This document shows, piece after piece, positions 1 through 64,000 of a DNA stretch of 64,000 bases (position 1 is its first letter; each line of letters opens with the position of its first letter). Source of the DNA: an uncultured Acidimicrobiales bacterium (GTDB lineage: Bacteria > Actinomycetota > Acidimicrobiia > Acidimicrobiales > SZUA-35). The DNA is taken from NCBI GenBank assembly GCA_938002965.1, contig CALKZY010000004.1:1-64000 (forward strand), in the 5' to 3' direction. A program made the position numbers and the translations under genes. The notes under the pieces were generated by a model. It saw nothing but the letters and a program-made list of their open reading frames with translations, had not been told where the DNA came from and ran no database searches.

Positions 1-750
1 AGATTGATCTCGCTGCTGTTACTGGAGTTGACCTTTCCTTGCCACCAGTCGACAGTGAAGTGACACTTTTTCACGGCCGTCGTGCGCGTCGAGTTCTCGT
101 TCAAGTCGCCGGATCTGGACCAGGGCGGCCCGGTCCGACACAGCGAGTTCAACCGGCCAGCCGAAGCGGTAATCGCCGGCATCAGTCGTTCGCGACGATC
201 CAATCGCTTCGAGTTCGCGAAGGCGAACTTCGATCCTGGTGCCGATCGAGAGCTGATCCCGGATGGCTGGCGGGAGTTTTGCCAGCTGGTCATTCACGAA
301 ATGCAGCTGAAGTTGCCGGGTTTCGACCAAACAACGACGGTGATCAAGCACGGCCTCTATCTTGGCAACCAGCGGATCATAGGCATCCAGAGCCTGCACC
401 GGACCCAACGACGGTTCAGCCAACAGCGCTCGCGCCGTAGCGACAGCGTCAACATGGTCGGTCTTATCCAGTCGCCGTCCTCGACGTTGAGCCGCCGAAC
501 GCTGCGGCGGAACCTCACGAGCATCAAACCCGGCAGCCACGACGGCGACAGCAACATGTCACCCCCAACTCGCCGAGCCTTCAACCCCGGCCCGTTCGAC
601 ACGATGCGAACGCATCACCTCAATCGCAGCGACATACCCGCTGCCCGCGTTCGTGAACACCTCGACATGAATCTCGATCCCGTTGCTGTCAACGATGCCG
701 ACGGTGAAGCTGTCTTGATGCGGGTCGATTCCCGCCACGTTTGCTGTCAT
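1..750 (-). pseudogene. IS110-family transposase, interrupted by a stop codon, partial
   Basis: The reading frame starts at ATG 750 behind a good AGGAG site and encodes the N-terminal DEDD catalytic domain of IS110-type transposases. It opens MTANVAGIDPHQDS (first Asp at residue 9), has the Glu of VEGSASWG near residue 57, and later RRLDKTDHVDA with the paired Asp residues. Codon 64 is TGA (559-561) in a frame that continues without any shift to position 19. In relatives this position often reads G-R-H, so a CGA to TGA change is the simplest cause. A second in-frame stop (TAA, 19-21) follows, and the C-terminal Transposase_20 domain is not visible, either lost or outside the window. The copy should be inactive on its own. 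I see no clear terminal repeats, as expected for IS110. Confidence 0.85.
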
Positions 751-1075
751 GATGTACTCCTGCTGGATGAACTGATCCGGTAGATTCCGGGATCGGCAGG
801 AGCGCTTCGTCAGATCCGAGTCGACGATGCTGGTCAAAGCTCCTATTGGGTCACGTTCGTCCGAACGGTCGGTGCCACATCCCCAGCCCAGGATCGGGTC
901 GACTGATCGAGGAAAAGGCACAAAGCGACCAGTCAGACCCAGGGTCAGACCCGGCCAGGGCCAAGGACACAGACAGTATGAGTGTCAGACCCCGACATTG
1001 GGAATCGACCTTCTTTCTCGCGTGGATAGAACTGGTGTTCGTTTACTGTCACACTGACTGGCTAATGTTGGCAAT
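751..1075. other. Intergenic region with three GTCAGACCC copies
   Basis: No convincing gene. It holds the flank of the IS110 remnant and the promoter of the HNH gene. The 9-mer GTCAGACCC occurs three times in the same orientation, at 932-940, 944-952 and 984-992. A hexamer TAATGT (1063-1068) ends 7 nt before the GTG at 1076 and is a likely -10 element. Confidence 0.5.
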
Positions 1076-2317
1076 GTGGAAGTACTCAAAGGCGGGATCG
1101 AGGTCGATGATCTGTTCGAGCAAGTCCTAACTGCTATTGAACGTTTGCCTCACCAGGACATGGTCAGAACAATCGGGCGATTTGAGCGACGGCTGGCCAG
1201 CGCCCGCATTCTGGCGACAGCGCGCGTAGCTGGATCCAGCGGCGATCTCTCCGTCGATCGGCGACGGGCCCGAACTGCCCTGCAAGACTCGAAACGGTCC
1301 GCTCGATCGATCGGTGGTGACGCTCGGCGGGCCGCCGCTGTAGCTAGCAACGACCTGCTGGGCGATCACGTTTCAGCGGGGCGCATAACCGGCGAGGGCG
1401 TCGATGCTCTCTTTAGAGCGGCTGACAGTCAGACCGGAGAAATACCTGCCGACCCCATCGACGCGGCCAGGGGTTTACCACCGGACCAAACCAAGAGAAT
1501 GGTTGATGCCTATCTGGAGGATCAGATCGAGTCGGCCGCAGTTGACGAGCGTCACGAGCGGCAACACAAGGCTCGGCGCCTACGTCGCTATCGAGTGACG
1601 GATGAGGGCGCTAGGCCGGAACTGACTGGTATTGGCATCGAAGGGCCCGACGAGGTGATAGATCGTTTGTGGATCGAGCTGAATGCCGATGCCGACAACG
1701 CCTACCGAGCTGCTGGCGGACGGAGCCGTCCAGGACCAAAGCACGACTCGGTCGATCATCGGCGGTTTGATGCCGCGATACAGCGTCTAGCAGGCGGCGC
1801 CACGATCGGCCAGCCAGCAAGCTCACGGCCGACGGTTGTGATCACCGTGGGTGCCGCCGGATTAGCCGACGCAGACAAGCCGCACCACGGAACTATGATC
1901 GACGGTGGACCAGTAAGCGAACGCCAGCTGACGCAATGGGCGGCCTCTTCAGATCTTGTGGGCATGATCGTCGGCCTTGACCAGACACCTCTATGGATGG
2001 GTCGCTCTCGACGCAACGGAACAGCCCATCAGTTCCTGGCGTTGGCGGTTCGAGATAGGGGATGCGTTCTGTACTCGGCGTCCATCAGTCGCTGCGACGC
2101 TCATCATCTGATCCCCTGGACAGCTCCGGGGAAAGGCCAAACCGATCTCGACAACCTGGCCCTTGTCTGCCAACGGTGCCACGGCGATCTACACCACCGG
2201 AATCACACGCTGCAATGGTCTTGGTCGACTGACAAACGCAGACGCATCTGGACCACCCGCCCGGCTACGCCGAGCGAAACGCCCGCACCGGCGCCTCAAC
2301 CGATGCAACGGGAGTAA
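1076..2317 (+). CDS. DUF222 / HNH endonuclease domain protein (13E12 type)
   Basis: 413-residue protein of the actinobacterial 13E12 repeat family. The N-terminal two thirds is Arg/Ala-rich and helical (DUF222). The C-terminus carries an HNH module: a Cys in [11 protein letters not shown], then CDAHHLIPW with the His-His pair, then [15 protein letters not shown], giving the paired Cys and final His that bind metal. Family members are presumed DNA endonucleases, often multicopy and near mobile DNA, and their biological role is unsettled. The GTG start is chosen because TAATGT at 1063-1068 lies 7 nt upstream and no ribosome binding site is visible, so the mRNA is probably leaderless. It sits between an IS110 remnant and leuS and reads in the same direction as leuS, 56 nt apart. 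Confidence 0.8.
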
Positions 2318-2373
2318 GTCGATGGCCAATAACCCGATGCCACTACCTGCCAGGTCCCATAGAATCTGTACTT

Positions 2374-5262
2374 GTGAGCACAACCAGCCCGGTCGACCCA
2401 GGCACCAACACCGATGACATACCACCCCAGCGATACGACGCTGCCCTGGCTGACGAGATTGAGACCAAATGGCAGGCCGCTTGGAAACAAGCAGGCACGT
2501 ATCACACGCCCAATCCGGCCGGTTCGCTCACCGACGGCCCCAGCGACGGGCCAACTGACTTAGCTGAGCGGCCCAAGCTGTTCATCATGGACATGTTCCC
2601 GTACCCATCGGGTTCTGGTCTGCACGTGGGACACCCACTGGGCTACATCAGCACCGACGTCTACGCCCGCTACAAGCGCATGACCGGCCACAACGTGCTA
2701 CACACCATGGGCTACGACGCCTTCGGTCTCCCGGCTGAGGAGCACGCCCGCCAGACCGGCGTCCATCCCAGAGAGAATACTGAAGCCAACATTTCCAACA
2801 TGAGCCGCCAGCTGGCTCGCCTTGGCCTAGGCCACGATGACCGCCGGGCCATTGCCACCACCGATGTCGGCTACTACCGGTGGACTCAGTGGATCTTCAA
2901 TCAGATCTTCAACGCCTGGTTCGACCCCGAGCAACAGAAAGCCCGACCGATCGCCGAGTTGGAAGCCCAGTTTGCCGACGGCTCTCGACCCACCCCGGAC
3001 GGTCGACCGTGGGCGACGCTGTCGATCGGTGAGCAGCGCGCCGCATTGCACGAGCATCGCCTAGCCTATGTCTCCGAGGCCCCAGTCAATTGGTGCCCGG
3101 GCCTGGGAACTGTGTTGGCCAATGAGGAAGTCACGGCCGAGGGTCGCAGCGACCGCGGCAACTTTCCGGTCTTTCGTCGCCCACTCAAACAGTGGATGAT
3201 GCGTATCACGGCCTACTCCGACCGCCTGCTGAACGATCTGGACCTGTTGGATTGGACCGACAGCATCAAGACCATGCAGCGCAACTGGATCGGCCGATCC
3301 GAAGGCGCCCACATTGACTTTGTGATTTCCGATGAGGCGGTTGAAAGCGGAACGACCGAGCCCAAAATCAGAGTGTTTACCACCCGCCCCGACACGCTGT
3401 TCGGAGCCACCTACATGGTTCTGGCCCCCGAACATGAACTGGTCGACGCCATAACCACCGACGCTTGGCCGTCAGGTACATCTGATGCGTGGACCGGTGG
3501 GGCAGCCAACCCGGCCGATGCGGTCGCCGCGTACCGGCATGAGACCTCACAAAAGAGCGATCTCGACCGCCAGGAGAACAAGACCAAGACCGGTGTATTC
3601 ACCGGCGCCTACGCCATCAACCCGGCTGATGGCCGTTCAATCCCGGTGTTTATCGCTGACTATGTCCTGATGGGTTATGGCACCGGAGCGATCATGGCCG
3701 TGCCCGGCCAGGACGAGCGAGATTGGGAGTTCGCCGAAGCATTCGAACTCGACATCATCCGCACCGTCCAACCGCCGGAGGGTTTCGACGGCCCCGACTC
3801 TGAAGGCAAGGCGTACATCGGCGACGGCCCAGCCATAAACTCCGGCTTCCTGAACGGCATGGAAGTAGACGATGCCAAGTCGGCCATGATCAGGCACTTG
3901 GAGAACACGGGAACCGGCGAAGGCACCGTGACCACCAAGCTGCGGGACTGGCTGTTCGCCCGCCAGCGATACTGGGGCGAACCTATCCCCATTGTCTTTG
4001 ACGATGACGCCAACCCCATCTCGGTGCCAGACAGCGAACTGCCGGTAAACCTGCCCGAGCTGATCGACTGGGCGCCCCGCACGCTAGACGAGGACTCTGA
4101 GCCCGAACCTCCATTGGGCCGAGCCACCGAATGGACAACAGTCGAGCTCGACGTGGGCGAGGGTCCGCAAACGTACAAGCGTGACCTCAACGTCATGCCC
4201 CAATGGGCCGGGTCGTGCTGGTACTACCTGCGCTACATCGACCCCGCCAGTGACAACGTGGTGGCCGACCCGACCTCCGAGCGCTACTGGATGGGGGGAG
4301 ACAATCCGGTTGCCGGTGGCGTCGACCTGTACGTAGGCGGCGTTGAGCACGCTGTGTTGCATCTGCTGTATGCCCGGTTCTGGCACAAGGTTCTGTTCGA
4401 TCTGGGGCACGTCACCACGGCCGAGCCGTTCAAGCGCCTCATCAACCAGGGGTACATTCAGGCCTACGCCTTCAAAGACGCACGAGGCATCTACGTTGAG
4501 GCCTCCGAGGTGACCGAAACCAGCGACGGTGGTTACCGGCACAACGGCGAATCGGTTTCCCGGGAGTACGGCAAGATGGGCAAGAGCCTAAAGAATGCCG
4601 TAACGCCCGATGACATGTACGAACAGTTCGGGGCCGACACGCTGCGGCTGTACGAGATGTTCATGGGGCCCATCGATCAGGATCGACCGTGGGAGACCAA
4701 GTCGGTAATCGGCTCACAGCGTCTACTGCAACGAATCTGGCGAAACTTGATTGACGAAAGCACGGGCGAGATCACGGTGGCCGACGACCCGGCTTCCGAT
4801 GACCTGCGCAGGGCTCTGCATCGGGCTATCGACGCGGTGCGCTCCGACATGGACTCACTCAGCTTTAACACTGCCATTGCCCGCATCACTGAGTTGAACA
4901 ACGAGATCACCAAGCTGGACGGACCGACGCCAACCGAGGTGGCCGATCCACTGATCCGCATGATCGCTCCCCTGGTACCTCATGTGGCCGAGGAGTTGTG
5001 GCATCGCATGGGTCGAGAAGGCTCAGTGGTGTACGCCGACTTCCCCGAGGCTGACGCCGCCCTGCTAGTGGATGACGAGGTGGAGATCCCGGTTCAGGTC
5101 AAAGGCAAAGTGCGATCGCGCATTACCGTCCCGGCAAATGTCGACGATGCGGCGCTGGAAGCCGCGGCCTTGGCTGATGCCCGAATTCAAGAGGTGCTGG
5201 ACGGGGCCGAGATCCGCAAGGTGATCGTCGTACCCGGCCGCCTAGTCAACATCATCGCCTGA
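2374..5262 (+). CDS. leuS: Leucyl-tRNA synthetase
   Basis: 962 residues, in the long range for bacterial LeuRS. This class I synthetase joins leucine to tRNA(Leu) in the cytoplasm using ATP. The HIGH signature appears as HVGH near residue 84 within [16 protein letters not shown]. The KMSKS loop reads KMGKS near residue 734, a common actinobacterial variant. Between them lie the CP1 editing domain ([19 protein letters not shown]) and the [14 protein letters not shown] segment, and the C-terminus has the usual anticodon-binding and C-terminal domains. The first 30 residues are a poorly conserved extension. The start is GTG; TAGAAT (2360-2365) ends 8 nt before it and no Shine-Dalgarno is seen, so translation is probably leaderless. 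I found no T-box leader in the 56 nt upstream. Confidence 0.97.
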
Positions 5263-5295
5263 TCGAGGCCAGTAAGGGCAACGCCAAAGAAAAGG

Positions 5296-5324
5296 TTGCC
5301 GTCCGGGACAAATAACCGTACATT
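5296..5324 (+). promoter_or_regulatory. Candidate upstream promoter P1
   Basis: TTGCCG (5296-5301), a 17-nt spacer, then TACATT (5319-5324). The -10 lies inside ACCGTACATTCG, the same 12-mer found in the downstream promoter. The sequence after it (CGTAAGCGTG) matches the other half of the palindrome only partly. Its target is unclear, because the nearest gene starts 350 nt downstream. Confidence 0.35.
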
Positions 5325-5502
5325 CGCGTAAGCGTGCTAAGGGCGATCGCCCCGCGCGTGCAAGTTCTGGCGCCGGGGCCAACTTCCCTCCTGGTCTCGG
5401 CGCCAACCATCTTCCCGCCGCACTACGCCAGCAGCAGTCATGGCCACTACTCGTCAAGGTGGTCAGCATCGGATGATTGACCATCTAGAGACAGCCAGGT
5501 AC

Positions 5503-5531
5503 TTGACCGCCGATCATAATGACCGTACATT
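5503..5531 (+). promoter_or_regulatory. Candidate promoter P2 of the YeeE/DUF6691 operon
   Basis: TTGACC (5503-5508), an exact 17-nt spacer, then TACATT (5526-5531). The -10 and the likely transcription start are covered by the palindrome at 5528-5545, so a bound repressor would block the promoter. Confidence 0.5.
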
Positions 5532-5547
5532 CGTATATACGAATGCA
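5526..5547. promoter_or_regulatory. Palindromic operator, probably for an ArsR/SmtB-type repressor
   Basis: CATTCGTATATACGAATG at 5528-5545 is a perfect 18-bp palindrome. The outer bases (5526-5547) extend the symmetry with one mismatched pair. AT-rich dyads of this kind over a -10 element are typical of ArsR/SmtB repressors, including the persulfide sensors that control YeeE-type genes in other bacteria. No regulator gene lies next to it in this window, so the identity of the binding protein is inference. Confidence 0.6.
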
Positions 5548-5673
5548 GGGGGTTGGCCGAGTTCAGCTACGCCATGCAAGCGGCGCCATCGATACCCTTG
5601 AATCGACACAACCAATCGACCCAACCAAGCCACAGCCAATCAACCAATCAACCAATCAGGGAAGAATTGACAG

Positions 5674-6153
5674 ATGTTTGATCTACTACCGGACCAAGTT
5701 CCGTGGTTCATCGTTGGACCAGGTTTGGGGCTCCTCATCGTCGGCCTGTTCATGCTGGCCAACCAACCGCTGGGGGCCAGCGGCGCCTATGTACAAACGT
5801 CAGGTCTACTTCGAAGGCGTGACGGCATCGCCATGTGGCGGGTTTGGTATTTCCTCGGGATGTTCCTCGGTGGGCTACTGGTGACCAGCGTTTTACGTTC
5901 CGGCTGGGAGATTCGGCCCGGCTACGACTCGTTGAACGCTGTGTTCCCGTTGGCCGCAACCATCCCGATGGTGTTTGCCGGAGCCACGCTGTTGGGCTAC
6001 GGGGCGGCGTTGGCCGGTGGTTGCACATCTGGCCACGGTCTATGCGGAACGGCGCAGCGATCGCCGGCCAGCGTGACGGTTACCGCCACGTTCATGGCCA
6101 CTGCCATCGCCACTACTTTCGTTCTTCGGCTGCTTACCGGAGGTGCGCTGTGA
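5674..6153 (+). CDS. YeeE/YedE-family sulfur transport protein, first half
   Basis: 159-residue integral membrane protein with about four hydrophobic helices. YeeE/YedE proteins import thiosulfate or related sulfur species across the cytoplasmic membrane. The diagnostic cysteine motif is present as GGCTSGHGLCG in the last third. At 159 residues it is a half-size member; the other half is the next gene, which starts within this gene's stop codon (GTGA overlap), so the two are translated together and probably form one transporter. The ATG at 5674 follows GGGAAGA at a normal distance. Regulation is likely through the palindrome at 5528-5545. No sulfur dioxygenase or rhodanese gene is adjacent, unlike many homologous loci. 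Confidence 0.88.
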   Translation: MFDLLPDQVPWFIVGPGLGLLIVGLFMLANQPLGASGAYVQTSGLLRRRDGIAMWRVWYFLGMFLGGLLVTSVLRSGWEIRPGYDSLNAVFPLAATIPMVFAGATLLGYGAALAGGCTSGHGLCGTAQRSPASVTVTATFMATAIATTFVLRLLTGGAL

Positions 6154-6626
6154 AGTCGGTTGGAAAGCTCAACGTGATCGGCCTGCTCTTCGGTATGACT
6201 TTCGGGGGCCTGTTGGCAGGAGCCCAACTTCACGAGTACGACACCATCCATTCAATGCTTCGGCTCGACGACTACTACGTCTACCTGATGATGGGGTCGG
6301 CTATTGCAGTCTCGGCTCCACTCCTATGGCTGTTGGAACAGCGGGGCATGAACACCCCATTCGGTGGCGAACTCGCGCTATCCCGATCGAAGCCGCAAGC
6401 TCACCACTTCAAAGGTGGTGCCCTATTCGGCCTTGGTTGGGCGATAGCCGGAACCTGTCCGGCCCCGGCGCTGGTCATGCTCTCATCGGGAGCGTGGTTG
6501 AGTTTGGTAGCCATCCCCGGAATCTTCCTCGGCCTTCACCTTCGCGAGCGTCAGCAAATGAACGCCAGTCGGTCGCTCAACCATGTCGGCGACGGTGAGC
6601 ATCGCGAACTGCTATCCGCCTGCTAG
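6150..6626 (+). CDS. DUF6691 / YeeE-family sulfur transport protein, second half
   Basis: 158-residue membrane protein starting at GTG 6150, overlapping the previous gene by 4 nt. It has about four hydrophobic segments and the second cysteine signature of the family, AGTCPAPALVML, where the single Cys lies in a re-entrant or helix-start position in YeeE-type transporters. DUF6691 proteins regularly sit beside short YeeE/YedE proteins and are thought to complete the channel. A longer open frame extends upstream to 5835 inside the first gene, but it has no coding logic there and the GTG at 6150 begins exactly where family similarity begins. Confidence 0.85.
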   Translation: MKSVGKLNVIGLLFGMTFGGLLAGAQLHEYDTIHSMLRLDDYYVYLMMGSAIAVSAPLLWLLEQRGMNTPFGGELALSRSKPQAHHFKGGALFGLGWAIAGTCPAPALVMLSSGAWLSLVAIPGIFLGLHLRERQQMNASRSLNHVGDGEHRELLSAC

Positions 6627-6642
6627 ATGACGGGCCGTCGAC

Positions 6643-7416
6643 TCAGGCTTGGGTCCAAGCGGCGCCAGACGTGTAGTGCTCCATGGCCCAGCGGAAAGCA
6701 AACCACCCAGCCAACACGGCGACCAAGGCGGCAGCTAGTTGCCCGGCCAACAGGCCCAGGCTGAAATCGTCGACCAGCCGCACCGGTATGGCCGAAACGA
6801 ATCCGGCCGGCACGACGAAATACATAACAAAGCGGGCCAACGGACCGAAGATGTCTGCCGGATAGAAGGCAAATAACAAGACGGTCTGGAAGCCCTGCTC
6901 ACTGACCACCTCGTTGCCGTAGCGGAGCCCAATCGAACCGATCAGAACAAGGAAGCCAAGGAAGACAAGGGCTCCACTCAACGACCCGAGCACGTACATG
7001 GCCGTCCGACTCAACGTCGGGTTGCCCGCCAACATAAAGAGCAACGGGCCGAAGACAAAATCCCCCACGCCACCGGGTCTAACTCGGCGGCACAACAGGA
7101 ACGGCAGCGTCGGCACCGGCAGGGCCAGGGCTGCGTCCAACTCGCCGGTGCCCGCCATCTCGGCCAGGCGGCGGGCGTTGTTGAAGAAACCTATGACCAG
7201 CCCGGTAGCGGTGGCCAAAATGGCCAACAGCAGCCGGATCCGATCGCCGTCCCACCCCCTCACAGTGCCGACCTGGTCAAAGAAGAACGCCCAGATGATC
7301 AGCCAGGCGATGTTGTTCGTAAGCATCGTCACCACCCCGACCCAAAACGCGGCGCGATGGGAGTAGGCCTCGGCGAAAGAAGTAGCCAGTACCCGACCGT
7401 ACGCCCTCAGCCTCAT
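6643..7416 (-). CDS. ABC-2 type transporter permease (second permease)
   Basis: 257-residue membrane protein with about six hydrophobic segments, resembling ABC-2 permeases of the PF06182 (DUF990) group. These work as pairs with one ATPase to export small molecules or lipids; the substrate cannot be read from sequence. The start is ATG 7416, which overlaps the stop of the upstream permease as ATGA. The frame stays open further upstream, but that stretch is a shadow of the neighbour. It is the last gene of a three-gene operon (ATPase, permease, permease) and converges with the DUF6691 gene, with only 16 nt between the stops. Confidence 0.85.
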   Translation of the reverse strand: MRLRAYGRVLATSFAEAYSHRAAFWVGVVTMLTNNIAWLIIWAFFFDQVGTVRGWDGDRIRLLLAILATATGLVIGFFNNARRLAEMAGTGELDAALALPVPTLPFLLCRRVRPGGVGDFVFGPLLFMLAGNPTLSRTAMYVLGSLSGALVFLGFLVLIGSIGLRYGNEVVSEQGFQTVLLFAFYPADIFGPLARFVMYFVVPAGFVSAIPVRLVDDFSLGLLAGQLAAALVAVLAGWFAFRWAMEHYTSGAAWTQA

Positions 7417-8252
7417 TGGCCCCGCCGACACATCCGCTCCTCTCCCCGCCGATCGACAACGGCCAGTACAACCAGGAACACGGCCAGCCACATCAGCTGA
7501 CGACCGACCAGCTCCAGTTCCAGATGTCCGGCCGCCAGGCGCCCGGGGACATACACCGTGGCCATGAACGGCAGCGCTCGAGCAAACGGTTCCAGCCACT
7601 CGGGTAACGCCTCCAGCGGAATGATTAGTCCGCCGACCAGGAACACCAACCGGTGGTAGACGAGCCACAGCCCGGAGATGTCACCAAGCCAGAACGCCAT
7701 TGTGCCAATCGCGTGTTGAAGGACTATCGACAGCAACACGGCAAGAAGCAAGGCCGGAGCGGCCACAATCAACGCCAGCGTGCTGACCGGCGCCCCCACC
7801 ACTGCGATTGACAAACCCACACCGGTAGCGGCGCAGGCGACGACACCCGGCACGATATGACCGAAGCTGAACAGAACCATGGGCAGACCGGCGAACACCG
7901 GCCGACTGAACCAGGCTTCGATCGACTCGTCGACAATACGCCGAGTTACCTGCTCTATCAGATTGTTGGGAACCGGCACGAGAGCGGCCTCAGCGGTAGC
8001 GATGTACCAGAAGATGGCAACCGCTGAATACCCAGCCACGGTGCCGGTAGCGGTCGAATCGCCGTTGACCGAAATAGCAACGCGCCACATCGAGCCGAGG
8101 ACCGCCGTAACCACAGCGTAGAACCACGCCCTGGCCACCAAAGCCGAACGGTCGGCCAGTGCCACACCAACACCGGTAGAAAAGCTGTGCCACAGCACAG
8201 CCTGTAGTGTCGAGCGCTGTGGTGGGGCAACCAGCTCGGTGGCAGCTGTCAT
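7413..8252 (-). CDS. ABC-2 type transporter permease (first permease)
   Basis: 279-residue polytopic membrane protein with roughly six helices and a short charged N-terminus. It resembles the other member of ABC-2/DUF990 permease pairs. It overlaps the ATPase gene upstream and the second permease downstream by 4 nt each (ATGA), so all three are translationally coupled. The C-terminus ends in a short Arg-rich tail. The permease pair is probably a heterodimer in the cytoplasmic membrane; substrate unknown. Confidence 0.85.
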   Translation of the reverse strand: MTAATELVAPPQRSTLQAVLWHSFSTGVGVALADRSALVARAWFYAVVTAVLGSMWRVAISVNGDSTATGTVAGYSAVAIFWYIATAEAALVPVPNNLIEQVTRRIVDESIEAWFSRPVFAGLPMVLFSFGHIVPGVVACAATGVGLSIAVVGAPVSTLALIVAAPALLLAVLLSIVLQHAIGTMAFWLGDISGLWLVYHRLVFLVGGLIIPLEALPEWLEPFARALPFMATVYVPGRLAAGHLELELVGRQLMWLAVFLVVLAVVDRRGEERMCRRGQ

Positions 8253-9058
8253 GTCGGTTCCCGCCCAAGTTGGCCGGGAAGATCCTCGGCGTACAACTCG
8301 CCAAGGCGACTTTCGACTCGGCCTTCGGCATCGCCAAGATCGGACACCGGCCCATCGAACCGTATGGTTCCGTGGTTGATCACGATGACTCGTTCGGCCA
8401 CCTGCTCGATGTCGGCTGCGTCGTGGCTGGTGAGGAAGATCGTGGTGCTCAAGTCACGATTCAGGTCAGCTAGCAGGCAGCGAAACGCCTGCTTGGCCAC
8501 GAGGTCTAACCCGATACTTGGCTCATCGAGGAACAGTAGGCGCGGCCGGTGAAGCAGTGTTGCCGTGAGTTCGCAGCGCATGCGCTGCCCCAAAGACAGG
8601 TCACGGAGCGGCCGCCGGTAGAGATCGGTGGCGCCAAGCAGCTCGCCAAGCTCCCCCACCCTGGTTGTCATCTCACGATCGGTGAGTCCGAAGATCGACG
8701 CCAACATGGCGAACGACTTCATCGGTTCCAGCTGGGACCACAACTGCGAGCGTTGACCAAACAGGCTGCCGATGTGGCGGGCCAACTCTTTGCGTTGAAG
8801 CCACGGTGTGTAGCCGAGTACGGTCGCCGTACCCGACGTCGGGTACAAAATCCCCGTCAACATTTTGATGGACGTCGACTTACCGGCACCGTTCGGCCCG
8901 ACAAAGGCCACCCGCTCCCCGGCGTCGACTTTGAACGTAATCCCGGACACCGCCTCCAGATCGGAGCGGTCGGCGTCGTCGCGCGAGCGGCGCCCCCACC
9001 AGAGTCGCCGCCTAGGTGCCGCGAAGCTACGGGTTAGGTCGTCAACCTCAATGGCCAC
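8249..9058 (-). CDS. ABC transporter ATP-binding protein
   Basis: 269 residues with all ABC ATPase motifs: Walker A GPNGAGKS near residue 55, a signature loop LSLGQRMR, Walker B LLFLDEPSIGLD and the switch His in LTSHDAADIE. The signature reads LSLGQ rather than LSGGQ, as is common in the NatA-like exporters linked to DUF990 permeases. The GTG start at 9058 has GGAGG 5-6 nt upstream. It is the first gene of the operon and drives export through the two permeases encoded downstream. Confidence 0.92.
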   Translation of the reverse strand: MAIEVDDLTRSFAAPRRRLWWGRRSRDDADRSDLEAVSGITFKVDAGERVAFVGPNGAGKSTSIKMLTGILYPTSGTATVLGYTPWLQRKELARHIGSLFGQRSQLWSQLEPMKSFAMLASIFGLTDREMTTRVGELGELLGATDLYRRPLRDLSLGQRMRCELTATLLHRPRLLFLDEPSIGLDLVAKQAFRCLLADLNRDLSTTIFLTSHDAADIEQVAERVIVINHGTIRFDGPVSDLGDAEGRVESRLGELYAEDLPGQLGREPT

Positions 9059-9181
9059 GACGTCCTCCGGCTGACCGACTGATGTTGGAGTGACGAGACG
9101 TCATAAAGCAACAGTACGACAGCAGCCTGACCGGGTTCTACGAATTTCGACCCTCGGGGAAACGCCCTTTGCCTAGTTGGC

Positions 9182-9826
9182 CTACTCTTCGGACAGCGAC
9201 GCCGCATAGTCCGATTCCAGCGCTTCTCGGAACAGCGTCGGGTCCATGTCCGTACCAGCGATGGCGTTGAACATTTCCGGCCCAGCGGTGTCGGCCATAT
9301 CGGGCCACGACTCGGGGTTCCACAGCGAACCACGACGAAAGGCTTTGGCGCAGTGAAAGAACGCTGAGTCAATCTCGATCACCACGGCCACTTTGGGCGT
9401 GCGCAGCTCACCAGCCCAAAGCGAGAGCACATCGGGGTCGGTGGTGATAACGGCTCGACCATCAATGCGCAGAGTCTCGTCATAGCCGGGAACCAACACC
9501 AGCAGTCCGGCCTGAGCGTTGGCCACGATGTTGGTCAACGAGTCGATGAGGTTGTTGCCCGAAAGGTCGGGGAAGGCCACGGCCGAACCGCCCCCGAGGA
9601 GTTTCAGTTGGCCGGTCGGTCCGCCACGAGGGGAGACATCGCACCGTCCGGCCCCATCGGAGGTGGCCAGACAAAAGAACGGCGAGGACGCCAGGAAGTC
9701 GGCGGCGGCTCCGGTGATTGCCCCACCCTTCTTTTCTTGCACTCGCTGGCTGGGCTCTCGATACAACGCGCGGAGCTGATCCATGGACGTGATGTGATGG
9801 GTGTTGTCGCTCGATTGTTCGGACAC
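9182..9826 (-). CDS. PPOX-class flavoprotein, MSMEG_1061/DR2398 type
   Basis: 214-residue protein of the pyridoxamine-5'-phosphate-oxidase-like split-barrel family. The segments SSPFFCLATSDGAGRCDVSP and RGGPTGQLKLLGG, followed by a conserved DLSGNNLIDSLTNI stretch, match the subgroup often annotated as MSMEG_1061-like FMN-dependent proteins. These bind FMN or F420; the physiological substrate is unknown. Start GTG 9826: TAATCT (9833-9838 on the minus strand) ends 6 nt before it and there is no ribosome binding site, which suggests a leaderless mRNA. Confidence 0.85.
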   Translation of the reverse strand: MSEQSSDNTHHITSMDQLRALYREPSQRVQEKKGGAITGAAADFLASSPFFCLATSDGAGRCDVSPRGGPTGQLKLLGGGSAVAFPDLSGNNLIDSLTNIVANAQAGLLVLVPGYDETLRIDGRAVITTDPDVLSLWAGELRTPKVAVVIEIDSAFFHCAKAFRRGSLWNPESWPDMADTAGPEMFNAIAGTDMDPTLFREALESDYAASLSEE

Positions 9827-9920
9827 GTCACCAGATTAGACCTCCGCCGGGGCGGCCAACCAGCTTGGTCGACCACCCCGGAACTGAGGTTTGTTTAGAT
9901 TTGGGCTGGAGCCGCCAAGC

Positions 9921-10685
9921 TCAGCCGTCGAGGGACCAGAGGCCGTAGCCGATGCTGGTCAAGGTGCTTCAGTGCCTCGGAAGCCTTCGTTCGGCACGTA
10001 CACGTCTTCACCGAAGTCGACATCGACATCATCTTCGGAGCCGAAGACAAGGTCTTCACCGACACCGATCGTGTTCGGGAAGTTGCCTCCCTGGTCCATG
10101 ATGTTGGGACTGTCGTTGAACTGGTCGGTGTGCCAGTTAGCGAAGAAGCGACCGGCCTCGTGAGCCGTAATGTTGCCCACGCCGGTTCCGATGATGTCAA
10201 TGATGTCGGTCCCAGCTGCCAGCGGGTAGCTGTTTAAGCTGAGTGTCGGGATGAAGTCCGGCGAGCCTTCGGGGGCGCTCAATAGATCGAGCAGCACCAG
10301 CGCAACTTCTTCGGTCTCGAAGTTGCCGACGTCAATCGACTGGGCGATACCAACCGTTGGGATGCCGAACTCGGCGATGGTGCCACCGACGACGATTCGG
10401 CTGACCAACGGACCTGACTGGTCACCATGATCCCTGCTGTTCAGGATCTGGATATCGAACTGGTCGTTACCTCCGATTGCTTCGATGTCTTCCTGCAGGG
10501 ACTCCTCCACGGAGGCCACAATAGCGTCGATTACCGCATCCTCATTGGAAGCGTCGAGGCCCCAGTTGGGCAGGAAGGCCGCCAGCGGCGATAGCACCGC
10601 CGGAGGCAAACCCGGTGGGGCGCCAAAGGCCTCGATGTCGACAGTGCCGGCGAAAACATGGATTCTCCAGGTGCTAGGCGGTGGG
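9921..10685 (-). pseudogene. Decayed metallopeptidase-like secreted protein fragment
   Basis: An open frame (about 10685 to 9959) encodes the C-terminal part of a zinc-peptidase-like domain known from large secreted bacterial proteins: a long acidic region, then ITAHEAGRFFANWHTDQF, NIMDQGGN and a DVDFGEDVY-NEGF tail. Three lesions are visible. There is no start codon or signal peptide upstream, and a TAA closes the frame near 10710. The expected HEAGH zinc motif reads HEAGR (CAC to CGC). After FRGTE the frame shifts: a one-base deletion near 9965 throws the tail into another frame, where STLTSIGYGLWSLDG followed by a stop (9921) is still readable and continues the domain. It is a remnant of a larger gene. 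Confidence 0.7.
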
Positions 10686-10861
10686 CGGTATAACTCACAC
10701 CAACCTTAGACAACCATCAGCAGTCGGACCAGCCGTTGCCCAATGTTCCTCCGCTGCCAGATTGGTGGCGCCAGAAAGAGCACCCGCCGATATTGTTGCC
10801 CGAAATGGTGATAGTTACCGCTGCCGTCACCGGTCGTCGGCTAGATCGCCTGGGATCCTTC

Positions 10862-10889
10862 ACATGAACCGAGAGACATGAACCGAGAA
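10862..10889 (+). repeat. 14-bp tandem duplication at the metZ start
   Basis: ACATGAACCGAGAG (10862-10875) is repeated with one change at 10876-10889. Each copy holds an ATG (10864 and 10878), but the two are 14 nt apart and so out of frame. Only the second opens metZ. Confidence 0.7.
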
Positions 10890-12038
10890 GCCACCAACCT
10901 GGTCCGAGGTGGGCTACAGCGATCGCACTTCGACGAGACCGCCGAAGCCGCTTACCTAACATCGGGCTATGTGTACTCCTCAGCGGCCGAGGCCGAGGCT
11001 GCCTTTGCTGGCGAGCACGATCGCTATATCTACTCCCGCTACGCCAACCCGACAGTGTCGATGTTCGAGGAACGTCTTCGCCTGCTGGAAGGAGCGGAAG
11101 CGGCCATGGCCACCGGCTCAGGAATGGCGGCGGTCTTCGCATCGCTGGCCTGCTACGTCGGTGCTGGTGACCGGGTTGTCGCCTCCCGTGCTCTATTTGG
11201 ATCCTGCCATGTGATCTTGACCGACATTCTCCCCCGGATGGGAGTGGTGACCGAGCTGGTTGACGGAACGTCGGTGGACGAATGGGAAGCAGCGCTGACC
11301 CACGGCACGAAGGCAGTGTTTCTGGAGTCCCCGTCAAACCCTGGTTTGGAGGTCATCGACCTCGCCGCCGTATCCGAAATGGCTCACCGAGCCGGAGCTC
11401 TGGTCATTGTCGACAATGTGTTCGCCTCTCCTGTGCTTCAGCATCCGCTCGAACTGGGCGCAGATGTGGTGGTGTATTCCGCCACCAAGCACATCGATGG
11501 CCAGGGTCGGGTCCTTGGCGGTGCCATTTTGTGCAGCCAGAGCTTCAAGGCTGATCACGTCATGCCGTTTACCCGACACACTGGACCAAGTCTGAGTCCA
11601 TTCAACGCCTGGGTCCTGGTGAAGGGCCTGGAGACGCTCCGACTTCGGGTGGAAGCGGCGTCGGCGGCGGCTTTAACTCTGGCCAGCCGACTTGAGGATT
11701 CCAGAGCGGTGACCGTTCGTTACCCGGGACTGGAATCTCATCCCCAGTACAAACTGGCCGCCCGGCAGATGTCGGCCGGAGGGACAATCCTCACAGTTGA
11801 TGTCTCCTCTAAGGAGCGAGCGTTCGGTTTCATGGATTCGCTTGGGCTCTTCGACATCTCCAACAACGTCGGCGACTCGAAGAGCTTGGCCACCCATCCC
11901 GCCACCACCACCCACCGCCGCTTAGGGCCGCAGGCCCGAGCGGAGGTTGGGATCGGTGACGGGATGGTTCGGCTGTCAGTCGGGTTGGAAGACGTCGAGG
12001 ACCTGTGGGAGGACCTCGATGCGGCCTTGAGCCACTAG
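10878..12038 (+). CDS. metZ: O-succinylhomoserine sulfhydrylase
   Basis: 386-residue PLP enzyme of the Cys/Met metabolism family. MetZ makes homocysteine directly from O-succinylhomoserine and sulfide in methionine synthesis. Seen in the sequence: SRYANPTVSMFEERL near residue 55, the active region ATGSGMAAVFASL, VDNVFASPVLQHPLELGADV, and the PLP lysine in YSATKHIDGQGRVLGG. The C-terminal part has TTTHRRLGPQARAEVGIGDG, typical of direct sulfhydrylases. The order of conserved blocks fits MetZ better than cystathionine gamma-synthase, but the exact acyl donor is inferred. I looked for a SAM riboswitch in the 190 nt upstream and recognised none. It converges with the protease gene, sharing CTAG at 12035-12038. 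Confidence 0.88.
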   Translation: MNREATNLVRGGLQRSHFDETAEAAYLTSGYVYSSAAEAEAAFAGEHDRYIYSRYANPTVSMFEERLRLLEGAEAAMATGSGMAAVFASLACYVGAGDRVVASRALFGSCHVILTDILPRMGVVTELVDGTSVDEWEAALTHGTKAVFLESPSNPGLEVIDLAAVSEMAHRAGALVIVDNVFASPVLQHPLELGADVVVYSATKHIDGQGRVLGGAILCSQSFKADHVMPFTRHTGPSLSPFNAWVLVKGLETLRLRVEAASAAALTLASRLEDSRAVTVRYPGLESHPQYKLAARQMSAGGTILTVDVSSKERAFGFMDSLGLFDISNNVGDSKSLATHPATTTHRRLGPQARAEVGIGDGMVRLSVGLEDVEDLWEDLDAALSH

Positions 12039-14224
12039 CTGCACACGTTTCCGCTGGTGTAGGTCAGTCCAGCGGCGTCAACATCAGTAACACACACCGC
12101 AACAGTCGGCTTGCGAGCCGACGACGAGGTGGTGAAGCGAGCGATGCCGTTGGCATCGGTAGGCAGCGTAAGCAGATCCGAGAACGAGCCGGAGAACTGA
12201 ACGGTGACCAAGGCTCCGGCCACTGGCTGTCCCAATTCGTTGCTGACCATCACTGTGGCCGTCCCGGCACTTTGGCCTCGACCGGTTGACACTGCCGAGG
12301 TCGACAAGCCGGATACTAAAGCCATAGTGGGCTCACCTGCCTCTTCGCCGTCGACACGTAGCAGGTCTACGGCTATGGAGTCATAGCGGCGTTCCCCAGC
12401 GCTTGAGTCGGTATCGACCACTCGCACCCAGACCGTTCCTTGAGGACTGCCGATCAACCACGATTTATCTACGGTTCCTGTGGCAACTCCCAGTGGCGCC
12501 CAGGTTTCCCCGTCGCTGGACCATTCGACGGCGAATCCGGTGTCGGCGTCACCGCCGTCGGTGACGGTGGCCTTCATCACCAAGGTTTGCACCCCACCGG
12601 GGGCATCGAAGCTCCACCGATGTTCTGCTGTATCGTGTCGACGACTTTTACGTCCTCCGCTGTCGACTTCGCCGATGACCTGGCTTATTCCGTCTTCAAG
12701 ATGAGTGGTCGTGTAAGCCCCGCTTACCGTTGCAGCCACTGCTGTGTCACCGTTGGCCACACTCGAGCCACCCGGAGGTGGAGGCGGAGGAGGAGGCGGC
12801 GGCGCAGAATCAAACGAAGCTGTCAGGGTGTAGGCCCCGAGGCTGCCGTAGTCGCTATAGCCCGTGGGTGGACTGACCGATGGGTCTCCCACGCCAACAC
12901 CATCAATCACCACGACGTAGGAACCGGCAGCCAGATTGGTAACCAAGCTGGCAGACAACATCGCCGGGTCGGTGGCGGTCGCCACCTCGATGCCGTCGGC
13001 GTTGACGATCGAAAGTGAGATGTCGAGATTGGGCCCGAGGGCGGCCGGTGAGGCATCAAACGTCGCTTCCCCGCCTTCAGTGGTGAAGCTAAAGGCGTCG
13101 GTGTCGCCGGTCCGCTCGATGATGCCCGAGGCGGTCAGGGTCGACAGATCGAGCGGCGTACTGTTGCCTACGCCGTTGCCGTGGTCGTCATCTCGGTAGC
13201 CAAAATCGTTTACACCCCCCAGCGAGGAGATGATGGCAAGGTCGTCGGCTCCGCGACCGAAGTTGGCCGATGAGCCGGTGTTGTTGGCCCCCACGTACTC
13301 TTGGCGGCTCCACTGGCCGACATCCACGTAGTAGGCCACGCCCATGATGGGAGCCCATGACGTTGCTCCATCACCGTGGCCGGTGTAGTACCCGGCGGAA
13401 TCGGTGCCGTCGTGAGCCAACCCAACGGTGTGGCCGACTTCGTGACTGATAGCTTCAGAAACACCCTTGAACGAGGAGTTGTAGACGAAGGTCGGCTCAT
13501 CCACACTGTCGCCAAACGAGTTGATGTAGGCAATGCCGCCGCAGCTGCCGCAGAGTTCACCGGTGTTGTCAGTGATGACTACCCGGATACCCCACTGGTC
13601 GTCTCCGGAACCGGACCGGGTGAGCGCGGCCTCTCCGGGATCAACCGTGGTCACATTGACGTTGAACGGAGCAAAGTCCTCAGCCACAACCTTCCACGAG
13701 TCCTCTATGACCTGGAGCTCCTGAGTCGACCAGGCATCGGGACTACCGTTGGTGTCGTACGCCGGGGAGACGATGGACTGGACACCGAAGTTCGAGTTCC
13801 ACGTTGTGCCAGTGGTGACGTGACCGTCGAAATCGAGATAGATGGTCTTGGTAGCGCTGGGCAAGCTGGCCAATTGGAACTGCGGGCCATCGGTCGGAGG
13901 CGCTGACTGAACCACATCACCTGATACCAATGTCGCCGCGGCCAGGCCCGGCTCAGGTTCATCTACGTAGGCCAGACGTTGACCCCGGTCGACGTGCAGC
14001 GTCTTGTCGTGAACCAACTGCAGGCGAAGTTCGGCCGCTGTCAGTCCGTTGCTGGCGGCCACGTTGCCGAGCTGACCCCCAAGGCGCTCCAGAGCACGCT
14101 GGCCGGCCACCATCGGTGGCCCGGGATCGCCTGGCGGTGACTGGGCGGTGGCGGATCCAACCGGGGTCAAAAGGCCAATAGCCATGATCAGTGGTGGGAG
14201 GAGGAAGGCGAAATAGCGTCTCAA
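12035..14224 (-). CDS. Secreted zinc metalloprotease (metzincin-like) with PPC and Ig-like domains
   Basis: About 729 residues. The chosen start is TTG 14224, because AAAGGAG ends 8 nt upstream; an in-frame ATG at 14269 would add 15 residues with no ribosome site. A signal peptide (RRYFAFLLPPLIMAIGLL...ATAQ) leads to a prodomain, then a catalytic domain with HEVGHTVGLAHD and a Met-turn-like PIMGVAYY, both metzincin marks. A Cys pair (GELCGSCGG) precedes it. Next come a PPC-like beta domain, a run of ten or more prolines, a beta-sandwich with SWSFDAPGG-like features and a C-terminal Ig-like domain ending in a Cys. It probably acts outside the cell on protein substrates. It converges with metZ on a shared CTAG. 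Confidence 0.85.
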   Translation of the reverse strand: MRRYFAFLLPPLIMAIGLLTPVGSATAQSPPGDPGPPMVAGQRALERLGGQLGNVAASNGLTAAELRLQLVHDKTLHVDRGQRLAYVDEPEPGLAAATLVSGDVVQSAPPTDGPQFQLASLPSATKTIYLDFDGHVTTGTTWNSNFGVQSIVSPAYDTNGSPDAWSTQELQVIEDSWKVVAEDFAPFNVNVTTVDPGEAALTRSGSGDDQWGIRVVITDNTGELCGSCGGIAYINSFGDSVDEPTFVYNSSFKGVSEAISHEVGHTVGLAHDGTDSAGYYTGHGDGATSWAPIMGVAYYVDVGQWSRQEYVGANNTGSSANFGRGADDLAIISSLGGVNDFGYRDDDHGNGVGNSTPLDLSTLTASGIIERTGDTDAFSFTTEGGEATFDASPAALGPNLDISLSIVNADGIEVATATDPAMLSASLVTNLAAGSYVVVIDGVGVGDPSVSPPTGYSDYGSLGAYTLTASFDSAPPPPPPPPPPGGSSVANGDTAVAATVSGAYTTTHLEDGISQVIGEVDSGGRKSRRHDTAEHRWSFDAPGGVQTLVMKATVTDGGDADTGFAVEWSSDGETWAPLGVATGTVDKSWLIGSPQGTVWVRVVDTDSSAGERRYDSIAVDLLRVDGEEAGEPTMALVSGLSTSAVSTGRGQSAGTATVMVSNELGQPVAGALVTVQFSGSFSDLLTLPTDANGIARFTTSSSARKPTVAVCVTDVDAAGLTYTSGNVCS

Positions 14225-14574
14225 GACTGAGACTCCTTTGTTTTTGACCGCGTCAAAGCAGGGCGGCACCGGGCGATGGCACCACTATGAATCGGCGGCT
14301 CTTGGGGGCAGGCGTCGGTCGGATTCCGGCGCCCTAAGGCGATAGCACCGAACATAGCCAGATCCGATTCGGGTGAGATTGAGGCGGCCTGGGTAATTGT
14401 TCAGCAACGTAGTTCGGCGAGGGCCAGGACGACCCTCATCCGCCAACGACATCGACGCGGCAACCCGAAACCTTTAGCCGATTCGCTCGGGTCGACCTAA
14501 CGCGATCAAGAAGCTGTCCAAGATCGTCCCAAGAGGCTTGGGTATCTGCACTTGCTCGGGGTATCTTCTGTGGT
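14225..14574. other. Divergent intergenic region between protease and permease genes
   Basis: 350 nt with no convincing gene. On the right it holds the permease promoter: TTGGGT (14538-14543), an 18-nt spacer, TATCTT (14562-14567), then GTG 14575. On the left it holds the AAAGGAG site of the protease gene. Confidence 0.45.
14528..14542. promoter_or_regulatory. Inverted repeat over the permease -35 region
   Basis: CCCAAG-AGG-CTTGGG is a perfect 6-bp dyad with a 3-nt centre. Its right arm overlaps the candidate -35 TTGGGT, so it may be an operator for a metal or oxyanion regulator. It does not look like a canonical Zur box. The binding protein is unknown. Confidence 0.35.
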
Positions 14575-15659
14575 GTGAGCACGGAGATCCCGGACAACGT
14601 ATCGACAGTCGTCGACGGTTTGGAGCCGCTCGATGATGCTCACATAGACACCAATTCGCATAGCGATCATGACCACGCCGATCATGATCACGCCTACCAT
14701 GGCCGGTCCCGGGTTCGCAGGCCTATTGACCCGATCGTTTTGGCCATCTTGGTCGTCATGGTGCTGTTGGCCAGAGGACGCATTGACTTTCTGGCCAATG
14801 ACGACGTCCGGTTGTGGGCCACGTTGTTCGTCTCAATCTGCTTTCAGGCGCTGCCTTTCCTGGTTCTCGGTGTTGTTTCAGCGGGTTGATCGCCGCCTAT
14901 GTCTCTCCCGATCTTGTCCGCCGCTTGGTCCCGAAACGGACGATCTTCGCTGTACCCTCCGCCGGACTAGCCGGTCTGGCACTACCGGGCTGTGAGTGTG
15001 GATCCGTTCCGATAGCCGGGCGGTTAGTGGCCACGGGTACACCACCGGCGGCCGCTCTCACCTTCTTGCTTGCCGCTCCGGCGATCAACCCGGTGGTGAT
15101 GGTCTCGACCGCCGTGGCCTTCCCCAATGACCGGATGATGGTGGTCGCCCGTTTCGCCGCATCCTTTGCTGCCGCCATCGCCGTCGGCTCATGGTGGGCT
15201 CGACGGTCTGGCGAGAATCTACTCGATTCGGTGTCTGATGTTCATCAACACCACGACTCGAAGATGGAACGATTCATCGACGTGGCGTCGCGGGACCTGG
15301 TCCACGCCGGTGGATACCTGGTGCTTGGAGCCTTGGCCGCAGCCACACTGCAACTCGTAGTTCCACGATCGGTCCTGGACTCCGTAGCGTCCAACGAACT
15401 TCTGTCCATTCTCGTCCTTGCCTCATTGGCTGTCGTGTTGTCGATTTGCTCCGAGGCCGACGCCTTCGTAGCTGCCGGCCTCCCCCAGTTCTCACTGACC
15501 TCACGGCTGGTCTTCCTGGTCGTCGGACCGGTAATCGACATTAAGCTTGTAGCCATGCACGCAGGTGTCTTCGGCCGAGCTTTCGCCCTCCGCTTCGCTC
15601 CGGTCACGCTGGTCGTGGCCATCATTAGCGGAGTCATCGCCGGGCAGGTGCTTCTGTGA
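14575..15659 (+). pseudogene. ArsP/YraQ-type permease (UPF0718) with a one-base frameshift
   Basis: Two frames together make one permease of the PF03773 family. Frame one (GTG 14575 to TGA 14889) gives a His-rich cytoplasmic tail (seven His between residues 23 and 42), a first membrane helix and CFQALPFLVLGVV. Frame two continues at once with SGLIAAYVSPDLVRR and runs to 15659, carrying the family hallmark ALPGCECGSVPIAGR and about seven more helices. One missing base in the T run at 14876-14878 explains the break; restoring it gives LGVVFSGLIAAYV. It may be a true recent mutation, a programmed shift or an assembly error at a short homopolymer. The family exports organoarsenicals or handles metals. 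TATCTT ends 7 nt before the GTG (leaderless). Confidence 0.8.
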
Positions 15660-16384
15660 ACCGCCTAAGCCGGGCATCGGTGCTTGCCATGCTTGGAATC
15701 GTCACCGGATCACTCCTGATAAACGGCGGCTACGGAGCGTTCGTCCAACAGCGGATGTTCATTCCTCTCGTTCTGGCGGCCATTGTGCTGCTCGCCTTCA
15801 GCGGCCATGAGGTTTACGGCGCTCTGAAGGAGGAAAAGGTGGACCCCGACGCTCGCTGGTGGTCGTTCGGCCCTGGCGTCGGCTGGCTGATGGTGCTTCC
15901 ACTGGTGGTTCTGTTCGCAGTGGCACCGAGCGCTCTCGGTGCGGCAGCGGCTAATCGAGTCGATGCGTTCAACCCGATCGAACAAACTGAAGCCTTCCCG
16001 GCTTTGGACACATCGGCTGGGCCGGCCGAAATGCGGGTGTTCGATTTCTTGGATCGAGCCCTTTGGGACCCCAACGAGTCTCTGCGTGAGACGCCCGTCA
16101 GACTCGAAGGCTTGGTGGTCAACGACCCCGAGGTGCCTGACGGTTTTCTGCTGACCAAGTTCATGGTCAGCTGCTGCGCCGCTGACGGGCTGCCGTTACA
16201 AGTAGCGGTCCGTGGAGTAGATCAACCGCTCGAAGATGACACATGGGTAGTGGCTGACGTCATCTGGCGAGAGCCGGATGTGCCGTATTCCGAGGCGGGT
16301 GCCGTCGTCATCGTCGACGCCGATGCCATCGCGGTGACTCCACAACCCGGTGCCCGCAAAGACCCGTACGAGTCGCCGTACTAG
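15656..16384 (+). CDS. TIGR03943 family membrane protein, permease partner
   Basis: 242 residues. Two or three N-terminal hydrophobic helices are followed by a soluble domain with the paired cysteines SCCAADGLPLQV, the signature of TIGR03943 (B. subtilis YcgQ-like) proteins. These are almost always encoded next to a YraQ/UPF0718 permease and are presumed to form a complex with it, with the Cys pair perhaps binding metal. It starts at GTG 15656 inside the permease stop (GTGA overlap), so it is coupled to a gene that is now frameshifted; its own frame is intact. It converges with the sulfotransferase-like gene on CTAG 16381-16384. Confidence 0.82.
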   Translation: MNRLSRASVLAMLGIVTGSLLINGGYGAFVQQRMFIPLVLAAIVLLAFSGHEVYGALKEEKVDPDARWWSFGPGVGWLMVLPLVVLFAVAPSALGAAAANRVDAFNPIEQTEAFPALDTSAGPAEMRVFDFLDRALWDPNESLRETPVRLEGLVVNDPEVPDGFLLTKFMVSCCAADGLPLQVAVRGVDQPLEDDTWVVADVIWREPDVPYSEAGAVVIVDADAIAVTPQPGARKDPYESPY

Positions 16385-17676
16385 CCCAACAAGAAGTGGA
16401 CTAAGGGGTTCTGCCCGGTTGCCCGCAATTCGGGGTTCTCGTCCAAGTAGCCTCTGGTGTCGAACGAAGCGGACGGCCGACGACCTTCGATGCCACCGCG
16501 CCGCAAGAAATGGGTTAGTGGGTCGACGCCTGCGGCGGCAACGCCAGGATAGGTCGCCAGGTAGAAACCGGGGTCGAACATGCCGGATCGTTCGACTAGG
16601 CGACGGGTATCCAACTCTGTGGAGTCGACATGCACTCCTGCAGCTCGCTGTCGTTCAACCCACAGATCGGTCACCAGCGCGGCCAATGCATCAAGCTCAG
16701 CTGCCGACGGCACGGCCTCTTCGCCACCCCTGCCATCCGCAGCACCAACTGAGGTCGTAAATAGCCGTTGTCGCTCAGGGAAGTACTGTTGCCGAACCCA
16801 CTCGTTGGAAGCGGCGAAAGCCTCGTGATAGGCGGTCGCAGTTTCAACATCCACCCGATATTTAGAACCCCAGTTGTTCCGCTCGATGATCTCGACTAAC
16901 CCCACCCGGGCCGGATTCACGACGTCGTCGACTACCAGCGGGATGTACTTGTTGACCCTGCGCAGTAGTTCAACTGCTGTTGTTGAGAGACTCTCGTTCA
17001 GCGCGGCGGGCCTAATCGTTTCGCTCCCGTCAAGTCCAACCAGGTCGAGCAGGTCATCGACAATCGAGCCTCCAACCAACGTGTCGGTCTGAAAGACCCG
17101 AGGCACGATGTTGTCGGGTCCGAAGACCGATCCGAACTGTTGGAGAGTGTGCTGGTGACCGCACACACGACTGAAGTACGGATGGTCCGGACCGGGTGGC
17201 CGCCAACCGGTGGAACCGTTCTTGACCATTGTCGAGTACAGCGAACTGACGAGCGCCGCAGGATCCCGTAGGTATACGGCAACCACAACTTCGGTGACCC
17301 CGACCGCTTCGAGAACAGAGGCCAGGCGCTTAACCGATGTATCGGTTCGGAGACGGGACTGCAGATGCTCTGACGACAAGACAATCAACTCGCAGCCTTT
17401 ACGGCGACCATGTTCGACCGCGACGGAAAGCTCGTTGATTAAGCGGTCACGAAACCGAGCGAGATCGTCTGCGGTGCGAACCTTTGCCGCCCGCGTCAAG
17501 TCGTCCCGCTGGTCTGAGTCGTAAGCGGCGACAGGTAGCTTCCAGTTGTTTCGTTCACCGGCGGCGGGGGTGAACAGGCAGCCGCGGCGGGCTAGGAGTT
17601 CTCGGTTGGTGTGGAGAAACTCCTGCACAGTAGTGGTGCCGGTTTTTTCGACGCCGACGTGCAGGTAGCACTTCAT
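16381..17676 (-). CDS. Sulfotransferase-like protein with a glycosyltransferase-associated C-terminal module
   Basis: 431 residues from ATG 17676; an in-frame ATG at 17712 is also possible. The N-terminus HVGVEKTGTTTVQEFL is a sulfotransferase 5'-phosphosulfate loop, and the region VVVAVYLRDPAALVSSLYS fits the 3'-phosphate binding part, so a PAPS-dependent sulfotransferase acting on a glycan or lipid is likely. The last 75 residues hold two copies of a short module (FDPGFYLATYPGVAAAG.DPLTHFLRRGG and a second starting FDTRGYLDENPEL) normally found on bacterial glycosyltransferases and rhamnan-synthesis proteins. It has no signal peptide or membrane helix, so it is probably cytoplasmic. No sulfate-activation genes are nearby. 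Confidence 0.7.
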   Translation of the reverse strand: MKCYLHVGVEKTGTTTVQEFLHTNRELLARRGCLFTPAAGERNNWKLPVAAYDSDQRDDLTRAAKVRTADDLARFRDRLINELSVAVEHGRRKGCELIVLSSEHLQSRLRTDTSVKRLASVLEAVGVTEVVVAVYLRDPAALVSSLYSTMVKNGSTGWRPPGPDHPYFSRVCGHQHTLQQFGSVFGPDNIVPRVFQTDTLVGGSIVDDLLDLVGLDGSETIRPAALNESLSTTAVELLRRVNKYIPLVVDDVVNPARVGLVEIIERNNWGSKYRVDVETATAYHEAFAASNEWVRQQYFPERQRLFTTSVGAADGRGGEEAVPSAAELDALAALVTDLWVERQRAAGVHVDSTELDTRRLVERSGMFDPGFYLATYPGVAAAGVDPLTHFLRRGGIEGRRPSASFDTRGYLDENPELRATGQNPLVHFLLG

Positions 17677-17886
17677 TGGCCTGACCAGGCTAGCCGCATT
17701 TCTGTGCCGCATGGCCAGGCGAATCGAACGGTCTGCCCGGCCTGGTTCGCCACGACGGCTTGGGTGTCGATGCCCTTCGTCGTTAGTGCCCGACTACCCA
17801 CTGCCCCCAATCAATGTTCCCCTGCCACCATGGCCTTAACCGTTCCTTTGACATTGGTCCGCCGACGTTGTTCTACCTTCGATCCC

Positions 17887-19041
17887 ATGTCTGGGAACCA
17901 GTTCACGGGTAGGGATTTGTACCGGGGGACGCTGATGGCGGCGGTCTTGGGTCTGGTGGCTGCACTGGTCGTGGGCGTTCAGCCGGCAGCGGCCCAAGAC
18001 ACCTTCGCCTGCACCATCACCAACAACAACGGAACCGCCACCATCACCTGGAACAACATCGGCGCACGCGGCTACGACCTCATCGAAGACAACCAACCCA
18101 AACGCTGGACCACAACCACCACCTACACCGACACCACACCCGGCAACACCTACAAAATCGTCGCCTTCGGCAACGGCACAGACTTCACCACAACCACCTG
18201 CACCAACAACAACGGCGGCGGCGGAGGCGGCGCTCCGGTCAATGGTGCAATTTCGCTGTTGGCGGCCGGCGACATTGGTCGATGTGACAGTCCACATCTT
18301 GCGCCAGTCGGGTCCTACGTCGAATCAAGGACCGATGCCTGGTTCTTGGCCCTCGGCGATCTGGCCTACCCCGATGGCTCAACGTCAGACTTCGATCGCT
18401 GCTATGACCCGCACTTTCGCGACGCCAAGGACCGGACGCTACCAGTTGTGGGCAATCACGAGTACTACACCAGCGGCGCCGCCGGTTACGTGGACTACTT
18501 CGGTTCATCTGCTGGGCCAGCCGACAAGCTCTACTACAGCCGGGACTTGGGCGACTGGCACATCGTGGTTTTGAACGGCGAGTGCTGGCGTGTCGGAGGC
18601 TGCGGAACAGGTGACCCGCAATACCGGTGGCTGCAACAGGACCTGGCCTCCAACGACAAGGCGTGCATTCTCACCGCCTGGCATCAGGCCTACTACACCT
18701 CTGAGAGCCTAACCGGTGACGCCACCTACATGAAGCCCTATTACGAGTTACTCGACAACGAAGGCGCCGACATTCTTCTTACCGGTCATTCACACAACTA
18801 CGAACGCTTCCACCGGATGGACGCCGACAACAGCGTCACCAGTACCGGTATCCGCTCCTTCGTCGTCGGGACCGGTGGAACATATCAGCGGCCGTTCCAG
18901 ATCAACCACAACGGCTCGGTGGTTCGCAACAACACCACTTGGGGTGTGGTCGAGTTCGACCTGCGCGACGGATCGTACAACTGGGATTTCAGGCGAACCT
19001 CAGGAGCCCAGTTCTCAGACTCGGGCTACGGGACCTGTTAG
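17887..19041 (+). CDS. Secreted metallophosphoesterase with N-terminal fibronectin-like domain
   Basis: 384 residues from ATG 17887. TACCTT (17874-17879) lies 7 nt upstream and no ribosome site is seen; the longer frame back to 17611 lies across the neighbour's start and is rejected. A signal peptide (LMAAVLGLVAALVVGVQPAAAQ) is followed by an about 80-residue Thr/Asn-rich fibronectin-like domain, a Gly-rich linker and a calcineurin-like phosphatase domain with GDIGRCD, LGDLAYPDG, GNHEYY, WHQAYY and GHSHNYER, the full set of metal ligands. It resembles purple-acid or alkaline phosphatase-like exported enzymes. The DNA for the fibronectin part (about 18000-18230) is strikingly A/C-rich on the coding strand compared with the rest of the gene. 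Confidence 0.85.
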   Translation: MSGNQFTGRDLYRGTLMAAVLGLVAALVVGVQPAAAQDTFACTITNNNGTATITWNNIGARGYDLIEDNQPKRWTTTTTYTDTTPGNTYKIVAFGNGTDFTTTTCTNNNGGGGGGAPVNGAISLLAAGDIGRCDSPHLAPVGSYVESRTDAWFLALGDLAYPDGSTSDFDRCYDPHFRDAKDRTLPVVGNHEYYTSGAAGYVDYFGSSAGPADKLYYSRDLGDWHIVVLNGECWRVGGCGTGDPQYRWLQQDLASNDKACILTAWHQAYYTSESLTGDATYMKPYYELLDNEGADILLTGHSHNYERFHRMDADNSVTSTGIRSFVVGTGGTYQRPFQINHNGSVVRNNTTWGVVEFDLRDGSYNWDFRRTSGAQFSDSGYGTC

Positions 19042-19198
19042 GGGCCAGACGGCATAACCTCACGCTCTGAACTAAGCACCGATACATCAAGCTCAACCTC
19101 TCACATTTCTCTCGAGTCACAACCCCGGTCAATCCCACATCCGCCTAGAACCGGTGACTCGTTCTCCGACTTGAGCTGGGCGACCTGCCAATCGACAG

Positions 19199-19819
19199 TC
19201 ACCGAGCGCGAGCGATCACCACCCAGCCACGGCTTCCCAACCCTGGAATGTGCTCACCGATTTGAGCCTCGTAGCTGTCGATCGTCTCGTCCTCGACCAG
19301 TTGATCCAACGCCGGCTTGGCATCGCCGTCAGGCCAAGCCAGCTCGTTGATGGCAAACACCAACCATCCACCCGATTCAAGCAGCAAAGCCAACGACCGG
19401 AGAGCCAATCCAGCTACATGACCGTGGCCCAAGACGCCCACGGCAGTCACCACGTCAAACGGAGAACCCGTTATCGCCAACTCGCCAGCGTTCAAGTCGA
19501 CTTCATACAAGTGGCGGTACACGTCGGTGGCCCTGGCCCGAGCCAGCATTTCCGATGAGTAGTCGCAGCCGTCGATCTGACTAAAGCCGCGCTTGGCCAA
19601 GGCCACCCCTGATAAACCCGATCCGCAACCGACATCGAGAATCCGGGCATCACCGGGCACCCCGGCAGCGACGAGAGCGTCGGCTACTCTGTCCGGCTGT
19701 GCGTATCCTCGGCTGGTCAGTTCGGCATCGTAGTCGGCAGCGAACCGCTGGTAGTGCCGTCGCACATCGTCACCGTCGTCGAGGTCGTAGAGGCGGTCAA
19801 AGAATCGTTCGTCGGACAC
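19199..19819 (-). CDS. Class I SAM-dependent methyltransferase
   Basis: About 206 residues from GTG 19819 (SDERFFDRLYDLD...); the frame is open to an ATG at 19876, but the extra 19 residues are not family-like. Motif I reads ILDVGCGSGLSG, motif II GCDYSSEML and the post-I acid is in place. The central and C-terminal parts (AVGVLGHGHVAGLALRSL, GGWLVFAINE) match small-molecule methyltransferases of the UbiE/Williams-Beuren type. Substrate unknown. The gene is divergent from the homocysteine methyltransferase gene, about 84 nt away, so the two may share regulation. Confidence 0.8.
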   Translation of the reverse strand: MSDERFFDRLYDLDDGDDVRRHYQRFAADYDAELTSRGYAQPDRVADALVAAGVPGDARILDVGCGSGLSGVALAKRGFSQIDGCDYSSEMLARARATDVYRHLYEVDLNAGELAITGSPFDVVTAVGVLGHGHVAGLALRSLALLLESGGWLVFAINELAWPDGDAKPALDQLVEDETIDSYEAQIGEHIPGLGSRGWVVIARAR

Positions 19820-19903
19820 CCACTCATCATTGCAGGACCGACACCATCGGAAAAATGACCCACCGGGTGTGGACACCGAGCATGGCCCGCGAGACTATGC
19901 CCT

Positions 19904-20827
19904 ATGGGAACTACAACGATTTTGGACGGCGGAATGGGCAAGGAGCTGCGCCGGATCGGGGCGCCGTTTCGACAACCAGAGTGGTCGGCGTTGGCCATGT
20001 TGGAAGCGCCTGACTTCGTTCGCCAAGCCCACGACAACTTCGTCGCGGCCGGAGCCGAGGTCCTCATAACCAATGTGTACGCCTTGGTGCCCTTCCACAT
20101 CGGCGCCGAGCGATTCGCCGCTCGCGGTCAAGAGTTGTTGACTCTCGGCGGTCAACTGGCACGTGAAGCCGCTGACAAAGCCGATCGGTCGATTCAAGTT
20201 GCAGGTTCCCTACCACCGCTGTTCGGCTCGTATGAGCCGGAGTCTTTCGATGCCGATGCCGCCGTCCCGCTTTGGACAGCCTTCATCGAAGAGCAGGCCC
20301 CCTACGTCGACTTCTGGATCGGCGAGACGATGTCTTCGGTAGCCGAGTTCGAGGTGCTCAAGAACCTTGTCCACCAGATCGACGGGGCGCCGGGAGATTC
20401 CCGACCGTTCTGGGCCTCGTTCTGTTTGTCTGACCTGTTGAGCGACGGGCGGGCCGTTCTCCGATCGGGCGAGTCGGTGACCGAGTTGGCTAAGGCCGTC
20501 GCTCCCCATCAACCCGAGGCTGTGCTGTTCAACTGTTCACAGCCGGAGGTCATCAGCCAGGCCTTGGCCGAACTGGCAGCGACCGATCCGGGCTATCGAT
20601 TCGGTGGCTACGCCAATGCATTCCAAACCGAAGTGTTGGAAGGCGAGGAATACGCAGCAAACACCGTGGTCCTAGAACGCCGAGACGACTTGACCGTGGA
20701 ACGATACGCCGACATGGTCGCTCAGTGGGTGGACACCGGTGCCACCATTGTCGGGGGCTGCTGCGACATCTACCCCGATCACATCGCCGAGTTGGTTGGA
20801 CGATTCGCCGATGGGTCGGACGACTGA
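19904..20827 (+). CDS. Homocysteine S-methyltransferase family protein
   Basis: 307 residues, one (beta/alpha)8 barrel of the MHT1/MmuM/BHMT family. It opens TTILDGGMGKELRR, the family start, and has zinc ligands in FNCSQPE (first Cys) and GATIVGGCCDIYP (Cys pair). The likely reaction is methyl transfer from a donor such as S-methylmethionine or a betaine to homocysteine to give methionine; the donor cannot be told from sequence. It links to the methionine theme of metZ about 8 kb away, but not as one operon. No clear Shine-Dalgarno is visible before the ATG. Confidence 0.85.
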   Translation: MGTTTILDGGMGKELRRIGAPFRQPEWSALAMLEAPDFVRQAHDNFVAAGAEVLITNVYALVPFHIGAERFAARGQELLTLGGQLAREAADKADRSIQVAGSLPPLFGSYEPESFDADAAVPLWTAFIEEQAPYVDFWIGETMSSVAEFEVLKNLVHQIDGAPGDSRPFWASFCLSDLLSDGRAVLRSGESVTELAKAVAPHQPEAVLFNCSQPEVISQALAELAATDPGYRFGGYANAFQTEVLEGEEYAANTVVLERRDDLTVERYADMVAQWVDTGATIVGGCCDIYPDHIAELVGRFADGSDD

Positions 20828-20882
20828 GACTACCGCCGGGTAGGTCAAAGGGCCGTAGCAGCGTCGTGTTACAGTCGCCCAC

Positions 20883-21620
20883 ATGGACACCGTCGCCCTC
20901 ATCGCAGCACTGGAGAACAACTCGGCCCGGGTCCGCGAGGTTCTCGTCCACCTCGACCCTGAAGCAAACGTGGAGACCTGCCCCGGCTGGAACGTCCGGG
21001 ACCTGGTTCATCATCTGAGCTGCACTCAGCGGTGGGCGACCGACATCGTTGCCGACGCGCTCACCCATACACACTGGATGGAACTCGACAACTACGATCT
21101 GCCAGACGACGATGACCTGGTCGGCTGGTTTACCGAAGGCGCCAATCGTCTGGCCGATGCTCTCAACGAAGCGCCAGATGATCTCGACTGTTGGGCTTTC
21201 ATGGCCGACGTCGAATCACCACTCCACTTTTGGGCTCGACGTCAGGCGCACGAAACAGCCATCCATCGAGTTGACGCCGAAGTCGTGGCCAGCCAACTGA
21301 CCGGCTTCGGCCCGGCTGCGGCCGCCGACGGACTCGATGAGCTGCTAACCGGCTTCTGGACCCGACCTAACCGAGGGCCTCGATCCAAAATCGCAACCTC
21401 AGTCGGCTTCCGTCCGAGCGACCATGACGGCCGATGGACGGCGTTGTTCGATGAGACCTCGTGTCGGTCGACCCCCACCATCGATCCCGATCAGGTACAA
21501 GTGACCGTCAACGGCGCGATAGCGGACCTCTTCGCCTGGGCCTGGGATCGGCCCACCGTAGGCACACTCACCTTCGATGGCGACCACGCCGCCGTCGAGC
21601 GGTTGAAGTCCCACAACTAG
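20883..21620 (+). CDS. Mycothiol-dependent maleylpyruvate isomerase family protein
   Basis: 245 residues of the TIGR03083 / DinB-fold group. Metal-binding features are GWNVRDLVHHLSCTQRW in the N-terminal helix bundle and RRQAHETAIHRVDAE later, giving the three-His pattern of mycothiol-dependent enzymes; a C-terminal MDMPI-C-like domain follows. The family catalyses isomerisations or thiol transfers with mycothiol, the actinobacterial thiol. The function of this member is unknown. TACAGT (20870-20875) ends 7 nt before the ATG, which suggests a leaderless transcript of its own although it follows the previous gene closely. Confidence 0.85.
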   Translation: MDTVALIAALENNSARVREVLVHLDPEANVETCPGWNVRDLVHHLSCTQRWATDIVADALTHTHWMELDNYDLPDDDDLVGWFTEGANRLADALNEAPDDLDCWAFMADVESPLHFWARRQAHETAIHRVDAEVVASQLTGFGPAAAADGLDELLTGFWTRPNRGPRSKIATSVGFRPSDHDGRWTALFDETSCRSTPTIDPDQVQVTVNGAIADLFAWAWDRPTVGTLTFDGDHAAVERLKSHN

Positions 21621-21656
21621 ATTTTTGATCTAAACCTGTTGAGCTAGAGCCGCCTA

Positions 21657-22937
21657 TCAGCCCAAGGCTTCGCTCAAGCCTGCGATCAACCGGTCGACCT
21701 CGTCCATCGTGGTGTAGTGAACGAAGGAAAGTCGAAGCACGCCGGGTTTGGTTGGGATGTCCATACCGATCAAAGGCCTGACGGCGTAGAAGTCACCGGT
21801 CCCGACCATCAGCTTCTTCTCGGTAAGCACAGCTTGTATGTCCGCCACCGGCTTGTCGGCTGACACCACGGCCACGGTCGGGGCTCGAAGCGACGGATCG
21901 GCTGGACCAACGATGCGCAGATCGTTGCGATCCCGAAGCCAAGCCAGTAACGGGGCCAGCAACTGCTCTTCGTACTCACGGAACAGATCGTGCACCCGCC
22001 GACCACGCTCGGCCGCATCGGCATCCGACGCCGGTCCAAAGTGATGTCCGTAGACGGCATCGAGGTAGTGGGCGACGCCGGCGGCCGATGCAATCTGGGC
22101 GTGATCGGGTCCAGCCGGAACCAGCGTGTAATGAGGTTGACCCTCGTTGAAGTAGTGGCCCTGATTCGCCAGTTGCTCCCACAACGGTTGACGAACCACC
22201 ATGGCCCCCAGATGAGGCCCCCAGGTCTTGTACATGGAGAAGAGGTAGACATCGGCTCCCAGACCGGTGACATCGGGCAGTCCGTGAGGAGCGTACGAAA
22301 CACCGTCGACTACCGTCCAGGCGCCCACGGCATGGGCCCGGGCCGAAATCTCGGACACCGGGTTGACGTGAGCAACCACATTCGAGGCGTGGGGAAAGAC
22401 CACCAGACGGGTCCGCTCAGACAACAAAGCGTCCAGATCGTCAAGCGACAAGCGTCCCGTTTCGGGGTCGACCTCCCACTCGTGCAAAACCAGGCCTGAC
22501 CGGTCGGCCATCCGGCGCCAGACTCCGGCGTTGGCTTCATGATCTTGGTTGGAAACAATGATCTCACCGCCGGTGGCCAGCGGGCCCGGGGCGGCAAAAG
22601 CGTTGGCCAACACATAAGTGTTCTGAGACGTCGACGGGCCAAAGTGCATCTCGTCGGAGTCGACGTTCAGATAGCCGGCAATTGTTCGGTACGACTCATC
22701 CATCCAGTCACCGGCCTCCGAGGACGCAGGATACGGGCTGTACGGCTGCACTTTGAGGCGGCGGTAGTAGGTGGTGAGCCGGTCGATCACCTGGCCACAG
22801 GTGTAGGATCCGCCAGCGTTCTCGAAGAACGCCCAGCCCTCCAGGCTTGATTCCGAGAATGCCGGAAACTGTGATCTGATGAACTCAAGATCAAGATCGG
22901 GCGTGGGGTGGTGAGGGTGGGAATCTGTGCCGGCCAT
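21657..22937 (-). CDS. Aminotransferase class V / cysteine-desulfurase-like PLP enzyme
   Basis: 426 residues. Family features: FFENAGGSYTCGQVIDRL near residue 40, HFGPSTSQNTYVLANAF, the PLP His in VSNQDHEANAGVWR, and the lysine in YLFSMYKTWGPHLGAMVV. The C-terminal part ends with the small domain (GVLRLSFVHYTTMDEVDRLI). The group includes cysteine desulfurase-like and isopenicillin-epimerase-like proteins. No Cys is seen in the usual active loop and no iron-sulfur assembly genes lie nearby, so SufS/IscS is unlikely. TACGCT (22944-22949 on the minus strand) ends 6 nt before the ATG (leaderless). Confidence 0.82.
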   Translation of the reverse strand: MAGTDSHPHHPTPDLDLEFIRSQFPAFSESSLEGWAFFENAGGSYTCGQVIDRLTTYYRRLKVQPYSPYPASSEAGDWMDESYRTIAGYLNVDSDEMHFGPSTSQNTYVLANAFAAPGPLATGGEIIVSNQDHEANAGVWRRMADRSGLVLHEWEVDPETGRLSLDDLDALLSERTRLVVFPHASNVVAHVNPVSEISARAHAVGAWTVVDGVSYAPHGLPDVTGLGADVYLFSMYKTWGPHLGAMVVRQPLWEQLANQGHYFNEGQPHYTLVPAGPDHAQIASAAGVAHYLDAVYGHHFGPASDADAAERGRRVHDLFREYEEQLLAPLLAWLRDRNDLRIVGPADPSLRAPTVAVVSADKPVADIQAVLTEKKLMVGTGDFYAVRPLIGMDIPTKPGVLRLSFVHYTTMDEVDRLIAGLSEALG

Positions 22938-23048
22938 GGAGCCAGCGTAGGGCTGACGCGGCTCCTCACGTCAGCGGGACGACAAGGAAGTACTAAGACT
23001 CCATCTAGTTGAAATCTGTTCCGAAGATGCAGCCGTACCTTGAAGGCG

Positions 23049-24223
23049 ATGGAGCTCGCCGAATCGGAAGATCAGCTGCCGGGCGAGCGCAGACTACGCC
23101 CTCCGTTTGTCGCCGACCGTTCCCGACGTGTTGCGCTGCGGAGGCCGCCAGCAGTCGATCAGGGCTCCAAACGAGACTGGGCCGTCGACCGGCTTCGAGC
23201 GCTCTGCCTGGTTTCAATGACTGTGGCTCACCTCGCCCAAGCCGCCGACCACTCCTCGGTGGTGGACGACTTGGTTCACCTTCCCGTTTGGGTCTCCGGT
23301 GCCGCCGGATTCGTGTTTCTCTCCGGAACGTCAATCGGCCTGTTCTGGATGGCGCGTGGAGGCCACTCAGTTGAGAACCGCAAGTGGGCCCTCAAGCGCG
23401 GTGTGTTCCTAGCTGTCCTGGCCATCTCGCTGAATGTCATTGGTATCGCATGGTTCCGTCTCATTGGCCCACCTCGGTGGTACCCACCGGCTGAGCCAAC
23501 GGCCTCTGCCGTCGTCACCGCCCAATGGTCGCTACTGTTCGCCGATGTCATGTGGATGTACGCCGCCTTCCTGATTGCACTTGCTCTGCTCGGGCGAGTA
23601 ATCCTGGCCCACCCGCTCGCCGCGCTGGCTGGGTCAGTCGGCCTCTACGTGTACTCCCAATTCGACTTCACGTTCGGCCCGACAGCCGTACCGGGCCAGT
23701 CACCGACCTGGAACTTGGCGGCATGGCAGATCCTGTTCGTAGTCGGCCTTCTGGCGGGAACACGCTGGAACGAAATCCGACGAGTTCTCGATGTGAACCA
23801 GCGGTCTGTTTGGTTGGTGGCCGGAACCGCAGTGGCCGTCATTTTCTCTCTTCGCATGGGTTTCAACATTGCCGAACGTGGCATTGACCCAATGGGGCTC
23901 AGCGCCCAGCGTGATGCTCTTGAGACCGCCTGGCTGGGCAAGAATTCGCTGGCACCTGCCCGCCTCGGCCTGATCCTTGGTGTGGGTCCAGCCGCGTACC
24001 TGCTCTGTCGACACCGCACGCCGTTTGACCGGGTATTACTTCCGGCCGGTGGTCGCAGCCTGCGAATTTACGCCGTGTCAACCGTTGCCGCCTACCTCTG
24101 GACGGCAACCGGTGTGCAACTGTGGCCAATCCTGAACGCCGAGATCGCCATCATCATCGCCACCGCTGTCATCTTGACAGTGGGGATGCTTCCTGCCCTT
24201 GGACGCGGACGCGCCTGGTCGTT

Positions 24224-24227
<4 letters not shown>
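23049..24227 (+). CDS. OpgC-like membrane acyltransferase family protein
   Basis: 392 residues from ATG 23049, chosen because TACCTT (23036-23041) ends 7 nt upstream; TTG 23040 would also be in frame. After a charged N-terminal 45 residues come about ten membrane helices. KRDWAVDRLRALCLVSMTVAHL and VSGAAGFVFLSGTSIGL match the first conserved blocks of the OpgC_C family (PF10129), and GKNSLAPARLGLIL fits a later one. OpgC succinylates periplasmic glucans in Proteobacteria; in actinobacteria the role is unknown but probably O-acylation of a cell-surface polymer. It converges with the oxoprolinase gene on CTAG 24224-24227. Confidence 0.78.
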
Positions 24228-27925
<3,698 letters not shown>

Positions 27926-27983
27926 CCTCCGATGCTACGGGACCCTGAACGGCACTGCCCAAGCGATCGGCCGCCCGGTGCTC

Positions 27984-30104
27984 CTAGCCTGCGACCAGAA
28001 CCCGGAACTGGTCCATGGCTCCACCGGAGGTTTCCAGGGTGATCTCAACGGTTGAGCCGGAGACGATGACCGCGTCGGACCGTCCGAGTTTGCGTGAACC
28101 CTCATAGACCACGTCCGCCGGTCCGAGGTCATCGGTTGTTCGTAGACCACTTGAGCTTCCGGCCACAGCCAGTACCGGCCGACCCAGGTCGACAACTGCG
28201 GCCAGTAGCGAGTCTTCGGTGGGAGAGTAGGAGAAGTAGTAGGTCGTCACGGTTGTCCCGGCTGAGATGGTGACGCCACCCAGGGTGAGGTCCTCGACCA
28301 GGACGCTGGTTTGCTCCTCCCACAACAACAGCGTTGCCGTCTCAAAGTACGGGCCCCGTTTGCTGAGGTTCGCTCCAACCTCCAGCTGTCCCACGATGGT
28401 GATGTCACCGGCGGACGCCACCGGCCCGGTCGCCGGAGGTTCCGTTACGGGCGGAGTCGTTGCCATGGTTGTTTGCCCGGCAGGTGCCGCCGTCGATGGC
28501 AACATGTTGTTGTTGGTCACGGTGGACGATGGAGGGTCGGTGGCCGATGTCGGCGCACTCCGGCTGGACGGACTTGGTCGAGGCTTCGAGGTCGCCACCA
28601 ACGCCGTCGTGGCGGAAGAGTTCGCGCTGGACGGCGGGGCCGAAGGCGCACCATCGGCAGAACTTGTCGTCCTGTCGCTTGCTGCCTCGGGGGCGGTGAG
28701 CCCGCCCGGCGGAGGAGCAAGGTCGGGAGCGGTGGCGGCAAGCACGGTTGTCGTCGGCGACACCGGAGCAGTCGCGTCGGGTTCGACCTGGTCAAGCTCC
28801 CCAGCAGCTACGGGTTCGCCCTCACCTGCGGTCTTGACACCGTCTCCGACCTTTACACCGTCTACGACCTTTACACCGTCTCCGACCATGGCACCGTCTC
28901 CGACCATGGCACCATCTTCGACCTTGACACCGTCAACGGCAGCCATCGCTACTCCATCGGCCGAAGCGCCATCGGACGGTCCTTGTGCGATGGCGGCACC
29001 GGCCAACGCCATTGACACCACAGCCGCGCCGACGGCCGAGGTTGCCGCCGCCAAATCGGGAAGACGGGCGAAGGTGCGGGCCAACGATGCCAGCGGCGCA
29101 GCAAACGGCAGGCCAAGAATGAAAGACATTGGTCCAGCGGCAAACTGGAGGCGACCGACCGACAACGCCAGCGTGGCCCGCACAACCTCGGGATCAAAGT
29201 GTGTTCCCGCTGACAGCGCTAGCTCGCGTCGGGCATCTTCGGCTGACATCGGCGTCTTGTAGGCTCTGGTGGCGGTCATGACCTCGTAGGCATCGGCCAC
29301 CGCCACAATGCGAGCGGCCAACGGAATCTCGCTACCGGTAAGCCCAGCCGGATAGCCGCTGCCATCCCACTTTTCGTGGTGGCCCCACGATGCCGATGCC
29401 CACTCCCCCAGGAAATGATCCAGTGGGGCCAGAAGATGGCGGCCTTCCTCGGGGTGAGTTTGCAGTTCGGCCCACTCTTCCTGGTCTGGGCGGCCCGGCT
29501 TGTTGAGGATGGCGGGCGAAACATGGATCTTGCCCATGTCATGCAGAAGGGCTCCCCACTGCAACTTCTCCAAGTCGTCGCCGCTCAGGCCCATTTCCTC
29601 ACCGATCATGCGGGAGTAGACGCGAACCCGCTCAGAGTGGCCTCGGGTTCGACGATCGTGAGTACCGATGGCGGTGGCCATGGCCAGAATCTGTTCAGCT
29701 GCCGACTGGTGGTCGTGGACGAAACCCTGCGACTTGGCTTCGGCCAGATCGCGTTCCAGTTGGCGACTGGACGAGGCTTTCATCGCCACCTTGAACCGCG
29801 ACGGCGCTTCGTCAGGGAAGACCAATGACAGTCGCAGCAGACCGGCCAGGGGGATGAACCGGGTGGCGAACCGAGCCACAACAAACGACACGGCAAACCC
29901 GGCGACAACGGCCACCGAGTTCCGGGCCACCCGCCCCGTCAAACCTTCGGCCTGGGGAAGCAGTTGCAACAGGATAAAGACCACGATCGTGGCGGCAACC
30001 ATTGGCGCCAGCCGCACCAGCCATCGAAGGACAAAGGCGCTCTTGCGGTGAGAGGTCCATCGAAGTGGCGTACCGGTTTCGACCTCAGCCACTTCTTCGC
30101 CCAT
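27984..30104 (-). CDS. HD-GYP domain protein with predicted surface stalk and beta domain
   Basis: 706 residues. Two N-terminal helices (about 23-50, 62-85) are followed by a full HD-GYP phosphodiesterase domain: GHSERV near 156, LLHDMGKIHV with the HD pair at 188-189, a His in THPEEGRHLL and HHEKWDGSGYPAGLTG with the GYP at 250-252. These residues suggest c-di-GMP hydrolysis in the cytoplasm. A third helix (about 350-374) then leads to an exposed region: six 6-residue repeats of DGVKV/DGAMV type (about 388-424), a Ser/Thr/Pro/Ala-rich stretch and a C-terminal beta-rich domain of about 150 residues. The layout would couple c-di-GMP turnover to an extracytoplasmic domain. It is divergent from a lipoprotein gene. 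Confidence 0.85.
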   Translation of the reverse strand: MGEEVAEVETGTPLRWTSHRKSAFVLRWLVRLAPMVAATIVVFILLQLLPQAEGLTGRVARNSVAVVAGFAVSFVVARFATRFIPLAGLLRLSLVFPDEAPSRFKVAMKASSSRQLERDLAEAKSQGFVHDHQSAAEQILAMATAIGTHDRRTRGHSERVRVYSRMIGEEMGLSGDDLEKLQWGALLHDMGKIHVSPAILNKPGRPDQEEWAELQTHPEEGRHLLAPLDHFLGEWASASWGHHEKWDGSGYPAGLTGSEIPLAARIVAVADAYEVMTATRAYKTPMSAEDARRELALSAGTHFDPEVVRATLALSVGRLQFAAGPMSFILGLPFAAPLASLARTFARLPDLAAATSAVGAAVVSMALAGAAIAQGPSDGASADGVAMAAVDGVKVEDGAMVGDGAMVGDGVKVVDGVKVGDGVKTAGEGEPVAAGELDQVEPDATAPVSPTTTVLAATAPDLAPPPGGLTAPEAASDRTTSSADGAPSAPPSSANSSATTALVATSKPRPSPSSRSAPTSATDPPSSTVTNNNMLPSTAAPAGQTTMATTPPVTEPPATGPVASAGDITIVGQLEVGANLSKRGPYFETATLLLWEEQTSVLVEDLTLGGVTISAGTTVTTYYFSYSPTEDSLLAAVVDLGRPVLAVAGSSSGLRTTDDLGPADVVYEGSRKLGRSDAVIVSGSTVEITLETSGGAMDQFRVLVAG
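28833..28940. repeat. Six 18-bp tandem repeats inside the HD-GYP gene
   Basis: Six 18-bp units, consensus CTTGACACCGTCTCCGAC on the plus strand with variants such as CATGGCACCGTCTCCGAC, encode the DGVKV/DGAMV-type repeats of the stalk. The in-frame 18-bp unit can expand or contract without breaking the gene. Confidence 0.85.
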
Positions 30105-30208
30105 GTCGAACCTATCGGCCCGTGGATCCCCGCATCAAGACAGACAGCAGTCGGCGACCTGGGACGTTCGAACTAAAGCCCGAGGTCACTTCCTCCGACG
30201 ATCTCACC

Positions 30209-31453
30209 GTGGCGAAGAAACACCCTTTTGGACGGACCGACCGGCGTCGAAGCCTCATCGTTGCTCCCGTCGTCTTGCTTCTGGCCGCCTGCACCACGCA
30301 GTCGCCGGAATTGGTCGATGCCGCCGGGGTTGCTGATCAACAATCGGATGCAACTGAGTCTCAGGCATCCAGTGAAGCCGCTGAGTTTCGGGTGGATGTT
30401 TCGTCCACCATTGGCCTGCAATTAGACGACGCCGAGCCGTCAACCTCCACTACCTCGCCCGGGCCGAACACCACCGCCATAGTGAACAACGAGATGGCCA
30501 CCACAACCACGACAACCAATGGTGGCGATGACGCACAGCAATCCTCAGACGCGGCCACCGAGGAGATTGCGTTCCTAGGCCCCGCAGCCGGTGGTGTGGG
30601 CGAGTTTGTCTACCTTCAGGAACCGGTGTCCAATCCCGACGCCGAATGCTCGGCCGGACAGCTCGGCTTTCGACTGAACGATCAAGGCGACATTCATATC
30701 TATGAAGATCTGGGCACGCTCGGTTTCGCTCGCCACCAATCTGGACCCAGGGGCCAGGACGCCTTCATCGTGTCATGCGAAGAGTCGATCGAAGAGATTT
30801 TGATCGCCAGCTCCGTCGGCGCTGACACACCACCAACTATTCGTGCGTTCCAGCTAGGCGACCCTTGGACGATGGACTTCTCCAGGTCGGAGATCGGCTG
30901 GTGGGGAGACGTGTTGGCCGGGTGGGCTGTCGACGGCAACGCCGGCATCAACAACCTCGATCTGGTCATGTTCGACACTGAAACCGGCGTCATCGTGCCG
31001 CTGGCCGACAAGGTCGGCTCGTGGCAGTCTATGTTGGACACCGGCTACGACTACCTGCTTCCCGACGAGTGGCAAGCAGTGGTCGACCCCACCATCGGTG
31101 CGGTCACCATCACATCAGCCGACGGTGGCGCCTTGGTCGAAATCGAGCCCTTGGCTTCGGCCGGAGAGAACGACGGACCGTCGAGCGGTGAGCAGCTCGA
31201 CTTCTTGGCCGACCAGGTCGCCCGATGGGCCACACCCGATCAAGGCTCGATTGCCGACGTCTTCGTCGAGATGCAGGAACGGTTGTCGTGGGAATGGCGT
31301 ACCCAGGCCGGAACAGTTGTTATCTACGAATTACAGCAGGCGGCCGTTCCGGTACGCATCACGCTGACTATCGACGCCGACGCTCCTGCGGCAACAACGA
31401 CGTTGGCCTTTACCATGGCCGATCTGTTCCGAAGCCACGGCGCCGCCGACTGA
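30209..31453 (+). CDS. Hypothetical lipoprotein
   Basis: About 414 residues from GTG 30209. Other in-frame starts exist upstream (for example a GTG near 30121), but this one places a normal lipoprotein signal: a basic KKHPFGRTDRRR stretch, a hydrophobic core and the lipobox LLAACTT with Cys near residue 27. A Ser/Thr/Asp-rich linker of about 100 residues follows, then a folded domain of about 270 residues (FLGPAAGGVGEFVYLQEPV onward, a Cys pair at NPDAECSAG and IVSCEES). I do not recognise the domain. It should be anchored to the outer face of the membrane. It is divergent from the HD-GYP gene with about 100 nt between them. Confidence 0.65.
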   Translation: MAKKHPFGRTDRRRSLIVAPVVLLLAACTTQSPELVDAAGVADQQSDATESQASSEAAEFRVDVSSTIGLQLDDAEPSTSTTSPGPNTTAIVNNEMATTTTTTNGGDDAQQSSDAATEEIAFLGPAAGGVGEFVYLQEPVSNPDAECSAGQLGFRLNDQGDIHIYEDLGTLGFARHQSGPRGQDAFIVSCEESIEEILIASSVGADTPPTIRAFQLGDPWTMDFSRSEIGWWGDVLAGWAVDGNAGINNLDLVMFDTETGVIVPLADKVGSWQSMLDTGYDYLLPDEWQAVVDPTIGAVTITSADGGALVEIEPLASAGENDGPSSGEQLDFLADQVARWATPDQGSIADVFVEMQERLSWEWRTQAGTVVIYELQQAAVPVRITLTIDADAPAATTTLAFTMADLFRSHGAAD

Positions 31454-31524
31454 CGACCGAGCATCCCAGCACCTGGAGGTAGGCGTTCAGCAACGAGTCA
31501 GGTTTGATAATCCACAATCAACCC

Positions 31525-33045
31525 ATGACCAGTTCTACTACTTCTACCCCTCCCGTTTCCTCAACGGCTAGGGCCGGATCAGGCGGCGCCTTTCGCCACC
31601 TCCTGACCAAGATCGGCCCATTGGCCGTAGTCGGCTCATTAATCGTTTCCTGGCCGGCATTCGCCGGCGCTACCGGCGAAGACGGCAACGTAGCGTTCGG
31701 CCTTTGGGTCGGCGCTGCCTCCATTCTGTTGATGAGCTGGAGCTTCCTGCTCGCTCTTCGGCCTAAAGTCCTGGAGCCACTGTTCGGCGGACTGGACTCG
31801 ATGTACAAAGTCCACCGCTGGGCGGGGGCGGTGTCAGTCGCCTTCATGTTCCTGCACACCAGCATCGAACCCGAGATCGACGGCGGAATCAGAGGCGCAG
31901 CCCGCTCGCTAGCCGAGTCGGCTGAGGAGCTGGCCGGTGTCGGCGAAGTCATGATCTATGTGCTCATAGGTTTGAGTGTGCTGCGCCTGTTCCCTTACCG
32001 ATGGTGGCGCTTGACCCACAAACTCTTGGGCATCCCGTTTGCCTTCGCCTGCTTCCACTTCTTCACCGCCGAGAAGCCGTACGCCAACAACTCATCGTGG
32101 GGATGGTGGTTCGGCACCTGGATGGTCGTCGGCGTCGTTGCCTTCTTGGCCAGAGTCGTCGGCAAGGACATGGTGGACAAGGGACACCGGTATCGGGTCG
32201 CTGTGGCCGAACACTACCGGTCAGCCGATGCTGGACCAGGCACTACCAGGCTCATCCTTGAGCCAGTGGGCAGGCCCCTAAATCAACACGCCGGCCAGTT
32301 CGCCTTTATGAAATTGGATGTGCCCGGCATGTCCGAGCCGCACCCATTCACCATCGCTTCATCACCTAACAACGACAATCTTGAGTTCTACATCCGCCAC
32401 CTGGGTGACTGGTCAGCCAAGCTCCCTGACACTGACCTTGTCGGCGCCTCCGCTCACGTCGAAGGTCCGTACGGAATGTTCGAACCTCTAGGCGGACGGG
32501 ACGAACCAGTGTTGTGGGTCGCAGGCGGGGTGGGTATCACCCCGTTCCTGGCCGCCATCGACAGCCTTGCCCCGGCGACACCTGGAGTCGCTGCGGCCTC
32601 CGCTCCCGTTCTGTTGTACGCCACCCGAAGCACCGAGGCCGAGCGTGCTATCAGCCCCGATCCAATCATCGACGAACTGAAGCGGGCCGACAAAGAAGGT
32701 CGCATCAGGCTGAACTTGTTCACGCCCGACACCGGACGCCTGTCTACCGAAGAACTCGACCGTTTGTTCCCTGGCGGGTTGAAGGGTTATCACGTGGCCC
32801 TATGTGGGCCGACCGGCCTGGTGAAGTCGATGAGCAAGGCGGCCAACAGGCTGGGGGCCGCCCGGGTCGAAACCGAGGACTTCGACATCCGTGGCGGAGT
32901 CGGGCCCGACCGGATCACCAAAGAACACGTCGCCAAGCTCCCCGACCGGGTTACCAAGGGACTCACCGCCGAACGCGTCGGAAAGGTTCGAGCAGCGGCC
33001 GACCAGCTTTCCCGCTCCGGCTCGAAGCTCCGCAACCGCAGCTAG
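31525..33045 (+). CDS. Ferric-reductase-like transmembrane flavoprotein
   Basis: 506 residues from ATG 31525; TTG 31504 in frame is less likely. A Ser/Thr-rich tail is followed by about six helices of the ferric-reductase-like domain with His residues positioned for heme (KVHRWAGAVSVAFMFLHTS, RLTHKLLGIPFAFACFHFF). Then come an FAD-binding domain (HAGQFAFMKL, EPHPFTIASSP) and an NAD(P)-binding domain (VLWVAGGVGITPFLAAID, ALCGPTGLVKSM). The C-terminal 60 residues are a basic tail not typical of the family. It moves electrons from NAD(P)H through FAD and heme across the membrane; the acceptor (iron, oxygen or other) is unknown. Confidence 0.85.
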   Translation: MTSSTTSTPPVSSTARAGSGGAFRHLLTKIGPLAVVGSLIVSWPAFAGATGEDGNVAFGLWVGAASILLMSWSFLLALRPKVLEPLFGGLDSMYKVHRWAGAVSVAFMFLHTSIEPEIDGGIRGAARSLAESAEELAGVGEVMIYVLIGLSVLRLFPYRWWRLTHKLLGIPFAFACFHFFTAEKPYANNSSWGWWFGTWMVVGVVAFLARVVGKDMVDKGHRYRVAVAEHYRSADAGPGTTRLILEPVGRPLNQHAGQFAFMKLDVPGMSEPHPFTIASSPNNDNLEFYIRHLGDWSAKLPDTDLVGASAHVEGPYGMFEPLGGRDEPVLWVAGGVGITPFLAAIDSLAPATPGVAAASAPVLLYATRSTEAERAISPDPIIDELKRADKEGRIRLNLFTPDTGRLSTEELDRLFPGGLKGYHVALCGPTGLVKSMSKAANRLGAARVETEDFDIRGGVGPDRITKEHVAKLPDRVTKGLTAERVGKVRAAADQLSRSGSKLRNRS

Positions 33046-33054
33046 GACCCCTTT

Positions 33055-33080
33055 GCCCTGGGCCGTTCGCCGCCCAGGGC
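33055..33080. terminator. Perfect hairpin between flavoprotein and agmatinase genes
   Basis: GCCCTGGGC, 8-nt loop, GCCCAGGGC: a perfect 9-bp GC-rich stem 10 nt after the flavoprotein stop. There is no T tract, so it may terminate weakly, stabilise the 3' end, or be an operator just upstream of the agmatinase promoter. Confidence 0.45.
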
Positions 33081-33104
33081 AGGCGTCCGATACTGTGGCC
33101 GACT

Positions 33105-34139
33105 ATGGATTACGAGAAGTTGGCAGCCCTACGGGCCAAGTTTGAAGACACAGCGGGCGACAACGTCTCGGGCAAGTTCAAGAAGGTGATTGATGCCGTC
33201 TACACCGCCCCCGGCGAACGAAGCCTCCCATACGTCGGTATCCCCACCCTGCTCGACACCCCGGTATCCGAGAGCGCTGAGGACCTCGATGTTGCTCTGC
33301 TTGGCGCACCAATGGACCTCGGGGTGACCAACCGCCCCGGAGCCCGCTTTGGTCCCAGGGCCATGCGGTCCATCGAACGAGTCGGACCGTACAACCATGT
33401 GCTCGATGTCGTCCCCATAGGTGAACTTCGCTGCGGTGACATTGGTGATGTGCCGTTCAAGTCTCGATTCAGCCTGGAGCAATCCATCAACGACATCGAG
33501 AACTTCATTGCTGAGGTGGTGGCCGCCGGGGCCAAGCCCTTGACTGCCGGCGGCGACCATTCGATCAGCTACCCGATTCTCAAGGCGCTCGGAGCTGAGG
33601 ACGCCCTGGGCCCGGTCGGCATGTTACACATCGACGCCCACTGCGACACTCAGGGGGCCTTCGACGGTTCAAAGTTCCACCACGGAGCGCCGTTCCGCCT
33701 GGCCACCCTGGCTGGTGTGCTGGACCCCGACAGGACCATCCAGGTCGGCATTCGCGGTAGTGCCGAGTTCGCCTGGGAGTTCTCCTACGAGTCCGGAATG
33801 ACCGTCGTTCACATCGAGGACTTCGCTGCCCGCGGTGTCAACAGTGTCATCGAGCAGTGCAAAGAGGTGCTAGGCGACGGGCCGGTCTACGTTTCCATCG
33901 ACGTTGACGGCATCGACCCGGCCTTCACCCCCGGCACCGGCACTCCCGAAGTCGGTGGCCTCACTCCCCGCGAAGTTCAAGCGCTACTGCACGGTGTAGC
34001 CGGGATGGATGTGGTTGGCGGTGACGTGGTCGAGGTCGCTCCACAGTACGACCCGTCGACCAACACGGCGCATGTGGCGGCACAGATGATGTTTGAGATC
34101 TTGTCGTTGATGGCAGTTCGGGCCGCCGCCGACCGCTAA
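33105..34139 (+). CDS. speB: Agmatinase / ureohydrolase family protein
   Basis: 344 residues from ATG 33105; TACTGT (33091-33096) ends 8 nt upstream. The di-manganese ligands of the arginase/agmatinase family are all there: GGDHSISYP, HIDAHCDTQ and SIDVDGIDPAFTPGTGTPE. The family removes urea from agmatine or other guanidino compounds. Length and the N-terminal DVALLGAPMDLGVTNRPGARFGPRAMR block fit bacterial agmatinase, but guanidinobutyrase and guanidinopropionase look alike. The large open frame upstream of 33105 is a shadow of the flavoprotein gene. Confidence 0.85.
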   Translation: MDYEKLAALRAKFEDTAGDNVSGKFKKVIDAVYTAPGERSLPYVGIPTLLDTPVSESAEDLDVALLGAPMDLGVTNRPGARFGPRAMRSIERVGPYNHVLDVVPIGELRCGDIGDVPFKSRFSLEQSINDIENFIAEVVAAGAKPLTAGGDHSISYPILKALGAEDALGPVGMLHIDAHCDTQGAFDGSKFHHGAPFRLATLAGVLDPDRTIQVGIRGSAEFAWEFSYESGMTVVHIEDFAARGVNSVIEQCKEVLGDGPVYVSIDVDGIDPAFTPGTGTPEVGGLTPREVQALLHGVAGMDVVGGDVVEVAPQYDPSTNTAHVAAQMMFEILSLMAVRAAADR

Positions 34140-34205
34140 ACCTACATCGTAAGCATTGGGTTAAGCCCGGCGATCGACTCGCTACCGCTAGCTACGGTTC
34201 GAGGC

Positions 34206-35372
34206 ATGGCACGCCCGTCGTTGTCCACGCTCAGAGAGCTATCCGGCCTGATGTTGGCCAGCGTGATCCTTATCAGCTGCACCGGTGGCGACAACGAGCC
34301 CACATCGGATCTGTCGTCGAATGTGGTCAACGCCGACCTGAACGAACCTGAATCTCCTGATGTCGAGCAATCGGCGGCTGATCCGTCACCGATGGAAGAC
34401 GAACCGACCGGCGACCTTGTCGTTGCTGTCCAGAGCAATCCTGACACCGCTCCAACGTCTGCGACATCAACAGCGCCGGAGACACCAACCGATCCGGACA
34501 TGTCAACAACCGGTTCAACAACAACATCCACAACAACAACATCCACAACCAAGCCGAAGACGAACTCCAGCACGTCAAGCAGCGATGGGTCACCAAGCAG
34601 TCGGTCGGATAGCAAGAACAACGCAACTACTACCACGACAGCATCAACAATCCCGACACCGACGACCGCCGTGACCAAACCAACATCGACGACCGGTAGT
34701 AAACCGCGGCCGGTCGGTGAGAGGTTCGCCACATTGGCGCCAGGAAGTCGGTTGCCCAGCGGAGCCGAATGCTCCGAGCGGGTCCGCTCAGCACCCGAAA
34801 CCCGCCCGGGCAATGCCCGCTTCAACCAAACAAGAGGGTCCGACTCACACGATGAGTTCGCCCGGGTTGATGGGAACTTCACCGGGACCACCGACGAGAT
34901 CCTCCAATGGGTGGCGTGCAAGTGGGGAATCGACGAGAACATCGTGCGAGCGCAAGCGGTGATCGAGTCGTGGTGGGATATGAACACCGGCGGAGATCGC
35001 ACCGGCGACCAGTCGGCCTGCCACCCGGATCTTCGACGTCCCAGCGGTGACTGCCCGGAGTCAATCGGGCTGCTCCAAGTTCGTTATCTTTACCACGGCG
35101 ACGCCTTCGAAGACTCAAACGCCATCCGATCTACCGCCTACAACGCCGACTACACCTACGCCGTCTGGCGGGAGTGCTTCGAAGGTCGACTCGACTGGCT
35201 CAACGACGTAGAGCGAGGGCGTGACTACCGGGGCGGAGACGCCGACGGGTGTTTGGGAGTCTGGTTCTCAGGTCGGTGGTACACCGAACCGGCCGTTGAC
35301 TACATCACTCGGCTCAACGAGATCAAGGCCAACAGAACCTGGGAGTCATCAGACTTCCTCGGCTACAGCTAG
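34206..35372 (+). CDS. Lipoprotein with lysozyme-like (transglycosylase SLT-like) domain
   Basis: 388 residues. Signal with lipobox LISCTGG (Cys near residue 24), then about 150 residues of Ser/Thr/Asn/Asp-rich linker with short 15-bp DNA repeats (34516-34545), then a C-terminal domain of about 210 residues. In the latter, EILQWVACKWGIDENIVRAQ followed by VIESWWDMNTGG and ESIGLLQVRY has the layout of lysozyme-fold lytic transglycosylases, with the Glu of VIES as the likely catalytic residue; four or more Cys may form disulfides. It probably cleaves peptidoglycan or another glycan outside the membrane. TACGGT (34193-34198) ends 7 nt before the ATG (leaderless). Confidence 0.7.
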   Translation: MARPSLSTLRELSGLMLASVILISCTGGDNEPTSDLSSNVVNADLNEPESPDVEQSAADPSPMEDEPTGDLVVAVQSNPDTAPTSATSTAPETPTDPDMSTTGSTTTSTTTTSTTKPKTNSSTSSSDGSPSSRSDSKNNATTTTTASTIPTPTTAVTKPTSTTGSKPRPVGERFATLAPGSRLPSGAECSERVRSAPETRPGNARFNQTRGSDSHDEFARVDGNFTGTTDEILQWVACKWGIDENIVRAQAVIESWWDMNTGGDRTGDQSACHPDLRRPSGDCPESIGLLQVRYLYHGDAFEDSNAIRSTAYNADYTYAVWRECFEGRLDWLNDVERGRDYRGGDADGCLGVWFSGRWYTEPAVDYITRLNEIKANRTWESSDFLGYS

Positions 35373-35388
35373 GCAAGAATCACAGCCA

Positions 35389-35600
35389 CTAGGCCGACCG
35401 GATGGCGAACCAGTTGATGCCAAATTTGCCGCCGTTGATGATCTCCAGCCGATTGACATGAACTCCGGCTTCAATGTTTGTGAGCCCCGACTGCAGTTCA
35501 ACCCAGTTGCCGTTTCCCCCAGTGGACGACACGTCGAATTGCGCCCGTAACAACGTTAGCGAAAGATCTAGTTCGCCTGGGTCAGCGGGGTGAAGCGCCG
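35389..35600 (-). pseudogene. Remnant of a CBM6-like carbohydrate-binding domain
   Basis: Read on the minus strand with stop TAG at 35389-35391, about 70 codons stay open back into the end of bipA. They encode QFDVSSTGGNGNWVEL, then NIEAGVHVNRLEIINGG and GINWFAIRSA before the stop. The order of a WV-type strand, an AGVHVNRLEI strand and a final N-W pair is that of the C-terminal part of CBM6/CBM35-like beta-sandwiches. There is no start codon, signal peptide or catalytic domain, so it looks like the tail of a lost secreted protein. Confidence 0.5.
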
Positions 35601-35603
35601 AGC

Positions 35604-37454
35604 CTACGATGCAGCCGCAGCCGCTTTGCGGGCCTTGACAACCCTGGCGCGAGCGATCGGATCCAGATCAACCTTGCGGAGTCGGATGGCTTCCGGTGTC
35701 ACCTCGACTGCCTCGTCTTCAGCGATGAATTCGAGTGCCTGCTCCAGCGAGAGATCCTTTGCTGGAGTCAATTTTACTGTGGCATCGGAGGCGGCGGCAC
35801 GGTGGTTGGTCAGCTGCTTTTCCTTGCAGACATTTACGTCCATGTCCTCGGAACGGCTGTTCTCGCCAACGATCATGCCGCAATACACAACGGTGCCGGG
35901 CTTTACCAACATCTGTGCCCGCTCCTGCAAACCAATCATGGCATAGGTGGTGGCGGGACCTTGCCGATCGGCCACCAGCGAGCCAGTTTGGCGGGTCCGA
36001 ATAGGGCCGAACCAGGGCTCGAAACCAGCCATTGACTGGTTAATCACACCCGTTCCGCGAGTAGTGGTGAGGAACTCTGTGCGAAAACCGATGAGGCCCC
36101 GGGCTGGAACCAAAAAGTCAATCCGTACCCAACCGGTGCCAGGATTGATCATGTTCTCCAACCGGCCTTTGCGTTCGGCCATCAGCTGGGTGACCGCTCC
36201 AAGGTGATCTTCAGGAACGTCGATGACCACCTGCTCGACCGGCTCGTGAGTCTTGCCGTCTATCTCTCGCGTGACAACCTGCGGCTTGCCCACAGTCAGC
36301 TCGAAGCCTTCTCGACGCATAGTTTCGACCAGCACCGCCAGTTGCAGTTCACCTCGGGCCTGAACTTCCCAGACATCGGGCTTTTCGGTGTTGAAGACTC
36401 GAAGGCTCATGTTGCCAACCAGTTCAGAGTCCAGACGACCTTTCACCAGCCGAGCAGTGAGTTTGGGTCCTGATTTGCCGGCCAGAGGCGACGAGTTCAC
36501 GCCAATGGTCATGGACAACGACGGTTCGTCAACCGAGATCACCGGCATCGGCTTTGGCGTGTCAACATCCACCAGCGTCTCGCCGATAAGGATGTCTTCA
36601 ATACCGGCGACGGCAACCAGATCACCCGGTCCAGCTTCGTCGGCAGGCACACGATCGAGAGCCTCGGTCAAGTACATTTCGCTGATCTTGACCCGGTCGA
36701 TCGACCCGTCAACTCGGCTTAGCCCGACTGAGGCACCTTTGCGGAGGGTTCCGTTCATGACCCGGCACAGCGCTAGGCGACCTAGGTACGGGCTGACATC
36801 CAGGTTGGTCACCCACGCCTGAAGGGGATGGTCAACCTCAAACGTCGGGGCCGGGACCGACGAGACGATCGTCTCGAACAGGGGGTTCAGATCAGTGCCG
36901 ACTGCGCCGTCTTCCAGCGAAGCCCAGCCGTCCCGGGCCGCGCAGTACAGGATCGGGAAGTCGATTTGGTCGTCGTCGGCTTCGACCTCCAAGAGGAGGT
37001 CCATAAACAGCTCGTAAACCTCATCTACCACTTCGGCGCTGCGGGCATCCGGGCGATCAACCTTGTTGATCACCAGCACGACGGGAAGCTGACGGGCGAG
37101 GGCCTTGCGCAAGACAAACCGAGTCTGGGGCAGCGGGCCTTCAGCGGCGTCGACCAACAGCACCACACCGTCAACCATGGTCAACGCCCGCTCAACCTCG
37201 CCACCGAAGTCGGCGTGGCCAGGGGTATCGACAATATTGAGGGTCAGATCCTTCCAACGCACAGAGGTGTTCTTGGCCAGGATGGTGATGCCCTTTTCAC
37301 GCTCCAGATCGTTGGAGTCCATGACGCGCTCGGCCACGTCCTCGTTGGCGCGAAAAACGCCGGTCTGCTGCAGCATGGCATCGACCAGCGTGGTCTTGCC
37401 GTGATCAACGTGGGCCACAATGGCGACGTTGCGCAGGTCTTCTCGTTGGGCCAT
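35604..37454 (-). CDS. typA: Translational GTPase TypA/BipA
   Basis: 616 residues, normal length. A ribosome-associated GTPase used under stress and in low-temperature ribosome assembly. G motifs: [14 protein letters not shown] at the N-terminus, the switch [29 protein letters not shown] and [10 protein letters not shown]. Domains II, III, V and the TypA-specific C-terminal domain ([24 protein letters not shown]) follow. The ATG has a GAGG site about 9 nt upstream. It stands alone between a gene remnant and the sigma/anti-sigma pair. Confidence 0.96.
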
Positions 37455-37647
37455 GACTCTGCCTCGGTTCAGCTAAGGATCGGGGCGCGAAAGCCCGTGA
37501 AGAATGCCGGAGCCGTCCTGAGGCAGCGCGACGTGGAACAACGTTTAAGGGTACCTGCTCGCATCAAAAGGGCGGCGATGGTTCGCCCGGTCGTAACGCC
37601 GAGCCTGCCACCGCTGCTTCTGCAGCACTGGCTATCTCCAGGCGCAG

Positions 37648-38751
37648 CTAGTTTGACCGGCCGTGGAAGCGAATCTGATTGATCTCGCTGTGCACGGTAC
37701 TTACACCCCACCACACGTTCAGCTCGGCGTCCAGCAGCTCCTCGGGAAGCGGCGGGAGGTCGGTTTGACGGAAAAACTGCTGGCCGTCAACAAAAATTGT
37801 CATCGACGTTTCGGCAAACTCGAACGTGACTTGGTTGAAGCAGGCTACGGACTCGTCGGTGACATCGCATTGGGCGAAGACGGTGCCGTCGGCATCCACT
37901 CCGCCTTCGGGCGGCGTGGATAGATCCTCGGTAAAGAAGGTCGTCTTCCAGTCCGTGTCTCCATCGGGGTTCACCAAACGGCATCCGGCCACACCACCTT
38001 CGGTAATACTGCACGACAAGCTGTACTCCCCGGCGAAGACCTCCGGCGGGGACGACGCCCGTTCCAGGATCTGGCGACTGTCAGATGCCGCGGTGACGAT
38101 CACCCAGTGACCCTCACCAGCCGCTTCATTGCCAGAGCGCTCAGCGTGTCCGCCTACTAGTTCAGTTTCGACCCGCAGTATCCCGTCATTGAAGCGGGCT
38201 TGCTCAGCAAGAGCAAAGACAGCACCGCCAGAACGGGGTTCCGGATCAACGGGTAGCGGACCGGTTTCGGCCGGGAACGGGATGATCTCAGCCACCCACC
38301 AAGGCTCGCGTTCGCCTTCGGTGATCTCGATGACTCGGGCTTCGACTCCACCGTAGGTCATCACGTCAAGGTCGCGTAGCGAACGACCATCGCTGGCGCC
38401 GTCAACCGGGCACAACATTGAAACCGGGTCGTCGGCCAGGGCGCCTTGAGCTCCGTCGGCCAGGCCGGTCGACGGGTCGACTAGGACGGCACACGCCGCA
38501 GGGGCAATCACGGTTTCGTCGTCACCCTCCTCACCCGACAGTGCAAACAATGCTCCGCCACCGATGAGCAGCACAAGCAGCCCGGCAGCCACCAACCAAA
38601 AGCTCTGTCGACCGCCATCGGCCGGGCCGACGGCTCGAGTATCGGTGGCTTCGCCCCAGGCAGCATCGAAGACGGCATCAGCTCCACGCGTCTCACCGCG
38701 GTGCTGAAGCTTGTTCAGTTCGTGGGTAATCTTGGCTGATTCGCTGCTCAC
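37648..38751 (-). CDS. Membrane protein paired with ECF sigma factor, probable anti-sigma factor with lectin-like outer domain
   Basis: 367 residues starting at GTG 38751 inside the sigma gene's stop (TAGTG, 1-nt overlap), so the two are coupled. A 50-residue cytoplasmic tail, one helix (about 51-72), then a 290-residue outer domain with several Cys (APAACAVLV, SMLCPVDG, LSCSITEG, GCRLVNP). The beta-rich end (WKTTFFTEDLS, MTIFVDGQQFFRQTDLP, LNVWWGVSTVHSEINQIRFH) resembles concanavalin/LamG-type lectin folds. There is no recognisable zinc anti-sigma motif in the short tail, so the anti-sigma role is inferred from position and topology. Confidence 0.7.
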   Translation of the reverse strand: MSSESAKITHELNKLQHRGETRGADAVFDAAWGEATDTRAVGPADGGRQSFWLVAAGLLVLLIGGGALFALSGEEGDDETVIAPAACAVLVDPSTGLADGAQGALADDPVSMLCPVDGASDGRSLRDLDVMTYGGVEARVIEITEGEREPWWVAEIIPFPAETGPLPVDPEPRSGGAVFALAEQARFNDGILRVETELVGGHAERSGNEAAGEGHWVIVTAASDSRQILERASSPPEVFAGEYSLSCSITEGGVAGCRLVNPDGDTDWKTTFFTEDLSTPPEGGVDADGTVFAQCDVTDESVACFNQVTFEFAETSMTIFVDGQQFFRQTDLPPLPEELLDAELNVWWGVSTVHSEINQIRFHGRSN

Positions 38752-39218
38752 TACACGGCCTCTCCGCTGAGATGCTCTCGCAGCCTTGCTCGACTGCGCG
38801 ATAGTCGGAGGTGGACGGCGTTCTCGGTCAAATCCAGGATATTGGCTACTTCGCTGCCGGCTCGACCCTCGACTTCGGTCATGAAGATGATGGCCCGATC
38901 GGTTGGGTTCAGTATCTCAAGAAAAGAGACATCGCTGGGGTAGGCCTGATCAATCTCTATGTCGGGACGGATCTTTACAACAACGCCCCGCCACCGACTG
39001 AGCTTGCGGCGGCGGTTGGCCGCCAGGTTGGCGATTGTTCGACGAAGGTAAGCCCCGGGATAGTCCAACGTAGACAACGACGTCGACTTCAAGACCTTGG
39101 CCAGCGCTTCTTGGACCAGGTCATCGGGCTCGTCCTCGCTGGGCCCAACGACGGCGGCATAGGCGCGCAATCCGGGGTAGATCTCCCGGAAAATGTCAGC
39201 GTCGACTTGCTTTCCCAT
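38751..39218 (-). CDS. ECF-type RNA polymerase sigma factor
   Basis: 155 residues. Region 2 is recognisable (PDDLVQEALAKVLKS, AYLRRTIANLAANRRRK), followed by a short linker and region 4 with a helix-turn-helix (FMTEVEGRAGSEVANILDL, TENAVHLRLSRSRARLREHL). It directs RNA polymerase to a small regulon, probably on a cell-surface signal sensed by the coupled membrane protein. ATG 39218 follows a GGGCGGA stretch. I could not pick out a clear autoregulated promoter in the 188 nt upstream. Confidence 0.88.
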   Translation of the reverse strand: MGKQVDADIFREIYPGLRAYAAVVGPSEDEPDDLVQEALAKVLKSTSLSTLDYPGAYLRRTIANLAANRRRKLSRWRGVVVKIRPDIEIDQAYPSDVSFLEILNPTDRAIIFMTEVEGRAGSEVANILDLTENAVHLRLSRSRARLREHLSGEAV

Positions 39219-39406
39219 TCCGCCCTACCCGATCAAAGCCCTGCTCATCTCCAGGCTGAAGACTAGCTTTCTTTGACCTCCCCAGCCATCACCGGTACCA
39301 GTGCTACGACTAGGGGCTGCTCCGAACATCTCGGCCACCATGGCTGCAGCGCCCTGTCAGCCCGTGGTAGTCCAACTCGAACTGCGGTAGCGGGCTGGAG
39401 CCGGCC

Positions 39407-40591
39407 TCAGTGCTCGCCGGTCAGAGCCCGGTCAACCAACTCAATTGGGTGAATGGTGGCCACCTCGGCTTGAGCCAGATGCATGGAACATCCGGGGTTG
39501 GCACTGGCCACCACGTCAGAGGCGGCCCGATCAATGGCCTCCACCTTACGATCCCGAATTTGGCCGGCCAGCTCAGTTTGAAGTACCGAGTAGGCGCCTC
39601 CGGCCCCACAGCACAAACCATCGTCGTTCAGTTCGACCAGTTCCCGCACAAACGGCTTCAACACCACACGAGTGGCTTCGTGCACCCGCTGAACGTGGCG
39701 CAAATGGCATGGGTCCTGGACCGCCACGCGCATGTCTACCGGACTGCCGCCCGATGCCTCAAAAGCGGCTTCGAGTTTGTCGACGTGATCGGCCAAGAAC
39801 TCGCTGATGTCGAACACTCGGTCAGCGAAGCGAGCGGCCTCGGCGGTGCCAAGTAGGTGGCCGTAGTCCTTCATTGCAGCACCGCAACCGGCCGAGTTGA
39901 CCACGATGGGCGCGTCGGCGAACGGGGCTTTGCCCAGCGACGCCATCATGGCCTCGGCCAGTGAACGGGCGTCACCGGTCATGCCGGCGTGGGTTTGCAG
40001 GGCACCGCAGCATGGGGCCAGGTCGCTGGTTGGAGTGACCCCGAATCCGGCCGCTTCCAGCACCCGCTGAGTCGCCCGGTGGACGTCACGTTGCCAGGCG
40101 TCCATTACACAACCGGTGAACATCAACACGTCGGTTCCCGAAGCCTCAAGCGGTTCTTGACGGAGCGGTAGTTCGCTGGGCAGTCCAAGCCGCTTCGGCA
40201 CCAGACCGGTCTTGGCCACCACCGCCAGCGCCGCCGATCCGGCCTGGAGCAGACGAGGGTTGGCCAGCGGCTTGAGTGCCAATTGTTGCCATCGTGGGGT
40301 CATTTCCCCGGCATCGACAAGCGTCTCGCGCGTCTGCTCCATCAGGTGTCCGTAGGGCACGCCGCTAGGGCAAGCCGGTTCACACCCTCGGCACTGGACA
40401 CAGGTGGCGAAAGCGTCGACGACCTCGGCGGTTACGGGAGCGTCGTTGTACTGCACTTCCCGCATGAGCTGAATGCGCCCCCGGGGTGACATCGTCTCAT
40501 CACCAGTAACCCGGAACGTCGGGCAGTGCGGCAGGCACAGTCCGCACTGCACACAGCTGCTGAGTTCGTCGTCGTCAAGTTTCAAATCCAC
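39407..40591 (-). CDS. glcF: Glycolate oxidase iron-sulfur subunit
   Basis: 394 residues. Two 4Fe-4S clusters are marked by CVQCGLCLPHCPTF near residue 14 and CVQCRGCEPACPSG near residue 65. Two CCG domains follow, with CC motifs (LAPCCGALQTH, GLCCGAGGAYS) that bind a further cluster or cofactor. With GlcD and GlcE it forms the membrane-associated glycolate dehydrogenase that passes electrons to the quinone pool. It is the last gene of the glc operon; its GTG overlaps the glcE stop by 1 nt (TAGTG). Confidence 0.93.
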   Translation of the reverse strand: MDLKLDDDELSSCVQCGLCLPHCPTFRVTGDETMSPRGRIQLMREVQYNDAPVTAEVVDAFATCVQCRGCEPACPSGVPYGHLMEQTRETLVDAGEMTPRWQQLALKPLANPRLLQAGSAALAVVAKTGLVPKRLGLPSELPLRQEPLEASGTDVLMFTGCVMDAWQRDVHRATQRVLEAAGFGVTPTSDLAPCCGALQTHAGMTGDARSLAEAMMASLGKAPFADAPIVVNSAGCGAAMKDYGHLLGTAEAARFADRVFDISEFLADHVDKLEAAFEASGGSPVDMRVAVQDPCHLRHVQRVHEATRVVLKPFVRELVELNDDGLCCGAGGAYSVLQTELAGQIRDRKVEAIDRAASDVVASANPGCSMHLAQAEVATIHPIELVDRALTGEH

Positions 40592-41538
40592 TAGAGACCT
40601 CCACCCGGGGTTCTGCCGGGGTTGAGTCGACGGGCCGGGTCGAACTGTTCTTTGACGCTCTCGGTGAGGGCCTGCACTGCGGCCTCCAGCGGTTCACGTT
40701 GTTGCCGCTGCGACGCCCAAGCCGTGCCGACCCCGATCGAGGCCAACCACGGGCCGGAGCCGTATTGGCTCGTGTCGGCCAATCCGCTTGGAGTTAACGA
40801 CCAGCGGAAAGGAGGGAAGTCCGGAACCTCGTCGGTCTCGGCGAATGAACCGATGACACCAAGGCGTTGTTGCTCCGCGTCCACGCCCTGGGGGTGGCCT
40901 TCGAGCTGCACCCAGGTCCGCTCGCCGTTCCAAAAGATCCCGCCCGGCTTGAGAACGGTGTCGGCTACCGCGAATGGGTCAACATCGTCGGATACCAACC
41001 ACCGGGTGGTCGCAGGGATGGGATTGGTGCGAAGGATGAACTCGACGAGGCACCCAAGAGTGCCAAGCGCACCGACCATCAAGCGAGGAATGTCAAAGCC
41101 GGTGACGTTCTTAACTGTCGGACCGCCTCCGGTGATGATTCGCCCCTGGTCGGAGATGTAACGAACCTGGAGAACGGCTTCGCGCACTCGGCCTCGGCCG
41201 ATCACAAACGCGCTGTTCTCACCTACCGCAACGGCTCCGCCAACTGTGCCACCCCGTTCGGGCAGTCCGGTTCGCTGACCCTGTTCGGCCAACGCGGCGT
41301 GGAGCTCCCCGACAGTTGTACCGGCTCGAACCCGGACCGTCATTTCGTCGGGAACATAGTCGACAACGCCGGTAGGGGCGGAGATGATTCTGGCCGCCGG
41401 GTCCAGCGCCCCGCCAACATCCCAGCGGGTGCGCCCGCCGGAAACAGCCACCAGTCCCGAATCACGTTCACCGACTTCTTCAGCGAACGCCAACAACACC
41501 GGATCGTTCACTTCGAGCGCCCGGGTTGCCGTGCTCAT
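40591..41538 (-). CDS. glcE: Glycolate oxidase FAD-binding subunit
   Basis: 315 residues from ATG 41538, which overlaps the glcD stop as ATGA; the frame is open 90 nt further but lies inside glcD. This short FAD-binding protein is of the FAD_binding_4 type: RIISAPTGVVDYVPDEMTVRV, TVGELHAALAEQGQR and GTVGGAVAVGENSAF form the PCMH-type fold. It lacks the long C-terminal part of GlcD, as expected for GlcE. Works as a complex with GlcD and GlcF. Confidence 0.9.
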   Translation of the reverse strand: MSTATRALEVNDPVLLAFAEEVGERDSGLVAVSGGRTRWDVGGALDPAARIISAPTGVVDYVPDEMTVRVRAGTTVGELHAALAEQGQRTGLPERGGTVGGAVAVGENSAFVIGRGRVREAVLQVRYISDQGRIITGGGPTVKNVTGFDIPRLMVGALGTLGCLVEFILRTNPIPATTRWLVSDDVDPFAVADTVLKPGGIFWNGERTWVQLEGHPQGVDAEQQRLGVIGSFAETDEVPDFPPFRWSLTPSGLADTSQYGSGPWLASIGVGTAWASQRQQREPLEAAVQALTESVKEQFDPARRLNPGRTPGGGL

Positions 41539-43040
41539 ACCCAAACCTCGCTTGAGACTCGTTTGAGAGCGGCGATGTCGGCGCAACTGTGGCCGGTGGG
41601 GATGACTTTGCCGGGGTTGGTTCGACAACCCGGATCAAATGACTGTCGAAGACGATTCTGGTGCTCCAGGTCGTCGTCGGTGAAGAACTCGTCCATGAAC
41701 TTCTGTTTCTCCAACCCGATGCCGTGCTCTCCCGAGAGTACTCCCCCGGCGTCCAGGCAGACACGCAGTATGTCGGCGCCGGCAGCGTGAACCCGGTCAA
41801 GCACTCCTTCTTTACGGGCGTCGAAAGCCAACAAGGGGTGCAGGTTGCCGTCCCCGGCGTGGAAGACGTTAACCACGATCAAATCATGTCGCTCGGCGAT
41901 CTCATACACCTTCTCTAAGACGTCGGCCAGGGCCGAGCGTGGAACGACGGTGTCGTGCAGGTAGTAGTCGGGGGCGATCTGGGCTACAGCTCCGAACGCC
42001 GTCTTCCGCCCTTTCCACAGCGCGGCCCGTTCGGCGTCGTCGGCGGCGATCCGTATCTCCAGGGCGCCATGTTCCCGGCCGATTTCGGCGATGCGGTCGG
42101 CGTCGACCTCGATCGATTCGGCCAGGCCGTCAACTTCTGCCAGTAGTACGGCCCCGGCGTCGGTGGGGTATCCGGCCTTGACGTAGTTCTCGACCGCCTG
42201 GGTGATGCGCTGATCCATTACTTCAAGGGCGGCGGGCACAATGCCATCGGCGATGATCGAACTAACGGTGGACGCAGCGTCACGGATCGAGGCGAAGGAC
42301 AACAACAACGTCTTGACCGCAGGCGGATTCGGGGTCAGCCGCACGCAGACTCGGGTGGCGATCCCCAGGGTTCCTTCACTGCCGATGAAGGCACCTCGAA
42401 GGTCGAGGCCGGCCGGTTCAGCTTCAACCCCGCCGAGCATGACCACGTCGCCGGATGGCAACACCACTTCGATAGCCAACACATGAGAGTTGGTCACCCC
42501 GTATGCCAAGCAGTGAGGGCCCCCGGAGTTGTTGGCCACGTTGCCACCGATGGTACAGACCTGCTGGCTGGACGGGTCGGGGGCGAAGTGGAAGCCGAGA
42601 GGCTGAAGGTGCTTGGTCAGATCGAGGTTGACGACGCCCGGCTCAACCCAAGCAACCCGGTTGTCGACGTCGATGTCGAGGATCCGGTTCATCTTGGTAA
42701 CCGCCACCACAATGGGGGCTCCCAATGGAATGGCACCACCGGCCAGGCCGGTGCCAGCTCCCCGTGGAACGATGTTTCGCTGGTACTCCTTAGCGATCCG
42801 CATGACCGCCTGCACCTCTTCGGTTGAGGTCGGGTAGCAGACCGGTCCGGACACTCCCCCGTCGAAGACCGAGGCGTCGTGGCCGTGAAGCGAGCGGTGC
42901 GCTCCGTCAACCCGAACCCGGTCTCGGCTGAGTGCGTCGGCTAACAACTTGACGACCGGGTCGGCTGCGCCATCGTCTTGGGCGGCTCGAACAGATTGAG
43001 GGGTTATCCGTTTGCGAACCGAACTGAGAAATCCAGCCAT
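41535..43040 (-). CDS. glcD: Glycolate oxidase subunit GlcD, FAD-linked
   Basis: 501 residues, standard length. The FAD-binding PCMH domain has NIVPRGAGTGLAGGAIP, QQVCTIGGNVANNSGGPHC and FIGSEGTLGIATRV; the C-terminal FAD-oxidase domain has NVFHAGDGNLHPLL and SGEHGIGLEKQKF, with the His residues of the active site. It oxidises glycolate (or D-lactate-like acids) to glyoxylate. The ATG is preceded by AGGAGG at 9 nt, a strong ribosome site. It lies 12 nt after glcG. Confidence 0.94.
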   Translation of the reverse strand: MAGFLSSVRKRITPQSVRAAQDDGAADPVVKLLADALSRDRVRVDGAHRSLHGHDASVFDGGVSGPVCYPTSTEEVQAVMRIAKEYQRNIVPRGAGTGLAGGAIPLGAPIVVAVTKMNRILDIDVDNRVAWVEPGVVNLDLTKHLQPLGFHFAPDPSSQQVCTIGGNVANNSGGPHCLAYGVTNSHVLAIEVVLPSGDVVMLGGVEAEPAGLDLRGAFIGSEGTLGIATRVCVRLTPNPPAVKTLLLSFASIRDAASTVSSIIADGIVPAALEVMDQRITQAVENYVKAGYPTDAGAVLLAEVDGLAESIEVDADRIAEIGREHGALEIRIAADDAERAALWKGRKTAFGAVAQIAPDYYLHDTVVPRSALADVLEKVYEIAERHDLIVVNVFHAGDGNLHPLLAFDARKEGVLDRVHAAGADILRVCLDAGGVLSGEHGIGLEKQKFMDEFFTDDDLEHQNRLRQSFDPGCRTNPGKVIPTGHSCADIAALKRVSSEVWV

Positions 43041-43052
43041 GCGATGCGCCTC

Positions 43053-43472
43053 CTAGCCTTTGGCTTGCAGGCCGGCGGCGTTGATACCGGCCATCGCCGC
43101 TAGTTCATCGTTGTCGGAGGTGTCGCCGCTGATGCCGACGGCCCCGACCTGATTGCCGTCGGTATCGACCACGATGACGCCTCCGGCCACCGGCACCAGG
43201 TCACCCCCGACCGCACCGGCGGCACCGTTTATGAAGTATGGCCGATCGATGGCCAGCTGTTCGACCTGACGCGAGTTGAGACCGAAGCTCAACGCTCCGT
43301 AAGCCTTGCCTCTGGCCACATCGACCCGGCCGAAGGAGGCTCCGTCTTGGCGACTCAGTGCTTTGATGTGACCGCCAGCATCAAGAACCACGACGCACAA
43401 CGGTGTCATGGCCGCTTCGGCGGCGGCAGCGAAGGCGCCGTCGATGATTGTCTGGGCTTGGTTGAGATTCAT
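43053..43472 (-). CDS. glcG: GlcG/HbpS-family protein
   Basis: 139 residues, one GlcG/HbpS (PF03928) domain: VVVLDAGGHIKALSRQDGAS near residue 27, a central GKAYGALSF and the C-terminal GGVIVVDTDGNQVGAVGISG. Members bind heme or cobalamin-like ligands or act as accessory proteins; in E. coli glcG sits in the glc operon without a settled role. It is between glcB (12 nt gap) and glcD (12 nt gap). Confidence 0.9.
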   Translation of the reverse strand: MNLNQAQTIIDGAFAAAAEAAMTPLCVVVLDAGGHIKALSRQDGASFGRVDVARGKAYGALSFGLNSRQVEQLAIDRPYFINGAAGAVGGDLVPVAGGVIVVDTDGNQVGAVGISGDTSDNDELAAMAGINAAGLQAKG

Positions 43473-43484
43473 GTCGTTTCCGAT

Positions 43485-45653
43485 CTACCGGGTTGCGGCC
43501 TTGGCCAGGTGGCGGTGGGCGTGAAGAATGGGTTCGGTGTAGCCCGAGGGCTGTTCGGTGCCTGAGGTAACCAGGGCGCAAGCTGCGGCGAACGCCGGCC
43601 CGTCGTAACTGGGAGCCATGGGGCTGTAGGCACTGTCGTCTTCGTTCTGGCGATCAACCACTGCGGCCATGCGCCGCATGGTCTCCATCACCTGATCATG
43701 GGTCACAACTCCGTGGTGGAGCCAATTGGCCATGTGCTGCGAGGAAATCCTACAGGTGGCTCGGTCTTCCATCAGGCCGACATCGTTGATGTCGGGCACT
43801 TTGGAACAGCCCACACCCTGATCGACCCAGCGCACGACGTAGCCCAGTATTCCTTGGGCGTTGTTATCAAGTTCAGCCTGAATGTCGGACTCGGTCCAGG
43901 CCGCTCGGGTGTGCTGGTCGGCCAATGGTATGACAAGCAGGTCTTCCAGTTTGGCTCTTGGCCCAGCAGCGGCCAGTTCGTCGAGTCGGGCTAGCACGTC
44001 AACCTGGTGGTAGTGAGTGGCGTGCAACGTGGCTGCCGTCGGCGAGGGGACCCAAGCGCAGTTGGCACCGGATTGCGGGTGACCGACTTTTTGTTCCAAC
44101 ATTTCGGCCATCCGATCAGGGGCGGCCCACATTCCTTTGCCGATCTGGGCTTTGCCCCTCAGCCCGCAGGCCAGGCCGACATCGACGTTCCAATCCTCGT
44201 AAGCGCCGATCCACGCTTCGGATTTCATCTCGCCTTTGCGAACCACCGGCCCAGCCGCCATCGAGGTATGGATTTCGTCGCCGGTTCGGTCGAGGAAACC
44301 GGTGTTGATGAAGACCACCCGGCCGGAAACAGCCCGAATGCACTCTTTGAGGTTGACAGTGGTGCGGCGTTCCTCGTCCATGACACCGACTTTGACGGTG
44401 TTGGGCGCCAACCCGAGGATCTCCTCAACTCTGGTGAACACTTGGTCGGCAAACGTCACTTCGTCCGGCCCATGCATTTTTGGTTTGACCACATAGATGG
44501 ACCCGGTACGTGAGTTGGTTTGTAATGCCAGACCTTGTTTGGCTCCCAAGACGGTGAGTAGCGCATCCAACAAGCCTTCGGGAATCTCGTTGCCGTTGCC
44601 GTCGAGTACCGCCGGTGTCGTCATGAGGTGACCGACGTTGCGGACCAACATGACGGCTCGACCTGGCAGTGTGTAACCGGTGCCATCCGGACTGGTATAG
44701 GTGCGGTCGGCGGCCAAGCTTCGAGTGAAGGTGGTAGCGCCTTTGGTTACCTCTTCGGTAAGGTCTCCCCGGTTGAGGCCAAGCCAGTTTCGATAGGCCA
44801 GGGCCTTGTCCTCGGCGTCAACCGCGGCCACAGAATCTTCGCAGTCCATGATGGCGGTCATGGCCGATTCGATGACCACGTCGCTCACTCCGGCACGGTC
44901 GGATGCCCCAATCGGATGCTGACGATCGACTTGGATTTCGATATGTAGTCCGTTGTTGACCATCAAGACGCTGGTCGGCTCGGCGGCGTCGCCTTGCCAT
45001 CCGACAAGCTGGGTGTGATCTCGCAGCGGAGGGTTCAGCGCTCCGTCGACAATGGTGTAGTGATCGGCGTCGGCGTGCGACCCAGAGGACAGCGGCACCG
45101 CTTGGTCGAGAAACTTGCGGGCCCAAGCGATGACCCGTTCTCCACGAGCCGGGTCGTATGGCCCGGGTGCGGCGGTGTCACCAAGCGCGTCGGTGCCGTA
45201 AAGGGCGTCGTACATTGAGCCCCACCGAGCGTTGGCGGCGTTTATGGCGTAGCGGGCGTTCATGATGGGGACGACTAGCTGGGGTCCGGGCACTGACGCC
45301 ATCTCCGGGTCGACTCCTTCTGTGGTTATTGAGAAGTCAGGCCCTTCGGGCACCAGGTAACCGATGTCTTCCAGGAAAGCTCGGTACTCGCCAGCGTCGA
45401 ACGGCACCGGATGGTTCTTGTGCCATCGATCGATGGCGGCCTGAATGTCGACTCGGACCTGTAAGAGTTCAGCATTGCGCGGACCGAAGTCGGCCACGAT
45501 TGCCGCCAAACCGTCCCACACCTGTTGGGCACTCAAGCCTGCGCCCGGGACGGCTTCGCTTTCAACGAAGTCAGCCAGCGGCTCTCCTACCAGCAAGCCG
45601 GATCGTTCAACGTATGGGTGGTCAGCGGCAGTGTTAGGACGATTAACAACCAT
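43485..45653 (-). CDS. glcB: Malate synthase G
   Basis: 722 residues, the length of isoform G. It condenses glyoxylate with acetyl-CoA to malate. Visible features: [48 protein letters not shown] (with the metal-binding acids), [18 protein letters not shown] and the C-terminal [19 protein letters not shown] block. It is the first gene of the glc operon, divergent from the GntR gene with 59 nt between. The ATG has no ribosome site and lies 5 nt after CAATAT, so a leaderless mRNA is possible. The two dyads at 45664-45690 lie over its promoter. Confidence 0.95.
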
Positions 45654-45663
45654 GGGTTATATT

Positions 45664-45690
45664 GTTGACTGTTAACAGTTGACTGTCAAC
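45664..45690. promoter_or_regulatory. Two 13-bp dyads, probable GntR operators of the glc locus
   Basis: GTTGACTGTTAAC (45664-45676) and GTTGACTGTCAAC (45678-45690) are near-identical dyads set 14 bp apart; the second is a perfect inverted repeat around a central T. They fill the divergent promoter between glcB and the GntR gene. The second covers the regulator's own -35 TTGACT. Confidence 0.7.
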
Positions 45691-45706
45691 TCGATTCGAG
45701 TATTCT
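45679..45706 (+). promoter_or_regulatory. Promoter of the GntR regulator gene
   Basis: TTGACT (45679-45684), 16-nt spacer, TATTCT (45701-45706), then the ATG 6 nt later at 45713. The -35 lies inside the second dyad, which predicts autorepression. Confidence 0.55.
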
Positions 45707-45712
45707 TTCCCT

Positions 45713-46414
45713 ATGGCTGCGAACTCCAGGCACCCGACTGGCAACGGCACTCTGGGCATGCCCTCCGACCTCGGCGAAGCGGTAGCCATGTCGTTGCGAG
45801 ACCGCATCTTGGATGGCACCTTCGCCCCGGGCGAGCGCCTAGTCGAAACCGAATTAGCCGACATGTTCGGTACCAGTCGAGGCCCGGTCCGTGACGGTCT
45901 AGGCCAGCTCGAGCTAAGCGGGCTGGTAGTGACGCTCCCCCGTCGTGGTTCCTTCGTTGCCCAGCTGACCACAGATGACATCGGCGAGATCTATTCGCTG
46001 CGCCGCTCACTGGAAAGCCTGGCCATCGGCCTGGCCATCGAGCGATGCGACTCTGACGACCTGGCCGAGTTGAACCTTGCACTAAACGAGCTTCGCAATG
46101 CCGAACGGGCAGGCGACCGCCGCAAGGTTGCCGACGCCGACATGGCCCTGCACCGCATGATTATCGACAAAGCGGGCCATTCCCGTCTGGCCACGGCGTG
46201 GGAACGGCTGGCCGACCAAACGTTGCTGCTGATGACCGAACTGGCTGAAGTCGCGCCAGAGGTACAGGCCGCCGCCGGTGACCATACCGACATCGTCGGG
46301 CACCTCATCGCCGGACGGACCGCCAAGGCCCAAGCAGCCATGTCGGCCCATCTCACCTCGGCCCAGCGCGCCATGATCACCCGGCTCCCTGACCAGCCCA
46401 CCCAGACCGACTAG
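45713..46414 (+). CDS. GntR-family (FadR/FCD type) regulator of the glc operon
   Basis: 233 residues. The N-terminal winged helix (about 22-90) has LRDRILDGTFAPGERLVETELADMF-type features, split here as RILDGTFAPGERLVE and MFGTSRGPVRDGLGQLE. The C-terminal FCD ligand-binding domain (about 95-225) has helices with the metal-type residues in ADMALHRMIIDKAGH and GDHTDIVGHLIAGR. By position and type it resembles GlcC/LldR/PdhR-like sensors of small organic acids, so glycolate or glyoxylate is a likely effector. It is probably translated from a leaderless mRNA and autoregulated. Confidence 0.88.
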   Translation: MAANSRHPTGNGTLGMPSDLGEAVAMSLRDRILDGTFAPGERLVETELADMFGTSRGPVRDGLGQLELSGLVVTLPRRGSFVAQLTTDDIGEIYSLRRSLESLAIGLAIERCDSDDLAELNLALNELRNAERAGDRRKVADADMALHRMIIDKAGHSRLATAWERLADQTLLLMTELAEVAPEVQAAAGDHTDIVGHLIAGRTAKAQAAMSAHLTSAQRAMITRLPDQPTQTD

Positions 46415-46584
46415 CCAGTCGGCCGACGCTAGAAAAGCAGCAGCCTTGGCTTGGTGCGAGTGGACCATCTCCCCAAACAGCCACGGACCGTTCGGCGAAC
46501 GGGACAGAACGTGAGGCAGTCGCGCCCGGCGGCCGCTTCGCCAGCAGTAAGACCGGCCGCTTAGGCCCGGATACTCGAACGCGG

Positions 46585-47508
46585 CTACTCGGACGCCGAT
46601 GTTGGAAGCGGCTGGCGGAATAGGCCGGCAGGAATTGGAGCATTGCATCGCACCAAGGACACTTGCCATGCCGGTGACGCACCCAGAGCCCACCTGAGTG
46701 CTGCAGTGGCTTTCTCGCCAGTGCCGGCCGCTCGCTTCCCCGGCTCGACACCCAGCTGGGTTCGGATATCGACGGGAATCGTGGTCAACGCCGCTTCGTA
46801 CAGCAGTCGGTAGCCGATCTTTACCGGAGGGTTCAGGGGCGGACTCCGAAGAAACGAGATGGCGTTGGCCTGTGCTTCGGTCGCCACCCGATCGGGGTGA
46901 TCAACAATCCAGTCTGTCAGTTCTTGTGCCGTTTCCGGAAGGGGTTCGGCACCGAGGAGTTGACCAACCCTGGTTTGCTCGGCAACAAACCGGTCGGCCT
47001 CGGCCACCGTAAGCCGCTTCGGCCCGAACGCCTGGTAGCAACTGAGGAACGAGTCGGTCAGCACGTTGTGGACCCAAGCCGCCATCTCCGGCCGAGCGGC
47101 ACTGTAAGGAAGATTTCGTTCCGAGGTTCCCCTGACCGGACGGTGAGCTTGCCGCACAACATCGACCGCTGCTTGAACTTCGGGCATCGCACCGTAGGTG
47201 GTCTCGGTGACGTACACCGAAGTACGGGACAACCGGCCGAGCGGATCGGTCCGATACGTCGAATGGTCTTCGACTCCGGCCACAACCTCGGCGTGAGCGG
47301 CCTGCACCACCAGAGCCCGAATACCTCCGGCGAACACCGAAGCGTCGCCGATCACCCGCCACGACACCGAGTCAGGGCCGAGAAGTCCCGGGTCGTCGGC
47401 GAAGTCCAACGTGTTGGCCAGCGGCGTCGGGCCGTGTGAGAACAACCCGGTCATGGCGGCAACCACCGGGTCTCGCAGTTTGCGGCTCAAGTCACTCAGG
47501 CCCGACAC
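46585..47508 (-). CDS. DUF2236 (MpaB/latex-clearing-like) oxygenase family protein
   Basis: About 307 residues from GTG 47508; TTG 47526 in frame is less likely. The family block WRVIGDASVFAGGIRALVV followed by QAAHAEVVAGVEDHSTY and DPLGRLSRTSVYVTETTYG is intact, and the His of QAAHAEV and AAWVHNVL are candidate heme or iron ligands. Members include latex-clearing proteins and mycophenolic-acid oxygenases, but most actinobacterial copies have no known substrate. It is downstream of and parallel to the glycosyltransferase gene and converges with the GntR gene, with 170 nt between in which I see no gene. Confidence 0.8.
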   Translation of the reverse strand: MSGLSDLSRKLRDPVVAAMTGLFSHGPTPLANTLDFADDPGLLGPDSVSWRVIGDASVFAGGIRALVVQAAHAEVVAGVEDHSTYRTDPLGRLSRTSVYVTETTYGAMPEVQAAVDVVRQAHRPVRGTSERNLPYSAARPEMAAWVHNVLTDSFLSCYQAFGPKRLTVAEADRFVAEQTRVGQLLGAEPLPETAQELTDWIVDHPDRVATEAQANAISFLRSPPLNPPVKIGYRLLYEAALTTIPVDIRTQLGVEPGKRAAGTGEKATAALRWALGASPAWQVSLVRCNAPIPAGLFRQPLPTSASE

Positions 47509-47593
47509 TCTATCTCGCTGCCCCAACGATTTTGGTGCAGCCGTTCAGTCGCCAACACCAGCGCGTGCCGGGCGCCATACAACGTCTCGCAAT

Positions 47594-48949
47594 TTAGGAT
47601 CGGCCGAAACCGGCACGGCTACTTACCGCGTTGACGATTTCCTCGACCGCCCAACGGCGCTCAAACAACGTCGAGTCACCGTCATCCAATTCTTTGAGCC
47701 GATCGATGATGCGAACGTAGCCATCAAGGTCCAGCTGGCGCAGCACAGCCAATAGTCGGGCAGCCTGCCCGTGGACCGGAGCGTCGGCGGCAATGTATTG
47801 GTCGTACACCTCGACGATCTGGCGGATCATTGTCAGGTGACGTTCGCCGGGGTCGACCGACGGAAAGTTGGTGGCGGCAAAGTCTTCTACAAAGACCATC
47901 GGCTCCACTCCGACGCTGTGTGCCCCGAAGCGGGTGGCGGTGTGAATTAGCAGTTCAACGTCGAAGCTCTCGTTGTACGAGTTGGTCTTCGGGAGCACGG
48001 CCTCCAACGTTTGAGCGTCAAACGCCTTGAACCCGGCTTGGGTGTCGATTACATGACTCAAACCGGGAATCAACATGGCCCGAACGAAGTGGCGGAACAA
48101 GATGATGATCTTGTCCGGCTTGGTGCCTGTGCTCTCCGGCTCCGACATTGGGCCGTCAGGCTTCACCAGCACGGCCCCGGGGACGCCGTAGCGTTGACCG
48201 AGGCAGGCTCGGGCACGACGCTCCAAGATCGGGCTGACCAGCAGTCCCAACTGGGCCACATTGGCCGACAGGTCGGCGTCGGTGTAGGCCACAACGTGAC
48301 AGCCACCCCGCTCGAGAGCGTCAAGACGCGAGCCGCCCTTCACCGCCGAAGCCATGGCTGCGATGATCGAGCCACCCTTGCGAGAATCATCGGGTGACTC
48401 CAAGCCATCTAAAACCGGGTGAAAGGTCTCCTTGCGACCAAGCACCTCAGCCAGCTCAATCACGTTGACCGATCGGTGGCCGTCACGGGGATAACTCTCC
48501 TCAGCGATGACGGCCCGCATGGCTTCGGCGCTGGACGGGTTGTCAGGGCAACCGTCGTCGCAGGCGAGGATGCTCCAGGTCTTGTCGGGGTCGAGGCCAT
48601 CAAACAGCCAGTCGAGCTGGGCGACCTTGGCTCGTACGAAGTCTTCGCCGTGCTCATGTTCGGACCGGCGAGCCATCCGTCCGGTTTCGCCGTACATGGC
48701 CCAGACAACAGTGAGGTGGGCCGGACCAGGCGCAGCTTGCAACCGTCGACGGGACTGCACCAGTCGCTCGGCCTCCAACTCGAGGGCCGACGGTGGCTCG
48801 GGTCCACGCAGCTCAATGCATCGCTCCTCCAGATGAGAAGAGGCTAGAGCTAGCACTTCCTCATTCTGGGCAGCGTCGGTCAGATCACGAGGTGCGGCGG
48901 CCAGTGACGTCAAGCGGCCATGATAGACCCGTCTTAGCGTCTCCCCCAC
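47594..48949 (-). CDS. Glycosyltransferase family 2-like protein
   Basis: 451 residues. After about 75 helical residues comes a GT-A domain: HLTVVWAMYGETGRM, WSILACDDGCPDN, GGSIIAAMASAVKGG, then the metal-binding VVAYTDADLSANVAQLG and a later HVIDTQAGFKAFDAQTLE. The last block resembles the polyprenyl-phosphate or glucosyl-glycerate type of GT2 enzymes. No membrane helices, so cytoplasmic; acceptor and sugar unknown. Neighbouring genes give no clear pathway. Confidence 0.75.
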   Translation of the reverse strand: MGETLRRVYHGRLTSLAAAPRDLTDAAQNEEVLALASSHLEERCIELRGPEPPSALELEAERLVQSRRRLQAAPGPAHLTVVWAMYGETGRMARRSEHEHGEDFVRAKVAQLDWLFDGLDPDKTWSILACDDGCPDNPSSAEAMRAVIAEESYPRDGHRSVNVIELAEVLGRKETFHPVLDGLESPDDSRKGGSIIAAMASAVKGGSRLDALERGGCHVVAYTDADLSANVAQLGLLVSPILERRARACLGQRYGVPGAVLVKPDGPMSEPESTGTKPDKIIILFRHFVRAMLIPGLSHVIDTQAGFKAFDAQTLEAVLPKTNSYNESFDVELLIHTATRFGAHSVGVEPMVFVEDFAATNFPSVDPGERHLTMIRQIVEVYDQYIAADAPVHGQAARLLAVLRQLDLDGYVRIIDRLKELDDGDSTLFERRWAVEEIVNAVSSRAGFGRS

Positions 48950-49020
48950 CGGGATGATCTACGCATCCAGCTCATACAGAAGCCAACCTCCAGCACCCGC
49001 CACAGCCGACAAGTTTGCTG

Positions 49021-49794
49021 CTAGATGAGGTTGACTTCGACCCCGTGGATCATTCGCTGTTCGCCATGGCGAGAGCCCGCGGCGGCGCGAAAGTCAACCG
49101 AGCGCAGCCCGTCGCCTCTGCCGTCAGCTGCGCGAACAAAACGGATGTCGGCGTTGTCCAGTTCGATAACCGGGGTGAGACGGACGTGGACCCGGCCGTC
49201 GTACTTATCCGGCTGGGCGAAGCTTCGACGGTCGAACGGACGACCCAATAGGTCGGACCACTGCTTGGCCAGATTCTCTGGTTCGGTGGCCTGAATCTCG
49301 ATGGCCACAATTGCCTCGATGACCGAGGCGTCAACGTGTTGACGCCAGTCGGGGCCAGCCCATGGCCACTCGGCCGATTTCGGCCCGGCGTCAACCGACA
49401 AGATGGTGCCACCGATGTCGGCAGGGTGAAAGTGCAGTCCGACGATGCCCTCGCCTTCGGCTCGAAAGGCAATCCGCATCTTAAGTTCATCGGCGCTTGA
49501 CTCGACCCACTCCAGGTCGTCGGTTTCGAGAATCACCATGTAGCCCCCATCACCGAAACGACGGTCGAGCAAACGACCGGCCGCGGTCTCCTCCTCCATG
49601 GGTGCGACCACTTCTACGAACTGGTCCCCACATGGCATCACGACGTTCTCAAGACCAAACTGGGCTACCGACGGGTCACGAAACGCCGGACGCAACCCTA
49701 ACAACCCGTTGATGGTGGCAGCCGCTGATTCATGGTCGTGGGCTACCCACACAACCTGCCGGAGCCTTAGCGGCCGCTGTTCAAGCATGTTCAT
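49021..49794 (-). CDS. VOC (glyoxalase-like) family protein
   Basis: 257 residues made of two VOC-type halves (about 10-130 and 140-255). The first starts RLRQVVWVAHDHESAAATI, with CGDQFVEVVAPMEE at the end of its beta sheet; the second starts near AIVAIEIQATEPENLAKQW. Residues in metal-binding positions (His near the start, Glu in QFVEVV) are present, so it may be a metal-dependent isomerase, dioxygenase or lyase. It follows the FAD oxidoreductase gene by 93 nt on the same strand and may belong to the catabolic operon. Confidence 0.72.
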   Translation of the reverse strand: MNMLEQRPLRLRQVVWVAHDHESAAATINGLLGLRPAFRDPSVAQFGLENVVMPCGDQFVEVVAPMEEETAAGRLLDRRFGDGGYMVILETDDLEWVESSADELKMRIAFRAEGEGIVGLHFHPADIGGTILSVDAGPKSAEWPWAGPDWRQHVDASVIEAIVAIEIQATEPENLAKQWSDLLGRPFDRRSFAQPDKYDGRVHVRLTPVIELDNADIRFVRAADGRGDGLRSVDFRAAAGSRHGEQRMIHGVEVNLI

Positions 49795-49887
49795 ATCCTG
49801 AAGGAAGAGGGGATCGACTACAACTAAGAAGAACTACACGCAAAGTTCCATCCCCACGAAGGTTATGGGCAGGAGTGCCCTGTGGGA

Positions 49888-51291
49888 CTACTCCTCTAGA
49901 CCTGCTGTTCGTCTTCGGGCCCACGCATTGGCCCGGATTCCCCAAGAGTTGAACGGATCAGGGAAGTTGCGACTGGGTCGCCCCTTGGCCCTCATCTCAC
50001 TCAACAACGCGGAATCCTCTCCCAATATATGTTCGGCAAGCAGCTTCCCCGAAATCGTTCCCCGCGCTAATCCGACTCCTTGATAGGCCAAAGTGGCCCA
50101 CAACCGCTCGCCGATGTCCCCAAACACCCCTTCGCCGTTGCGAGACAGCGACAGTGGACCGCCCCAGGAGTAGTCGAAGGGAACGTCGGACAGCATCGGA
50201 TAGCGGTGCTCGAACGACCGACGATGCACCTTGGTGATCTTCCCCAGTTCGGGTTCCAGCGCCGTGTTGTCCTTGGACAGTGTGTACTGGTTGCGAATCA
50301 AGATTCGGTTGGTCGGCAAACGCCGCACAGTGGTCCCGGCCGGGTGCGCCGGGATGATGGCGTAGTTGTTGAGCCCACCAAGTCTGGCCACTTCACGGTC
50401 GGTCAACTCTCTGGTCATCGACCCCCAGGTGATAAGCGGAATGAGGTGTTTGCTGTACAAACCCCATCCGGCGGCAAACCCGTTGACGGCCAAAATCAAG
50501 TTGGGGGTGGCGATGCTGCCGCCCGGAGTCTCCAGCCGGTGCGACAACTGCGAGATGCTTCGGGCGTAGCTGACCGAACGCACCGGCGACGACTCAAAGA
50601 CGGTGACGTTGGACGGCATGGTTGCAGCCATTCCTCGAACCATGGCGGCCGGTTGCACCGTGATGCTGTGCGGACACCAGATACCGACGCTGTAGAAGTC
50701 GGTTCCGAAACGTTCGGTCAGCTCAGCGGCGCCGAACCGGGTGTAGTCCTCGTCGATGGCCTCCAGGCTTTCGGCGAACCCGGCCAACATCTCGGCCCCT
50801 TTGTCGGTGCAAGCGGCGTGAATCTTCCCTTCCCGCCGGAAATCGCAGTCGATGCCGTTTTCGGTGACCACCCGTTCCAGTTCATCCAGGCCCGCCCGGT
50901 TGAGAGCAATGGCCTTCTTGGCCGAAGTCGGGTCTTCGGCGAAGGACTTGGCCCGAAGGTTGTGGGCGTGATCGATGGCAAACCCCGAGGAACGTCCGGC
51001 GGCGTTGTTGCCAATGCGGTCCGCTTCGACCAGGGCAATCGATGAGTCGGGAGCGAGTTCGGCCAGGCGACGTGCGCAGGCCAAGCCGCCATAGCCCGCT
51101 CCGACCACCACATAATCGAAGTCGAGCGCTCCACTAACCACATTCGGCGGATCGGGCTCGGGCAGAATCTCGTGCCAAGCGTTGCGATTGTCGTAGTTGG
51201 GAAGCAGCTCAATGTCGACAGTCCGACCATCGAGACCTTTGAATGTGTGCGCCTGAGCGGGGGCCATCCCAGGCATTCCGGGAAGACTCAT
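49888..51291 (-). CDS. FAD-dependent amino acid/amine oxidoreductase (DadA/PuuB type)
   Basis: 467 residues. The FAD-binding site DYVVVGAGYGGLACARRLAE is near residue 60 after an N-terminal extension that is common in PuuB-like proteins, and GRSSGFAIDHAHN and the late GGPLSLSRNGEGVFGDIGERLW fit the DAO family (PF01266). Likely substrates are D-amino acids, sarcosine-type N-methyl amino acids or amines. It is the last gene of a tight operon (DapA-like, ALDH, this gene), overlapping the ALDH stop as ATGA. An oxidase making an imine or aldehyde upstream of ALDH fits the order. Confidence 0.83.
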   Translation of the reverse strand: MSLPGMPGMAPAQAHTFKGLDGRTVDIELLPNYDNRNAWHEILPEPDPPNVVSGALDFDYVVVGAGYGGLACARRLAELAPDSSIALVEADRIGNNAAGRSSGFAIDHAHNLRAKSFAEDPTSAKKAIALNRAGLDELERVVTENGIDCDFRREGKIHAACTDKGAEMLAGFAESLEAIDEDYTRFGAAELTERFGTDFYSVGIWCPHSITVQPAAMVRGMAATMPSNVTVFESSPVRSVSYARSISQLSHRLETPGGSIATPNLILAVNGFAAGWGLYSKHLIPLITWGSMTRELTDREVARLGGLNNYAIIPAHPAGTTVRRLPTNRILIRNQYTLSKDNTALEPELGKITKVHRRSFEHRYPMLSDVPFDYSWGGPLSLSRNGEGVFGDIGERLWATLAYQGVGLARGTISGKLLAEHILGEDSALLSEMRAKGRPSRNFPDPFNSWGIRANAWARRRTAGLEE

Positions 51292-52814
51292 GACAGATCC
51301 AACCAGATGGTTTTCTGTTCGGTGTATTGGTCGTGGGCGGCCAGCGAATTGTCTCGCCCGCCGAAGCCCGACAGCTTGTACCCACCGAACGGGGTGGAGA
51401 TGTCGCCCTCGCCGTAGCAGTTGACGGTTATCGTTCCAGCCTTGATCCGCAGCGACGCCAGGTGGGCGGTTCGAACATCGGTGGTGAAGACGCTGGCGGC
51501 CAACCCATAGTCGGTGTCGTTGGCCAACTTGATGGCGTCCTCCGGTTGGTCGAAGGTGCTGACGGCTAATACCGGGCCGAACACTTCTTCTCGGGCCACT
51601 CGCATGTCAGCGGTTACACCGGCGAAGATCGTCGGCTCCACAAACCAACCGCCACTCTGCTTTCGGACCCGCTTGCCGCCGAGAACCAGGTCGGCCCCTT
51701 CTTTGTTGGCAGCGGAAATGTTGTCGAGGATTTTCTCCAAGTGGGCCTGTTCAATGATGGCGCCGATCTTGGTTGTCGGTTCGAGTGGGTCACCGACGAC
51801 CCACTCCCCCACCTGACGACCGATCAGCTCCAGCAACTCATCAGCCAACGAGGAGTGCACGATGAGGCGCGAGTTGGATGAGCAGTTCTGACCGGCGTTC
51901 CAAAACACCGATGTGGCGATGTGAGCGGCAACGCTCTCGAGGTTGTCGGCATCGGCCATGACCACCGCCGGGTTCTTGCCTCCGCACTCAAGTAGAACCC
52001 GCTTCAAGTTGGAATCGGCCGAGTAGTTGAGGAAACGTCGCCCGGTTTCGGTTGAGCCGGTGAAGGCAACAGCATCGACGTCGAGATGACGCCCGAGGGG
52101 TTCACCCACCTGAACGCCGTCGCCAGGCACAGCGTTGATCACCCCGTCCGGTAAACCCGCTTCCAAGGCCAGCTCAGCCATGCGAAGTGTGCTGAGGCTG
52201 GTTTGTTCGGCTGGTTTCAGAACCATCGTGTTGCCGGCAGCCAGGGCCGGACCGATCTTCCATGCCGCCATCATCAGCGGGAAGTTCCAGGGCAAGACTG
52301 CAGCCACCACGCCGATGGGCTCTCGTTCAATCATGGAGACGACACCCGGCCCGGAGGGAGAGAGCTGACCGTAGATCTTGTCCGATGCTTCGGCGTGCCA
52401 ACGGATGGCCTCAATCGCTTCGGGTACGTCGATGCCGGAGGTGTCGGCAATTGGTTTGCCTGCTTCCAATGTCTCAAGCAGGGCCAACTCGTCCGAGTGA
52501 GCATCCAACACGTTGCAGAATCTGATCATCAACCGGCGTCGCTCGGCTGGGGTCATCCGCGCCCATGGACCTTCATCAGCCGCTCGACGGGCGGCAGCGA
52601 CGGCAGCATCAACGTCATCGGCGTTGCAATCTGGAATCTGGGCGAGCACCTCGCCAGTGGCCGGGTTGACGGTGTCGAAGGTTGCTTTGCTTCGGGCACC
52701 GACCAACTTGTTGCCGATCACGGCGCTGGCGGTGATCTTGGTTCCGCCGTCGATCAGGTTGAGGCCTTCGGCAATGGTCTGCCAGTCAGCTTGGCTTCGA
52801 GTGGTATCAGTCAT
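51288..52814 (-). CDS. Aldehyde dehydrogenase, NAD(P)-dependent
   Basis: 508 residues of the ALDH superfamily. The catalytic Cys is in FWNAGQNCSSNSRL, the general base Glu in LLECGGKNPAV, and the cofactor motif in AFTGSTETGRRFL; the family Asn is in VLPWNFPLMMAAWK. It is like PuuC or betaine-aldehyde/2-oxoglutarate-semialdehyde dehydrogenases; the substrate is not decided by sequence. Overlaps both neighbours by 4 nt (ATGA), so strictly coupled. Confidence 0.9.
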   Translation of the reverse strand: MTDTTRSQADWQTIAEGLNLIDGGTKITASAVIGNKLVGARSKATFDTVNPATGEVLAQIPDCNADDVDAAVAAARRAADEGPWARMTPAERRRLMIRFCNVLDAHSDELALLETLEAGKPIADTSGIDVPEAIEAIRWHAEASDKIYGQLSPSGPGVVSMIEREPIGVVAAVLPWNFPLMMAAWKIGPALAAGNTMVLKPAEQTSLSTLRMAELALEAGLPDGVINAVPGDGVQVGEPLGRHLDVDAVAFTGSTETGRRFLNYSADSNLKRVLLECGGKNPAVVMADADNLESVAAHIATSVFWNAGQNCSSNSRLIVHSSLADELLELIGRQVGEWVVGDPLEPTTKIGAIIEQAHLEKILDNISAANKEGADLVLGGKRVRKQSGGWFVEPTIFAGVTADMRVAREEVFGPVLAVSTFDQPEDAIKLANDTDYGLAASVFTTDVRTAHLASLRIKAGTITVNCYGEGDISTPFGGYKLSGFGGRDNSLAAHDQYTEQKTIWLDLS

Positions 52815-53827
52815 TTGTCAGCCCCCTTGACCGCGGTGGCGTCGGCCGAGCGGGTCGATGCTCGATCGACGGCTCCGACCAGCCAGTCCTTTTCCTCTTC
52901 CCACGAGCGGTAGACCAGGCGGTCTCGGTTACTGCGATTGATCGGCAGTGTCGACATCGCCGTTTGTAGCGCTACTCGGGCTTCGCCCGACATGGGCAGC
53001 TGTGGTCGCCGGTTGGGGCCGAGGTTGCGGCCCATCATGTTGGCCCCGCTCTTGGCTCCCACCAAGTACTCAACGTCGAAATCGTTCTCCCATAAGAAGG
53101 CGTTGGTGGGATGCATCTTGGACCAAAGCTCCAGACCTTCATTCAGCCGGCCAGCAGTGATGTGCTCGTAAAGCTGTACACATTCGTGCGGCATGATGTT
53201 GGCCGCTCCCCAAATCCACCCGACAGCTCCGGCCATCAGGGCATACGGGGCAATGGGATCGGCACCGCAAAGCACCTTGCCTCCGACGGCCACAAACTTC
53301 TGGAGCTTGGCCAGATCTCCTTCGGAGTCTTTCATGTAGGCGATGTTGTCAATCTGAATCAGCCGCCGGTACATGGCCGGGGTGATCTCAACACCCGAGG
53401 CCTGCGGCGTGTTGTACAAGATGATGTCGATCGGTACGTGACGGGCCACCTGCTCGTAGTGGTACAGCACTCCCCGCTCGAATGGACTTTCCAGCCATGG
53501 GGGCAGGATCATCGCTGCTTCGGCACCGTGATCGGCGGCAAACTTGGAAGCCTCGATGGTGTCGGTGGTGGACATGGCCGAGGTCTGGGTGCAGTACGGG
53601 ATGCGTCCGTTGATTCTTTTGCCGCAGATTTCGATGATGCGGCGTTTCTCCGCTTCGGTCAGATAGGCGTACTCGCCGGTCCCGGCCAGGACAAGGATCG
53701 AGTGCACTCCGGCATCGATCAATTCGTCGATGTAGTCGCCGAGACGCCCCTGCTCCAGTTGTTCGCCGGTCGTGTCCAGTGGCGTGCACATTGCCACGCA
53801 GACGCCCTTTATCCCGGGACTAGTCAT
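52811..53827 (-). CDS. Dihydrodipicolinate synthase / N-acetylneuraminate lyase family protein
   Basis: 338 residues from ATG 53827, which has AGGAGG 6 nt upstream; an in-frame start at 53848 has none. A class I aldolase barrel: LVLAGTGEYAYLTEAEKRRI near residue 45, the tyrosine in IDIILYNTPQASG and the Schiff-base lysine in IAYMKDSEGDLAKL. A real DapA would normally sit with lysine genes; here it heads an operon with ALDH and an FAD oxidase. This grouping fits catabolic members such as pyrroline-hydroxy-carboxylate deaminase (HypD) or keto-deoxy-sugar-acid dehydratases. It is divergent from the LysR gene. Confidence 0.8.
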   Translation of the reverse strand: MTSPGIKGVCVAMCTPLDTTGEQLEQGRLGDYIDELIDAGVHSILVLAGTGEYAYLTEAEKRRIIEICGKRINGRIPYCTQTSAMSTTDTIEASKFAADHGAEAAMILPPWLESPFERGVLYHYEQVARHVPIDIILYNTPQASGVEITPAMYRRLIQIDNIAYMKDSEGDLAKLQKFVAVGGKVLCGADPIAPYALMAGAVGWIWGAANIMPHECVQLYEHITAGRLNEGLELWSKMHPTNAFLWENDFDVEYLVGAKSGANMMGRNLGPNRRPQLPMSGEARVALQTAMSTLPINRSNRDRLVYRSWEEEKDWLVGAVDRASTRSADATAVKGADK

Positions 53828-53927
53828 GCTCCGCCTCCTGGTACTCACCGCACCCGGTTGAGTTCGTGTTTCTCATCTGTCTCCAGTTGATTTCGTCATG
53901 AGAGTAGCGTGATGGAGTCGAGTTTGT

Positions 53928-53946
53928 CATACTCGGATCTCGTATG
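53928..53946. promoter_or_regulatory. Dyad in the divergent LysR promoter
   Basis: CATAC-9 nt-GTATG lies 15 nt before the LysR gene start in the 133-nt divergent region. It is a candidate LysR-type recognition site; the spacing is wider than the usual T-N11-A core, so this is tentative. Confidence 0.4.
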
Positions 53947-53960
53947 GGAACGGCTTCCAC

Positions 53961-54884
53961 ATGAAACTTGACGTTGAATCGCTTCGCACGCTGCGGGAAG
54001 TGGTCGATGCCGGGGCCTTCACCGAGGCGGCCGCTCGGTTGGGCATGACCCAAAGCGCCGTCAGCTGGAAGGTCAAGCGGCTCGAGGAGCGGGTCGGTGC
54101 GGAACTGGTCCAGCGGGGAACCACAATCGAGCCCACCGCCGACGGCGAGGACTTGCTGGCTTATGCCGAGGTCATCATCGAGGCACACGATGCAGCTGTC
54201 GACCGCCTGACCCGCTCGGAAGTGGCAGGAACGGTACGCCTCGGCTCGAATGAGGATCTGCACGCCCCCGAGCTGGCCAAGATCGTGGCTCGGTTCAATC
54301 GGGTGTTTCCCAAAGTTCATCTCAAGGTTCGTATCGGACTGAGCGGCCATGTTCGACAGTGGTTGGACGATGACGAGGTTGATCTCGCTCTCCTTCAACT
54401 GCCGATCGACGAGATCGAGCCCGGCGACACCGAACTCTGGCGAGAACCGGTTCGATTCATGAAAGCCGTTGATGCCGAAATCGGGCAGCCGCTGCCCGTT
54501 ATCGGTTTCGGTCCCGGCTGGGCCATCGGACCGCACGTTGAGACGGCCTTAAACAACTGGGGTGGCCCTTGGCGCGAAGTACTTGAGTGTCCGAGTCTCG
54601 CCGGCGTCCAAGCCGCTGTCCGTGCTGGACTTGGCGTCAGTGCGCTCAATCCGTTCATCAGCGATAACACCATGGAGTCGTGGGCCAACGACAGCGACGA
54701 GGACAATCGCCTCCGGCTGCCCGACGTCAGCCAGCTGATTCGAGTTGCCGAGCCGAGCACCGGCAACCACGACGACGCACAACGAGAACTACTGAATCTG
54801 CTAGCCGACGAATTGGCAGCCGAACTGGATCACCCCCAAAACGGGAGACACCGGGAAGACATGAAGAGCATCGATGAGTCGTAG
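53961..54884 (+). CDS. LysR-family transcriptional regulator
   Basis: 307 residues. N-terminal winged helix-turn-helix: LRTLREVVDAGAFTEAAARL and GMTQSAVSWKVKRLEERVG, followed by the effector domain (TVRLGSNEDLHAPELAKIV, then CPSLAGVQAAVRAGLGVSAL). It probably controls both divergent operons. Its last 11 nt overlap the start of the mttB-like gene, so regulator and enzymes are in one transcript. The effector is unknown but likely the pathway substrate. Confidence 0.9.
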   Translation: MKLDVESLRTLREVVDAGAFTEAAARLGMTQSAVSWKVKRLEERVGAELVQRGTTIEPTADGEDLLAYAEVIIEAHDAAVDRLTRSEVAGTVRLGSNEDLHAPELAKIVARFNRVFPKVHLKVRIGLSGHVRQWLDDDEVDLALLQLPIDEIEPGDTELWREPVRFMKAVDAEIGQPLPVIGFGPGWAIGPHVETALNNWGGPWREVLECPSLAGVQAAVRAGLGVSALNPFISDNTMESWANDSDEDNRLRLPDVSQLIRVAEPSTGNHDDAQRELLNLLADELAAELDHPQNGRHREDMKSIDES

Positions 54885-56394
54885 ACGTGGACGATCAAGT
54901 CGCCGGGACAGCCGCTTGACCGACACCGGGCCGGACTGGGTGGCGCCGCTGGAACGCGGCATCCCCTACATCGACCTGCTGTCAACCGAGCAGGTCGAGC
55001 GGGTCCACGATGAGACCATGAAGCTGCTGGAGGAGATCGGCTGCGAATTCCGCGACGACGAGTCCGCGGCCATGTGGGCCGCAGCCGGCGCGGACGTCGA
55101 CGGCTACCGGGTACGCATCGACCGCGAACATCTAATGGAGCTGATCTCCACCGCTCCGGCCGACTACACCATGTTGGCCCGTAACCCCGACCGGGCGGTC
55201 ACCATCGGAGGCCGAAGGACGGCATTCACCCCGTCATACGGAGCGCCGTTTGTACTCGATCTTGACGGCACCCGCCGCAACGCCACGTTGGACGACTTTC
55301 ACAACTTCGCCAAACTGGCTTACCTGGAGCCCTACCTACACATGACCGGTGGTGTGGTCTGCGAACCCATGGACGTGCCGGTCCCCCACCGACACCTGGA
55401 GATGGTCTATTCCTTGCTGGCCCATTCCGACAAGCCGTTCATGGGAGCGGTGACCTCGCAGGAGCGGGCGGAAGAAACCATGCACATGGCCGGAATCGTG
55501 TTCGGCCACGATGTGGTCAAGGACACCACGGTGATGACGTCGTTGGCCAACGCAAACTCACCATTGGTGTGGGATGCCACCATGTTGGACTCTGTCAAGG
55601 TGTATTCGTCGCATAACCAAGCGGTGCTGTTCAGCCCGTTCGTGTTGGGTGGAGCGTCCACGCCGGCGTCCACTATCGGTTCAGTGGTTCAACTATCGGC
55701 CGAAGCACTGGCCGGTGTGGCATTCAGCCAGCTAGTACGCCCCGGTGCCCCGGCCGTTTACGGCCAGTGGCTGTCGACGGTATCGATGCGCTCCGGCGCA
55801 CCCCAGGCCGGGACCCCGGAGATCTGCCACATGAACATGCTGGTCGGCCAGTTGGCCCGACACTACAAGCTGCCATGGCGGTGCAGCGGCGGCTGTTCCA
55901 GCTCCAAGACAGTAGACGCCCAAGCCGGGTACGAGGCGGCCCGCAACCTCTACGGCGTTGTGATGGCCGGCGCCAACTTCGTACTGTCGAGCACCGGTTA
56001 CCTGGAAGGCGCCTTGTGTCAGAGCTACGCCAAGGTGGCCTTGGACGGCGAACAGTTGGCCATGATGCACAAGCTGGCCTCGGGCATCAACTTCGATGAA
56101 CTCGACGAAGCGATGAGCGCGGTTCGCACCATCTCCCCCGGCGACCACTACCTAGGCACGGCTCACACGTTGGCCAACTTTCAGACAGCGTTTATGATGC
56201 CTGACCTGATGAATACCGACTCCTACGAACAGTGGACCATTGACGGCTCGAAGGACGCTGCCGTGCGGGCGGCCGAGAAGGTTCGCTCCCAATTGGCCCG
56301 CTACGAACCGCCAGCTCTTCCCGATGATGTCGGAGCCGAATTGCGAGACTTCGTCGACCGTCGCCGCGCCGAGATCCCCGAGTTGGTTTCCTGA
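54874..56394 (+). CDS. MttB-superfamily (COG5598) methyltransferase, non-pyrrolysine type
   Basis: 506 residues of the trimethylamine:corrinoid methyltransferase superfamily. The gene has no in-frame TAG, so it lacks the pyrrolysine of true MttB and belongs with MtgB-like proteins that demethylate quaternary amines such as glycine betaine, proline betaine or carnitine. Family blocks: VHDETMKLLEEIGCEF near residue 40, TPSYGAPFVLDLDG, EMVYSLLAHSDKPFMGAV and AAPQAGTPE-like QAGTPEICHMNMLVGQLA. The usual partner, a corrinoid protein, and a methylcorrinoid:folate transferase are not encoded in the window. The start overlaps the LysR gene by 11 nt and the stop overlaps the next gene (TGATG). Confidence 0.85.
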   Translation: MSRRRGRSSRRDSRLTDTGPDWVAPLERGIPYIDLLSTEQVERVHDETMKLLEEIGCEFRDDESAAMWAAAGADVDGYRVRIDREHLMELISTAPADYTMLARNPDRAVTIGGRRTAFTPSYGAPFVLDLDGTRRNATLDDFHNFAKLAYLEPYLHMTGGVVCEPMDVPVPHRHLEMVYSLLAHSDKPFMGAVTSQERAEETMHMAGIVFGHDVVKDTTVMTSLANANSPLVWDATMLDSVKVYSSHNQAVLFSPFVLGGASTPASTIGSVVQLSAEALAGVAFSQLVRPGAPAVYGQWLSTVSMRSGAPQAGTPEICHMNMLVGQLARHYKLPWRCSGGCSSSKTVDAQAGYEAARNLYGVVMAGANFVLSSTGYLEGALCQSYAKVALDGEQLAMMHKLASGINFDELDEAMSAVRTISPGDHYLGTAHTLANFQTAFMMPDLMNTDSYEQWTIDGSKDAAVRAAEKVRSQLARYEPPALPDDVGAELRDFVDRRRAEIPELVS

Positions 56395-57182
56395 TGGCGG
56401 CTGCTCGTGACCTCAGCGGACGGGTGGCCGCCGTCAGCGGCGCCACCTCCGGCATCGGTAGGGCCACCGCAATCTGTCTGGCAGAGCTGGGAGCCGACGT
56501 GGTGATCGGAGGCCGCAACCAATCAGGAGCCGACGGAGCAGCCGATGCCGTAGCCACCGCCGGTGGCAAAGCGGCCATCTTGCTGGGCGACATCACCGAC
56601 CCCGCCTATGGCAGCGCACTTGTCGACACCGCCATCGCCACCTTCGGAGGCTTGGACATTGTGGTCAACGCCGCCGGGACCATAACCCGTTCTACGGCTG
56701 AGGAAACCTCAGACGACGACTACCGCCGAGTCATGGCCGTCAACGTCGACGGCACCTTCTTCTTATCCCGCGCCGCGGTACCGGCGCTTCGGCAACGAGG
56801 GGGCGGGTCGATCATCAATATCGCCTCCAACGTCGGTCTGGTTGGCGCAGCCGGGTTGGCCGCCTACTGCGCCTCTAAAGGTGCGGTTGTGTTGCTCACC
56901 CAGTCGATGGCGCTGGAACACGCAGCCGAAGCCATTCGGGTAAACGCAGTGTGTCCCGGAGCGGTTGATACGCCGATGCTTCGCCTCGAACGAGAGGCGG
57001 CGATTGCTGCAGGCAAGATGACCGAAGCCGACATCATGGCGACAAACGAACAGCTGATACCGCAGGGCCGGGTGGCTGAAGCCCACGAGATCGCCGAACT
57101 GGTAGCCTTTCTGGCCTCGGACCGGTCGAGCCACATCACCGGAACCGCCATTCCGATCGACGGAGGTTATCTGGCGCAATGA
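56394..57182 (+). CDS. Short-chain dehydrogenase/reductase (first)
   Basis: 262 residues, classical SDR: cofactor loop SGATSGIGRATA, NAAG in the middle, catalytic Ser in IINIASNVGLVG and the YCASKGAVV Tyr-Lys pair. The end AIPIDGGYLAQ is the usual C-terminal signature. Oxidises or reduces an alcohol or keto group with NAD(P). Its start overlaps the mttB-like stop and its own end overlaps the second SDR gene (ATGA), so all are one translational unit. Confidence 0.9.
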   Translation: MAAARDLSGRVAAVSGATSGIGRATAICLAELGADVVIGGRNQSGADGAADAVATAGGKAAILLGDITDPAYGSALVDTAIATFGGLDIVVNAAGTITRSTAEETSDDDYRRVMAVNVDGTFFLSRAAVPALRQRGGGSIINIASNVGLVGAAGLAAYCASKGAVVLLTQSMALEHAAEAIRVNAVCPGAVDTPMLRLEREAAIAAGKMTEADIMATNEQLIPQGRVAEAHEIAELVAFLASDRSSHITGTAIPIDGGYLAQ

Positions 57183-57955
57183 GCGATCATCGAGATGTGT
57201 TGGATGGCCGAGTAGCCGTTGTCACCGGCGGTTCGCGGGGAATCGGCCGGGCGATCGTTCAACACTTGGCCCGGGCAGGGGCCACTGTGGTCATCGGCGA
57301 CCTCAACGAGCCGTCGGATTTGGATGACGGTGGAAGCATCACCTGTGCTCACCTCGACGTGGCCACCGAAGACTCGGTAGTCACCTTCATCAGTGAGGTG
57401 GTGGCCAGCCACGGCAACCTCGACATTGTGGTCAACAACGCCGGCATCATGTTCGAAGAACCGGTGGTCGGTCACTCGGTCGACCGATGGACCAAGGCAT
57501 TGGCCGTGAACCTGACCGGGCCGTTTCTCATGGCCAAGCACGCCGCCGAACACCTGGCAGCCCGGCAGGGGATTGTCGTCAATATCGGCTCGATTGAAGG
57601 CTACGCCTGCAATCCCAACCACGCCGCCTATGCCGCTACGAAAGGTGGAGTACACGGCCTGACCAAGGCATTGGCTGTGGACCTCGGGCCGATGGGTATT
57701 CGCTGCAACGCGGTAGCCCCGGGTTGGATCGACACCGAACTGAACGCTTCCTACATCGACTCACACCCCGACCGGGACAAGATTGTGGACGCATTAGCCA
57801 AACTGCATCCGATCGGCCGCATCGGCGATCCAACAGACGTGGCCGACGTCGTCACATGGCTGGCCGGTCCTGATTCGGCGTTTGTAACCGGTCAGGTCAT
57901 CACCATCGACGGTGGCCGTACCGCACGCCCAAACTTGCCCTCCGCTCTCTGGTAG
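57179..57955 (+). CDS. Short-chain dehydrogenase/reductase (second)
   Basis: 258 residues, classical SDR: VVTGGSRGIGRAIV, NNAGIMFEEPV, INIGS-like VVNIGSIEGYACN and YAATKGGVHGL with Tyr-Lys, ending GQVITIDGGRTARP. It is not a close copy of the first SDR; the two probably act on successive or related intermediates. Last gene of the LysR/MttB/SDR/SDR unit. About 100 nt separate it from the galactose-oxidase-like gene. Confidence 0.9.
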   Translation: MSDHRDVLDGRVAVVTGGSRGIGRAIVQHLARAGATVVIGDLNEPSDLDDGGSITCAHLDVATEDSVVTFISEVVASHGNLDIVVNNAGIMFEEPVVGHSVDRWTKALAVNLTGPFLMAKHAAEHLAARQGIVVNIGSIEGYACNPNHAAYAATKGGVHGLTKALAVDLGPMGIRCNAVAPGWIDTELNASYIDSHPDRDKIVDALAKLHPIGRIGDPTDVADVVTWLAGPDSAFVTGQVITIDGGRTARPNLPSALW

Positions 57956-58062
57956 ACCTCATGGTCAAGTTACCTAGGAGGCCTGGCGACTCGCTCCGGG
58001 CCGGTTGAGCTACACTCTGCAGCTGGTGGAAACACATCCATAGATCGACAAGGATGAAGAAA

Positions 58063-60114
58063 ATGATTGAGCGAGGTGGCTCACGGCGACAGCTCAAACG
58101 TGCTGTATTCAGGCGTGATTGGCGAGCAAAACTTTCGGTGGCGTTCGCGTTTTTGATGGTGGTCGGCGTGCTGACCGCTAGTCCGGCATCGGCCGCACCG
58201 GCTGATGAGGGCGAATGGTCGGAGTTGGCAGACTGGGCCTTTATCCCTATCCACGCCTTTGTGGACGAGACGGGCAAACTAGTGACCTACGGCGGAACCC
58301 GAGCCGGTGGACAAGGTGGCTACGAGGTTGACCTGTGGGACCCGAGCCTCGGATTCGGCCCGGCATCACACACCACAATCGCTAATCAACTGGGCACGAA
58401 TCTGTTCTGTTCTATCTCAGTTTCCGACGCGCCGGGGCAGCGATCATTCCTCCTTGGCGGCCAAACCACGGGCACAACGAAGAACACGTTTTCTGCCCAG
58501 TTCGACAACAACGTGCTGGCCGACGCTGATGATCTGGCCGAACCCCGCTGGTACCCGACGGCCACCACCCTCGGCGACGGACGCATCGTCCTCCAGGGCG
58601 GCATTCCCGATGGCTTCGGTGGACGAAGCACACCGATCACCGTGGCCGAGATGTACACGCCCGGCAGCGGATGGCAAACCATGGAGGGCACCCGCGACCC
58701 GGGAGTTTGGGCGACACCCAACTACGGCTGGTGGTACCCAAGAGCTCATCTGACCCCTCAAGGCAAGATCTGGAGCCTGGCCTGGGATGAGATGTTCTAC
58801 ATCGACCCTGACGGTGCAGGCAGCATCACCCGCCTCGGTCGGCTCCCGACCGACAATCGAGGAGCAACGTCGGCTTCAGTCATGTACGACAGTGGGCTGG
58901 TTCTTCAGGTCGGCGGCGGCGAGCGAGGCAGCGACGAAGCTCGCTTCGCAGGCTCGAAGAAAGCCACCATTGTGGACCTCAATTTCGACCCGCCGCAGCT
59001 ACGTCCAGCAGCCGACATGAACTTCGGCCGTCACTGGCACAACGCCATTGTTCTACCCGACGGCAAGGTGCTGGTGGCCGGCGGTTCAGGAGTCAATAAC
59101 ACGAACAGCGAGGTGGCCTATGCTCCCGAACTGTGGGATCCAGTTACCGATACCTGGACCGTGCTTGAGGCCAACACCACCGCCAGGCTCTATCACTCCA
59201 CCGCAGTGCTGATGCCCGACGGTTCGGTATTCACCGGCGGCGGCGGGGCGCCAGGCCCGTTCACCAATAAGAACGCCGATGTGTTCTACCCGCCTTACTT
59301 GTTCGAAGGTGACGGGTCGCGAGCGGTCAAGTTAGATGTCACCAACGCACCCAGTGCCGTTTCTCACGGCGACGATTTCACCGTGAATGTGAACGGCACG
59401 GTCGACCGGGTCACGTTCATCAAGACCAACAACGCCACTCACTCAATCAACTCCCAGATCTTCCAGGAGCTGTCGTTCACCCAGTCGGGAGGCACCTTGT
59501 CCATCACGGCACCGGGCGAGCCGAACGTGGCGACGCCCGGTCTCTACATGCTGTACGCCCTCGATGCCGACGGCGTACCGTCAGACGCCGAGATGGTGTG
59601 GCTCAACTACGACGGCGTTGTCGGTCCACCCCCGACTGATCCGTCTCCACCCGGTAGCGCTGACAATCTGCTGTCCAATGGTGGCTTTGAGGCCAACACA
59701 GTGGCTGATGGCGCCTGGGGCGTACCAGCGGTACCAGGTTGGGACACCAACCGTCCCGGCGACTCGATTGAAGTCTGGGGAACCGGACACAATGGAGTAG
59801 CCCCAACCGAAGGCCGACAGCTGGCTGAGCTCAATGGCAACGGGCCCGACACCGTCACCCAAACAGTGACCGTCACCGCCGGAAAGAACTACACATGGTC
59901 GATTGACCACCGGGGCCGGCGGGACACCGACACCATGGAAGTCACTATCAACGGCCAATCACAAGGTCAGTTCACAGCTCAACCCGGATCATGGACAACC
60001 CACACCGGCACCTACACGCCAACCGACAATCAACTGACCATAAGCTTCCAAGCCATCGACACCGGCGGCTACGGCAACCTAGTTGACAACGTTCGGATAA
60101 CCGGCGCCCAGTAG
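58063..60114 (+). CDS. Secreted galactose-oxidase-like copper protein
   Basis: 683 residues from ATG 58063, 8 nt after AAGGA; ATG 58054 in frame is too close to it. Signal peptide (LSVAFAFLMVVGVLTASPASAAP), a Kelch-type propeller, a DUF1929-type E-set domain (residues about 440-540), then a Pro-rich linker and a C-terminal beta-sandwich like CBM4/9. The galactose-oxidase active site can be followed: Cys in NLFCSIS, Tyr in PRWYPTATT, Tyr-His in RLYHSTAVLMPDG and the last His in NNATHSINSQ. It should be a copper radical alcohol oxidase secreted to oxidise sugars or glycans; substrate unknown. Confidence 0.85.
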   Translation: MIERGGSRRQLKRAVFRRDWRAKLSVAFAFLMVVGVLTASPASAAPADEGEWSELADWAFIPIHAFVDETGKLVTYGGTRAGGQGGYEVDLWDPSLGFGPASHTTIANQLGTNLFCSISVSDAPGQRSFLLGGQTTGTTKNTFSAQFDNNVLADADDLAEPRWYPTATTLGDGRIVLQGGIPDGFGGRSTPITVAEMYTPGSGWQTMEGTRDPGVWATPNYGWWYPRAHLTPQGKIWSLAWDEMFYIDPDGAGSITRLGRLPTDNRGATSASVMYDSGLVLQVGGGERGSDEARFAGSKKATIVDLNFDPPQLRPAADMNFGRHWHNAIVLPDGKVLVAGGSGVNNTNSEVAYAPELWDPVTDTWTVLEANTTARLYHSTAVLMPDGSVFTGGGGAPGPFTNKNADVFYPPYLFEGDGSRAVKLDVTNAPSAVSHGDDFTVNVNGTVDRVTFIKTNNATHSINSQIFQELSFTQSGGTLSITAPGEPNVATPGLYMLYALDADGVPSDAEMVWLNYDGVVGPPPTDPSPPGSADNLLSNGGFEANTVADGAWGVPAVPGWDTNRPGDSIEVWGTGHNGVAPTEGRQLAELNGNGPDTVTQTVTVTAGKNYTWSIDHRGRRDTDTMEVTINGQSQGQFTAQPGSWTTHTGTYTPTDNQLTISFQAIDTGGYGNLVDNVRITGAQ

Positions 60115-60131
60115 GCCGGGAAGGTTCGCAG

Positions 60132-60165
60132 AGCCGGTCCGGAACCTCCATGGTCCGGTCCGGCT
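60132..60165. terminator. Bidirectional hairpin between convergent genes
   Basis: AGCCGGTCCGGA, 10-nt loop, TCCGGTCCGGCT: a 12-bp stem with one mismatched pair, filling the 50-nt gap between two convergent genes. No T tract is present, but the position supports a terminator in both directions. Confidence 0.5.
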
Positions 60166-61325
60166 TATGCGCTGGTCAAAACCCGTCGTTTGCTTTCCAA
60201 ATCCTCGTGGTTCAGGTAAGCACCGATGTAATGGCGGTAACCGGAGAAGGCGTTGCGACCATGCATGGCCCGCCAGTTGTCAATCACGAAGACGTCGCCT
60301 GGTTGAAGGCTGACGGCCGCCCGGCGACTAGGGTCATTTGCCAGTTCGGCGAAGCGAGCGTACGCCGAGTAGAACTGTTGCTCGCGTTCGGCTGGAAGTA
60401 GGAACGGGGCTCGGTCGTAGTTGTTGAAGCTGACCTGGCGCAGCACACCCCTGGCATCGGAGCGAAAGACTGGCCGCTCGGCCTGCAGATGCACACCGGG
60501 CTCGATGTAACGTCCGGGAACCGAAACTGACGCCAGCGTTGCCGCCGCTTCCGGTTCGGTGCGAGCCAATTCGTCGGCGATGGCGAAGCCGTCGACCACC
60601 AAACTCTCGCCTCCGCTTTCAGCTGGCTGCACACACAGAAAATATTGAAGACCCGGCGCATCGTGACTGTACGTCGCATCGGTGTGCGGCCCAAGGTAGA
60701 CGCTGCTGTAGGCGGTGTCGGCGTGCTCGGTTAGGTCGGGGGCCAGATCCCACATTCCACCGAAGATGGTGTGGCGGATGTAGCCCAACCGCTCGGCGAA
60801 CGCTTCGGCCCGAGCCCGATCGAGTTTGGGATGGTGTCGATTGGCCCGCAAGACCAGGTAGCCGTAGCGGGATAGCTGATCAACCCCATGGGTTAAGACC
60901 TCATCAGTGCCGAGGAAGGCGTCTAACTTGACTTCGTCCGGTGCGGCGGTTGCCGGATCGCCCCACAACACCGCGTCGGCTGGCATGGCAAAGTCAGAGG
61001 GCAGCGCCCGTGACCAATCGGTGGCAACATAGGCACTAATTACATCGGCCAGCAGCGTATGCGAGTGGTCGGTGACCGCACCATCGGGCCATCGAATTGA
61101 GAACCACCCCGGGTTCCCGTCGTGGCGTTCAATCTGCCCGCTGGCGGAGGAGTCGATTGCGAACGTGTCGACTCGTCTCTGTAGCGTCTCCGGGTCCCGG
61201 CTGGCCTCGTCCTCGCCGTGGTCGCGCAACCAACGCCACGAGACGGTAACCGGTTCAGTCGTATCCGAGATGCGAAGCTCCAGGCCTGCCTCGGACTCGT
61301 TGAAATCGATCAATGCATCACTCAC
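60165..61325 (-). CDS. Gamma-butyrobetaine / trimethyllysine dioxygenase family protein
   Basis: 386 residues. N-terminal DUF971-like part (VSWRWLRDHGED) followed by a TauD-type Fe(II)/2-oxoglutarate dioxygenase domain: LGYIRHTIFGGMWDL, the His-x-Asp in YLGPHTDATYSHDAPG, the distal His in WRAMHGRNAFSGYRHY. This two-domain layout is that of BBOX1/TMLHE, which hydroxylate gamma-butyrobetaine or trimethyllysine in carnitine synthesis. TACCCT (61332-61337 on the minus strand) ends 6 nt before the GTG, suggesting a leaderless mRNA. It fits the quaternary-amine theme of the MttB gene 4 kb away. Confidence 0.85.
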   Translation of the reverse strand: MSDALIDFNESEAGLELRISDTTEPVTVSWRWLRDHGEDEASRDPETLQRRVDTFAIDSSASGQIERHDGNPGWFSIRWPDGAVTDHSHTLLADVISAYVATDWSRALPSDFAMPADAVLWGDPATAAPDEVKLDAFLGTDEVLTHGVDQLSRYGYLVLRANRHHPKLDRARAEAFAERLGYIRHTIFGGMWDLAPDLTEHADTAYSSVYLGPHTDATYSHDAPGLQYFLCVQPAESGGESLVVDGFAIADELARTEPEAAATLASVSVPGRYIEPGVHLQAERPVFRSDARGVLRQVSFNNYDRAPFLLPAEREQQFYSAYARFAELANDPSRRAAVSLQPGDVFVIDNWRAMHGRNAFSGYRHYIGAYLNHEDLESKRRVLTSA

Positions 61326-61491
61326 GTGGTCAGGGTATCTACCGCAGCGTCAACCGCTGAGGCCCGCTTCACCATCGTGGCCGCTGCATGATTTGCCCGT
61401 GGATGCTTATATTGTTCGATCCAGAAGCCCGGTGGTACAGCAGGCCAGTGAGGTGCGCTCCGCCCTCGCCCGCACCAGACCCGAGGAAACG

Positions 61492-62121
61492 ATGTCGGAA
61501 ACACCACGTCAAATGATTGAGGGCCAGCCGGTCCTTTTGGTCATCGATATCCAAGGCGGCGAGCAAGCACAGAGCGACGATGGAGCAGAACCTTCGATCC
61601 CGCTGATGGAGGACTACGACGAACGACTGGCATCAGCTCCGGATCTCGTTGCTAAGGCCCGCCAATGCCAGGTGCCGATCATCTTCTTTCAAGAAGCTCA
61701 CCGACGAAACCTCATTGACTTCGGCCGGGAGCTCGACGGAGTGGAAGGCGTGCACCTCCTTGAAGACGACCCCGGCACTGCTGTCGACCCGGCGCTCGGC
61801 ATGCGTGACGACGACTACTTCATACGCAAGCGGCGGTACTCCTGCTTCTTCGGCACCGAACTCGAAATCCTGTTGAAAGGTCTGAAGGCCGAGACACTGA
61901 TTCTCATCGGCGGACACACAGACGTCTGCGTGCACTACACCTTTGTTGACGCCCATCAACACGACTACTTCTGCCGCGTCGTCGAGGACTGCGTTGCCGG
62001 GTCGAGCATCGAGGCTCACGACGGCGCGCTCCGAGCGATGGAGTACCTGCAGACCGGCGCCCGGCGAACCACAGCTGAGATCTTGGCCGGATTCGAAGAC
62101 TTCGCGTCTAACCGAACCTAA
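61492..62121 (+). CDS. Isochorismatase-like cysteine hydrolase
   Basis: 209 residues from ATG 61492, with GAGGAAA upstream; in-frame starts further back lie before a likely promoter. Catalytic triad: Asp in PVLLVIDIQGG, Lys in YFIRKRRYSCFFGTEL and Cys in IGGHTDVCVHYTF. The family hydrolyses amides or vinyl ethers; nicotinamidase, carbamoylase and many unknowns belong here. Divergent from the dioxygenase gene. Confidence 0.85.
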   Translation: MSETPRQMIEGQPVLLVIDIQGGEQAQSDDGAEPSIPLMEDYDERLASAPDLVAKARQCQVPIIFFQEAHRRNLIDFGRELDGVEGVHLLEDDPGTAVDPALGMRDDDYFIRKRRYSCFFGTELEILLKGLKAETLILIGGHTDVCVHYTFVDAHQHDYFCRVVEDCVAGSSIEAHDGALRAMEYLQTGARRTTAEILAGFEDFASNRT

Positions 62122-62229
62122 GCGCCGAGTCGCACTCCGGGATCCGATCACCCGAATTGCTTTCACCGGTATAAGTCACCTACCAGGGGCGCGTCCAACC
62201 GGTCTACCCCACTCGTTATCCTTGTTGAC

Positions 62230-63012
62230 ATGGAAGACGGTCAGTTTCTGATCGGAGCGCAGTTCCTCGTGCTCACCGCCGTTGTGACCTGCCTGGTTCT
62301 GATCCGCCTCGTACGCGCCCGGCTGGGCTACAACCCAGCTCTGCGCTTCGTCAAACATCATCGAAACGTGTTCGGTACCGCCGCAAACCAGTTGGGCCTA
62401 GCTCGGTCAAACGACAGTCGCGACGAACGCAACGCCCGAATACCGGGGATCCGCCGGTTACGTCCCACTGCGCTGCAGGCAAGCCAGGTTCGCACCCGGT
62501 ACACCGGTCAAATCGGCGGGCTTCCAGTTGAGGTGCTCGATTGGAGCAACAACGTATTCCCGCTGGCCCACCAGGAGACGATCGTCATTCTCCCGTTTCA
62601 CAACGAGGGCGAAGACGAAAGCGAGGAGCCGGTGCAGGGTTCGCTCATCGCCGGGGAACCACTCGCCTGTCGTCCCATGCACCGCCCCATCGACAAATTC
62701 GACGATGGCCTAGCCGACCTCAACGGCCTGTATGCCATGTCAGATGCTCGGGTTGCCGACCTGGTCGGAGCCGGGAACCTCCCGGTGTTAGTAGCGGCGG
62801 CAAAATCCACCGCTCCATTCGAGATCAGGTTTCAGCCAGGTGAGATGGTATTCGCCCAGTCATTAATCAGCCTCCGGGACGAAGCGAAACCAGATGAGAT
62901 GTCCATCAACTTGGACGAACTCAGTTCAGACCACCGGGTGGCACGCGACTCAGAGTTTGTAGTCGAAACAGTCAAGCGGGCCATTACCTTGCACGCTGCG
63001 CTGTCGATGTAG
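62230..63012 (+). CDS. Hypothetical membrane-anchored protein
   Basis: 260 residues; I do not recognise a family. One helix at the N-terminus (FLIGAQFLVLTAVVTCLVLIRL), then a basic stretch (RLVRARLGYNPALRFVKHHR) and a soluble domain of about 190 residues with mixed alpha/beta character and acidic patches (NEGEDESEEP). By the positive-inside rule the soluble part is cytoplasmic. TATCCT (62217-62222) ends 7 nt before the ATG and no ribosome site is seen. It converges with the MFS gene. Confidence 0.6.
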   Translation: MEDGQFLIGAQFLVLTAVVTCLVLIRLVRARLGYNPALRFVKHHRNVFGTAANQLGLARSNDSRDERNARIPGIRRLRPTALQASQVRTRYTGQIGGLPVEVLDWSNNVFPLAHQETIVILPFHNEGEDESEEPVQGSLIAGEPLACRPMHRPIDKFDDGLADLNGLYAMSDARVADLVGAGNLPVLVAAAKSTAPFEIRFQPGEMVFAQSLISLRDEAKPDEMSINLDELSSDHRVARDSEFVVETVKRAITLHAALSM

Positions 63013-63026
63013 AGCGGCTGATTCAG

Positions 63027-64000
63027 TTACTCGGCCTGAGCGGCCGGGTTACCCCGAGGGAACAGCAGGCCAAAGACAACAGCCTGGATCGCAAAGGCAC
63101 CGAGGCACAAGAACCACGTGTTGCGTAGACCACTCAGATGGGCTGCACCGTCGACCGGATCGCCGACCAGCGCAACGGCCAATGCGATAGCCAAGGCAAC
63201 ACCGAGTTGGAACAGGGTCGTGCGCCCGGCCCCACCCATACCGAAGCGCCGAGCCGGAACATCGCGCATCACCGCTCCAACCGACATGGCGAAACTGCAA
63301 CCGGCGGCGAAGCCCAGAAACAATCCGGGCAGAATCACGCCTAAGAACAACGACGGTTCAAGATCGGTGAGCAGCAAATGTAGAACCATCGCCGTCATCC
63401 CTGACAGCCCACCGACCGCCAGAATCGGGCCGTTCCCAATCCGGTCGGCCAGACGCCCGACCACCGGTGAAATCACCGCAGCCAATGCCGGGCCGGGCAC
63501 GATAGCCAGACCCGTACGGATCGTCGACCACTCCCACGTCTGCTGAAGGAACGATGGAAACGGTACAAAGAAGGCGAAGAAGCCCACTACAAAACCAACT
63601 GTGCCGACCAGGCCCAGCCAATAGCTGCGAATCGCAAACAAGCTCAGATCAAACAGCGGCGCCGGGTGACTGCGAGATCTCACGACAAACAGGCCGATTA
63701 AGACCATACCAACGACGACCGTGGCGAGGGTCTCGATGCCCAGCCACCCCCATGCCTCGCTCTGCACGATGGCCAAGATGATGGCACCAACACCAATACT
63801 GGCTGCCGGGATGGAAATCAGGTCCACCCTCGACGGAATGTCGTCGCTACGGCTCTCCTCCAGCCAAAGCAAGCTGAGCACCAACGTGATCAAGGCCACC
63901 GGAACGTTCACCAAGAACACCGAAGGCCAACCGAACGCTCCGACGAGGAATCCACCGAGAGGTGGGCCAAGAGCAGCGGCCAGGCCGCCCATGGCGCCCC
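63027..64000 (-). CDS. MFS transporter, DHA2 drug-exporter type, C-terminal part
   Basis: Partial: the N-terminus lies beyond the right edge. About 320 residues are seen, with motif C GPPLGGFLVGAFGWPSVFLVN, then about nine helices to the end. The layout is that of 14-helix EmrB/QacA-type proton-driven exporters. Substrate cannot be told. Confidence 0.85.
   Translation of the reverse strand, partial: GAMGGLAAALGPPLGGFLVGAFGWPSVFLVNVPVALITLVLSLLWLEESRSDDIPSRVDLISIPAASIGVGAIILAIVQSEAWGWLGIETLATVVVGMVLIGLFVVRSRSHPAPLFDLSLFAIRSYWLGLVGTVGFVVGFFAFFVPFPSFLQQTWEWSTIRTGLAIVPGPALAAVISPVVGRLADRIGNGPILAVGGLSGMTAMVLHLLLTDLEPSLFLGVILPGLFLGFAAGCSFAMSVGAVMRDVPARRFGMGGAGRTTLFQLGVALAIALAVALVGDPVDGAAHLSGLRNTWFLCLGAFAIQAVVFGLLFPRGNPAAQAE

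Follow-up and report, generated by a model that had tools for sequence, protein, structure and literature searches.

In an uncultured Acidimicrobiales-type bacterium, seven genes encoding a LysR-family regulator, an MttB-like methyltransferase, two short-chain dehydrogenases (SDR1 and SDR2), an FAD-dependent protein, a DapA-like lyase and an aldehyde dehydrogenase (ALDH) form one conserved unit whose neighbourhood goes beyond chance. This gene set probably allows feeding on methylated hydroxyproline with a B12-dependent enzyme acting first, a substrate suggested by the neighbourhoods of related genes. The best reading is a B12-dependent route that would take hydroxyproline betaine, or an isomer close to it, to 2-oxoglutarate; with respect to the substrate class, the unit probably serves the catabolism of a hydroxylated cyclic betaine, with 4-hydroxyproline betaine or a stereoisomer as the most likely candidate.

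An open-reading-frame check and a Pfam profile search of the window (the whole 64,000-nucleotide stretch of DNA analysed) recovered the eight predicted genes with their expected families (Table 1), confirming the arrangement originally described, i.e., VOC, FAD, ALDH and DapA-like genes on one strand and LysR, MttB-like and two SDR genes on the other, with short overlaps. These amount to 4 bases for FAD/ALDH, ALDH/DapA and SDR1/SDR2, 1 base for MttB/SDR1 and 11 bases for LysR/MttB. For the DapA-like gene, a start at 53827 (an ATG after AGGAGG) is preferable to one at 53848.

Table 1. Features of the divergent locus, in window coordinates.
Feature	Position	Strand	Basis and remarks
VOC/glyoxalase-like protein	49021..49794	-	Glyoxalase_3, 28 bits; neighbour of the module, not a conserved part
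FAD-dependent amine oxidase/dehydrogenase (DAO family)	49888..51291	-	Pfam DAO, 130 bits
Aldehyde dehydrogenase (ALDH)	51288..52814	-	Pfam Aldedh, 565 bits
DapA-family lyase	52811..53827	-	Pfam DHDPS, 165 bits
Divergent intergenic region, 133 bases	53828..53960		Sequence and gap; presumably the promoter/operator region
LysR-family regulator	53961..54884	+	Pfam HTH_1 and LysR_substrate
MttB-superfamily (non-pyrrolysine) methyltransferase	54874..56394	+	Pfam MTTB, 656 bits
SDR1, short-chain dehydrogenase	56394..57182	+	Pfam
SDR2, short-chain dehydrogenase	57179..57955	+	Pfam

The genes were taken as one unit rather than as chance neighbours because MttB, ALDH, FAD, SDR1 and SDR2 accompany DapA in nearly all full loci. 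Related loci, with DapA DNA at least 54% identical to that of the window, numbered 81 and were reduced to 55 with distinct DapA DNA, comprising 37 full loci (DapA flanked on each side by 6.5 kb or more of sequence) and 18 with a contig end nearby. At identity thresholds of 60% for MttB and ALDH, 44% for FAD, 45% for SDR1, 50% for SDR2 and 40% for LysR, VOC and TMLD, the full loci held within 7 kb of DapA an MttB gene in 36/37 cases, ALDH in 37/37, FAD in 36/37, SDR1 in 34/37 and SDR2 in 35/37; among all 55, contig ends included, the counts were 50, 54, 50, 46 and 43, respectively. A LysR gene at this threshold lies near the cluster in 20 of the 37 full loci. The MttB gene shares the strand of DapA in 32 relatives and is opposite in 18, gene order is shuffled, and many relatives carry the cluster as a single operon; the two operons do stay together in relatives. 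With 6 MTTB matches in a 4.69 Mb genome, chance would place one within 7 kb of DapA in about 2% of cases; the relatives counted are not independent of each other, though their arrangement varies. The VOC gene, which had been listed with the pathway, occurs near the cluster in 2 of the 55 loci (the close relatives L037 and L078) and in 0/37 full loci, and is thus ruled out as a member. Likewise, a TauD/TMLD-like dioxygenase (60165-61325) is ruled out, being found in 0/37 full loci at 40% identity.

The MttB-like protein is a predicted quaternary-amine demethylase: its PF06253 match spans the whole protein (positions 1-500 of 500), and its frame contains neither an internal stop nor an amber codon. 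In the same genome (G000), genes for corrinoid (B12-binding), Pterin_bind, RACo, MTHFR and FTHFS proteins lie apart from the cluster (G000:C2), so that the partners expected of an MttB, namely a corrinoid protein, a corrinoid:THF methyltransferase and a reactivase, are all encoded. In line with this, a B12-binding_2 match in an open frame of less than 450 aa is present in 29/29 cluster-bearing genomes. MtpB, MtcB and MtyB of Eubacterium limosum are, in the available text, non-pyrrolysine MttBs that each serve one quaternary amine and share corrinoid/THF machinery encoded elsewhere (PMC8604678). The window's MttB resembles them in being non-pyrrolysine with its corrinoid/THF genes at another locus, a likeness drawn from description and not from the MtpB sequence; unlike in that anaerobic acetogen, the cluster co-encodes oxidative downstream enzymes. 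Similarly, MtgBCD of Ruegeria pomeroyi, as excerpted, comprises a pfam06253 protein with separate MtgC and MtgD and acts on glycine betaine, and up to seven pfam06253 genes in Ruegeria-type bacteria are suggested to serve diverse substrates (PMC12478193). The window's genome likewise encodes corrinoid partners separately from its pfam06253 protein. The two cases differ in that the Ruegeria substrate is glycine betaine, and in the window's genome the cluster copy and the one adjoining the corrinoid genes share only 47% identity.

The FAD, DapA-like and ALDH enzymes support a hydroxyproline-type route, since the trans-4-hydroxyproline pathway, in the part of the source available, consists of an epimerase, a DAAO-type oxidase, a DHDPS-type deaminase and a semialdehyde dehydrogenase (PMC4113996), and the cluster holds the same oxidase, deaminase and dehydrogenase classes. 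It differs from that pathway by its added MttB and SDRs, by the distance of its DapA and ALDH from those of the racemase cluster of S. meliloti pSymB, and by proline racemase, of which none was found in the window's genome (91% complete) and which lies on other contigs in relatives. The FAD protein, a candidate for the ring or amine oxidation step, has aminophosphonate oxidoreductase and L-pipecolate oxidase as its closest named models, both far under cut-off, and no match among PDB sequences at 1e-5. The ALDH is a putative 2-oxoglutarate semialdehyde dehydrogenase. It is 53-57% identical to the ALDHs adjoining DapA-like genes in L074 and L187-L190, and scores 365 bits against AlphKGSA_gudD (cut-off 770), below the equivalog level for that enzyme; among the matches listed (25 of 43 models), the top model is PuuC (531 bits, cut-off 850) and none carries a hydroxyproline-type label. 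Since a 55% homologue belongs to an ectoine cluster, the identity of the ALDH has no diagnostic value and is ruled out as proof of hydroxyproline metabolism.

The DapA-like protein is probably a HypD-like deaminase. It retains the Schiff-base Lys and the Tyr of the family (K161 and Y133 of E. coli DapA) and departs from the residues of dihydrodipicolinate synthase, the enzyme of lysine synthesis, at T44 (G), Y107 (L) and R138 (A), scoring 156 bits against the NCBIfam dapA cut-off of 206. The grouping with lysine-synthesis or sugar-acid enzymes that would have counted against the pathway was not seen: in a tree with few sugar-acid enzymes, the protein falls outside the E. coli DapA, NanA and YagE groups. 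Its clade (33 rows, 95/91) shows only a partial link to proline racemases, with six members near such genes (L074, L129, L130, L137, L187 and L188), no adjacent racemase gene for the window's own copy, and other racemase-adjacent DapAs outside the clade (the S. meliloti pSymB copy and the second, racemase-side copies of L129, L130 and L137). Among the marine proteobacterial members of the clade, most have an SDR or an ABC transporter of the branched-chain type as neighbour. The AlphaFold model (pLDDT 77.8) is closest in fold to PDB 3na8, in a search that gives the family fold and does not discriminate functions. A literature search brought no confirmation of 3na8 as a hydroxyproline enzyme, and it is thus used solely as the nearest structure.

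The substrate is suggested chiefly by alphaproteobacterial loci. In the MttB tree, the window's protein forms a clade with Mesorhizobium L187/L188 (100/99), with L190/L191 as sister (97/99). Among eight alphaproteobacterial loci examined whose MttB is close or sister to that of the window, SDR2 is present in 6/8, the FAD/DapA/ALDH trio in 6/8, and an enolase-family gene or remnant of the 4-hydroxyproline betaine 2-epimerase type in 6/8 (L190, L191, L214-L217). A protein beside the sister MttB reaches 469 bits against 4e8g and 396 against 4h2h, with the next family at 247, and its Alisedimentitalea counterpart 612 and 576 bits, respectively, versus 231; 4H2H is named as 4-hydroxyproline betaine 2-epimerase in the available text (PMC11961199). 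The Mesorhizobium clusters hold SDR1 and SDR2 orthologues 51-53% identical to the window's, together with betaine/proline ABC transporter genes, proline racemases and FAD/DapA/ALDH. Additionally, the three SDR1 plasmid records at 1e-50 are all Mesorhizobium clusters, and at least 26 of the 28 SDR2 records at 1e-50, which include several near-identical C. sphaeroides or Mesorhizobium strains, have an MttB within 10 kb among the MttB matches listed (60 records down to 1e-118 plus 30 of 136 records), those without being NZ_CP087599 and NC_011962. In the laboratory strain Cereibacter sphaeroides 2.4.1, record matches show a separation of 1.9 kb between related MttB and SDR2 genes; the C. sphaeroides locus examined was that of strain IL106. 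Same- or sister-clade SDR2 and MttB recur in alphaproteobacteria, accompanied by betaine/proline ABC transporters or by a gene of the 4-hydroxyproline betaine epimerase family, which, alongside the conserved unit, lends qualified support to the predicted betaine/hydroxyproline degradation.

The correspondence has limits. The closest alphaproteobacterial loci, L187 and L188, lack an HpbD-type gene, the enolase of L188 being of another type with 34% identity to it. Between these two loci and the window, the FAD and DapA-like proteins share only 32-36% identity. L190, L214, L215 and L217 carry, next to their MttB-linked ALDH/FAD genes, a DapA from a different subfamily (25-28% identical to the window's), and the trio was not found in the visible region of L191 and L216. 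The window's locus holds no HpbD epimerase, the gene that would mark it as part of the Hpb pathway. The original statement that an epimerase is absent holds for the window's genome, in which no HpbD-like gene was found at 1e-25 (91% complete), and not for most of its relatives. Counting matches at 1e-25 with at least 41% identity, 24/29 cluster-bearing genomes carry an HpbD-like gene, located apart from the cluster contig, versus 1/11 other genomes with such a gene, a distribution that favours the hydroxyproline betaine reading; against it, none of the 40 genomes searched has one on the cluster contig.

In the proposed route, MttB would transfer one methyl of the quaternary nitrogen to the corrinoid protein encoded elsewhere, and the pterin-binding methyltransferase would pass it on to tetrahydrofolate for oxidation. 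The FAD enzyme would convert N-methyl-hydroxyproline to a pyrroline or pyrrolinium, which the DapA-like protein, through its Schiff-base lysine, would dehydrate and open to 2-oxoglutarate semialdehyde, freeing ammonia or methylamine; the ALDH would then yield 2-oxoglutarate. SDR1 and SDR2 may invert the C4 hydroxyl by oxidation followed by reduction, and in this presumed order the second methyl would leave as formaldehyde or with methylamine. A narrower version, possible rather than probable, is that MttB strips one methyl only, the DapA-like protein opens N-methyl-4-hydroxypyrrolinium, a gmaS/mgsABC-like system recaptures methylamine and the SDR pair inverts C4 in a genome without a C2 epimerase. 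In support of the proposed route as a whole, a type III glutamine synthetase model scores above cut-off in 19/29 cluster-bearing versus 1/11 other genomes, and in G000 the gene adjoins mgsABC-looking genes. Against the route, no transporter genes lie within the cluster; G000 has no BCCT transporters and three OpuAC-type genes away from the cluster (contig C35).

An open-chain hydroxylated betaine is a rather unlikely substrate; one example would be homoserine betaine, which forms the head group of DGTS lipids. MttB would remove a methyl, the FAD enzyme would release dimethylamine to give 4-hydroxy-2-oxobutanoate, the DapA-like protein would act as an aldolase, and the SDRs and ALDH would oxidise the alcohol or aldehyde. 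The DapA fold family does include the 2-oxo-acid aldolases YagE and NanA, the models nearest the FAD protein act on various amines and SDRs suit a free hydroxyl; however, the window's DapA groups with neither aldolase, some of its clade adjoin proline racemases, and the sister MttB and SDR2 are linked with the 4-hydroxyproline betaine epimerase family. That linkage also speaks against 3-hydroxyproline betaine or another ring isomer, an unlikely substrate for which C3 oxidation by an SDR and an enolase-family dehydratase/epimerase would be the key steps. So does the source as available, which assigns both the DHDPS-type deaminase and the semialdehyde dehydrogenase to the 4-hydroxyproline pathway (PMC4113996). 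In favour of such an isomer, the M. amorphae cluster region contains an enolase-family protein with 2ps2 as its closest match and a proline racemase closest to the structure of a 3-hydroxyproline dehydratase, and in four related genomes a similar enolase-family gene adjoins the cluster. It is very doubtful that proline betaine (stachydrine) is the substrate of MttB, as it is of MtpB in the excerpted account (PMC8604678), with FAD/DapA/ALDH separately serving free hydroxyproline; HpbD's enolase subclass does include proline betaine racemase in the text available (PMC5144071), but MttB accompanies the trio in nearly every full locus, proline betaine offers the SDRs no evident role and the window's genome shows no proline racemase. 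Two unrelated operons adjoining by accident, as the divergent layout might suggest, have a negligible likelihood given the single-operon and shuffled orders in relatives and the company of MttB with both SDRs in Mesorhizobium. A homarine route found no gene-level match among the matches listed.

The hydroxyproline betaine reading recalls the Hpb catabolism of hydroxyproline betaine and proline betaine, reportedly described by Zhao in 2013 and Kumar in 2014, two studies cited in PMC4113996 and PMC5144071. The demethylases of that catabolism are Rieske-type. Both share (hydroxy)proline betaine as proposed substrate and a downstream FAD oxidase, DapA-family deaminase and ALDH, and HpbD-family epimerases adjoin sister MttB genes. 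They differ in that a corrinoid-dependent MttB would take the demethylase's place here, and in that the cluster adds two SDRs in a genome in which no epimerase was found. Among the matches listed from open-access full text, no description was found of this gene set or of an MttB for hydroxyproline betaine; the claim of novelty applies to the use of an MttB in a pathway of this kind and not to the hydroxyproline enzyme classes. The cluster would tie one MttB subclade to a specific substrate class, and the same module occurs in Acidimicrobiales MAGs (some marine by title), rhizobia and roseobacters. If the proposed role is true, B12 supply would affect the breakdown of the hydroxyproline-betaine osmolyte.

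The eight genes of the original prediction were all found in the places described for them, and each matches the Pfam family proposed. Overlaps of 4 bases join FAD oxidase to ALDH, ALDH to the DapA-like gene and SDR1 to SDR2, those of MttB/SDR1 and LysR/MttB measure 1 and 11 bases, and 133 bases separate the divergent arms; the DapA-like start is better set at 53827, preceded by AGGAGG. No in-frame stop interrupts the MttB gene, which is therefore of the non-pyrrolysine type. The host genome (G000; 4.69 Mb, 91% complete), in whose contig C4 the window lies, has six MTTB matches, of which one is partial.

The proposal that the two operons belong together is borne out among relatives. The DapA-like protein occurs in 36 of 397 genomes of the order at 1e-30, the host included, 29 of them at an identity of at least 55% and seven at 29-32%. 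Neighbourhoods of 28 relatives, together with a scan of named genomes in which the close relatives mostly bear the titles of Acidimicrobiales, Acidimicrobiaceae or Candidatus Microthrix MAGs, yielded 81 loci whose DapA reaches at least 54% identity; 55 of these have distinct DNA. In the 37 full loci, with at least 6.5 kb visible on each side of DapA, the neighbours include MttB (36), ALDH (37), FAD (36), SDR1 (34), SDR2 (35) and LysR (20), and across all 55, contig ends counted, the figures are MttB 50, ALDH 54, FAD 50, SDR1 46, SDR2 43 and LysR 33, counts that reflect shared ancestry and are not independent trials. MttB shares the strand of DapA in 32 loci and is encoded opposite it in 18, and many loci form a single operon, MttB-DapA-ALDH-FAD-SDR1-SDR2; this shuffling of gene order among relatives shows that the genes stay together as a set. 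One of the 29 genomes (G219) has a second, 47% DapA-like copy, paired with a 62% FAD gene on another contig, and its main cluster lacks the FAD gene. The betaine-degradation reading of the original prediction is supported, except that the VOC gene, near DapA in none of the 37 full loci and in two of the 55, was dropped from it.

The same association extends to plasmids. Among the matches listed, the top plasmid matches of the window MttB are from Mesorhizobium NZP2077 (66%) and M. amorphae (64%), above the best paralogue within G000 (47%). The corresponding regions (L187, L188) encode SDR1 (53/51% identity to the window), SDR2 (52/51%), ALDH (56/53%), DapA-like (36/34%) and FAD (32/33%) proteins, along with betaine/proline ABC transporters, proline racemases, an M24 peptidase and a hydantoinase. 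Mesorhizobium and the window family group together in the MttB tree (branch support 100/99), and their sister is L190 with the Aminobacter locus L191 (97/99). SDR2 matched 28 plasmid records at 1e-50, several from near-identical strains, and MttB lies within 10 kb in 26 of them among the matches listed; that it was missing there for the other two does not imply absence from those records.

A link to hydroxyproline betaine comes from enolase-family genes beside MttB. L190 is ordered DapA, ALDH, FAD, LysR, MttB, enolase-family gene, GlxA. The enolase-family protein of L190 reaches 469 bits against 4e8g and 396 against both 2pmq and 4h2h, compared with 247 for the next family; against the NCBIfam cis-3-hydroxyproline dehydratase model it scores 275, below the cut-off of 500. 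In Alisedimentitalea such a gene lies immediately 3' of MttB and is followed by two SDRs, its product scoring 612 and 576 (4e8g, 4h2h) versus 231. 4H2H, of the HpbD family, is described as a 4-hydroxyproline betaine 2-epimerase (PMC11961199). The L191 protein is of the L190 type (72% to it), and L214, L215 and L217 hold pieces or remnants of an HpbD-family gene. Of eight alphaproteobacterial MttB loci that were opened (L187, L188, L190, L191, L214-L217), six carry an HpbD-family gene or remnant (all but L187 and L188), six carry SDR2 (not observed in L190 or L191) and six the FAD/DapA/ALDH trio (not observed in L191 or L216); five have betaine/proline ABC genes, namely L187, L188, L214, L215 and L217. 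None of the eight thus combines all of these parts intact and in the subtypes of the window. In L217 (S. meliloti AK57 pSymA) the MttB, FAD, ALDH and enolase-family genes are broken across several frames, by either decay or sequencing error, and fragmentation of the enolase-family gene recurs in C. sphaeroides IL106 and Phyllobacterium (L214, L215).

The DapA-like protein does not group with the lysine-synthesis or sugar-acid enzymes compared: it falls in a 33-row clade (95/91) that excludes E. coli DapA, NanA and YagE, in a tree whose rows were chosen chiefly by likeness to the window and which samples sugar-acid enzymes thinly. Also separate from the clade are the L189/L190 subfamily and the S. 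meliloti pSymB copy that lies in a racemase cluster and that we take, by its position, to be HypD, the deaminase of the hydroxyproline route. Relative to E. coli DapA, the Schiff-base Lys and the Tyr are kept and T44, Y107 and R138 are replaced. Six of the 33 rows lie near proline racemase genes (L074, L129, L130, L137, L187, L188), whereas most marine proteobacterial members of the clade neighbour SDR or branched-chain-type ABC transporter genes. A second subfamily accompanies MttB-linked ALDH and FAD (L190, L214, L215, L217), and the AlphaFold model (pLDDT 77.8, nine sequences; nearest 3na8) shows the family fold. The DapA-like enzyme is therefore a likely but putative HypD. A further DapA of this clade type closely follows SDR2 in L217, with 34% identity to the window's copy and 68% to that of L075. 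L072, L073 and L217 hold a second rhizobial cluster, an FAD/DapA/SDR set whose DapA is of the same clade. An 815-aa FAD protein accompanies it in L072 and L073, ETF and folate genes in L072 and L217, and betaine ABC genes in L073 and L217; it is perhaps a route for another N-methylated substrate.

Other parts would act in trans. Contig C2 of G000 holds MTTB, a RACo-type reactivase, pterin-binding and B12-binding proteins, MTHFR and FTHFS, an arrangement apart from the cluster like that described for E. limosum MtqC/MtqA (PMC8604678) and Ruegeria MtgC/MtgD (PMC12478193). An open frame below 450 aa with a B12-binding_2 match occurs in 29/29 cluster-bearing genomes and 8/11 same-family genomes lacking the cluster; four of the 40 have no MTTB, and the frame is missing in three of these. 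The absence of an epimerase holds for the 91% complete G000, where no HpbD-like gene was found at 1e-25, and not for most of its cluster-bearing relatives: such a gene (at least 41% identity) occurs in 24/29 cluster-bearing genomes versus 1/11 others, in 5/7 versus 1/11 within the family (Fisher p 0.013) and in 5/7 versus 1/7 of family members with any MTTB (p 0.10), shared ancestry weakening these and the following comparisons. None lies on a cluster contig among the 40 genomes, and the 15 neighbourhoods opened gave no consistent betaine gene set. G077, G219, G239 and G376 have another enolase-family gene no more than 1.3 kb from the cluster, with 37-39% identity to the one in M. amorphae. 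Proline racemase exceeds its cut-off in 27/29 cluster-bearing and 7/11 other genomes; it is absent from G000 and on a cluster contig in none of the 40. Matches to the type III glutamine synthetase model exceed its cut-off in 19/29 versus 1/11, within the family in 6/7 versus 1/11 (p 0.0025) and among MTTB-bearing members in 6/7 versus 1/7 (p 0.03). GATase, GXGXG and Glu_synthase genes, a combination resembling gmaS-mgsABC for methylamine use, adjoin the synthetase gene in 5/7 regions opened (4/6 cluster-bearing), with domains checked in G000 only, whose set looks like such an operon in an Acidimicrobiales MAG.

Features outside the cluster
Feature	Position	Strand	Remark
Glycolate-oxidase-like FAD protein (FAD_binding_4, FAD-oxidase_C) and malate synthase G	41535-45653	minus	
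MpaB/latex-clearing oxygenase family protein (PF09995)	46585-47526	minus	
Galactose-oxidase-like protein (Kelch, GO-like_E_set)	58138-60114	plus	between cluster and TauD-family gene
TauD-family protein	60165-61325	minus	219 bits vs trimethyllysine dioxygenase (cut-off 268)
Type III glutamine synthetase, GATase, GXGXG and glutamate-synthase-like genes	L206 (G000:C20) 9176-15239		resembles a gmaS-mgsABC methylamine operon

Around the cluster, the TauD-family protein (also 196 bits to a trimethylaminoethylphosphonate dioxygenase, cut-off 400) is a further candidate for acting on a trimethylammonium compound, its gene being linked to the cluster in none of the 37 full loci. A gene read from its sequence as GntR-like, divergent at 45713, may with the glycolate-oxidase-like/malate synthase G pair form a glyoxylate-use locus. 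Homologues (53-54%) of the MpaB-family protein lie near HpbD-like genes in L221-L223.

In the route that we infer from MttB to ALDH, MttB would first pass one methyl group to the corrinoid protein, from which it would reach THF; a pyrroline would then be formed by the FAD enzyme, the DapA-like enzyme would open the ring to 2-oxoglutarate semialdehyde, and ALDH would give 2-oxoglutarate. In the t4Hyp route the oxidase belongs to the DAAO family and the deaminase to the DHDPS family, and an ALDH is used as well (PMC4113996). The remaining N-methyl group may be released as methylamine by the DapA-like enzyme, which would suit the methylamine-type genes, or may be lost as formaldehyde when the FAD enzyme acts; the SDRs may invert C4. 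As no epimerase was found in G000, three explanations offer themselves for the C2 stereochemistry: an FAD enzyme that accepts the L form, a D-form natural substrate, or an epimerase gene in the missing part of the genome. As to uptake, no BCCT transporter gene was found in G000, which has three OpuAC-type genes on a contig other than the cluster's.

No description of this gene set was found in the open-access literature among the matches listed. The published hydroxyproline/proline betaine route demethylates by Rieske-type enzymes, whereas the window cluster has MttB and two SDRs. Relative to known pathways, the proposed replacement of Rieske-type demethylation by MttB, the addition of two SDRs and the Acidimicrobiales host are new.
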